Part shown: in pieces, positions 1 through 33,031 of the stretch
Layout: each line of letters starts with the position of its first letter
Numbering within the stretch: position 1 is the first letter of the stretch
Virus record (IMG/VR): IMGVR_UViG_3300033806_000069
Location: 1-33,031 of that record
DNA length: 33,031 bases
Source: a virus
Direction: 5' to 3' (one strand)
Notes under the pieces: generated by a model
What the model saw: the letters and a program-made list of their open reading frames with translations, nothing else
Told to the model about the DNA's origin: nothing
Database searches by the model: none
Program-made: the position numbers and the translations under genes

Positions 1-1
1 C

Positions 2-160
2 TTGCCGGCAAAAAGTGAAGCACAGCGGCGATTTATTTACGGGGTGAAGGGCAAGGCTTTCGCCGAAGCTCACCACTTTGACAACAAGGGCAAGCTCCCA
101 GCACACGTGGGCAAGACCAAGGCCAAGAAGGTCGTGAAACGAAGGAGCAAGGGCAAGTGA
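2..160 (+). CDS. Small basic phage protein, MPAKS-type N-terminus
   Basis: A 52-codon frame opens at TTG (2-4) and reads MPAKSEAQRRFIYGVKGKAF, ending in a Lys/Arg-rich tail (KKVVKRRSKGK). Short basic phage proteins beginning MPAKSxAQ are common beside head genes, and that similarity is why I take the TTG as the start rather than assume truncation. The upstream bases, including any ribosome binding site, lie outside the window, so a longer N-terminus cannot be excluded. Its TGA stop overlaps the GTG of the next gene (GTGA), which suggests coupled translation. Function is unknown; the charge would suit nucleic-acid binding, but that is inference. Confidence 0.6.
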   Translation: MPAKSEAQRRFIYGVKGKAFAEAHHFDNKGKLPAHVGKTKAKKVVKRRSKGK

Positions 161-345
161 CACCGGAAGAGGTCAAGCAGCGCTGCGCGGAGATCAGGCG
201 GCGGCTAGAAGCGGATAAGCAAGAGGACGACTATCGGGATGCCCACGCCTATGTGGGCTATGCCCGGCCCCTGGAAGATACCGAGGCCGCCCACTGGACC
301 TGTTTACGGGACCCTGAGACGGGTGGTTTACGCGCTCCTCGGTGA
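157..345 (+). CDS. Hypothetical protein, 62 aa, charged helical N-terminus
   Basis: The gene starts at GTG 157, which overlaps the previous stop, with AAGGAG at 142-147 about nine bases upstream. The first ~35 residues (MTPEEVKQRCAEIRRRLEAD) are strongly charged and probably helical; the rest includes HAYVGYARPLEDTEAAHWTC. I do not recognise a family. Its last codons and stop lie inside the first copy of the repeated 28-base element (331-358), so the 3' end of the gene is constrained by, or has acquired, that element. Overlap with the gene before and a good SD support it being real. It sits in the late virion block, but a role there is only inferred from position. Confidence 0.6.
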   Translation: MTPEEVKQRCAEIRRRLEADKQEDDYRDAHAYVGYARPLEDTEAAHWTCLRDPETGGLRAPR

Positions 346-358
346 GTCGCGGTTAAAC
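331..358 (-). other. Repeated 28-base element, copy 1 (inverted)
   Basis: Read on the minus strand this is GTTTAACCGCGACTC, then ACC, then GAGGAGCGCG. The same 15-base and 10-base blocks around a different 3-base centre occur on the plus strand at 27338-27365 (centre ATA) and 32748-32775 (centre GCA). This copy overlaps the end of the 157-345 gene and lies 11 bases before the start codon at 370. The sequence match is direct observation; function is unknown. Candidates are a protein-binding site (for example for the ParB-like protein), a phage promoter or a replication signal. Confidence 0.75.
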
Positions 359-369
359 GGGAGGACCTG

Positions 370-552
370 ATGGCCAAATGCAACAAGTACGAGGCGTATG
401 AAGATGGGGCCAAGGGCTCTGTCCACTATGCCGCCTTCAAGGGCGGTCAGGGCAAGGGCGCCAAGGGGAGCTGGAGCCGGAAGGACGCCGAAGGCAAGGG
501 CAGCAAGAGCGAGAAGCACTCGCCGGTGTCTCTGGGCAAACACGGGAAGTGA
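370..552 (+). CDS. Small Gly/Lys-rich basic protein, 60 aa
   Basis: ATG 370 is preceded by GGGAGG at 359-364. The product is rich in Gly, Lys and Ser (GGQGKGAKGSWSRKDAEGKG) and ends SLGKHGK. No family is recognised. Together with the protein at 2-160 it makes a pair of short, very basic proteins just upstream of the head-tail adaptor, where phages often carry small DNA-binding, head or scaffold-associated proteins; this link is by position only. The stop lies six bases before the adaptor start. Low complexity means database hits would be unreliable. Confidence 0.65.
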   Translation: MAKCNKYEAYEDGAKGSVHYAAFKGGQGKGAKGSWSRKDAEGKGSKSEKHSPVSLGKHGK

Positions 553-558
553 TGAGTT

Positions 559-1389
559 GTGGCGGAGTCTACTCTCTCCCTGTCAGTGACAGACCTGGAG
601 TCCGAGATCGGTCTGTTCCTGGGCTACGGTCGCGGCACCAACGGAGGCGACCCGGCCTGGACCAGTGCCACCTCGGCCGTGATCACGTCCATCCGCAAGA
701 GCGGTGAGCGGCAGTTCTACTTCCCGCCAGCACTCGAGGGGACGGACAGCAGCTACGACTGGTCCTTCCTGAGACCGGTCATTTCGCTGTTGCTGAACAG
801 TGGGGCAACGACCGTGGCTCTGCCAGACGACTTCGGTGGCTTCGAGGGGCAGGCGTACATCTCGGACACGGCCGGGTCGAGCTACTGGCCCGTGCCGCTG
901 GTGAGTATTGGCATTGTCCAGGAGCTGAAGGCCAAGGTGCCTAGCGAGACGGGGCGCCCGAAGTTCCTGGCCTTGCAGCCGCTCAGGCTGTCCATTGGCC
1001 TGGGCCTTGCCGGCAACGCCGGGCAGCGCTTCCAGTTGGTCGTCTTCCCCCAGGCGGACGCTGCCTACACCTTGACGTTCCAGTATTACGTCAACCCGGA
1101 CGCCTTGAACTCGGGCACGAACCCCTACGTCTATGGCGGCATGGCCCACGCCGAGACGGTCCTGGAGTCGTGCTTGGCCATTGCCGAGCAGCGCCTGGAC
1201 GATACAGAGGATGTCCACACCCAGAAGTTCATGGAACGCCTGGGAGCCAGCATCTCGCACGACCGGCGCAACAAGCCGCAACTGCTGGGCTACAACGCGG
1301 ACAAGAGCGATATGAAGGCCCTGCGGCCCGGCACGGCCAGGTGGTGGGAGAACAGCCCCGTGACCTTCAACCAGGTCCAGTATCCCTAG
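559..1389 (+). CDS. Probable head-tail adaptor (gp11/TTPA-like)
   Basis: The start is GTG 559 with GGGAAG at 544-549. The 276-residue product opens with a helical stretch (TDLESEIGLFLGYG) followed by an Ile/Arg segment ending in FYFPP, a layout typical of phage adaptor proteins that sit under the portal. The middle is beta-rich and the C-terminal third holds a helical hairpin (AETVLESCLAIAEQRLDDTE). Podovirus tail tubular protein A and similar adaptors share this helix-beta-helix arrangement, a Trp/Tyr-rich beta core and a length near 200-280 residues. I assign it from architecture and from its place ahead of the nozzle-like gene, not from a diagnostic motif. It would act in virion assembly by closing the head and receiving the tail. 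Confidence 0.6.
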   Translation: MAESTLSLSVTDLESEIGLFLGYGRGTNGGDPAWTSATSAVITSIRKSGERQFYFPPALEGTDSSYDWSFLRPVISLLLNSGATTVALPDDFGGFEGQAYISDTAGSSYWPVPLVSIGIVQELKAKVPSETGRPKFLALQPLRLSIGLGLAGNAGQRFQLVVFPQADAAYTLTFQYYVNPDALNSGTNPYVYGGMAHAETVLESCLAIAEQRLDDTEDVHTQKFMERLGASISHDRRNKPQLLGYNADKSDMKALRPGTARWWENSPVTFNQVQYP

Positions 1390-1407
1390 GCGCTAGCGGA
1401 GGGTGGT

Positions 1408-1560
1408 ATGTACAGCATCTTGGGCCTCGTGGCAACGTTGGTGGTGGGTGCAGCGCTCGGCCTGGCGCTTGGTGGGACGATAGCCAAGGACGAGGTGGCG
1501 GCGCCTGACGAGAGCAAGTGCACCTGCCCGAAGTGTGGCTGCGCCTGCAAAGGGGAATAG
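1408..1560 (+). CDS. Single-span membrane mini-protein with Cys-rich tail
   Basis: ATG 1408 has GGAGGG at 1398-1403 upstream and encodes 50 residues. Residues 3-25 (ILGLVATLVVGAALGLALGG) form one hydrophobic segment. An acidic linker follows, then a tail with five cysteines at 38, 40, 43, 45 and 47 (CTCPKCGCAC). The N-terminus is short and uncharged, so this looks like a membrane anchor rather than a cleaved signal peptide. The tail could bind metal or form disulfides. It sits between the adaptor and a His-rich protein whose start follows the stop by one base. Holin-like roles are possible but the single span and Cys cluster are not diagnostic. Function unknown. Confidence 0.6.
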   Translation: MYSILGLVATLVVGAALGLALGGTIAKDEVAAPDESKCTCPKCGCACKGE

Positions 1561-1561
1561 C

Positions 1562-1933
1562 ATGGCTGGCCGTATCTACATGCCGAACGATATGGCGGGC
1601 ATCCAGATTGGGGCTCACCCGCACGCCCAGCCGGACAAGGCGCATCACCACCGGCTGACACGCCATCACCTGAACCAGCATGCCCACCACGTGGCCATGC
1701 ACAGAGACCATGCCCGGCAGGCTGCCCACCATGCCAAGATGGCTCAAGAACACCACGCCCTGGCCGCACAGCATGCGGCTACCGCAGGGATACCTTTGCA
1801 GCAAGCACCACCTCCAGCAGGGCCTCCTCCGGCTCCTGCAGGGCCGGCTCCTGCCGGAGGTGGCAGCCTCCAACCGCTGCCTCCGGGCGGCCTGGGAGGG
1901 CCTCCAGGAGGCGGCCAGCCCATGATGGGGTGA
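1562..1933 (+). CDS. His-rich / Pro-rich protein, 123 aa
   Basis: The chosen start is ATG 1562, because AAGGGG lies at 1550-1555 and the upstream gene stops at 1560; an in-frame start further up would overlap the Cys-rich gene. The N-terminal ~75 residues carry about 17 histidines (AHHHRLTRHHLNQHAHH) on a probable amphipathic helix. The C-terminal ~48 residues are Pro/Gly/Ala-rich (APPPAGPPPAPAGPAPAGGG). The His density suggests divalent-metal or pH-sensitive binding, but that is inference. Low-complexity His/Pro proteins occur in phage structural blocks without known function. Prolines use mostly CCA and CCT, the codon style also seen in the linkers of the giant protein. Confidence 0.65.
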   Translation: MAGRIYMPNDMAGIQIGAHPHAQPDKAHHHRLTRHHLNQHAHHVAMHRDHARQAAHHAKMAQEHHALAAQHAATAGIPLQQAPPPAGPPPAPAGPAPAGGGSLQPLPPGGLGGPPGGGQPMMG

Positions 1934-1940
1934 TAATCCA

Positions 1941-2180
1941 ATGGCGGTCCCACAAGCGATCCTGGACCAGTTGACGGCCGTGCAGGCCCTCAAGGACACG
2001 ACCGATAGTGACGTACAAGCTCGGCAGCAAACGATGGCTGACGTGCTTGCAGCCAAGCAGGCGGACCAGCAGGCTGCCACCAAGTTAAGCCAGGACACTG
2101 CCTCCCTGGCGGATGCTCTGGGCAAGCTCGAGGCCATCCTGAGCACCTACTACACACCGGCCACGCCGCCGCCAGCCTAA
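1941..2180 (+). CDS. Coiled-coil small protein, 79 aa
   Basis: ATG 1941 follows a weak SD (GGGGTGA, 1926-1932) that overlaps the previous stop. Almost the whole product is predicted alpha-helix with hydrophobic residues at heptad-like spacing (ILDQLTAVQALKDTTDSDV, then MADVLAAKQADQQAATKLS). It ends in a short TPATPPPA tail. Small coiled-coil proteins of this kind often serve as oligomerisation or head-completion factors in phage late operons, but no family is recognisable here. The coiled coil is a reading of the sequence; the role is not known. Confidence 0.65.
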   Translation: MAVPQAILDQLTAVQALKDTTDSDVQARQQTMADVLAAKQADQQAATKLSQDTASLADALGKLEAILSTYYTPATPPPA

Positions 2181-2219
2181 AGGACCTAGGCTCGCTTACC
2201 GACCAAGGAAGGTCAACCA

Positions 2220-2435
2220 ATGTCCGAAAGACACAGGATCCAGGACCCTACGGGGGTCTTTTACTCTATCGACGCGAACCTGATCGGCTGGACCGTCTCC
2301 ACGACAACGCCGACGAACTCCAAGTCGGGCTACTTGATCGGTAGCGTCTGGGTGAACAAGACGGGCACCGCAGGGTCGATCTTTTATGTCAACACAGGGA
2401 CTGCCACGTCAACCACATGGACCAACATCGCCTGA
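2220..2435 (+). CDS. Small beta-rich virion-type protein, 71 aa
   Basis: ATG 2220 is preceded by AAGGAAGG (2205-2212), which lies between complementary GACC and GGTC arms (2201-2216) and so could be partly occluded. The product is beta-rich (YLIGSVWVNKTGTAGSIFYVN) and ends TSTTWTNIA. This V-N-x-T-G-T-x-x-S pattern with a W-T-N-(I/L) ending recurs in short phage proteins encoded near capsid and fibre genes, so a minor virion role is likely. Its last codons (2414-2435) form the first unit of a 36-base tandem repeat that continues downstream, so the repeat array appears to have grown from the 3' end of this gene. Confidence 0.6.
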   Translation: MSERHRIQDPTGVFYSIDANLIGWTVSTTTPTNSKSGYLIGSVWVNKTGTAGSIFYVNTGTATSTTWTNIA

Positions 2436-2577
2436 CAAACCAAAGCCGCCACATGGACCAGTACAGCCTGACAAACCAAAACCGCCACATGGACCACCTG
2501 GACCAGTATCGCCTGATGACCCATTATCACCTGATGGCCCATTACCGCCTGATGATCCATTACCGCCTGAGGACCCC
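2414..2577 (+). repeat. Tandem repeats, 36-base then 18-base units
   Basis: Units starting CACATGGACCA begin at 2414, 2450 and 2486 (period 36). From about 2511 the pattern shifts to 18-base units starting (G/A)CCTGATG or GCCTGAGG. Both periods are multiples of three. All three forward frames stay open beyond 2435; the frame of the following gene reads a Pro-rich, collagen-like string (for example KPKPPHGP and PDDPL). The first unit overlaps the 3' end of the 2220-2435 gene. The array is either a 5' extension of the next protein or an expanded intergenic spacer. Confidence 0.8.
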
Positions 2578-3108
2578 ATGTCGAACCCGACTTCCTATAT
2601 GAACGTCCTCAATGGGACGGAGACAACCCAGAGCCTCCTCCTGGCTGCTGGCTGCACTGTTGGCGGCCGGCCACACCCAGGGGCCGGCACGAACCGCGTG
2701 TTGACCACGGCAACGTCTTTGGGCCTGACCGCAGCGACGCATGCCAACAAGACCGTCGTGGTAGACTCCGTGGCGCCCTTCGCCTTCACCCTGCCTGCCG
2801 CCACCGGCACGGGCGACACTTACGAGATATTCATCAACACTCCCTGCACCGGCACGTCGAGCACGATAAGCACAGTGGCCACCGCGGAGGTGATGTCGGG
2901 CGTGTGCTGGGGGGCGACCACGTCCTCCAACGCCGTAGTGGGGTATATCGCCACAGCGACCGATAACACGGTCAGCCTGAACGGCACGACCAAGGGCGGC
3001 GTTAAAGGCGACCTGATCGTCTTTGTCGACGTGAAGACCTCCACCTGGTCCTGCCAGATATTCTCTTCGCCAACGAGTACGACGGCGACGCCGTTCTCGC
3101 ACGTATGA
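2578..3108 (+). CDS. Virion decoration / head-fibre-like protein
   Basis: I place the start at ATG 2578 because GAGGA sits at 2569-2573; the frame is open upstream to an ATG at 2386 that lacks an SD, which would add 64 residues, mostly Pro-rich repeat. From 2578 the 176-residue product is beta-rich and contains the sequence logic VLTTATSLGLTAATHANKTV, then FTLPAATGTGDTYEIF, ending in ATPFS. This resembles a widespread phage virion family found near capsid genes (beta-sandwich, with an LPAATGTGD-type turn), probably a capsid decoration or fibre protein. Assignment is from remembered pattern. The stop overlaps the glycosyltransferase start (ATGA). Confidence 0.6.
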   Translation: MSNPTSYMNVLNGTETTQSLLLAAGCTVGGRPHPGAGTNRVLTTATSLGLTAATHANKTVVVDSVAPFAFTLPAATGTGDTYEIFINTPCTGTSSTISTVATAEVMSGVCWGATTSSNAVVGYIATATDNTVSLNGTTKGGVKGDLIVFVDVKTSTWSCQIFSSPTSTTATPFSHV

Positions 3109-3818
3109 CGGGGCTCATGACTACCAAGCGCTTTGACCTGAGCAACGTGTCAGTCATGATCGCCACGCCGGTCCACGGGCAGTTCCCCGCACAGACGACC
3201 GTGGCGTTCGTTGATACTGCCATCCTGCTCCGGGACAAGGGGGTCTCCTTCGAGCTGAAGGTGCAGCTGGGCTGCTCCATTATCCAGCAAGCGCGGAACT
3301 ACCTGGCCGACGCTTTCCTCCAGAGCCAGGCGACGCACCTATTCATGATCGATGCGGATATGGCCTGGGAGGCAAGCGACTTCCTGAAGGTCCTGGCTCT
3401 GGCGACCGTGATGCCAGCCGTGGCGGCGGCCTACCCTGTCAAGGAAGACACGGAGACATGGGTCATCTGCAACAACGGTGACTGCGCGGCCAACGAGTAT
3501 GGTTGCTTACCTGTGGACGGGCTTGGGTTGGGCTTCGCTTGCGTGCAGCGGCAGGTGATCGAGGACCTGGCCGCAGGCGCCCCGCTCCTGCGGTATGCTG
3601 GTCGGGAGCACCAAGTGCATGAGGTCTTCCGCACGGGCGAGCTGCGGGGCTATTTCCTAGGCGAAGACATCGCCTTCTGGCACGACGCTCAGCAGCTGGG
3701 TCATCAGCTTTGGCTGGAGCCCCATGTCCGTCTGAGGCACCTGGGCATCAAGGAATACTCGGGGGACCTCCTGGCGGCGCTCGACAAGATGAAGAAGCCT
3801 GCCCTGGCGCTGGCATGA
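3105..3818 (+). CDS. Phage glycosyltransferase-like protein (GT-A type)
   Basis: The start at ATG 3105 overlaps the previous stop; ATG 3117 is an alternative. The 237-residue product opens with a beta strand (VSVMIATPVHG) and carries the metal-binding DxD-like signature MIDADM (residues 81-86, DAD 83-85). It continues with GLGFACVQRQVIEDL, an acceptor-type GEDIAFW motif and a late LRHLGI segment. These four elements in this order match small GT-A glycosyltransferases frequent in tailed phages. Such enzymes transfer sugar from a nucleotide sugar to DNA, virion proteins or host surface; which applies cannot be told. Its position inside the late virion block favours modification of virion proteins or surface glycans, by inference. 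Confidence 0.7.
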   Translation: MTGLMTTKRFDLSNVSVMIATPVHGQFPAQTTVAFVDTAILLRDKGVSFELKVQLGCSIIQQARNYLADAFLQSQATHLFMIDADMAWEASDFLKVLALATVMPAVAAAYPVKEDTETWVICNNGDCAANEYGCLPVDGLGLGFACVQRQVIEDLAAGAPLLRYAGREHQVHEVFRTGELRGYFLGEDIAFWHDAQQLGHQLWLEPHVRLRHLGIKEYSGDLLAALDKMKKPALALA

Positions 3819-3860
3819 ATGGGACGTTGAGCCGCCTGGCTCTGCCTGTGCGTACACTAC

Positions 3861-3929
3861 CCTGCCGTGGCCGGCAGGCGCCTGGGTTCTGAGGCCCTTT
3901 CCCAGGAATGGGCCAGGCGGTTCTTTCTT
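3861..3929 (+). terminator. Tandem hairpins, candidate terminator/attenuator
   Basis: In the gap after the glycosyltransferase there is a 7-bp hairpin with loop TGGC (CCTGCCG 3861-3867, CGGCAGG 3872-3878). A second stem follows directly (CGCCTGG 3879-3885, CCAGGCG 3913-3919), and then GTTCTTTCTTC. The T-rich tail is interrupted, so termination is probably partial. It would separate the upstream genes from the 3950 gene onward. No promoter was convincing downstream. Confidence 0.45.
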
Positions 3930-3949
3930 CATACCAAGGATGGTTAGCT

Positions 3950-4555
3950 ATGGGTGCATGGGTCGACTATCTCGGCACTGGCGCCACGCCGCCAGGAGGC
4001 CATTACCTGGTGGCTCTGGCCACGGGCGCCACGGCTGGCTTGACGGCCAACCAGGCGATCTTAACCTGGCGATGGTCCGATGCCAGCCACCTGCTGGTCC
4101 TGCTGAACTGCAAGGTCAGCGCCAACGTCAACACCGCCTATGACGCGGCCCAGATGATTGACGCTGCGCTCTGGGTCAACCGCTCGTGGTCAACTGCGCC
4201 CTCGGGCGGCACGACCGTGGTCTTCAAGCCAAACGAAAACCAGGTGCGGGACGTGGGCGGTAGCATGGCGCCTCTGCAGTCCTTCGGTTCCACCTGCCAG
4301 GTGGCCACCACGGGCGCCCTCACGACCGGCACACGGGTCAAGGATACTTACCCCATCGGCTATGCTCAGTTCAATAACTCCAACGCCCTGGGTAACTCGG
4401 CCGAGGTGGACATCTACAACACGGTCTATGGGCTCGACCACCCGTTGATGCTTGGCTCCAACCAGGGCATCGAGGTCACCGTGCCTACCGCTCAGGGCTC
4501 CACGGGCAAGACCGTTTACTACATCACCCTGCGCGTTGCGGTGGTGCCAGCCTAA
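3950..4555 (+). CDS. Beta-rich virion protein, paralogue 1
   Basis: The start at ATG 3950 was chosen over an in-frame ATG at 3908 because AAGGA lies at 3936-3940 and because the next gene's start aligns exactly (MGAWVDYLG versus MVACLDYLG). The 201-residue product shares its whole length with the 4568 gene: YLGxG..TPGGHY, a W-R-W strand, VNR(S/A)WST, MRD/VRD-x-GG, TTGTRVxDTYP(I/V)GY, Y-G-L-(D/N)HP and a C-terminal G(K)xVYYI strand. The fold is probably an all-beta sandwich. I do not recognise a named family; position suggests a head or tail decoration or fibre component. The pair arose by tandem duplication. Confidence 0.65.
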   Translation: MGAWVDYLGTGATPPGGHYLVALATGATAGLTANQAILTWRWSDASHLLVLLNCKVSANVNTAYDAAQMIDAALWVNRSWSTAPSGGTTVVFKPNENQVRDVGGSMAPLQSFGSTCQVATTGALTTGTRVKDTYPIGYAQFNNSNALGNSAEVDIYNTVYGLDHPLMLGSNQGIEVTVPTAQGSTGKTVYYITLRVAVVPA

Positions 4556-4567
4556 AGGAGTCAGGTC

Positions 4568-5179
4568 ATGGTTGCTTGTTTGGACTACCTGGGCTCTGGC
4601 ACCGTAACGCCAGGCGGCCACTACCGTGTCGGCCTAAAGACCGGCAAGACGACCGTCATCACTGGCGGCGCTGCCATGCTCTGCTGGCGCTGGACGGACA
4701 GCTCGCACTTGTTTGTGCCGCTGCGCATTGATGTCACCGCCGAGATCGATACGGCTTTTGGGACCGCTCAGATCAACGACCTGGCCCTCTTCGTCAACCG
4801 TGCCTGGTCCACCAGTCCCTCGGCGGCCACAGCCGTCACGTTCAGCACTGGCGAACAAAAGATGCGTGACATGGGCGGTGGCATGTCGGACCTGGCCACC
4901 TTCGCTCCGGTCGTGCAGATCGCCGCCACAGGTGCTGTCACCACGGGGACCCGTGTCCAGGACACGTACCCGGTCGGCTACGGGGTCTTCACGGTAGGCA
5001 ACTCCGCGGGCAATACGGGGAGCCTGACGCTTTACAACGTGGCCTATGGCCTCAACCACCCATTGGCCCTTACCGCTAACGAGGGGCTGGAGATCACCAT
5101 CCCCACCACGCAGGGGGCGTCTGGGAAAGTGGTCTACTACGTGAACATGAAGTTCGTGGTAACGCCTGTCGTTAGCTAA
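4568..5179 (+). CDS. Beta-rich virion protein, paralogue 2
   Basis: AAAGGAG at 4554-4560 precedes ATG 4568. The 203-residue product is a diverged tandem copy of the 3950 gene product, with conserved landmarks (WRWTDSSHL, VNRAWSTSPS, MRDMGGGMSDL, GTRVQDTYPVGYGVF, YGLNHPL) and a similar C-terminal VVYYVNMKFVV strand. Differences concentrate between the conserved strands, as expected for surface loops under diversification. Two related copies in tandem could form a hetero-oligomer in the virion or present two binding surfaces. Function is otherwise unknown. Confidence 0.65.
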   Translation: MVACLDYLGSGTVTPGGHYRVGLKTGKTTVITGGAAMLCWRWTDSSHLFVPLRIDVTAEIDTAFGTAQINDLALFVNRAWSTSPSAATAVTFSTGEQKMRDMGGGMSDLATFAPVVQIAATGAVTTGTRVQDTYPVGYGVFTVGNSAGNTGSLTLYNVAYGLNHPLALTANEGLEITIPTTQGASGKVVYYVNMKFVVTPVVS

Positions 5180-5190
5180 GGGGGCTCCTA

Positions 5191-5772
5191 ATGTATTCCA
5201 GCGAACGGTCAGACGCCTGTTATGGGCTCACGCACCCTGACGGTGATGTGACCGCGGCCGTCTTCCCGACTCGTCCCCCCTCCATCACGGCGGCGGACCT
5301 GGCCAAAGCCTTCCAGGGGCCAGTGTCCGCGCGGAGCGGCGTGATCGCTTGTGGCGCCTATGACGGCAGCGAGACCTCCCAGCGGGTCTTGCTAGTGCCT
5401 TTGGGGCTCGGGGATGCAGGCCAGACCTTCGAGATGCGCGTCCACCTCTGGAGGCCAACCCGGGGAGGCGCCCGGAAGCCGTTGTGGGTGCCGGTCCTGA
5501 CCGCTGCTTACACCATCACCCTGGGCCCCTGGGCAGGTGTTGACGGTTCCGACCTGGACAGTTCCCACCTGTTCGCCTCAACCATCGTACAGACCTTCGG
5601 TCCCGATGCCATTGGGGCCGGCGAGGGTGGCCTGGATGGCTCATTCAACCTCTCGCCAGGCGCCGCGGGCATTGGCCTGATCTGTATGCGTACCCTCGGG
5701 GCCCGCTTCGTCGAGGTCACTTTCCAGTTAGGCACGGCCACAGGCGCCAACTGCCTGTATGCGAAGCTGTAA
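5191..5772 (+). CDS. Beta-rich hypothetical virion protein, 193 aa
   Basis: ATG 5191 follows the paralogue pair by 11 bases, with a GGGGG-type SD (5180-5184). The product is beta-rich, without transmembrane segments, and contains GVIACGAYDGSETSQRVLLV, TAAYTITLGPW and a long Gly-rich loop (AIGAGEGGLDGSFNLSPGA). It ends with a probable strand (FVEVTFQLGTATGANCLYAK). I recognise no family. Being spaced closely between structural genes it is probably another particle component, such as a decoration or tail accessory protein. Confidence 0.55.
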   Translation: MYSSERSDACYGLTHPDGDVTAAVFPTRPPSITAADLAKAFQGPVSARSGVIACGAYDGSETSQRVLLVPLGLGDAGQTFEMRVHLWRPTRGGARKPLWVPVLTAAYTITLGPWAGVDGSDLDSSHLFASTIVQTFGPDAIGAGEGGLDGSFNLSPGAAGIGLICMRTLGARFVEVTFQLGTATGANCLYAKL

Positions 5773-5790
5773 GGAGACGGGAGGGATGTC

Positions 5791-6657
5791 ATGCCGCGCA
5801 AGCCAATCCCAGCGAAGGAGAGCACGTCTAGCCTGACCTTCCCGGTCGAGGGGATCGACCTGTCGCGCGGTTTCGACATGCAGCGGCCTAACACAACAAT
5901 CATCGGCCAGAATGTCCGGGCCTACGAACCTGGCACAGCCCGAGCCAGAGGTGGTCAGCGGCCAGGGACCTCCAAGTTCATCGGCACGCGCGTCAATGCC
6001 GCCAACGCCGTTCAAGAACTCAACTACGTCGTTACGACTGGGACACTGCCAGCGGCACCCACGGTGTCGTGTGTCTACCTGCGCGCACCACGGAGCGTGG
6101 GCCTGTCAACAGGGGCCATCCAGGTCCTCTGGAGTTACGCTACCGAGGCCCCAGCGGACCCACCAGCCCCCGTGCCTGACGTCCCAGCCATTGGCGTTAA
6201 TGTCCTGGCGGTCGCCAACGGGGTCTGGGAGGTCGTCAACAACGGTGCCCTGGCTGCCTCGGGTGGCTCTAGCATCCTGGCCGCCTGTACGGACGCCACC
6301 TCCTTCTATACGGCCAAGGTCAGCGGCACAAGCCTGGTAGCCCAGTCGCTGACTACCACGGGCAGCGTCAACTGGACACAGAGCGCTGTGGCCACGGTGA
6401 CGGCTGGAGATGCCACGGCTGGAGCCGCGGTCATGGGCGGCAACCTCTACGTGTGGCTGCCTCCCGATGGCCTCGCCTTCGCCACGGCGTCTTCCGGGGC
6501 TGCAGGCGGCTTTGCGGAGACCATTGCGACGGTCCTGGCAACCTTCCCTGGCTGGGTTGCCGGGCCACGGGACCTGGTCGCCACAACGGGCAAGCTGGCT
6601 TTCCTGCTGCAGGACAAGACCCCAGCCTCTCAGTTCAAGGTGGTGTTCCTGGGATGA
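5791..6657 (+). CDS. N-terminal part of a nozzle-like (TTPB-like) protein
   Basis: The start at ATG 5791 has GGGAGGG (5780-5786) upstream. Residues ~18-65 read FPVEGIDLSRGFDMQRPN, then NVRAYEPGTARARGGQRPG. This is the opening logic of podovirus nozzle or tail tubular B-like beta-propellers (GID.., a list of parameters, NVR, then GG.RPG). The 288-residue product continues with propeller-type strands (LYVWLPPDGLAFATAS, LVATTGKLAFLLQDK) and then stops abruptly, well short of a full nozzle. The missing C-terminal half appears in the second part of the next gene (residues ~523-1080). The stop overlaps that gene's ATG (ATGA). I read it as the front piece of a nozzle split by an inserted module. Confidence 0.6.
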   Translation: MPRKPIPAKESTSSLTFPVEGIDLSRGFDMQRPNTTIIGQNVRAYEPGTARARGGQRPGTSKFIGTRVNAANAVQELNYVVTTGTLPAAPTVSCVYLRAPRSVGLSTGAIQVLWSYATEAPADPPAPVPDVPAIGVNVLAVANGVWEVVNNGALAASGGSSILAACTDATSFYTAKVSGTSLVAQSLTTTGSVNWTQSAVATVTAGDATAGAAVMGGNLYVWLPPDGLAFATASSGAAGGFAETIATVLATFPGWVAGPRDLVATTGKLAFLLQDKTPASQFKVVFLG

Positions 6658-8230
6658 GCACCACCCTTACCTACTCCATTGGTGCTGGTGGCGTGGGGGT
6701 CAACACTGCCGCGCAGGGGGCCAACGGTGGCGACACCTCGGCGACCTACAACGGCTTCACCGTTACAGCTCGCGGCGGCACAGGTGGCCTGGACTCGTTG
6801 GGCGGTGGTGCCAACCTGGTTAACGCTCTGGGGGGTATGGCCTCCTGTGGCAACATCGTGGTCTACGGTGGCTGGGGTGGCAAGAACGACAACACTGAGA
6901 ACCGGCCAGGCACGGGTGGCGGGGCCATTGGCGGTGTCAATGGTGCGGACTATCCAGGCGGCAATGCGGGGACAGGACGGGCTGGCGCCCAAAGCGCGGA
7001 CATCAGCGGCCTGCAGGCAGCGGTAGTCTCTCTGGGTTACAGCTGGACTGGGCCCGGGGCGGGCGGCAGTTCTGCACCAAACCCGGGCAGCAACGCTACG
7101 GGCTTTGGCTGCGGGGGTGGTGGGTCCGGCAAGGGGGCAGGCACCGGTGCCGCAGGCGGTAATGGCTACCTGGGCGGCGGGGGCGGCGGCGCCAGCAACA
7201 ACTCTGGTGCCAGTGCTTACACAGGAGGCTCAGGAGGCAATGGCTGCATCGTCCTGGCCCTCTGGGACGGCGCGGCCACCACCTACGACATCAAGACGTC
7301 GGGCACCACCTACACCATCCCCACGAGCACGGTCTATTTCGATGTCTGGGTCATTGCGGGCGGTGGCGCGGGCACTGGCTGCCCGATCAATGCCAACCAC
7401 GTTGGCCAGGGGGGCGGCGCTGGGGGCGTCAGCAAGATGCGCTTCTGGCCGGGGGCCTCCTCGGCAGGCAACCTGGCCGTCACCATTGGCGCGGCCGGGG
7501 CAGGTGGCGCTGCGGGTGGCAACACTGGCGGCACGGGCGGGGCTACTACGGTCACCTGGAGGCTTACCACCCTGACGGCCAACGGTGGCCATGGGGGCGC
7601 TTTCAACGCCGCGGGTACTGCGGCGGGCGGTACAGCCTCAGGAGGCGACGATGCCACCACGGGTGGCGTGGGCGGCACGGCCAACACGCACGACCTGGAT
7701 ACGGGTGGCTCGGGTGGCGCGGTAGGTGGCACGGCAGGAGGTGCCGCTAGCGCGGTGTCGCCCGCACCCAATGGGGCCCAGAGTACGGACGCTCATGGCC
7801 TGCAAGCCGCAGTGACAGCTTGCGGCTTCCCCTGGACTGCTGGCGGCCTGGGGTCCTCCACAAGCAACCCCAGCGACTACGTGGCCTGGGCTGCCACCGG
7901 CTTCGGTTGCGGTGGCGGCGCTGGCATGGAGAACAACGGCGGTCCTGGCTTACTAGGGGGTGGTGGTGGCGGCAATGGCACTGGGGCCCAGTTCGGCGCG
8001 GTAGCCGGCTCCCCGGGTGGTGGTGGCGCCGCTATTGCGCGGCTGAACAATGGGGTCGCGGACACCTATGTCCTGTTCACGGAAACAACGACTTTCCCCA
8101 TAAAGTCCGATACGTCCACCCTGGAAGTCTGGGCCGTAGGGGCCGGAGGCGGTGGCGGCAGTAACAGCGGCACGACGAACCACCGCTCCTCGGGTGGCGG
8201 CGGCGCTGGCGGTATGGCGCATGCCAGCCT
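6654..8230 (+). repeat. Two ~785-base Gly-rich coding repeats, permuted
   Basis: Landmarks recur about 785 bases apart. GLQAAV is encoded near 7008 and again near 7796; the strand pair before a glycine run is encoded near 7285 and again near 8068. TGFGCGGG and the run of six glycines also recur. The region is close to two unit lengths but begins in the second half of a unit and ends in the first half, so the units are circularly permuted relative to the domain. Similarity is at protein level; the DNA copies have diverged. Confidence 0.65.
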
Positions 8231-9896
8231 ACGCGTTGCCTATATCCTGACCTCCTCGGCCAACGCCTACGCCGCTACCTTCGCCACCCTGGCTGCCGAT
8301 ACCTCCGCGGTCTACTTGCTGACAGGCAATGGGACAACACTGAAGGTGGTGAAGCTGAGCCCGGCCGATGGCAGCGAGACGTGGAGCTACACACAGGCGG
8401 GAGCCGGCGTCTCGGGTTGTATTGGCCTGTCCAGTGCCAGCACGGTATCTGTCAGTACGCCTAGCGAATCGTTTAGCCTCAATACCAGCGACGGCTCCGT
8501 GGCGGATGCCGGCTTTGGCAGCGGCCTGGAAGCGATCTACTACGGTGGCACAGGAGCTGCTGCAGCTGCTGGGCCCAGCAGCGATACGCAGTCCTATGGT
8601 AGGACGACCACCCTGATCGCCGTGGCCGGCGGCGTGGTCAAGTCAAGTACCCTGGGTGGGCCCTGGACCGCTGTGTCGGGCACCCTGTCGTCCACGGCGA
8701 CCGTGATCCGCAGCGCGGCGAACAACCAGAAGATTTACTTCGCGGACGGCACGAACTGGAAGTACTACGACCCAGCGACTAATGCGGTGCTGGCCTGGAC
8801 AGCCTCGGCTGGGACCCTGCCTGTCGATTCCAGCGGCAACAAGCCCAGGCTCATTTGCACCTGGCGCGGCCGTACTGTCCTCTCGGGCCTCAAGCTCGAT
8901 GGCCAGAACTGGTTCATGAGCGCGGTGGGGGACCCAACCAACTTCGATTATGCACCGACGAACGTGACGCCCACACAGGCCGTGGTAGGCAACAACTCGC
9001 CTCTGGGTCTCGTGGGCGACACGGTGACAGCCCTGGTGCCCTACACGGACGACCTGCTCTACGTGGGCGGCGACCATACGCTCTGGCAGATCCAGGGAGA
9101 CCCCATGGCCGGCGGCCAGATCTCCCTGGTGTCCGATGCTGTGGGCATGGCCTGGGGCAACGCCTGGACGAAAGACCCTTACGGTGCGGTCTATTTCGTC
9201 TCCAACCGCACGGGGGTCTACCGCCTGCAACCAGGACAGGGTCCGCCAGTGCGTATTAGCCAGCAGGTGGAACAGTTGTTGGCCCAGATCCAGACCTCCC
9301 TGGTAGCCATCCGCATGCTCTGGGACGACGTCGAGCAGGGGTTCCACCTGTTCGTGACGCCCCTTACCGTTGGCGCCACAACCCACTTCTTCTGGGAGCA
9401 GCGTACCAATGCCTGGTGGACCGATGTCTTTGCGACTAACAGCATCAATCCGCTCTGCTGCGTCGCCTTTGATGGCAACACGCTGAACTACCGGATCGCC
9501 CTGATCGGCTGCCAGGACGGCTATGTCCGCTGTTTCCAGCAGGCGGCTGTTACAGACGATGGCACGGCCATGGCCTCGGCCGTGGTCCTGGGGCCCATCC
9601 TGACCCGTGACCTCGACGAGGTGCTGCTCAAGGACATCCAGGGCGTGCTGGGCGCTACGAGTGGCAACGTCACCTGGAGCGTCTATGTGGGCGCCACGGC
9701 CGAGCAGGCATTGGCCTCGACCGCAGTGGCTACAGGCACCTGGGGGCCAGGGCGTAGCTTGAACACCCCCATACGGCGGGCGGGCCATGCCCTCTGGGTC
9801 AAGGTCAGTGCCACGGGCTACTGGGCCATGGAAGAGGTCCGGGCCCGGATAGCAGGACAAGGTCGCGTGCGCCGGCGCACAAGTTTTGGAGTCTAA
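6654..9896 (+). CDS. Glycine-rich module fused to nozzle C-terminal half
   Basis: The start at ATG 6654 overlaps the previous stop (ATGA). The frame is open further upstream but without sense. Residues 1-~522 are glycine-rich, made of two ~260-residue units of the type found in phage adhesins: a strand pair (TYTIPTSTVYFDVWVIAGGG) leading into G-runs, and a GLQAAV...TGFGCGGG segment. Residues ~523-1080 are a different domain with WD/propeller-like strands (GRTTTLIAVAGGVVKSS, WRGRTVLSGL, DDLLYVGGDHTLWQI, GVYRLQPGQ), which completes the nozzle started in the 5791 gene. It ends in a basic tail (GRVRRRTSFGV). Gly-rich domains of this kind can mediate receptor binding or protein packing. The fusion order is observed; the split-nozzle reading is inference. 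Confidence 0.65.
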   Translation: MSTTLTYSIGAGGVGVNTAAQGANGGDTSATYNGFTVTARGGTGGLDSLGGGANLVNALGGMASCGNIVVYGGWGGKNDNTENRPGTGGGAIGGVNGADYPGGNAGTGRAGAQSADISGLQAAVVSLGYSWTGPGAGGSSAPNPGSNATGFGCGGGGSGKGAGTGAAGGNGYLGGGGGGASNNSGASAYTGGSGGNGCIVLALWDGAATTYDIKTSGTTYTIPTSTVYFDVWVIAGGGAGTGCPINANHVGQGGGAGGVSKMRFWPGASSAGNLAVTIGAAGAGGAAGGNTGGTGGATTVTWRLTTLTANGGHGGAFNAAGTAAGGTASGGDDATTGGVGGTANTHDLDTGGSGGAVGGTAGGAASAVSPAPNGAQSTDAHGLQAAVTACGFPWTAGGLGSSTSNPSDYVAWAATGFGCGGGAGMENNGGPGLLGGGGGGNGTGAQFGAVAGSPGGGGAAIARLNNGVADTYVLFTETTTFPIKSDTSTLEVWAVGAGGGGGSNSGTTNHRSSGGGGAGGMAHASLRVAYILTSSANAYAATFATLAADTSAVYLLTGNGTTLKVVKLSPADGSETWSYTQAGAGVSGCIGLSSASTVSVSTPSESFSLNTSDGSVADAGFGSGLEAIYYGGTGAAAAAGPSSDTQSYGRTTTLIAVAGGVVKSSTLGGPWTAVSGTLSSTATVIRSAANNQKIYFADGTNWKYYDPATNAVLAWTASAGTLPVDSSGNKPRLICTWRGRTVLSGLKLDGQNWFMSAVGDPTNFDYAPTNVTPTQAVVGNNSPLGLVGDTVTALVPYTDDLLYVGGDHTLWQIQGDPMAGGQISLVSDAVGMAWGNAWTKDPYGAVYFVSNRTGVYRLQPGQGPPVRISQQVEQLLAQIQTSLVAIRMLWDDVEQGFHLFVTPLTVGATTHFFWEQRTNAWWTDVFATNSINPLCCVAFDGNTLNYRIALIGCQDGYVRCFQQAAVTDDGTAMASAVVLGPILTRDLDEVLLKDIQGVLGATSGNVTWSVYVGATAEQALASTAVATGTWGPGRSLNTPIRRAGHALWVKVSATGYWAMEEVRARIAGQGRVRRRTSFGV

Positions 9897-9899
9897 GCC

Positions 9900-11138
9900 A
9901 TGTCGCAGTTGCCTAACTTCAACGTCTCCTTCGGCTCTGGCAGTGGGTCGTCAGCGCAGCAGTCCACCAGCCAGCAGCAGTCCAGTACCCAGGTGCTGCC
10001 GCAGCTGGAGGCCGGCTACCAGCAGTTGCTGGGCATGAACGAGCAGAACTATGGCAATGTCCTGGCCGCCTACCAGGGTGGTCAGGCGCAGCTCAACCAA
10101 AACTTGCCGGAGGTCTATGGTGGCTACCAACCATTGGGGCAAACCATCCAAAACACACTGGGCATGGGCCAGGTACTGGGTCAAAATGGCAACTGGGGAG
10201 TGGCGACGCCTGCAGCGGAGGCTATTGGCCGAACATTTGCTCAGACGCAGGGGAACACCACCCAACAACTGACCAACGCCGGCCTGGGCAACACGTCGGC
10301 TGTGGGCAACCTGCAGAACCAGAACGCCCTCATGGCCTCACAGGCTTACGGCAACCTCGGGGCCCAGTTGGCGCAGACTGCAGCGGGCTATCAGGCGCAG
10401 ACGGGCCTGGCTGGCCTGGGGGCTCAGATGCAGGGTGCCGGGCTGCAATCGCAACTGGCCTCCCAGTACGGTAATGCCCTGGCGGGCTATGGCGGCTTCG
10501 CGAACAAGATGGGAGCCCTTACGGGTACCTTCAGCTCGGGGTCTGCCCAGTCTACGGGCTCGTCCAGCCAGCAGAGTCAGCAGCGGTCCCAGGGGCAGGG
10601 TGGTGGCGGCAGTGGTAGCGCAGGCGGTGGTGGCGGCTCCAAGGGCCTGGACAACCCGCTCAATGCTCCGGGGATGGGCAATGGCGGCGGCGGTACGGCT
10701 GGTCTGCCAGGAGGCCAGCCTTATGCAGGAGGCGGAGGCGGCGCGCAGTCGCCTTTAATCCCGGGCTACAACCCCGTCTCGGCCTACGGTGGCGGGGGCG
10801 GTGGTGGCGGCCCGGCAGGGGGGCCGGTGGACTACAACTTCGCACAGCCAACCACCATGCCTCCGGGCGTAGCGGACATGTATGGCCCAGGCAGCGATGC
10901 CGCAAGCAATGAGGCTCTCAATAATGAGGCCCTGTTCCAGGACCCCACGGCCCAGGACCAAGCTGCCGCGAACAATGAGGCTCTCTTCCAGGACCCCACG
11001 GCTCTGGCACAGGCCCATCCCGAGTGGGCAGCCGCCATCAACAGGGACTTGTACTGGGAGAGCCAGCCCGGCCTGGCTGCGGCAGGTGCAAAAGACTTGG
11101 CGGGGATTTATACCAGCATGGGGATGATTGCCCCTTAA
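9900..11138 (+). CDS. Candidate DNA-ejection / internal virion protein, Q/G-rich
   Basis: ATG 9900 follows GGAG at 9887-9890. The 412-residue product has a Ser/Gln N-terminus, then a long Ala/Gln/Gly/Leu helical region (AGYQQLLGMNEQNYGNVLAA, then TTQQLTNAGLGNTSAVGNL), a Gly-rich middle, and a C-terminal part with a duplicated motif NNEALFQDPTA encoded 51 bases apart (10920 and 10971). Ejection proteins of podoviruses such as P22 gp7 or T7 gp14 show similar Ala/Gln-rich helical composition and lie right after the nozzle gene, as here. That parallel in composition and order is the basis; no catalytic motif is present. It would be packed in the capsid and released with the genome. Confidence 0.5.
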   Translation: MSQLPNFNVSFGSGSGSSAQQSTSQQQSSTQVLPQLEAGYQQLLGMNEQNYGNVLAAYQGGQAQLNQNLPEVYGGYQPLGQTIQNTLGMGQVLGQNGNWGVATPAAEAIGRTFAQTQGNTTQQLTNAGLGNTSAVGNLQNQNALMASQAYGNLGAQLAQTAAGYQAQTGLAGLGAQMQGAGLQSQLASQYGNALAGYGGFANKMGALTGTFSSGSAQSTGSSSQQSQQRSQGQGGGGSGSAGGGGGSKGLDNPLNAPGMGNGGGGTAGLPGGQPYAGGGGGAQSPLIPGYNPVSAYGGGGGGGGPAGGPVDYNFAQPTTMPPGVADMYGPGSDAASNEALNNEALFQDPTAQDQAAANNEALFQDPTALAQAHPEWAAAINRDLYWESQPGLAAAGAKDLAGIYTSMGMIAP

Positions 11139-11148
11139 GGATTAATCC

Positions 11149-11625
11149 ATGAGCAGGAAATACCGCGTAACTTTTGAAAACGTGCTGGTCAGCGCAGCCC
11201 AGGACCTAGTGCAGGTCACCGGGGCGACTGGCAAGGTCTACCGCATCCTGAGGCAGTGGGTCGGCTGTACCGATACCTCGGTAGCCACGGGCCAGATGCT
11301 GCAACTGCGGGCCCGGTTCCTGCCAGCCACCGTGTCGAACGGCTCGGGAGGCACGACAGGGATCACGCCCTCGAAGAACGACCCGGGCGACGCCACCTGC
11401 TCGTCAACTACCTGCTGCATCAACTCGACGAGCAAGGCCACGACGAACGGCACGGCTATCGTGCTCTATGAGAATGGCGTCCATATGTACCAGGGCGACA
11501 TGTGGCGCTATGACGAGCCACCCGTGGTCGGCCCCACTGAGGCGTTCGTGTATGAACTGATGAGCACTGTCTCGGGCACCGTCCACCTGTCCGGAGGCGT
11601 GGAGATCGAGGAGATCGGAGGTTAG
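11149..11625 (+). CDS. Small virion protein of a widespread phage family
   Basis: ATG 11149 follows AAGGA (11138-11142). The 158-residue product starts YRVTFENVLVSAAQDLVQV, then KVYRILRQWVGCTDT. It carries a Ser/Thr/Gly loop around NPC-like DPGDATCSSTT, and ends in SGTVHLSGGVEIEEIGG. This order (VTF..vSVSAAQDL, a short strand about ligand or bonding partner, NxGDA, and a C-terminal sGtlxxEEIG) is a pattern I know from many phage genomes, where the gene lies among tail or capsid structural genes. The family is probably a beta-barrel virion component of unknown detailed role. The pair of adjacent cysteines (TTCCIN) is unusual. Confidence 0.55.
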   Translation: MSRKYRVTFENVLVSAAQDLVQVTGATGKVYRILRQWVGCTDTSVATGQMLQLRARFLPATVSNGSGGTTGITPSKNDPGDATCSSTTCCINSTSKATTNGTAIVLYENGVHMYQGDMWRYDEPPVVGPTEAFVYELMSTVSGTVHLSGGVEIEEIGG

Positions 11626-11627
11626 CC

Positions 11628-12008
11628 ATGGCGGAAAGTAAGACCAGGACGGCCATCCTGGCCGGCGTCACGATGACGGCCGGGTCAGGCAACGTCAGCA
11701 CCGTGGGGCCCGACCTGACCACAGGATGCGGCGCTTCCCTGAGCATCAAGATCACCAACGGTAGCACAGGGCCAACCGTGGCGGCTCAGGCCCAGGTGCA
11801 AGTGGCCAACGACTACAACGGCGGCAGCCCGCACCTGTGGGTAAACTACGGCGGGGCCCTCGTGGCCACTCTGGGTAACAACGTGGTCACCTCGTGGACC
11901 ATCGAAATTTACGAGGCCTGGGCCGCGGTGCAGATTGTCTCAGGGAGCAATACGGTGCAGAACTGCACCATTGATGCGGACATTAGCGTCGTCACGGCAA
12001 GAGCATGA
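11628..12008 (+). CDS. Small beta-rich virion-type protein, 126 aa
   Basis: ATG 11628 is preceded by CGGAGG (11615-11620) that overlaps the previous gene's end. The product is beta-rich and Thr/Gly/Val-rich (AILAGVTMTAGSGNVST, CGASLSIKITNGSTGPTVAAQ). It has a WVNYGG motif and ends IDADISVVTARA. I recognise the general style of short tail-tip or capsid accessory proteins that precede fibre genes, but no named family. It lies two bases after one virion-type gene and three bases before the tail fibre, so all three are likely co-translated and used in the same structure. Confidence 0.55.
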   Translation: MAESKTRTAILAGVTMTAGSGNVSTVGPDLTTGCGASLSIKITNGSTGPTVAAQAQVQVANDYNGGSPHLWVNYGGALVATLGNNVVTSWTIEIYEAWAAVQIVSGSNTVQNCTIDADISVVTARA

Positions 12009-12011
12009 CCC

Positions 12012-14450
12012 ATGCCGATTGCGAAGCCAGCTTGGCCAGTCTCCCAGCGCCGGCATCTCCTAAACCAGGGGCTGGTCCTCTGCCTGCCCTTCACGGAAAA
12101 CGGCGGCACGACCGCCTATGACTTCAGCGGCTATGGCAACCACGGCTCCTTCAATGGCGGCAGCAACTGGGCAGGAGGTTATCAGGGCTCGTGTGTCAGC
12201 CTGAATGGCAGCACGGGCTTCCTTAGCGTCCCGGACAACGCCAGCCTACGCTTCGCCTCGGGGACGCCTCCCATCACGATTGCTGCCTGGGTGAACTGGG
12301 CCGCGTCGACGGAAGCGTACAACTGCATTCTGGCCAAAGAGCATTTCGGTGCCGAAGGCTACACGTTGCTGTTGAAGAGCAATCAGAAGATTGCCTTCTA
12401 TCTGTCGGGCGGCACGACGGTCTCTCAGGACGGCACCAGTGCCACTGTCCCCTTCAATACGCCTACGCACGTTGCCTGCACCTTCGACGGCACGACGGTC
12501 TGTTCCTACATTAACGGCACGCTAAGTTCCAACAGCACGACGGGGTCTTCCTGGGGCGGCATGGTCCACAATGACGCGCTCTGGATCGGCAAATCCGCCT
12601 TTGGCAACAACCGCTGGTTCTCGGGCTCCGTGGACATGCCGATGGTTTGGAGCAGAGCCCTTTCGCCCTACGAAATCAACCTGCTCTACGAAGACTCCTG
12701 GAGTCTGCTGCGGCGCCGGCAGACTTCGTTCATCTTTAGCTATCCGACGACCTCTACCCTTGCGAAGCCAGCCTGGCCAGCATCCCGCAGAGAGCACCCC
12801 CTGGCCCGAGGGCTGATCCTATGCCTGCCATTCGTGGAGAATGGCGGCACGAGCGTCTATGACTTCAGCGGTTATGGCAACCATGGCTCCTTCAATGGCG
12901 GCAGCAGCTGGGTGGGCGGCTACAACGGCTCCTGCGTAAAGCTCAATGGCAGCACTGGCTTCATCAGCGTCCCCGATAGCCCGAGCCTGCGCTTCGCTTT
13001 GGGGAAGAACCCCATTACCATCGCGACCTGGGTCAACTGGCACGCCTCCACGGAGAGCTACAACTGTGTGCTGGGCAAGGAGCACTTCACCACGGACGGT
13101 TATACCCTCCTCCTGAGGAGTGACCAGAAGTTGGCTGTCGCCCTTAGTGCAGGCGGGGCCAGTATCTATCAGGACGGCACCGGCGCCGCGGTCCCGTTCG
13201 ATATACCGACCCACATCGCAGCCGTCTACGATGGGGCTACGATCAGCACTTACATCAACGGGGTGTTCGGCTCGAACACTACAGGCAACGCCGGCAATAA
13301 CTGGGCAATGGCCAACTCGGATGCCTTGTGGATCGGCAAGGGCATCTACGGCAACAACCGCTGGTTCAACGGCTCCATCGACATGCCCATGGTCTGGAAC
13401 AGGAGCCTTACAGCTGCCGAGGTCCAGTGGCTCTACGAGGACTCCTGGGCCATCATGCGCCGGCGGAAGCGGGCGTCGCTCGCCTTCGGGTCGCCTGCGG
13501 CCTTCGATATCTCGTCCCTCCGCGTGCGTCGAGATGAGCCAGAGCCGTTCGTGGGCATCCGGGTCCTGACCCTGGAGCCGCCCATGAGCCTGCGGGCGGC
13601 TTTCCTGGCAGGCTTCACCACGCCCTTGCTCAACCTGGTGATGGTGGACCTGGAGTCCACACGCCGCACCCGGACGCATCAGCAGCAGGCAGCCAACATC
13701 CTTAACTCCCTGATCCGGGCCGGGAACATCGTGCAGACAGGGGTGTCCACCTGGGCCTTCAAGGGGCTGGTCTCCCAGAGCAGGCTCATCACAGCCGGCG
13801 CTGGCCTGTCGGGCGGCGGCCTGCTGTCGAATGACGTCACGATCAGCATGACCCAGGTCGGCGTCCCTGGGACCTACGGCTCCGCAGCAGTCGTGCCTCG
13901 AGTGACGGTTGACGCCTACGGCCGTGTAACTGCAGTTGCCGCTACCAACATCGCCATCACGGAGTCCCAGGTAACCAACCTGACGGCCGACCTGGCCGCC
14001 CTGGCCACAGACAGCCTGGTCGTCCACCTGGCTGGCACTGAGGCAGTCACGGGCGCCAAGACGTTCAGTGCCACGGACGTGAAGCTGGTCCACCTGCGCG
14101 GCAACAGTTCGACCCCTACAGTGACCACGGACACGGGAGCCGGAGCGCATGCTACGGCTTCCGTGGCAGGCACCGACCTGGCCGGCACATTGACCGTCAG
14201 CACGGACAGTGCGGACACGCCGGCCTCCAATGCCACGGTGGCCACCGTGGCCTTTGCCACAGCCTATACAGCGGCGCCGAGAGTCGTCATAATGCCAGCG
14301 AACGCGGCGACCTGGGCCCTGGCCTACGGCAGTATCGTCCTGCTGCAGGCCGACGTGACCACGGCGCACTTCATCCTGAAGTCGTCCAGCACACCGCTGC
14401 CAGCCACCACGACGGCCACCTACCAATGGAACTACCAATGCCTTCAATGA
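12012..14450 (+). CDS. Tail fibre with two LamG/concanavalin-type domains
   Basis: The start is ATG 12012. The 812-residue product has two ~245-residue repeats (from residue ~4 and ~250). Each opens KPAWP.(S)...R..L..GL(V/I)LCLPF and carries YDFSGYGNHGSFNGGS..W, ITIA(A/T)WVNW, a strand with DGT, and a (A/S)LWIGK..(F/Y)GNNRWFxGS strand. These are hallmarks of LamG-like jelly rolls that bind glycans. After residue ~500 comes a fibre shaft: TRRTRTHQQQAANILNSLI, then ITAGAGLSGGG, PRVTVDAYGRVTAV and VVHLAGTEAVTGAKTFSA, which are typical tail-fibre repeats, followed by a C-terminal beta tip. It would bind the host surface. Its stop overlaps the next ATG. Confidence 0.75.
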   Translation: MPIAKPAWPVSQRRHLLNQGLVLCLPFTENGGTTAYDFSGYGNHGSFNGGSNWAGGYQGSCVSLNGSTGFLSVPDNASLRFASGTPPITIAAWVNWAASTEAYNCILAKEHFGAEGYTLLLKSNQKIAFYLSGGTTVSQDGTSATVPFNTPTHVACTFDGTTVCSYINGTLSSNSTTGSSWGGMVHNDALWIGKSAFGNNRWFSGSVDMPMVWSRALSPYEINLLYEDSWSLLRRRQTSFIFSYPTTSTLAKPAWPASRREHPLARGLILCLPFVENGGTSVYDFSGYGNHGSFNGGSSWVGGYNGSCVKLNGSTGFISVPDSPSLRFALGKNPITIATWVNWHASTESYNCVLGKEHFTTDGYTLLLRSDQKLAVALSAGGASIYQDGTGAAVPFDIPTHIAAVYDGATISTYINGVFGSNTTGNAGNNWAMANSDALWIGKGIYGNNRWFNGSIDMPMVWNRSLTAAEVQWLYEDSWAIMRRRKRASLAFGSPAAFDISSLRVRRDEPEPFVGIRVLTLEPPMSLRAAFLAGFTTPLLNLVMVDLESTRRTRTHQQQAANILNSLIRAGNIVQTGVSTWAFKGLVSQSRLITAGAGLSGGGLLSNDVTISMTQVGVPGTYGSAAVVPRVTVDAYGRVTAVAATNIAITESQVTNLTADLAALATDSLVVHLAGTEAVTGAKTFSATDVKLVHLRGNSSTPTVTTDTGAGAHATASVAGTDLAGTLTVSTDSADTPASNATVATVAFATAYTAAPRVVIMPANAATWALAYGSIVLLQADVTTAHFILKSSSTPLPATTTATYQWNYQCLQ
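12021..13480 (+). repeat. Intragenic duplication of the LamG-type domain
   Basis: The coding segment starting near 12021 is repeated from near 12758, a period of about 740 bases. Conserved landmarks (GCGAAGCCAGC, and the segment encoding DFSGYGNHGSFNGGS) remain similar at DNA level while other parts have diverged. Both copies are in frame and end with an R-R-R tail before the following segment (LLRRRQ and MRRRK). It indicates a tandem duplication followed by divergence in a receptor-binding protein. Confidence 0.75.
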
Positions 14451-15076
14451 GTGACAGCTATAGCGGGAATGGCCGGCTCATCCCCGAGGACGCTCCTGAG
14501 GCCGACTACCCTGGACAGCCAACAGGGATGTCCCAGCCTCAGCCCATGCAGCCATCCGGGCCAGCGCCTGCCATGGACTTCAACGCCCCGCAGCAGCAGC
14601 AGCTCACACGCTACATCAACGCCGAGGCCGCGTTGCAGGCCAAGGTCGGCACGGGGGAGTACGACGCCAACGAGCCAGGGGTCAAGGAGGCCCTGCAGAG
14701 GCTGACGCAGCTGAAGCAGCCCCTGATGCAAGCCAAGCAGCAGCAGCAGGCCAAGCAGATGCAGGAGGCCCTCCAGCAGGGCATGCACATGGCGGCCATG
14801 CAGAAGGCGATCCAGAACGTGCATCTGGCCAGCGCTGCCAAGAACTTGCCTGGACAGGTGATGACCTTCAACCACCTGACGGATGATGGGGAGTACCTGC
14901 AGCAGCAATATTACCCACAGCAGAGCGCCAAGGGGGACGTCACCTGGCATCCCGTGGAATACGCCACGCACCACGCACGCGCGGACCGCAGGCAGGACCA
15001 TCGCCTGAAACAACAGGAGATGCTGCTGGACTCGATGCAGCCACCAGCTACGCCTGGAGAGGGAGGGTCTGAGTGA
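14447..15076 (+). CDS. Gln-rich coiled-coil protein, candidate ejection protein
   Basis: I use ATG 14447, which overlaps the fibre stop (ATGA), over in-frame ATGs at 14426 and 14438. The 209-residue product has a Pro/Gln N-terminus and then a long helical, Gln-rich coiled coil (LMQAKQQQQAKQMQEALQQG). A basic C-terminal helix follows (THHARADRRQDHRLKQQEML). It contains no recognisable enzyme motif. It stands before two larger proteins of similar helical, Gln/Ala-rich style, and the set looks like the internal or ejected proteins of podoviruses. Virion assembly chaperone is an alternative. Confidence 0.5.
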   Translation: MSDSYSGNGRLIPEDAPEADYPGQPTGMSQPQPMQPSGPAPAMDFNAPQQQQLTRYINAEAALQAKVGTGEYDANEPGVKEALQRLTQLKQPLMQAKQQQQAKQMQEALQQGMHMAAMQKAIQNVHLASAAKNLPGQVMTFNHLTDDGEYLQQQYYPQQSAKGDVTWHPVEYATHHARADRRQDHRLKQQEMLLDSMQPPATPGEGGSE

Positions 15077-16680
15077 TGGCCGACTATGACGAGGACCAAT
15101 CCAACGAGGACTACACCGACCCCATCCAGGAGGAGCAGAAGGCCCAGCAGCGGAAGCAGAAGGAAGAGCAGCGCGCTGCCATGGCTGAGTATCAGTCTCA
15201 AGATGAGCCGCTGCCAGGGTCTGCCAGACGCCCTCCTCCCAGGGTGTCTGGGCCGCTGATCGAGAACTACACCGATCCCATCCAGGAGGAGCAGAAGGCC
15301 CAGCAGCTAGCCCAGAAGGAAGAGCAGCGTGCTGCCATGGCTGGATATCAGTCTCAAAACGAGCCGCTGCCAGGGCCTGCCAGAGGCATGCCCAGCCTTC
15401 CGCCTGGGGCTGCGGGTCCCATGCCAGCCCGCGGAGATGATGCGACCCAGGGCGGCGCAGCTCCAGCCGAGCCTCCTGGGCCGACAACACCAGCTCCTGG
15501 CGCTCCAGCCCAAGCCGCACCGCAGCAGGCCGAGAAGCCGCACCGGATGACGGTCTTCAACGGGCCCAACCAGGAGACCTGGGTCTTCCCCACGGAAGCG
15601 CAGCAGGCGACATTAGGTCGCGGCCCCATGCGGGAGGAGGACTACCAGAAGGCGCTCCAGGCCGGCCAGGGAGGCCCCGGAAAGGCTCCAGGGGCCACGG
15701 GAGCCCTGAGCGAGGACTGGGACCTACCCAGGCCACCTAGGGACCCGAGCAAGGCGGACTTTGACATCTGGAGACAGCGTGCCGAGGAACGGCACAAGGC
15801 GCAGCACCCGGAGCCAATGCGTCAGGCGGCCAACCAGCAGATTGACTTCCTGAACCGGCAGCTTCGCCAGCCGCATCTGAGCCAGCATGACCGGCAGGCT
15901 CTCATGCACCAGATCGATGCCATCAAGGCAAACTACAATCATCAGCAGCAGAAGTATTTTGACGCGGTCAACCACAGCGTCGACTTGCAGGAGGCACACT
16001 TCCGCGGCAATGAGAAGGAGCGGGCCGGCCTGGAGCGGGACCTGTACCATCGCCGCCAGCAGGCCCAGGTGGAAGCCGCCAAGATGGTGTTCAAAGACTC
16101 TGAGGAAGAGCGCAAGTACCAGCGATCCATCGCCATGACGCCCAAGGACCAGATGGAGGCGCTGCACAAGGCCACGGACATGCTCATGAAGCAGCGGCAT
16201 GAGATCGACAAGATCAACTCGGCTGGCGGCAACCAGGTTGCGATCCCGCCCCATCTGAAGGACATGGCCAGCATACAGGAGGCCGCGAAGAATATGGTCG
16301 GCGACTGGGTCACGTCGAGCGGCGTGGAAGGCGGCCTGGGGACCGTGCCGCAGCGTACAGGCAAGGGAGGCGGCGAGGGGAACGCGCCTGCTGGCGGCAC
16401 GGTGCGCACAGCGGCCCAGGATAAGGCGGCCCTGGCCAAGCTGGGCCAGGAGATGCGGGATATGGGGGGCGCGGACAATCAGGCCTTATGGCTTTCCAGT
16501 CTCAAGGAACTGGAAGACATGATCGGCCCGGATGGCGTCCAGTCCGAGCGGCGGCAGGAGTACAACGCCAAGCTGAAGCAGATCATGCAGCGGCTAAGAA
16601 CGGCCCAGGAAGAAAAGAAGCAGAAGCCGAAGCCGAAGCCGGCCCCCCAGGTAGAAGAGGCGACCACTTTATTCGGGTAA
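15076..16680 (+). CDS. Charged helical protein, candidate ejection protein
   Basis: I use ATG 15076, which overlaps the previous TGA (TGATG) and has GGAGGG at 15062-15067; GTG 15073 is possible. The 534-residue product opens with an acidic-basic helical segment duplicated 52 codons apart (YTDPIQEEQKAQQ). A Pro/Ala linker follows, then a long charged helix region (residues ~220-360), and a Lys/Pro tail (KKQKPKPKPAP). No catalytic motif is visible. Composition, size and its place before the giant protein match internal virion proteins that form part of an ejection conduit, by inference. An extended Glu/Gln/Lys coiled coil could bridge head and tail. Confidence 0.5.
   Translation: MADYDEDQSNEDYTDPIQEEQKAQQRKQKEEQRAAMAEYQSQDEPLPGSARRPPPRVSGPLIENYTDPIQEEQKAQQLAQKEEQRAAMAGYQSQNEPLPGPARGMPSLPPGAAGPMPARGDDATQGGAAPAEPPGPTTPAPGAPAQAAPQQAEKPHRMTVFNGPNQETWVFPTEAQQATLGRGPMREEDYQKALQAGQGGPGKAPGATGALSEDWDLPRPPRDPSKADFDIWRQRAEERHKAQHPEPMRQAANQQIDFLNRQLRQPHLSQHDRQALMHQIDAIKANYNHQQQKYFDAVNHSVDLQEAHFRGNEKERAGLERDLYHRRQQAQVEAAKMVFKDSEEERKYQRSIAMTPKDQMEALHKATDMLMKQRHEIDKINSAGGNQVAIPPHLKDMASIQEAAKNMVGDWVTSSGVEGGLGTVPQRTGKGGGEGNAPAGGTVRTAAQDKAALAKLGQEMRDMGGADNQALWLSSLKELEDMIGPDGVQSERRQEYNAKLKQIMQRLRTAQEEKKQKPKPKPAPQVEEATTLFG
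15106..15384 (+). repeat. Direct repeat, 123-base copies, period 156
   Basis: Bases 15106-15228 recur at 15262-15384 with high identity, separated by 33 bases. They encode (D/N)YTDPIQEEQKAQQ followed by QKEEQRAAMA(E/G)YQSQ and EPLPG(S/P)AR. The period is exactly 52 codons. High DNA identity implies a recent duplication or conversion within the gene. Confidence 0.85.
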
Positions 16681-16695
16681 GCGAGAAGGATCTCC

Positions 16696-19600
16696 ATGGC
16701 TATTCCCGCCGAGGTTTGGCAACAGGCTGGCATCCCCGACGACGCCTCCGAGGCTGACAAGTCTGCGGCCTTGAGCAAGCTGTACCCAGAGTACACGCAG
16801 CCCAAGGCGGAGGGGGCTCCGCCCGTCGATTTAGATCAGATTGAGGCACAGCTCACCCTGGCGGGCGGCAAGGACGACTGGCACTTCAAGGACGCCTACC
16901 CTGGAACCCAGGAAGCCCAGCGACGGGTGGTGGACTACCTGCACACGCACGCCATGGCCGAGTCCCCCTGGGCCCAGGTGCAGAAGGGGTTGCGGCAGAA
17001 CTTCCCGGAAGTAGACCCCTACAGCGTCAAGGGGGGCTACGATGAGCTGGCCAAGCAGACCCAGCAGGAGAAGGCAGACAAGGCATGGGAGGGCTATGAG
17101 GTCCCCTGGGACTGGGCCCGGAACGTCATCCCCGGCTATTCCTACGGCAAGAGATGGGGGATGGAGTCGGCCTATGGGGAGGCCAAGCGCCGCGTGGATG
17201 CAGGCAAGGCTACTCCGGAAGACTACAAGGCCATTGCCTACTACCACAAGGTCACGGGCAAGGAAGAGGAGCACCCCTGGATCACAGCGGCTGCACGGCT
17301 GCCCGCCCTGTTCGTTGAGACTGCTGCTGGCGGTACGGTCGGCGGGGGCGTCTTTCGCGGTGCTAGCCTGCTGGCCAAGACGGGCCGCTTCCTGACTACC
17401 GTGGCAGCTACGCCGTCGTTCTATGCCGAGGAGTGGGCCCACAACAACGTCGAGGCGGGGCGCCACCCGCTCGACTTCAAGGGCCTGCCAGCGGCCTATG
17501 CCATGGGGGCTGCCGAGATCGCCATCCTCGGCGGCGCCAGCAAGGCGGGCTACCTTATTCCTGGTGAGGGCCTGGGTCGGGCCTTTGCTCGCTTTGGCAC
17601 CAGCCTGGGGAGCCAGTTCCTGGCACAGCGTGCTACGGACCTCCTGGCCTTTGCTGGCGGCCTGCGGTCGACCTATGGGCCGATCCAGGACGCGATTAAA
17701 GGCGACTGGGGGAAAGCGGCCCAGAGAACTGTGATGGACCTGGCCACCTTTGGCCTGTTCGCTGGCCTGCACCAGAGCGAAGCCAACCGGGCTGGGATTG
17801 CGCGTGGCAAGGCCGCGGAGACGGCTGCTGCTCTGAAGGGCGGCTCCGAGAAGGCGGCCCAGACGGACGCCGAGTGGTCCATGCCAGCCCAGGACACTCC
17901 CACAGCGCCAGCCACGGGGGTCCCTAACCTTTCCAAGGCAGCCATGGAGGCGTTTAACGCGGCCCTGGACGAGGGTGGCGCCGCGGGGCTCAAGCGCGAC
18001 TTCGCCATGGCCCGGCTGGCGAAGATGCACGAGCAACTGGAGGGGCTGCTAGCCAGGAACCAGAACCCCACCCGTGAGGACGTGCTGGACCTGTTCAAGG
18101 ACGTACCCGCGGACACCAAGCGCAGGGCTTATGCAGAGGCCCTGGCCGACATGTATCCCAAGGCGAGCCAAGCACCTCCAACACCTCCAGGTGGGGCCCC
18201 GCCAACGCCGCCAGGCCCTCCAACACCTCCAGCCCCAGGTGCTCCTCCAGGCCCACCTCCAGGCGGAACGCCGCCAGCTCCGCAAGCTCCAGCAGCTCCA
18301 GCAGCTCCAGCAGCTCCGGCAGCTCCGGTGGCTCCGGTAGCTCCAGCAGCTCCAGCTCCAGCAGCTCCAGCTCCAGCTCCAGCTCCAGCAGCTCCAGCAG
18401 CTCCAGCTCCAGCTACCACGCCGGGAGAGCATCTTATCGCGATGATGCAGAATGTCTTTGGCAACATGGAGCTCAAAGGCGAGAGCACCATCGAGTCAAC
18501 TATTGCCAAGGGCAACCGGACCATACGCCTCCATTTCAGCCCTGAGCAAGAGGCTCGCCATGTTGTCGAGGTAGAGTTCAGCGGCGGTGGCATGGAGGAG
18601 GGTGGTGGGGGCGACCTGTTCCGGGGACTGATGAAGGTGGCCAGACGCCTGTATGACATGGGCATGGGGGTTGAGTTCCTGGCAACTGACAGCAACCGTC
18701 CTGTAGCTGCGGAGGGCACGCTCAAGGCGGGGAGCCGTGGCGCCAAGGAGCGCTGGGAGGGCTACGACAAGCTCCTCCGAAAAGTCGGCTTCAAGCAGGA
18801 GAGCGCGCCAGCAGGCCCGGACGACCTCATGGGCAAATACGTCTATCGCCCCAAGGCCAAGGAGGCCGCACGTACTGATGAAAGCACCAAAGCGCAGCGG
18901 GAAGAAGCTCAAGGGCCTGCACCTGCAGAAGCCGAAGGGGGGCCTGGGGCGCAAGGCGCCGAAGGGCAGCCAGGGCGGCCAGGGCAAGGCGCCACGGCCC
19001 CAGCGGGGGCAGGCGCCGCTGAGCAAGCCGTCCCGGGGGCAGAGCGGGTCACAGCTGGGCCAGGACAGCCAGAGCAACCAGGGCAGCCCCCTCCAGAGCC
19101 CGCAGGTGGGGGCGCCCAGCCTGTCCCAGCTGGGAGGCCTGGGGCCGAGCCAGGGGCTCCAGCCGGGCGACAGGGAGCCGGAGCCGGAGCCCAGCCCACC
19201 GGGGCCGGACGACCTGGGGCCCAGCTGACTCCTCTGGAAGACCAAGTCGTCTCGATGGTTAACCAGGGGATGAGCTTCGCGGACATCGCCAGCTATTACC
19301 AGGATGAATACACACCGGTCCAGATTGAGAAGATAGCCAACGGCGCCTTTGACAAGCTGGGCCGTCCTCCGGAGCCAGAGCGCCTGTTCCCCGAGCTGAC
19401 ACAGCGAGAGGAGGACGTCCTGGTGCTGCGGGTCGCGATGGGCCAGGACCTGCATGTCATCGGAGAGCAGTTCGGCGTCTCGAAGCAGCGGATCCAGCAG
19501 ATCGAGAAGAAGGGGCTCCTGAAAAAGGGCATCGAGCGCAGCATCGACGATATCGTTGATGACGATGTCAAGCTGCAGAACCTTGTCGAGAATATCGCCC

Positions 19601-22600
19601 AGGGGCCTGTCGAGTACCCGGAGGACTCGGGGCTGAGAGAGGCGCATCGAGACGCCTCCAGTCGCACAGGTAGAGTAGAGAGGAAGCTAACCGGTCTCGT
19701 TAACGCCATGGCGGAGGAGGCAAAGCATGGAAAGCTTACCCCTGAATCTGAGGCAAAATATCTCGCCGAAATTGCAGGATGCCATGCAGAGCTTGACGAC
19801 ACGGGTCCAAAAAAGAAAGGCAAACCTACAAAAGCTGGGCCAGGCGCTAGGGCTCCTGCAGGCGCAGCCGCAGCCGAAGGTGCAGCCGGGGTCGAGGCAC
19901 CCGTTCGACCTGCCGCTGGCTACGAGTTACCAGAAGGCGGAGGCGCCAGTCAAGCTGCCGCTGCGGAACAAGGACCTGGGCAAGCTGCCGCCGCGGGTGC
20001 CCAGGCTACGGCTGCCCCAGGCGTACCTGAAGCCGCCGGCGGTAAGCTGAAGGGCTTCCTGGGTGAATCGGGCCAAGGCGATCCCTTCTGGCCAATCACG
20101 CTAGGGAGATGGCTGTGGTCGCGCTTTGGGGAAAACCCGCCCAAAGACCTTGACCAGGTTGAGGTGCGCCATGATCCCGAGGAGCGACACCACGACCTCC
20201 TGGTTAACGGCGAGAGCAAGGGCCTGCTGACTCTGGACCGGCCAAAGGCCGCTGGCATCGAGGTGCGCGCAGCCAACAAAATTTTCCCCGGTATCGTCCA
20301 GGAGGGTGAGACGGTCTGCCGGCTGTCCGGTATTGAAGTCGAGAAGGACGCACGAGGCCAAGGCTTGGGCCAGTTGCTGTTACTCAAGGGGCTGGTCCAA
20401 AACGGGGCGGATTGGGTCTATAACTCCCAGCAGTCCCGCTCGGCCACCAACGCTATCAAGGCCCTGGGCCGCAAGGGGTTCCTGGAGCTGCACTGGGAGA
20501 AGGAGCCGGGCCCGAACGAGAAGAGCGGCATCCTCCTGGCCCGCGTTACACCCGAGGGCCGCAACGTGGCCCAGGGCGGCCCGCCCTCGCCTGCCACACC
20601 TGTGCCGCCCGGCCAGGGCCCCATCGGCGCCTTGGTCAACTTCCTGGTTGGCGAGTCAGGTTTAGGGAATGCCTTTTGGCCTAGCGCTGTCTGGGACGAA
20701 GTCGTGGGCCGAGCCAGCCGCGGTTGGCAGGTCTCCCAGGAGGTGGCCGCGAAGGTCGGTTATTCTCTGCGGGAGTTTGCTCAGGAAATGGGTCCCCGGA
20801 CTATTGCCCTGTCCCGAACCGTTGGCGACTACCTGGCCAAGCTCAACTCGGCCCAGGGCTGGGCGGACATGCTGCATGGGGACATGGTCATGCGGGTCAT
20901 GGGCCCCAACCAGCCCGAGGCGAAAAAGGTGCTGTTCGGTAATGCTTTCGTCGAGGAAAGGTTCCGCTATGCGGAGGCGGGGTGGCTTGATCAGTCGCGG
21001 CAGCAATCAGCCATCGCCGCGGCCGCGAAGCAGCTGGCGCGCACCCCAGGCATAACGCCCGAGGAGAAGGCGCAGCACCTGCAGCAGGCGCGGCAGGCCC
21101 AAAGGAATGCCACGAAGGCCCTGGACCACTATCAGTATTTCAAGGATAGGACCGTACTTGGCAAGCGGAACTCCGCTATTGCCAACCAGGCGGAATACCA
21201 GGCGGTGCTGGCCAACCCCGAGTACCAGAGCGCCACGGGGGCGGCACGCAACAATGGCAACTGGGGCATCCACATGGTGCCTGTCATGGAAGAGGCCCTG
21301 CGTCGCGAGCGTGGCATGAGCCCTGACGACCCCATTGACTCGTTCACGCAGATCCCTGGCCGGGCCATGAACATGAGGGCCTACCAGGAGGGGGACGCTC
21401 TGCCGCCGACCGCAGTCATAATCCAGGATGTGCCGACTTCGGCTCCAATCAAACCCATTCGCCCAGGACAGGTAGGCTCCCCAGCCGAGCCCGAGCTAGG
21501 CGGCGCCCCCGTGGGCACGGGCAGCGTGAACCCGCTTAAGAACCAGCGTCTGCGTAAGGACCCCTTTGACAACGTCTTCAAGGGCAATGCCTATGCGTAT
21601 GACATCGACCTCGGGAACATTATTGGCAACACCCTGAGGACCCGGCTGGTGGGAGCGGCCCGGGCGGAGTACGTCCGGGCCGCCAGCGGCGTGTCGCCTT
21701 TTGGGCCCGTACAGCCCGTGGGCGAGTGGGGGCCGCCGGGCGGCAAGCGGGGTGAGGGAGTGGTGGGACCTGAGCTGACCAAGGCGTTTGAAATCCCCAA
21801 CGTCAAGCCCCCCGAAGGCAGCCAGGCCGCGGCCAAGGGGGAAACCTCGTTCTTCTTCTGGGACAAGGGGGCATTCGATGAAGCCTACAAGGCATTGAAC
21901 CTGGGCAAGACCTCTGAGCTGACGAATGCTAGCAACCTGGTGCTTGGCGTCTATAACCGCTTTAACCTCGCCGGCGTGGCGGAGGGCCTCACGCACGTAA
22001 AGAACCTCGGCAAGGTCGTCTGGGCCGACCCGGTCCACAACATCCCGAGGATCTGGGATTACACCAGCAAGGTCCTGAGCCACGACCCAGCCGTCCGCGC
22101 TGACGTGCTCGATCTGGCGCGGCGGGGCATGATGAAGACGTTTAGCACCCTGGAGGGGGCCAAGGGACAGGGCCTGTTCGGCGGCGGCCCCTGGGACCTC
22201 ACACGCTACGCCACCCAGGCGCTCGATGTCATACAGCAAGCAGCCAGGCTAACGGCCCGCGATACGTTCTACGACCTCGTTAAGCGCGGCCTGAAGGTGA
22301 ATGCCGAGTCCGACCTGCGGGACTTCGTCCAGGGCATGACGGGCAACTACTACCGTGGCGCGCAGGGAGACCTGGTCCGTTTCCTCAAGGACTCAGGCAT
22401 CGGGCCCTACGCCGTGGCCAACACCACGTTCCTGACGCAGGGCATCCGGGCCTGGACGGGGGGCACGGGAGGGCGTGCTCCCAACTGGCAAGCCGACCTG
22501 AGGCTGCGGGGCGAGATGTTCCTGCGGGCTGTCGTCGGCGGCGCCGTGGTGGCCAGCATCTGGAACTACCTGCGCTGGGGGCAGGCGTTCCCTCAGGGGA

Positions 22601-23085
22601 CCAAGCTTTCCGACATCAAGCTGTACGAGACCGACGAAGGCAAGCCGAAAGTCTTCAGCCTCTGGGGCCTGACGGGTGCCGAGCGGGGCGCCAAGCCAAC
22701 TAGCGTCGATGCCATCATGACCAGCATCCGCAAGGGGGAAACCCTCCCCCAGTTCTTCGACCGCTATCGCACGGACCTGGAACGGACGGCCATGATGCCG
22801 TTCGAAGGACCAGGTGTGTCGTTCTTCCATACTGCCGCGACCGGGGAAGGGTCGTTTGGACAGCGGTTATCCCCCAAGTGGACGAAGCCCCAGCTGCAAA
22901 CGCATTCGCAGAGCCTGAGCGACTTCACAGCGGCCATGGCGCATGCCAACCCCACCTATGCGGCCCTGTTCGCAGGCGGCAGCTTCCCGAAGTTCACCCC
23001 TGCCGGGGAGCTGAAGCGCAACCAGTACTGGAAGTGGTCCGAGGTCTTCGGCGGGCTTGGACCTCGGGAGAGGTCACTGAAATAA
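16696..23085 (+). CDS. Giant multidomain candidate polyvalent/ejected virion protein
   Basis: AAGGA at 16686-16690 precedes ATG 16696; the product is 2129 residues. In order: helical N-terminus with small-residue-rich hydrophobic stretches (~200-310); Pro/Ala linker (~491-575); a GNAT-like fragment (~578-715, ending GYDKLLRKVGF); an Ala/Gly/Pro linker; tandem helix-turn-helix (~845-960) whose second copy reads LTQREEDVLVLRVAMG then IGEQFGVSKQRIQQIE, as in sigma-70 region 4; another linker; a clearer GNAT domain (~1150-1290) with acetyl-CoA loop ARGQGLGQLL; then a long helical region with one membrane-like segment (~1941-1966). FLGESGxGxxFWP-type motifs flank the GNAT domain (~1119 and ~1316). 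Such mosaics are known as polyvalent proteins delivered with phage DNA. Ejection is inferred from neighbours. Confidence 0.7.
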   Translation: MAIPAEVWQQAGIPDDASEADKSAALSKLYPEYTQPKAEGAPPVDLDQIEAQLTLAGGKDDWHFKDAYPGTQEAQRRVVDYLHTHAMAESPWAQVQKGLRQNFPEVDPYSVKGGYDELAKQTQQEKADKAWEGYEVPWDWARNVIPGYSYGKRWGMESAYGEAKRRVDAGKATPEDYKAIAYYHKVTGKEEEHPWITAAARLPALFVETAAGGTVGGGVFRGASLLAKTGRFLTTVAATPSFYAEEWAHNNVEAGRHPLDFKGLPAAYAMGAAEIAILGGASKAGYLIPGEGLGRAFARFGTSLGSQFLAQRATDLLAFAGGLRSTYGPIQDAIKGDWGKAAQRTVMDLATFGLFAGLHQSEANRAGIARGKAAETAAALKGGSEKAAQTDAEWSMPAQDTPTAPATGVPNLSKAAMEAFNAALDEGGAAGLKRDFAMARLAKMHEQLEGLLARNQNPTREDVLDLFKDVPADTKRRAYAEALADMYPKASQAPPTPPGGAPPTPPGPPTPPAPGAPPGPPPGGTPPAPQAPAAPAAPAAPAAPVAPVAPAAPAPAAPAPAPAPAAPAAPAPATTPGEHLIAMMQNVFGNMELKGESTIESTIAKGNRTIRLHFSPEQEARHVVEVEFSGGGMEEGGGGDLFRGLMKVARRLYDMGMGVEFLATDSNRPVAAEGTLKAGSRGAKERWEGYDKLLRKVGFKQESAPAGPDDLMGKYVYRPKAKEAARTDESTKAQREEAQGPAPAEAEGGPGAQGAEGQPGRPGQGATAPAGAGAAEQAVPGAERVTAGPGQPEQPGQPPPEPAGGGAQPVPAGRPGAEPGAPAGRQGAGAGAQPTGAGRPGAQLTPLEDQVVSMVNQGMSFADIASYYQDEYTPVQIEKIANGAFDKLGRPPEPERLFPELTQREEDVLVLRVAMGQDLHVIGEQFGVSKQRIQQIEKKGLLKKGIERSIDDIVDDDVKLQNLVENIAQGPVEYPEDSGLREAHRDASSRTGRVERKLTGLVNAMAEEAKHGKLTPESEAKYLAEIAGCHAELDDTGPKKKGKPTKAGPGARAPAGAAAAEGAAGVEAPVRPAAGYELPEGGGASQAAAAEQGPGQAAAAGAQATAAPGVPEAAGGKLKGFLGESGQGDPFWPITLGRWLWSRFGENPPKDLDQVEVRHDPEERHHDLLVNGESKGLLTLDRPKAAGIEVRAANKIFPGIVQEGETVCRLSGIEVEKDARGQGLGQLLLLKGLVQNGADWVYNSQQSRSATNAIKALGRKGFLELHWEKEPGPNEKSGILLARVTPEGRNVAQGGPPSPATPVPPGQGPIGALVNFLVGESGLGNAFWPSAVWDEVVGRASRGWQVSQEVAAKVGYSLREFAQEMGPRTIALSRTVGDYLAKLNSAQGWADMLHGDMVMRVMGPNQPEAKKVLFGNAFVEERFRYAEAGWLDQSRQQSAIAAAAKQLARTPGITPEEKAQHLQQARQAQRNATKALDHYQYFKDRTVLGKRNSAIANQAEYQAVLANPEYQSATGAARNNGNWGIHMVPVMEEALRRERGMSPDDPIDSFTQIPGRAMNMRAYQEGDALPPTAVIIQDVPTSAPIKPIRPGQVGSPAEPELGGAPVGTGSVNPLKNQRLRKDPFDNVFKGNAYAYDIDLGNIIGNTLRTRLVGAARAEYVRAASGVSPFGPVQPVGEWGPPGGKRGEGVVGPELTKAFEIPNVKPPEGSQAAAKGETSFFFWDKGAFDEAYKALNLGKTSELTNASNLVLGVYNRFNLAGVAEGLTHVKNLGKVVWADPVHNIPRIWDYTSKVLSHDPAVRADVLDLARRGMMKTFSTLEGAKGQGLFGGGPWDLTRYATQALDVIQQAARLTARDTFYDLVKRGLKVNAESDLRDFVQGMTGNYYRGAQGDLVRFLKDSGIGPYAVANTTFLTQGIRAWTGGTGGRAPNWQADLRLRGEMFLRAVVGGAVVASIWNYLRWGQAFPQGTKLSDIKLYETDEGKPKVFSLWGLTGAERGAKPTSVDAIMTSIRKGETLPQFFDRYRTDLERTAMMPFEGPGVSFFHTAATGEGSFGQRLSPKWTKPQLQTHSQSLSDFTAAMAHANPTYAALFAGGSFPKFTPAGELKRNQYWKWSEVFGGLGPRERSLK
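18286..18414 (+). repeat. GCTCCAGCA-type microsatellite coding a Pro/Ala linker
   Basis: Imperfect GCTCCA and GCTCCAGCA units run for about 130 bases inside the giant gene and encode AAPAAPAAP, then APAPAAPA. Unit lengths are multiples of three, so copy-number change would lengthen or shorten the linker without a frameshift. The linker separates the N-terminal region from the first GNAT-like fragment. Confidence 0.85.
18878..19228 (+). CDS. Possible overprinted ORF 1 inside the giant gene
   Basis: In the +1 frame relative to the giant gene, ATG 18878 (AAGGAGG at 18859-18865) opens a 116-codon ORF. It begins MKAPKRSGKKLKGLHLQKPK and ends EPEPEPSPPGPDDLGPS. Within this interval third codon positions are nearly all G or C in this frame (AAG, CTG, GGC, CAG, AGC), while the main frame has many A- or T-ending codons, unlike its neighbours. 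The TGA falls where recognisable main-frame domain coding resumes. The main-frame product here is an Ala/Gly/Pro linker, and such linkers can create this codon pattern by composition alone, so it may be an artefact. Confidence 0.3.
   Translation: MKAPKRSGKKLKGLHLQKPKGGLGRKAPKGSQGGQGKAPRPQRGQAPLSKPSRGQSGSQLGQDSQSNQGSPLQSPQVGAPSLSQLGGLGPSQGLQPGDREPEPEPSPPGPDDLGPS
19727..20050 (+). CDS. Possible overprinted ORF 2 inside the giant gene
   Basis: ATG 19727 has a strong SD, GGAGGAGG at 19713-19720, with six bases to the start. It opens a 107-codon ORF in the +1 frame of the giant gene. It reads MESLPLNLRQNISPKLQDAM, a helical and basic stretch (VQKRKANLQKLGQALGLLQ), and a Pro/Leu-rich basic tail. 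Sequence diversity (Phe, Tyr, His, Asp present) is more protein-like than the main-frame Ala/Gly linker over the same bases. G/C-ending codons dominate the second half. Like the first overprinted candidate it ends right where main-frame domain sequence resumes (KLKGFLGESG). It could encode a small second protein, or be a by-product of linker composition. Confidence 0.4.
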   Translation: MESLPLNLRQNISPKLQDAMQSLTTRVQKRKANLQKLGQALGLLQAQPQPKVQPGSRHPFDLPLATSYQKAEAPVKLPLRNKDLGKLPPRVPRLRLPQAYLKPPAVS

Positions 23086-23105
23086 CTCAATTCACCAAGA
23101 TCCAC

Positions 23106-23133
23106 TTGACAACTCAGTTCCACCTGTTACAGT
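23106..23133 (+). promoter_or_regulatory. Sigma-70-type promoter candidate
   Basis: A perfect -35 box TTGACA (23106-23111) and TACAGT (23128-23133, 4 of 6 to TATAAT) are separated by 16 bases in the only substantial gap (91 bases) between the giant gene and the HTH gene. It would start a rightward transcript about 35 bases before the SD AGGAGA at 23164-23169. This fits a separate early-type control of the replication module, recognised by the host polymerase. Confidence 0.55.
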
Positions 23134-23176
23134 AGAAGCACTACTTCAATGCTTCCCCACAACAGGAGAATTTGCC

Positions 23177-23404
23177 ATGTGCGTCGACGAAGCCGAGGTC
23201 GTGGCCTGCGACCTCACCACGGGAGATGTTGCCAGGATGGTTGGCGTAAGGACCAGTACGGTCCAGGACTGGATGACCATGGGCGTCGTGATTGACGGCA
23301 TGCGGGTGTCCCTGCGGTACCAGAGGTACGGCAGCTGGCGGCGTACCTGCCGGGCCTGGGTGGACGAGTTCCTGGAGGCATGCCGGCGGGGAGGCGAGGC
23401 ATGA
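23177..23404 (+). CDS. Small helix-turn-helix DNA-binding protein
   Basis: ATG 23177 has AGGAGA upstream. The 75-residue product contains a MerR/excisionase-type helix-turn-helix, LTTGDVARMVGVRTSTVQDW (residues ~13-32), followed by a wing-like segment (RVSLRYQRYGSWRRTCRAWV) and a final helix. Short proteins of this layout serve as excisionases, Cox-type switches or transcription regulators. Its first place behind a promoter suggests it controls this or the neighbouring transcription unit. No integrase is in the window, so an excisionase role has no support. The stop overlaps the next ATG (ATGA). Confidence 0.7.
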   Translation: MCVDEAEVVACDLTTGDVARMVGVRTSTVQDWMTMGVVIDGMRVSLRYQRYGSWRRTCRAWVDEFLEACRRGGEA

Positions 23405-23754
23405 AAGGTAATGACGAAGACTGCAACGAGGAGTATGAGGAGGGATACATCGAGGACGACGAGGAGTCAGGCAACGACTACGCGGCGCGGGCCCAGTTCT
23501 TGCCCATGCCGGACCATACGCTCCTCAAGGTCATCCCGGGTGACAACCTCGAAGCCTCCTGCGGGGAGGTCATCGCTGTGGGTTCTTCCTCGCGGCACTG
23601 GCCTCACCTCCGCGTGGGCACCTATTTCGTTTTTGACCATGGGGTTGGCACGCGCATCAAGGTCAACGGTGTGCGACACATTGTGATCCGCAACCGGGAC
23701 CTCCTGGGAGTCTTTTACATCCCTGACGATAGCACCAATGGAGAGACATCATGA
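23401..23754 (+). CDS. GroES-like (Cpn10 fold) protein lacking the mobile loop
   Basis: The start at ATG 23401 overlaps the previous stop. The first ~27 residues are strongly acidic (DEDCNEEYEEGYIEDDEE). Residues ~33-110 follow the co-chaperonin pattern: PMPDHTLLKV for the PLxDRVLVK strand, then GEVIAVG, LRVGTYFVFDHGVGTRIKVN, and IRNRDLLGVF for the final E-x-D-I-L strand. Between LLKV and GEVIAVG there are only about a dozen residues, where GroES has ~20 more carrying the GGIVL mobile loop that grips GroEL. Phage T4 gp31 and related proteins show that phages use such folds for capsid folding, but loss of the loop argues against GroEL binding. Its placement in a recombination operon is unusual. 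Cpn10 similarity is from recognised motifs. Confidence 0.6.
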   Translation: MKGNDEDCNEEYEEGYIEDDEESGNDYAARAQFLPMPDHTLLKVIPGDNLEASCGEVIAVGSSSRHWPHLRVGTYFVFDHGVGTRIKVNGVRHIVIRNRDLLGVFYIPDDSTNGETS

Positions 23755-24461
23755 TTACTAGCGAGTCCGTTTGCAAGGTTTCCGCGGCCTTACTTGCCGC
23801 CCAGAGGTCCATCAAGGACCCGGTCAAGGCGGAGACCAACACCTTTTTCAAGTCGAAGTACGCGGACCTGGGAGCCGTCCTCGAGGCTTGCCGGGCTGCC
23901 CTCTTGCCTCAGGGGATCACGTTCCACCAGTGGACGGCTGACGGGGAGAAGGGTATCGTGGTCCATACCCGGCTCCAGCACGACTCGGGCGAGTACATGG
24001 TCTTCAGCTCGTGCTCATTCCCCGCGACGAAGCCGGATGCTCATGGCGTGGCCTCGGCCATCACCTATGGCCGGCGCTACGCTCTCCTGGGCATTATGGG
24101 GATCTGCGGTGTCGATGAGGACGATGATGGCAACCGCGCCGCAGGCGTGACAGGGCGTAGTGGCGTCACGGACTGGATGAACAAGAAACCTGTCCAGGAT
24201 AGCAAGCAGCCAGTGGACTACGAGGCCGAAGACACCGTCCGCCAATGGCGGGAGGTCCTGGGTACGGTCCAGGACCTGTCCAGGCTCAACCAGCTAATGG
24301 GGGCCTACAAGGACGTTTACCCGGGAGCTCGTGGTCTCGTGCGGCGGATGATCTACGACTACGCTGTCACCAAGGGTTGGGAATACGATACGTCTTCCAA
24401 GACGTTCCGGCTAGCAGACCAGGAAGAGGGCGTGCTCGCTGCCCAGGAGGAGGGCGTATGA
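23751..24461 (+). CDS. erf: ERF-family single-strand annealing protein
   Basis: The start at ATG 23751 overlaps the previous stop, with GGAGAG upstream. Residues ~1-125 match the ERF family of phage recombinases (P22 Erf): TNTFFKSKYADLGAVLEACR, then LPQGITFHQW and the signature ASAITYGRRYALLGIMGI, followed by an acidic DEDDDGN. The family promotes annealing of complementary single strands during phage recombination, often with a nuclease. Candidate partners here are the VRR-NUC protein and the SF2 helicase of the same operon. The C-terminal ~90 residues (from residue ~145) are less conserved and helical. A 236-residue length is usual. It overlaps the following gene (ATGA). Confidence 0.85.
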   Translation: MITSESVCKVSAALLAAQRSIKDPVKAETNTFFKSKYADLGAVLEACRAALLPQGITFHQWTADGEKGIVVHTRLQHDSGEYMVFSSCSFPATKPDAHGVASAITYGRRYALLGIMGICGVDEDDDGNRAAGVTGRSGVTDWMNKKPVQDSKQPVDYEAEDTVRQWREVLGTVQDLSRLNQLMGAYKDVYPGARGLVRRMIYDYAVTKGWEYDTSSKTFRLADQEEGVLAAQEEGV

Positions 24462-24736
24462 CCAGAGACCCCATGAAGGACCATTCGCTGCGCGGCTTTG
24501 GCCGTATTGGCCCCACGGGCCTGCGTATCCTGGCGGCTCTAATGGACCGGTCCAGGCGGTCGCCCATACCGTACTCCATCAAGGAGCTGATGCGTGCTAT
24601 CGGAGTGCGGTCGCCAACCGGCATCATGGAGCACGTCGCGAAACTACTGGAAGCTGGTTTGATCAGGAAGGGCGGACCGCGCCAAGCACGGACTCTCGTG
24701 CCGTGCGCCAAATTCATCACGGAGGATGACCTGTGA
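24458..24736 (+). CDS. LexA-type winged-helix protein without peptidase domain
   Basis: The start at ATG 24458 overlaps the ERF stop. The 92-residue product contains PYSIKELMRAIGVRSPTGIM followed by EHVAKLLEAGLIRKG. This corresponds to the LexA DNA-binding domain (sIrEIaealGlrSpstvhrhLkaLeekGyI). LexA itself is ~200 residues with a Ser-Lys autopeptidase, which is absent here, so this protein could not self-cleave. It may regulate phage genes or compete for host SOS operators; both are inferences. It sits between an annealing protein and the ParB-like gene and is coupled to both (ATGA before, GTGA after). Confidence 0.7.
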   Translation: MTRDPMKDHSLRGFGRIGPTGLRILAALMDRSRRSPIPYSIKELMRAIGVRSPTGIMEHVAKLLEAGLIRKGGPRQARTLVPCAKFITEDDL

Positions 24737-25887
24737 AGCCGTACCCACCGCATCCCTACGCGTCCATGTTCCCGCTGGCTGACGGGGAGCCCCTCTGGGA
24801 ACTCACCGACGACATCCGTGAGCATGGGCTGATCGATGACATCTACCTCTATCAGGGGTGCGTGCTGGATGGCAGACGACGGCAAGTGAGCTGTCTGGCG
24901 GCCGGCATCGCCCCTCGCTATGTGGAGTTCGAGGGGGACGATGCCGCCGCTTTGAACTTCGTGGTGTCGGTCAACCTACATCGCCGGCACATGACTGATG
25001 TCCAGCGAGCCATCGCGGCGGCCAAGGTCTCCGAGGCCCGGGCCGCCATCCCTGTCCAGGCCACGCGGTCTCCGGATGCTGGCCGTATCTCGGGAGGGGA
25101 GGTCCTGGCAGTCGCTGGTAGCACGCCTGGCAACGGCGAGCTGGCCAACCATGACCTGGCTGCCCAGATGCAAATTAGCGAACGGTCCCTCTACCGTGCC
25201 AAGCGCCTGCGGCGTGGCAGCCCAAACCTGCAGGAGGCAGTCGAGGACGGGACACTCAGCCTAGCTCGTGGGGCCGCTCTGGCCGAGGCACCCTTGAGTG
25301 TCCAGGTCTGCGAGGTGAGCAAAGCCCGCAGGCGCCGGGAGAAACAGGCGGCCATTGATGCAGACCTGGAGGCTGGCAGGAACATCCAGGACCGCCTCGG
25401 CCATCCGGTCCCGGACTGGGTGGCGCCGGCGTTCGCACGCGGGCTGCAGCGGTTCCTGGAGATCGACCTCATCCTCTGCAAGCTGCAGCGTGCCATCTCA
25501 GAGCTGGCTCAGATGCCTGGCGGCGAGCACATGGCCCAGTACACTCAGGCCACCAAGAGCAAGTCGCGCTCGACGGAAGACCCAACCAAGGTCCAGACGG
25601 CCCGCAAGACGGAGCTAGTCTATCGCACCAACGAGTTGACAACGCTCTGGCAGAACCTACGTGGCACGCGTCCTTATAGCGTTTGTCCCTATTGCGCAGG
25701 CGGCAGCAGCACGGGCTGCATGGGCTGCGGTGGGCTAGGCTGGATCGAGAAAAGCACGTGGAAAGCGGCGCCAGACACCGTGAAGGCACACCTTGGAGAT
25801 AAGCACGATGAAACTACGCCCCTATCAGTTGGAGGCCAAGAAAGCGGTCTGGATGGACCTGGAGACGAAGGGGAGTACTCTCCTTGA
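24733..25887 (+). CDS. ParB/Srx-fold protein with HTH and zinc ribbon
   Basis: The start at GTG 24733 overlaps the previous stop (GTGA). The 384-residue product opens with a ParB N-terminal-like domain: ELTDDIREHGLIDDIYLYQG, then VLDGRRRQVSCLAAGI and the motif FVVSVNLHRRHMTDVQRA (~residues 75-95). A helix-turn-helix follows (LAAQMQISERSLYRAKRLRR). The C-terminus has a DnaJ-like knuckle pair CPYC and CMGCGGLGW (~residues 318-338). ParB relatives bind centromere-like sites; phage versions also act as nucleases or regulators. No ParA partner is seen, which makes plasmid-style partition less likely. It overlaps the helicase gene by 80 bases. Confidence 0.75.
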   Translation: MKPYPPHPYASMFPLADGEPLWELTDDIREHGLIDDIYLYQGCVLDGRRRQVSCLAAGIAPRYVEFEGDDAAALNFVVSVNLHRRHMTDVQRAIAAAKVSEARAAIPVQATRSPDAGRISGGEVLAVAGSTPGNGELANHDLAAQMQISERSLYRAKRLRRGSPNLQEAVEDGTLSLARGAALAEAPLSVQVCEVSKARRRREKQAAIDADLEAGRNIQDRLGHPVPDWVAPAFARGLQRFLEIDLILCKLQRAISELAQMPGGEHMAQYTQATKSKSRSTEDPTKVQTARKTELVYRTNELTTLWQNLRGTRPYSVCPYCAGGSSTGCMGCGGLGWIEKSTWKAAPDTVKAHLGDKHDETTPLSVGGQESGLDGPGDEGEYSP

Positions 25888-27343
25888 GTTGGCCACCGGC
25901 CTGGGCAAGACGGTGGTCTTTTCCTTCCTGGCCGACGAGTGGCCTGGCAAGGTGTTGATCCTGGCACACCGTGAGGAGCTGGTACAGCAGGCATGTGAGA
26001 AGATCAACATCATCACCGGCCGGAGTGTGGCGGTCGAGATGGGGCGAAGCTATGCGCGTCATCACATGGATTACGAAAACACGAAGATCACGGCCGGCTC
26101 CATCCAGACGTTCTCGATAACCGAACGTCGGGAGAAATTTAAGCCGGACCTCTTCTCTCTCATCATTGTAGACGAGGGGCACCATGCGCCGGCGCGTTCC
26201 TACCGGCGTGTCCTCGACTACTTTGAGACGGCCCGGAAACTGTTCGTTACCGCGACCCCCAAGAGGCACGACAAGTTGGCCCTGGGCACGGTGTGCGAGT
26301 CGGTTAGCTACCAGTATGGTATCGAGCGAGCTGTGCAAGACGGCTGGCTGGTGCCGATCCGGCAATGCATGGTCAAGGTGCATGGGCTCGACTATTCCAG
26401 GGCGCGTACCTTGGCCAAAGACTTCAACCAAGCGGACCTCGAGGCGATCTTACTTCAAGAGGAGCCGTTGCACCGTATGGTGAGTTCGGCCCAGGAGCTG
26501 GTAGGGGACCGGCAGACGCTCTGGTTCTGCGTGAGCGTAGCGCACGCTAGAGCTATGGCGGGTGTACTAGGTCGGTACGTGCCTGCGGAGCGCGTGGCCT
26601 TCTTGTCGGGGGAGACCCCTGCGGAAGAGAGGGCCAAGAAGGTCCGGGACTACAAGGCGGGCAAGCTGAGGCACCTGTTCAACTGTGCATTGTTTTTGGA
26701 GGGCTTTGATGCTCCCACAACCTCGGCTATCGCCATGTGCCGGCCGACCAAGAGCCTGCCGTTGTATACGCAGGTGCTAGGCCGTGGCACACGGCCGCTA
26801 CCTGACGTGGTCGATGGCCTGGAGGATGCCGAGGACCGGAAAGAGGCAATCCGCATGTCTGACAAGCAAGATATGTTGGTCGTCGACTACTGCGGGAATG
26901 CTGGCAAACACAAGATAATCCAAGCGTTAGACGTCCTGGGTGGCCTATACCCTGAGGACGTCCTGGAGTTGGCCCTGGCCAACCAGGAGGAGGACGAGGA
27001 CCACGAGGAACGCGACGTTGAGGCTGCCCTCCAGCGCGCTGAGGCGGAGTTGGCTCTCCTGGGCGAATGCAGTGAGATGCGCAAGGAGATCACGGCCAAG
27101 GTGGCCTACGCCGCCCAGGAAGTGTCGCCCTTCATCCGCAGGCACACCGACAGCAGTGCCAAGCCGCCGCCCGCCTACAACGGACAGGGGCTTGAGCTGT
27201 GCTCCTCCAAACAGGCCGGCTACATCATGTACCTGGCCCGCCGGGCTGGCATGCCCAATTGGAGGATCGACGACGCCCTGCGCATGACCAAGCGCCAGGC
27301 TGGAGCAACGATTGAGAAGCTGAAGGCAATGGTTGATGTTTAA
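25808..27343 (+). CDS. SF2 DNA helicase (DEGH box)
   Basis: I choose ATG 25808 with GGAG at 25795-25798 rather than the upstream TTG. The 511-residue product has an N-terminal Q-type RPYQLEA, Walker A ATGLGKT (29-35), motif Ia LILAHREELVQQA, Walker B VDEGHH (121-126), motif III TATPKR (148-153), and a second RecA domain with LFNCALFLEGFDAPTTSA and motif VI QVLGRGTRP (322-330). These define a superfamily 2 helicase of the type III restriction or UvsW-like group. It probably unwinds forks or recombination intermediates. A C-terminal ~150-residue extension includes Glu-rich helix and a final helix repeat (IDDALRMTKRQAGATIEKL). The stop codon lies in copy 2 of the 28-base element. Confidence 0.85.
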   Translation: MKLRPYQLEAKKAVWMDLETKGSTLLELATGLGKTVVFSFLADEWPGKVLILAHREELVQQACEKINIITGRSVAVEMGRSYARHHMDYENTKITAGSIQTFSITERREKFKPDLFSLIIVDEGHHAPARSYRRVLDYFETARKLFVTATPKRHDKLALGTVCESVSYQYGIERAVQDGWLVPIRQCMVKVHGLDYSRARTLAKDFNQADLEAILLQEEPLHRMVSSAQELVGDRQTLWFCVSVAHARAMAGVLGRYVPAERVAFLSGETPAEERAKKVRDYKAGKLRHLFNCALFLEGFDAPTTSAIAMCRPTKSLPLYTQVLGRGTRPLPDVVDGLEDAEDRKEAIRMSDKQDMLVVDYCGNAGKHKIIQALDVLGGLYPEDVLELALANQEEDEDHEERDVEAALQRAEAELALLGECSEMRKEITAKVAYAAQEVSPFIRRHTDSSAKPPPAYNGQGLELCSSKQAGYIMYLARRAGMPNWRIDDALRMTKRQAGATIEKLKAMVDV

Positions 27344-27365
27344 CCGCGACTCATAGAGGAGCGCG
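27338..27365 (+). other. Repeated 28-base element, copy 2
   Basis: The element reads GTTTAACCGCGACTC, then ATA, then GAGGAGCGCG. It begins within the last codon of the helicase, supplies its TAA stop, and ends 15 bases before the GTG start at 27381. It is the only substantial gap between the helicase and the following small genes, so it could be a promoter or operator for them. The arms CTC and GAG around the 3-base centre, with flanking CGCG blocks, allow an imperfect hairpin. Confidence 0.8.
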
Positions 27366-27380
27366 TCCTGGAGCGTAGCC

Positions 27381-27569
27381 GTGACTACAACCCAACTACT
27401 CGAGATCGTGAAGGAGAGAGGGCTCACAATCTACATACGGGATGGCATCCCAATCCTCAAAGGCCCACCCGCCAAAGCAACAGAGAAACTACTTGCCGTG
27501 TTACGGTTCCATCGTGAACGTATTTTGGAAACCCTTTCCAGAGGAAGCAATGGCAGCAATCCAAAATGA
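27381..27569 (+). CDS. TubC_N-like small protein, 62 aa
   Basis: GTG 27381 has GGAG at 27370-27373. The product reads MTTTQLLEIVKERGLTIYIR, then DGIPILKGPPAKATEKLLAV, then a helix RFHRERILETL. A helix, then a beta-hairpin with a glycine-proline turn, then two helices ending in hR..Il..L is the layout of the TubC N-terminal docking domain, which also occurs as small stand-alone phage proteins. I see no catalytic site. In megasynthases the domain mediates protein contact; here a role as adaptor is inference. The 3' end overlaps the next gene by 20 bases. Confidence 0.55.
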   Translation: MTTTQLLEIVKERGLTIYIRDGIPILKGPPAKATEKLLAVLRFHRERILETLSRGSNGSNPK

Positions 27570-27801
27570 CCTCCTGTCCAATGGTACGGTCATCTCCCGA
27601 GATGAGTTTGTACTCCATTTCCAACATGAGATTGACGGCTGGGTGCTCGACGCGGCTATTGAACACCGTAAAGGTGGGGAATTGAGTTTGTTCTTGAAAG
27701 TCATGCGCAACCGGATTGTACACAAGCTCGGCGTCATGTATGACACAGTGGTTGGCAGTGAGCCTTGCCCTGCCATGCTGCCCATGCGGAAGGCGACCTA
27801 A
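27550..27801 (+). CDS. Hypothetical protein, 83 aa
   Basis: ATG 27550 is preceded by AGAGGAAG (27540-27547), inside the previous gene; in-frame starts further upstream would only read through the overlapping gene. The product contains NGTVISRDEFVLHFQHEIDG and LSLFLKVMRNRIVHKLGVMY, the latter a probable basic helix. It has no recognised domain. Codon usage is less GC-biased than in the virion block. It lies in the same unit as the TubC_N-like and zinc-knuckle genes and probably shares their expression. Function unknown. Confidence 0.55.
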   Translation: MAAIQNDLLSNGTVISRDEFVLHFQHEIDGWVLDAAIEHRKGGELSLFLKVMRNRIVHKLGVMYDTVVGSEPCPAMLPMRKAT

Positions 27802-27815
27802 GAAGGAGCTTATTT

Positions 27816-28139
27816 ATGGCACGAGTAGCAGGCGCGGCGAAAGCCATGTGCGTTATCTGTTTGCAGAGGGTCATCAACAGACCCAAGAAGTTGTGTTCGG
27901 CCTGTTACGCCATACCCGCTGTCCGCAGGAGGCTCAAGGTCAACTTTGGGCCATTAGGGATGAAGGTCCCGACCAAAGAACCAAAGCCCACCCAGGCGTT
28001 GCCTGGTTCTGAGGAGAAGATCCAGGTCCTGATGGCGCGTGTGGAGGCAGGCGAAATACTGTTCCACAAGGACGATGCTTGTGAACGTGTCCCATCCTGG
28101 CTAGCCCGTGGCAGGAGCCTGGTCCGTGACCGAATGTAA
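27816..28139 (+). CDS. CxxC/CxxC zinc-knuckle protein, 107 aa
   Basis: The start at ATG 27816 follows AAGGAG (27803-27808). An upstream in-frame start would overlap the previous gene and has no SD. The product carries CVIC (12-15) and CSAC (27-30) separated by a basic loop (LQRVINRPKKL), a plausible single zinc site. A proline-rich linker (VPTKEPKPTQALPGSEE) and a charged helix (KIQVLMARVEAGEILFH) follow, with a basic C-terminus (ARGRSLVRDRM). Small zinc-ribbon proteins of this kind in phages commonly bind DNA or RNA or inhibit host factors, but no family is identified. The 3' end overlaps the nuclease gene by 14 bases. Confidence 0.6.
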   Translation: MARVAGAAKAMCVICLQRVINRPKKLCSACYAIPAVRRRLKVNFGPLGMKVPTKEPKPTQALPGSEEKIQVLMARVEAGEILFHKDDACERVPSWLARGRSLVRDRM

Positions 28140-28494
28140 GTTCTTAGCCCAGGTGCTACAACTGGCCAAGTTGTACGGCTGGAAGACGTTCCACTGTCGC
28201 CCAGCGCGTACAGCCAACTCCTGGCGCACGCCAGTGCAGGGAGATGGGAAAGGGTTCCCGGACCTCGTATTGGTCAAGGGGGACCGCCTGCTGTTTGCCG
28301 AGTTGAAAGCCAGCAAAGGACGGACGACCCTGGAACAGGACGATTGGCTAGCAGCCCTCGGTGCTGTCCCAGGGGTCTCCGTCCACCTATGGCGTCCTGA
28401 GGACTGGGGCGCCATACTCACGCAGATCGTACCCTCCCCGGGTACGGGGCCCCGGTCCGGCTCTGCCTCCCAGGATAGGGCTGCGTCCTTATAG
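28126..28494 (+). CDS. VRR-NUC domain nuclease
   Basis: I choose GTG 28126, since AGGAG lies at 28113-28117 eight bases ahead; GTG 28108 is less well placed. The 122-residue product is a compact PD-(D/E)xK nuclease: E3, RTPVQGDGKGFPD with Asp46, LLFAELK with Glu59 and Lys61, then Gln71 in TLEQDDWL, and a late VHLWRPEDW. This motif order defines VRR-NUC proteins, known as phage Holliday-junction or structure-specific nucleases. With the ERF protein and helicase it completes a recombination set. The C-terminal tail after residue ~105 is Pro/Ser/Gly-rich. Its 3' end runs into the convergent leftward gene (6-base overlap). Confidence 0.8.
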   Translation: MTECKFLAQVLQLAKLYGWKTFHCRPARTANSWRTPVQGDGKGFPDLVLVKGDRLLFAELKASKGRTTLEQDDWLAALGAVPGVSVHLWRPEDWGAILTQIVPSPGTGPRSGSASQDRAASL

Positions 28495-28710
28495 CCTTTT
28501 AGGCCAGTAGCGGCCTGGAGGCTCCTCCAGCATTGGTGCCACGTCTTCCCAGTCAATCATATGCGGCGGCCCGCAGTCCACGCGTACCCAGGGTTGCATC
28601 CCCTCCTCCGGCAGATGCAGCTCGATATAGATATGAAATTCGGACAAGCCACTCCAATAGCAGCCCTCACGAATCCCCCGGACGTGAAACTTCCAGCCCT
28701 CGTTTATCAT
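28489..28710 (-). CDS. Hypothetical protein, 73 aa
   Basis: On the minus strand AGGAGGGC lies six bases before ATG at 28710, an excellent SD. The product is rich in aromatic residues (MINEGWKFHVRGIREGCYWS, then EFHIYIELHLPEEGMQPW). A strand-turn-strand fold is likely; it ends with EDVAPMLEEPPGRYWPK. No family recognised. It is the last gene of the leftward block and converges with the nuclease gene, overlapping its stop. The 143-base upstream gap with palindromes suggests it may have its own control. Confidence 0.65.
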   Translation of the reverse strand: MINEGWKFHVRGIREGCYWSGLSEFHIYIELHLPEEGMQPWVRVDCGPPHMIDWEDVAPMLEEPPGRYWPKRL

Positions 28711-28853
28711 CGTTATGCCCTCCTTTTACTCGCCTCTCTGCCAAATGGCAGTTTGGGGCCTCAAACCCAGTAAAAATAGGGCTTCCATGCCTTGAGCGTG
28801 AAAAAACTGGTCAGCGCGTTTTGTACCAACTTTGTTATACAAAACAGTCTTGT
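28711..28853. promoter_or_regulatory. Gap with three inverted repeats, operator-like
   Basis: Between two leftward genes lie CTGCCA-AA-TGGCAG (28738-28751), GTTTG/CAAAC arms around GGGCCT (28751-28766), and TTTTGTA (28819-28825) with TACAAAA (28838-28844) 12 bases apart. The last pair flanks GTTATA, which on the minus strand reads TATAAC and resembles a -10 box, but no -35 box is correctly spaced. These may be operators, a promoter for the 28710 gene or a weak terminator. Confidence 0.4.
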
Positions 28854-29180
28854 CTAGCCGATAGCCTTCTGCTGTCGAGTCTGGACGGCGGAGCGGACGC
28901 CCATCGCGAAGCATTCGTCGAGGACGGCCAGGCGGACATGCAGGTCGATCGCGCGCTGGCGGAACGTGTCACGGTATTGGCTGTAGTAGAGGACGCCTCC
29001 TTCTGGGAGTGTGGACAGGCCATAGAGTCGGCCATAGTTGACTGCGGCCCGGATGATGTTTTCCTGACCATGGTCGAGGGCCCCTGGAGGCAACTGCCGT
29101 CGCGTGGGGGCTTCGATAACGTCATTGATGTAGTCCAGAGCGAACTGCAGATGGGTTGCGTCCTGATTGTCTCGTCTCAT
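28854..29180 (-). CDS. Hypothetical protein, 108 aa
   Basis: The start at ATG 29180 has GGAGACGC eight to fifteen bases upstream on the minus strand. The product is helical with many charged and polar residues: MRRDNQDATHLQFALDYIND, then HGQENIIRAAVNYGRLYGLS, YRDTFRQRAIDLHVRLAVLDE and a basic C-terminus. No known domain. It belongs to the leftward block of small genes of unknown role, typical of early phage functions that act on the host, though that is inference. Codon use is less G/C-ending than the virion genes. Confidence 0.6.
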   Translation of the reverse strand: MRRDNQDATHLQFALDYINDVIEAPTRRQLPPGALDHGQENIIRAAVNYGRLYGLSTLPEGGVLYYSQYRDTFRQRAIDLHVRLAVLDECFAMGVRSAVQTRQQKAIG

Positions 29181-29210
29181 GATTGCGTCTCCATGAAAAG
29201 GGCCATGCTG

Positions 29211-29420
29211 CTATTGGGGCTTCTTGCCATGCCAGGCATCCAGAAGAGCCAATTCGATTTGCAGTGCGCCGGCCTTCAGTAGCCAGCGGATCATCCCTTC
29301 CTTGGACAATACCACGTTGCCGCGGTACATGTATTGCGTGCCCACCAGGGTGAGCATGCGCTCGCGCAGCTCTTTGGTAGTGAACTCGGCAACGAGCCTC
29401 TTGATGGTTTCAGTGTCCAT
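29211..29420 (-). CDS. Hypothetical helical protein, 69 aa
   Basis: AAGGAGAC lies before ATG 29420 on the minus strand. The product is helical with two clear amphipathic segments (MDTETIKRLVAEFTTKELRE and IRWLLKAGALQIELALLDAW) around a short strand-like centre (YMYRGNVVLSKEG). No family is recognised. It overlaps the next upstream gene by 11 bases, so the two are probably co-translated. It could be a small DNA-binding or inhibitor protein, but nothing in the sequence proves it. Confidence 0.6.
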   Translation of the reverse strand: MDTETIKRLVAEFTTKELRERMLTLVGTQYMYRGNVVLSKEGMIRWLLKAGALQIELALLDAWHGKKPQ

Positions 29421-29766
29421 GTGGTGTCTCCTTGTTAGCGGCGGGGGTCTCGGCTACGCAGTTCAGCAGGTGTCTTGCGACCTCCATCCAATTTACCTGG
29501 GCCAATGCAGCATGCAAGAGCGTCTCCTGGATGCTTTCAGTGCAGGGGCCCGCGGGAAGAGCCTTCAGGCAGGGGCTTACAACTGCCATGGTCGTATCCC
29601 GTTTCATCTCGCTGGCAAGCGTGAAACAGGCCAGCGTGGCTCGATCGCCGAACTTGGCGGCCGTGGCCACGGCTCTGCCGGCCCAGTAGGCGGAGCGGTA
29701 GTTGTCCAGGAAGATGAAGTCGTGGATTGCTGCAGTCTCATAGTTATACCACCCGTTGTACTCCAT
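29410..29766 (-). CDS. Hypothetical protein, 118 aa
   Basis: On the minus strand GAGAGGCG precedes ATG 29766. The product begins MEYNGWYNYETAAIHDFIFL with an aromatic-rich N-terminus, then contains several helices (WAGRAVATAAKFGDRATLA, ESIQETLLHAALAQVNWMEV). It has four cysteines scattered without a CxxC pattern. No domain is recognised. It overlaps the 29211 gene downstream and the 29744 gene upstream, so three genes form one translationally linked unit. Confidence 0.6.
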   Translation of the reverse strand: MEYNGWYNYETAAIHDFIFLDNYRSAYWAGRAVATAAKFGDRATLACFTLASEMKRDTTMAVVSPCLKALPAGPCTESIQETLLHAALAQVNWMEVARHLLNCVAETPAANKETPHGH

Positions 29767-30016
29767 GGTTCGCCTCTCGTGTTAGAGAATCAGACGTTGC
29801 TTTGCAGAACATAAGGAACCGGTTGCAACTAATCACCCAGACTTCACGGGCTACTGCGGCCCGGTCGCAGCCCTGGGCTATTCCTCTAGCGCCTCCTTCC
29901 CTCTGGTAGGCGGCTTCACACGCCTGCACATGTGCCAGTAGTGCGTCTCTGGCCAGCGCGAACTCCCGATGCGCGGCCTCATGTAGCTGGTCAGTTGTCA
30001 AATTGGACCTTGGCAT
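29744..30016 (-). CDS. Hypothetical helical protein, 90 aa
   Basis: The start at ATG 30016 (minus strand) was chosen because GGGAGACGC sits just upstream; an in-frame ATG at 30034 has a poorer SD. The product reads MPRSNLTTDQLHEAAHREFA, then LARDALLAHVQACEAAYQRE, ARGIAQGCDRAAVAREVWVI and a C-terminal basic segment. It is mostly alpha-helical. No family recognised. It is the first gene downstream of the degenerate repeat zone. Confidence 0.55.
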   Translation of the reverse strand: MPRSNLTTDQLHEAAHREFALARDALLAHVQACEAAYQREGGARGIAQGCDRAAVAREVWVISCNRFLMFCKATSDSLTREANHGVQRVV

Positions 30017-30042
30017 AAAGCGTCTCCCTCTCATGATAGCAG

Positions 30043-30294
30043 TTATCCCCTGACTCTGGTTATAGTCCTGGGCCTGGATTTGGCCCAGGCCCTGGATTTA
30101 GCCCAGGCTCTGGCCCAGGCTCTGGCGCTGGCCTTGGCCACTTCCCAGGCCCTGGCCCCGCCTCTGGCGCATGCCCTAACTCTGGCCCAAACACAGGCCT
30201 TGGCTCTGGCACTACCTCTGGCGCTAGAGGCAGCCCAGGGTCTGGCCCTGGGGCCGGCATAGGCCGACGCCGCAAAATAGGGCATACCTAACAT
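30043..30294 (-). CDS. Possible repeat-derived small ORF, 83 aa
   Basis: On the minus strand a perfect SD, AGGAGGTGA, precedes ATG 30294. The predicted product starts MLGMPYFAASAYAG and continues as a basic, Ala/Arg/Trp-rich repeat (SARAWARAWAKSRAWAKSR). Composition follows the DNA repeat, so this may not be a selected protein. The strong SD is the main support. A related start, MLSMP, is found in two other modules of the same zone (ATG at 30447, only 30 codons, and at 30632). Confidence 0.35.
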   Translation of the reverse strand: MLGMPYFAASAYAGPRARPWAASSARGSARAKACVWARVRACARGGARAWEVAKASARAWARAWAKSRAWAKSRPRTITRVRG

Positions 30295-30449
30295 TGTCAC
30301 CTCCTGGCTCTGGCCATGGCGGAGGACGCCGTGGCAATGGTATGGGACCTGTCGCTAGCAGCGGAGGGCGCTGGCCCTGGCGCTGGCGCAGACTCCCGCA
30401 CGAGAGGCGGCTCTCCGCAGGACAAAGACATACGGCATACTCAACATGG

Positions 30450-30632
30450 TTACCTTCTGGCTCTAGCCCTGGAACTGGACCAGCCTCTGGCGCTAGAACA
30501 GGGTTTAGTCCTGGCTCCGGCACAGGATCTGGAACTGGACCTGGGCCAAACGCCTGCCTTGCCTCTAATCCAGCCACTCCACGAAGCAACGCCAGTCCTG
30601 GACCTGTCCGCGAGCCACGGCATACTCAACAT
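30450..30632 (-). CDS. Possible repeat-derived small ORF, 60 aa
   Basis: ATG 30632 follows AGAGGGG on the minus strand, ten bases after the upstream 137-residue gene ends. The product begins MLSMPWLADRSRTGVASWSG and becomes Ser/Arg-rich (SSSRSCAGARTKPCSSARGW). It shares its first five residues with the ORFs at 30447 and (nearly) 30294. Its TAA stop is two bases before the 30447 start. Spacing and shared starts resemble a tandem gene family, but the low complexity keeps confidence low. Confidence 0.3.
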   Translation of the reverse strand: MLSMPWLADRSRTGVASWSGWIRGKAGVWPRSSSRSCAGARTKPCSSARGWSSSRARARR

Positions 30633-30642
30633 GGTTACCCCT

Positions 30643-31056
30643 CTAGCTATGCCGGATATGCGTGCCGTCCTCAGCCGCGTAAACATGGATGGGGTTCAGC
30701 CGCACCAGCCCCGGGGGGAACGGCTCTTCGTAGGCCACAGGCGATCGGCCACTGAGGACAGCAGCCGTCTCGCCAACCTCATCCACCAGATAGACAGGGC
30801 TCTCCTCCGTGGACTCCAGCATGATCACCCTGCCATCAGCTTTCATGACTCGGCCACGATAGAAAAGCCCAAATGTCTTGAACAGATAAGATGCACCGAT
30901 TTCCAGGTCTAACATGGCTGCCTCCATAATGTCATGGTCTTGCACGTAATCGCCTAAAATCCCCTCGATCTCAAAGTCGCTATCGACACAATCAGAGGCC
31001 ATCAACCCCAATCGGGAAAGCTGGCCTAGCCACATGTACGGATGCAAGTTGGTCAT
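30643..31056 (-). CDS. Hypothetical protein, 137 aa, beta-rich C-terminus
   Basis: I choose ATG 31056 (minus strand) with GAGGACG upstream; longer in-frame starts would overlap the neighbouring gene. The product has an acidic helical N-terminal half (DCVDSDFEIEGILGDYVQD, HDIMEAAMLDLEIGASY) and a C-terminal half with strands (LFYRGRVMKADGRVIMLEST, ESPVYLVDEVGETAAVLSG). It ends in IHVYAAEDGTHIRHS. The second half resembles small beta-barrels in general outline but no family is assigned. Codon use and an even residue distribution support a real gene. It is followed closely by the repeat zone. Confidence 0.65.
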   Translation of the reverse strand: MTNLHPYMWLGQLSRLGLMASDCVDSDFEIEGILGDYVQDHDIMEAAMLDLEIGASYLFKTFGLFYRGRVMKADGRVIMLESTEESPVYLVDEVGETAAVLSGRSPVAYEEPFPPGLVRLNPIHVYAAEDGTHIRHS

Positions 31057-31067
31057 AACGTCCTCAC

Positions 31068-31385
31068 TCAGTCTACCACAGCCAGGGCCATGCGGGCCTT
31101 GTTGGCTCCCTGGGAATGGGCTGCAAAGCCGATCGCAATGCGACGCTGTCTGAGCCGGCTGTCGTCCAGGCACAGCCGGCATTGGCCGCAAGTGATACCT
31201 CTCGTCATGGCTGGACAGGGCAGGATAGTCAGGCCGTCTTTGGTATAGGCGGTATCCTGACTGACATAGGTGGCGGAACAGCCTGAGCCCAGCTTCTCGT
31301 TACCGCTGTACTCGACAGCGGTGACAGGGGAGGCGTGCCTGCTGGCACACCGCGTTAGACGTTTCGCGGATGATGTGGTATTCAT
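31068..31385 (-). CDS. Cys-rich protein resembling a shortened gp88-like domain
   Basis: ATG 31385 (minus strand) is preceded by GGAGACGCAACC. The 105-residue product contains CASRHASPVTAVEYSG, GSGCSATYVSQDTAYT, then LTILPCPAMTRGITCGQCRL and CLDDSRLRQRRIAIGFAAHS. Actinophage gp88-type proteins begin with a similar S-A-T-Y-V-S segment and end with CPA-x-CxxCxLC and a (I/F)xF-x-A/H-x-H segment, but have ~100 residues in between that include more Cys and a CYA motif. If the relation holds, this copy lacks the middle. The remaining cysteines (CxxCRLC) could hold a metal. Function unknown. Confidence 0.5.
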   Translation of the reverse strand: MNTTSSAKRLTRCASRHASPVTAVEYSGNEKLGSGCSATYVSQDTAYTKDGLTILPCPAMTRGITCGQCRLCLDDSRLRQRRIAIGFAAHSQGANKARMALAVVD

Positions 31386-31454
31386 GGTTGCGTCTCCAGA
31401 TGATAGATGTTGATGTGTTGAACAGATGGGGCCTCCCTGCCCCGCAGCAATTGG

Positions 31455-31811
31455 CTACTCTCCTCGGCAACCGCCGTACCTGTTGGCCTCCAGCAGCTCC
31501 AGCACCTCGGCTGCCGACAGCTGGAGCATGCACTTGGCGTCGCTGGCCGAGATGCCCCCGATGCCACCGTCAACCGGGAGGAAGTACCACTGCGTATTCA
31601 TAGGGCTCCTGGTCACGCTCAGCTCGCACACCTTGCGGTCTTCCTCCTTGTCCCAGCACTCGTAGTACTTGCGGCTCGTGGCGAGCGTGCTGAACCCCTG
31701 CGTGCTTTCCCAGTTAATCCGCCAGTCCGCATGCATCGGAAGAGCTTGGAAGAGCCTCCTCTCGCTAGACTGACCGGACACGGCTGCTGTTCTAGTCTGC
31801 ACTTTTGCCAT
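31455..31811 (-). CDS. Hypothetical protein, 118 aa
   Basis: I choose ATG 31811 (minus strand) since AGGAGATG lies upstream; the longer in-frame extension is Arg/Gly-rich and comes from the GC tract. The product reads MAKVQTRTAAVSGQSSERRL, then FQALPMHADWRINWESTQGF, KYYECWDKEEDRKVCELSVT and NTQWYFLPVDGGIGGISASD. It ends with a helix (LQLSAAEVLELLEANRYGG). The residue mix is protein-like, with many aromatic residues and two cysteines. No domain recognised. It is the first gene of the leftward block, so its upstream gap should hold the block's promoter. Confidence 0.6.
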   Translation of the reverse strand: MAKVQTRTAAVSGQSSERRLFQALPMHADWRINWESTQGFSTLATSRKYYECWDKEEDRKVCELSVTRSPMNTQWYFLPVDGGIGGISASDAKCMLQLSAAEVLELLEANRYGGCRGE

Positions 31812-31864
31812 AGCTACATCTCCTGGGGCGACCACTCTGCCTGGCTCAGCCACAGCGGCCTCGC

Positions 31865-31876
31865 CTACTATAGTAG
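31865..31876. promoter_or_regulatory. Perfect 12-base palindrome CTACTATAGTAG
   Basis: This palindrome lies 53 bases upstream of the first leftward gene. On the minus strand TTGACG (31881-31886) lies just before it and TATAGT (31867-31872) within it, but they are only 8 bases apart, so they do not form a normal promoter. An operator for a dimeric repressor is the simplest reading. Confidence 0.4.
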
Positions 31877-31887
31877 CCGCCGTCAAG

Positions 31888-32022
31888 TCGGCCGCGCGCA
31901 CGCGCGAGGCCGCTCGAGGTCGCACGCACGCGCGTTGCCCCCAGCCGGACGGGACCCCCGCGCGCCCGCAGCGCCCGCGCTTGTGACCACACCCCCACCC
32001 GCCTCGCACACGCGCGTACAGA
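31888..32022. other. GC-rich, alternating purine-pyrimidine tract
   Basis: The tract contains GGCCGCGCGCACGCGCG, CGCACGCACGCGCG and CACACGCGCGT runs with long alternating G-C and A-C steps. Such stretches can adopt Z-form DNA under supercoiling. I see no gene here; the C-rich part could also form unusual structures. Nothing more is supported. Confidence 0.6.
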
Positions 32023-32252
32023 CTTGAGTCCCTTTTTTCCTACAAGCCCTTCCTAAGCCTTTCCCAGCAGGCGCCTCCTGGTATAGGCAAGCTTGCAGCT
32101 TATCTTTTGGCTGCACACCTTTTGTAAAGACCCTTCTTGGGAGCTGAGTGTAGGAGGAGGGTATAGCGTGGGCTGAGTTTAGCAGAGTGGTAGCAGCGGA
32201 GTGGCGTTGAGGTGATTCCTGGGAAGGGCGTCTTACAGGTGGGAATGAGCTC

Positions 32253-32272
32253 AAGGAGGTGACATGATATAG
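32253..32272 (+). other. Two-codon minigene ATG-ATA-TAG behind a perfect SD
   Basis: AAGGAGGTGA (32253-32262), a ten-base match to the 16S rRNA 3' end complement, is followed one base later by ATG ATA TAG (32264-32272). Phage lambda bar regions carry an AUG-AUA minigene of this form whose translation releases peptidyl-tRNA for Ile. The match is exact in codons but may be chance; the region has no other protein gene. Confidence 0.4.
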
Positions 32273-33031
32273 CGGCTGTAGCTTACCGCAGGTGGTGCGC
32301 ACTCCGTTGCATTGGCGAGGGGATGCTTTTGCACCAAAGCCTTACGCCTTTGGTGGTGAGGGATAGCTATGGACGCAATGGGGCTATTCCCCCTGACCGC
32401 GGATTATTTATGACCTGGCCGCACCAGCAACCGGTTCATCACCGGAGCCCCCTCACCAGGAATTGTGTTCTTGTTTCGGCCTTGCGATTCGTAAGCCGGG
32501 GTAGCGTTGCCGCCGGTCGAGACTTTTCCCTGTTGTCTCTGCCCGTTGCAAGCGGAGGGTATTCCTCCGCTTGTCGCTGGGCCCTACTCGCGAGCTGACC
32601 TTCGCGTCTTACGCCTGTAGCGAACCAGCAAGGCACAAGGGCTTTCCACTTCCCTTGCAGCTGACTCGGCCGCCCAGCACGTAAGACCTTGGGGGGTCCC
32701 TCGAAGATTGCTACCACTTCCCCACTGCGCCAGCGGCGACTCGGGAAGTTTAACCGCGACTCGCAGAGGAGCGCGATCGTCAGCAGCGACCTTCGCAGCA
32801 AGAGACCAGGGCATGGGAGTAGAACTCTCCGATGCCTCGGCCTCCGCCTCAACCCCCTTCTCCGGCCCTGCGCTTTCGCACGGGTCTATTCGGATCGAAG
32901 GTCGGTTTTCCCGTTCTTGTGGTCCCCTCGGGGTGACACGTCACGGGACACGGCTGGCTCCAAATAAGGGAGCTATGTAGATAGCATTGTAGCCAATCCT
33001 ACTGCTCTTCCTCAAGAGCAGACTCCGATTT
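32273..33031 (+). ncRNA. Hairpin-rich noncoding region, candidate structured RNA
   Basis: No ORF here has both a sensible start and protein-like composition. Many perfect stems occur: CACCAAAG/CTTTGGTG (32332-32355), a 10-bp stem around AAGCGGAGG/CCTCCGCTT (32549-32573, loop GTATT), GCGA/TCGC (32786-32796), CCGA/TCGG (32829-32840), TGCG/CGCA (32869-32880), GTCCC..GGGAC enclosing GTGA/TCAC (32922-32949), GCTAT/ATAGC (32972-32985) and CTGCTCTT/AAGAGCAG (33002-33021). Density is far above that in the coding parts. A large structured phage RNA of the GOLLD or ROOL kind, or an origin of replication, is possible. The strand is a guess; it continues past the window end. Confidence 0.35.
32748..32775 (+). 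other. Repeated 28-base element, copy 3
   Basis: The element reads GTTTAACCGCGACTC, then GCA, then GAGGAGCGCG, matching copies 1 and 2 except for the 3-base centre. It lies in the middle of the hairpin-rich noncoding region, about 255 bases before the window end, with no gene directly downstream in view. Being in noncoding DNA it shows that coding constraint is not the reason for conservation. Confidence 0.8.

Follow-up and report, generated by a model that had tools for sequence, protein, structure and literature searches.

Judged from its sequence, the giant protein encoded by this virus is an orphan with an unusual combination of domains. A helix-turn-helix (HTH) of the sigma-70 region 4 family appears directly after a likely second HTH of the LuxR/NarL type, and a predicted GNAT fold follows further along the same chain. 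We propose that the gene may encode a polyvalent-type protein that is carried inside the virion, ejected, and accessory to host RNA polymerase, a reading whose chances we consider evenly balanced. The stretch of DNA analysed (hereafter the window) spans all 33,031 bases of an IMG/VR record; it has 63% GC, and no tRNA was found in it. No portal, capsid or terminase gene turned up in the window ORFs scanned, so the record is probably a fragment of the viral genome. A near-identical contig of 11.9 kb (L003, IMGVR_UViG_3300033805_000012) matches window positions 313-12152 at 99.5%. The features discussed below are collected in Table 1.

The gene is a single intact frame, as the sequence-only reading of this DNA had proposed. 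AAGGA lies upstream of the ATG, and GC content is 74% at third codon positions vs 51% at second positions, a bias expected of coding sequence when the genome has 63% GC. Three stretches rich in Pro, Ala, Gly and Gln (at about residues 493-576, 733-838 and 1035-1120) divide blocks of ordinary composition. The block between the first two resembled a second GNAT domain by eye only; it gave no significant profile or sequence match, and a GNAT there is at most a tentative possibility. A short motif, FL(V)GESGxGxxFWP, precedes the GNAT block and recurs ahead of the C-terminal block; it is perhaps a domain-border or processing signal. This motif was seen by eye; BLASTP of the protein against itself found no internal repeats. 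Pfam and PHROG profile searches gave no family match to the C-terminal region (residues 1316-2129). Searches of the protein turned up no transglycosylase, peptidase, ART or vRNAP domain, and it has no strong membrane segment (best 19-residue hydropathy, 1.43).

Table 1. Coordinates of the giant gene, its parts and other features of the window (aa, residues of the giant protein).
Feature	Position	Strand	Basis or remark
REP-like palindrome, three copies	330-358; 27338-27366; 32748-32775	-; +; +	
Head-tail adaptor, SU10 type (podovirus-like)	559..1389	+	PF24175, 29.4 bits (cut-off 27)
216-aa Gln-rich protein, candidate internal virion protein	14426..15076	+	Position only; no informative match
535-aa Gln/Ala-rich protein directly upstream of giant gene, candidate internal virion protein	15073..16680	+	Position only; no informative match
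Giant multidomain protein (P0001), 2,129 aa	16696..23085	+	ATG start, no internal stop
Pro/Ala-rich linker, aa 493-576	18172..18423	+	Up to 92% A/P/G/Q/E in 50-aa windows
Globular segment between two linkers, aa 577-732, ending YDKLLRKVGFK	18424..18891	+	No convincing database match
Gly/Ala/Pro/Gln-rich linker, aa 733-838	18892..19209	+	Composition
Likely LuxR/NarL (GerE)-type HTH, aa 839-896	19210..19383	+	Model fold; Pfam GerE sub-threshold
Sigma-70 region 4 HTH, aa 900-943	19393..19524	+	Pfam, PHROG, NCBIfam and PDB sequence matches
Helical hairpin of two long helices, aa 980-1034	19633..19797	+	pLDDT 80-91 over aa 992-1031
Ala/Gly-rich linker, aa 1035-1120	19798..20055	+	Composition
FLGESGQGDPFWP, first copy of short recurring motif	20056..20094	+	By reading
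GNAT-fold domain, aa 1154-1285	20155..20550	+	Sub-threshold Pfam; model fold
Acetyl-CoA loop R-x-x-G-x-G (ARGQGLGQLL), aa 1219-1228	20350..20379	+	Sequence
FLVGESGLGNAFWP, second motif copy, start of C-terminal region aa 1316-2129	20641..20682	+	By reading
GroES-like co-chaperonin, first gene past giant gene	23380-23754	+	PF00166 above cut-off

Profile and sequence comparisons put the match to sigma region 4 far above what chance would give. Pfam PF04545 (Sigma70_r4, cut-off 24.1 bits) scores 34.9 bits against the whole protein (E 1.1e-8) and 43.1 bits against a 162-residue piece, residues 834-995 (E 3e-11). PHROG 351, 'RNA polymerase sigma factor', was matched with an E of 2e-8; sigma factors are the best NCBIfam and PHROG matches of the region, and region 4 of RpoD/SigA ranks first in a sequence search of the PDB (E 1e-4). 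The sequence-only reading had called LTQREEDVLVLRVAMG (residues 901-916) followed by IGEQFGVSKQRIQQIE (residues 922-937) close to the region 4 consensus and had named the lack of a match to sigma-4/HTH profiles as one outcome that would refute its idea; these scores, above the Pfam cut-off, go in its favour.

The HTH shows the region 4 pattern IGxxFGVSxxRIxQIE. Its recognition helix reads VSKQRIQQIE vs VTRERIRQIE in Escherichia coli RpoD. In RpoD numbering, R584 is replaced by K and both E585 and R588 by Q, with R586 and Q589 kept; E585 and R588 are positions known to read the -35 element. From these residues, DNA binding by the sigma-4 HTH is credible, and the DNA sequence bound is likely to be altered relative to that of RpoD. 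The AlphaFold2 model of this stretch is weak, with a pLDDT of about 50-61.

Could the protein serve as a sigma factor? A Pfam scan of the whole chain and of its pieces returned region 4 and no region 2. Because no region 2 was found, the protein, as far as its sequence tells, is not itself a sigma factor, and we reject the idea of a full one. We likewise set aside a split sigma factor with region 2 encoded elsewhere in the window: none was found in the other ORFs scanned of this fragmentary record. Region 4 without region 2 cannot melt or open a promoter alone. By analogy with T4 gp33, which holds the beta flap of RNA polymerase, region 4 alone could hold the flap, or it could hold DNA.

The HTH that precedes region 4 came from structure prediction. 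In an AlphaFold2 model of residues 832-1305 (474 residues), computed from the single sequence, pLDDT is about 80 over residues 842-891. Foldseek placed RcsB first for this HTH, with a probability of 0.99 but an E of 0.42. VIA-align also gave RcsB, with Z 7.7 over 56-58 residues, followed by NarL, LiaR, GerE, VraR and SdiA, and Pfam GerE was weakly matched at the site, below cut-off. Since Z values near 7-8 are common among small helical domains, we grade the assignment as likely only. On this model a LuxR-type HTH likely lies directly ahead of the sigma-4 HTH, giving a tandem HTH, and it is likely an addition to the sequence-only reading, which had missed such a domain.

The tandem HTH might do no more than anchor the protein on phage DNA, serving in packaging, in ejection or in shielding the genome as it enters, without contacting RNA polymerase; its sigma-4 likeness would then reflect shared HTH ancestry. 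This is the alternative that survives best, and we hold it as a tentative but serious possibility. From sequence, sigma-4-like helices are also present in phage proteins unlike full sigma factors, such as one of 227 residues with Cys clusters (L020) that carries VSRQRIQQIE. Terminase small subunits and a PHROG of HTH DNA-binding proteins are matched weakly, and a tandem LuxR-type HTH has no known place in sigma factors. Sigma region 4, however, scores far above any other HTH family. The VSRQRIQQIE helix also occurs within an ordinary sigma factor of 269 residues (L019).

The evidence for the GNAT fold is of two kinds. In the sequence, R1220-G-Q-G-L-G1225 fits the acetyl-CoA loop [RQ]-x-x-G-x-[GA], which is intact. 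Pfam GNAT matches are sub-threshold (16.2 bits vs 20.7 and 16.7 vs 27; best E 0.01), and GNAT-clan models make up four of the five Pfam families among the matches listed, all below cut-off. The second kind is structural. Because the GNAT part failed in the 474-residue model, with pLDDT under 50, residues 1131-1302 were folded alone with AlphaFold2, again from the single sequence with no alignment. The resulting model has a pTM of 0.58 and a mean pLDDT of 59, with the first strands (residues 1131-1188) below 50. Its best Foldseek match in the PDB is the N-terminal acetyltransferase Ard1 (E 4.5e-4), and the best 50 PDB chains are members of the GNAT superfamily, acyl-homoserine lactone synthases, which share the GNAT fold, or proteins carrying such a domain. 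VIA-align ranks the C-terminal domain of mycobacterial ICL2 and Rv1916 at the top (Z 9-10, 133-136 residues, 3.1-3.5 A), followed by many GNATs at Z 5-7. Several weak matches in the viral library are viral acetyltransferases. Alba-type VIA-align matches (Z 5.5-6, 83-86 residues) are partial, covering the C-terminal half only, and were discarded. The GNAT domain claimed earlier is very likely: the loop and the fold match agree with it, the latter from a model without alignment, but the Pfam cut-off was not reached. Structure prediction, which that reading had proposed as a check, returns GNAT folds, and we regard the fold as supported by a moderate model.

Whether the domain is an enzyme is less clear. 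Some GNAT folds sense acetyl-CoA without catalysing a transfer, and the C-terminal domain of ICL2 is of this regulatory, acetyl-CoA-sensing sort. Since this is the best fold match, catalysis is only putative. A non-catalytic sensor or a relic, to which both the ICL2 and Rv1916 match and the sub-threshold Pfam scores would point, strikes us as somewhat unlikely: the R-x-x-G-x-G loop is unbroken, and the matching folds also include many catalytic GNATs.

Why might such a protein be ejected? On the + strand, the gene order runs from the SU10-type adaptor through tail-type genes, which include a Gly-rich protein and a protein with two concanavalin-like lectin domains, to two Gln-rich proteins and the giant ORF. 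The giant gene thus closes a late run of tail genes on the same strand, which opens with the adaptor. Phage SU10 has its adaptor as gp11 and five ejection proteins as gp20-24 (PMC9509320). The giant gene is therefore placed as an ejection-protein gene would be, and from this position its product is probably injected with the viral DNA. We infer this from gene order, not homology; no homologue of a known ejection protein was found for it. Downstream, also on the + strand, lie genes for the GroES-like protein, an ERF annealing protein, a ParB-like protein, a ResIII/DEAD helicase and a VRR-NUC nuclease.

Other parts of the window deserve brief mention. A nozzle-like gene is apparently split between 5791-6657 and 6453-9896, with a Gly-rich (PF21722) block followed by the remainder in another frame; its start may lie within 5791-6657, and an inserted domain could explain the split. 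This region is also spanned by the near-identical contig L003. The protein of 11149-11625 was matched to a DNA polymerase (PHROG 22619) at E 0.005, which we dismissed as chance. On the minus strand, 28489-30034 holds several short ORFs that resemble real genes and have no assignment; apart from these, the right end of the window has few clear genes.

Phage polyvalent proteins join unrelated domains in one chain and are predicted to be packaged and injected; RimI-like GNATs and the occasional HTH are among their domains (Iyer et al. 2017, PMC5512222). The present protein resembles them in being a giant chain that carries a GNAT fold and an HTH among unrelated domains. Two unrelated domains, the sigma-4 HTH and the GNAT fold, share the chain, where two or more define the class, and the gene lies beside virion genes, with the adaptor and tail genes upstream on the same strand. 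In contrast to polyvalent proteins, their peptidase, ART, methylase and LPD domains were not found here by Pfam, the sequence is unrelated to anything searched, and a pair of the sigma-4 and likely LuxR-type HTHs is added. The word 'sigma' appears nowhere in the survey's main text, and the sigma-4/LuxR/GNAT combination is absent from the survey (PMC5512222).

The gene could instead be a tail component, as no homologue ties it to the capsid interior. Its position within a run of tail genes and the large part of its length that matches nothing (residues 1-492 and 1316-2129) would suit a structural protein of the tail or head that does not enter the cell and has borrowed its domains as building blocks, but it is hard to see what purpose a DNA-binding pair and an acetyltransferase fold would serve outside the cell, and we think this improbable.

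Comparison with other systems helps to place the proposed ejection protein. Like N4 virion RNA polymerase, which is ejected and starts early transcription (PMC12633501), and the SU10 ejection proteins, it is large and sits in a short-tailed-phage gene order, ejection here being predicted; unlike them, it has no polymerase domain and no detectable homology. With RpoD/SigA and the minimal single-HTH sigma factors described in jumbo phages (PMC7824862) it shares the region 4 HTH and its sequence pattern, whereas the absence of region 2, the 2,129-residue chain and the likely LuxR-type HTH ahead set it apart. Rac, a GNAT of phiKMV-like phages, acts on the alpha subunit of host RNA polymerase (PMC7552054). 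Both are phage proteins predicted to be GNATs, likened by fold class, and the giant protein, too, could conceivably act on host RNA polymerase; Rac, however, is a separate gene product and not a domain of a giant protein.

Searches for relatives were negative throughout. Neither the whole protein nor its pieces had homologues in 50,697 phage records; the sigma-4 piece matched mainly sigma-factor genes or unannotated records, with a lowest E of 0.001. No homologue was found in IMG/VR by a pattern scan with exact 8-residue words, which distant relatives can escape, or in GTDB genomes. Among 397 genomes of the class of the Planctomycetia MAG there was none; per-genome E values of 4e-4 to 0.005 we take as chance over 397 genomes. 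The collections searched hold no relatives to show that the sigma-4 and GNAT domains are kept together.

A 29-nt palindrome, GTTTAACCGCGACTC-loop-GAGGAGCGCG, occurs in three copies in the window, where 0.35 copies of its 13-nt core would be expected with up to two mismatches. In a set of 84,980 bacterial and archaeal species, each represented by a single genome, the strict form occurs in only two, both Planctomycetota MAGs. A looser form has 47 copies in one of these two (G002; reversed control, 0) and occurs in 5 of 100 genomes of the same order. We take this sharing of the palindrome between the window and Planctomycetota MAGs as good evidence from sequence that the host is probably a member of that phylum. 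Another viral contig (L004) also carries the palindrome and has no detectable gene in common with the window. In L003, an extra copy (236-282) lies just ahead of the adaptor gene, at the site corresponding to 548-555 of the window; identity between the two contigs is 95.8% to its left and 99.97% to its right. Such a step hints at a mobile hairpin or a recombination point.

How might the protein act? On the proposal of an ejected accessory protein, it would be packaged in the virion and leave the head with or before the DNA, delivering the tandem HTH and the GNAT domain into the probable Planctomycetota host. There the HTH pair would most likely bind DNA, and the sigma-4 unit may touch the beta flap of RNA polymerase, favouring early viral promoters. 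The GNAT domain would bind acetyl-CoA and probably acetylate a protein near the DNA-bound site, such as RNA polymerase or a nucleoid or ribosomal protein. In this role the protein would assist host RNA polymerase rather than being a sigma factor. Points that weigh against the proposal are the altered recognition helix (Q for both E585 and R588), the weak model of the sigma-4 stretch, the lack of a strong membrane segment and the absence of any known ejection-protein homologue or relative from the searches.

The sequence-only reading took the protein to be probably delivered with the DNA, which gene order and domain architecture make plausible. It went further, suggesting that the domains could 'reprogram host transcription and acetylate host targets'. 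This is speculative because region 4 without region 2 cannot open a promoter alone, because sigma-4-like HTHs are also found in phage proteins that are not full sigma factors, and because a GNAT fold can be a non-catalytic sensor. In its strongest form, a pre-made transcription hijacker would be ejected whose LuxR-type and sigma-4 pair docks on the beta flap at early promoters and whose fused acetyltransferase modifies polymerase or nearby host proteins at entry. We doubt that this is so. A host-like promoter, TTGACA-16-TACAGT with TG before the -10, lies at 23106-23133 (+) between the giant and GroES-like genes; the site is weak, and four promoter-like sites were found vs 3.1 expected.

If the proposal is true, a phage with no known virion RNA polymerase would package a modifying enzyme together with a ready-made domain that directs RNA polymerase. 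This would be a third way, beside N4 virion RNA polymerase and T4 Alt, to act on host transcription before viral genes are expressed. To our knowledge the phages of Planctomycetota have hardly been studied, and the protein would be an injected effector from a virus of that phylum.
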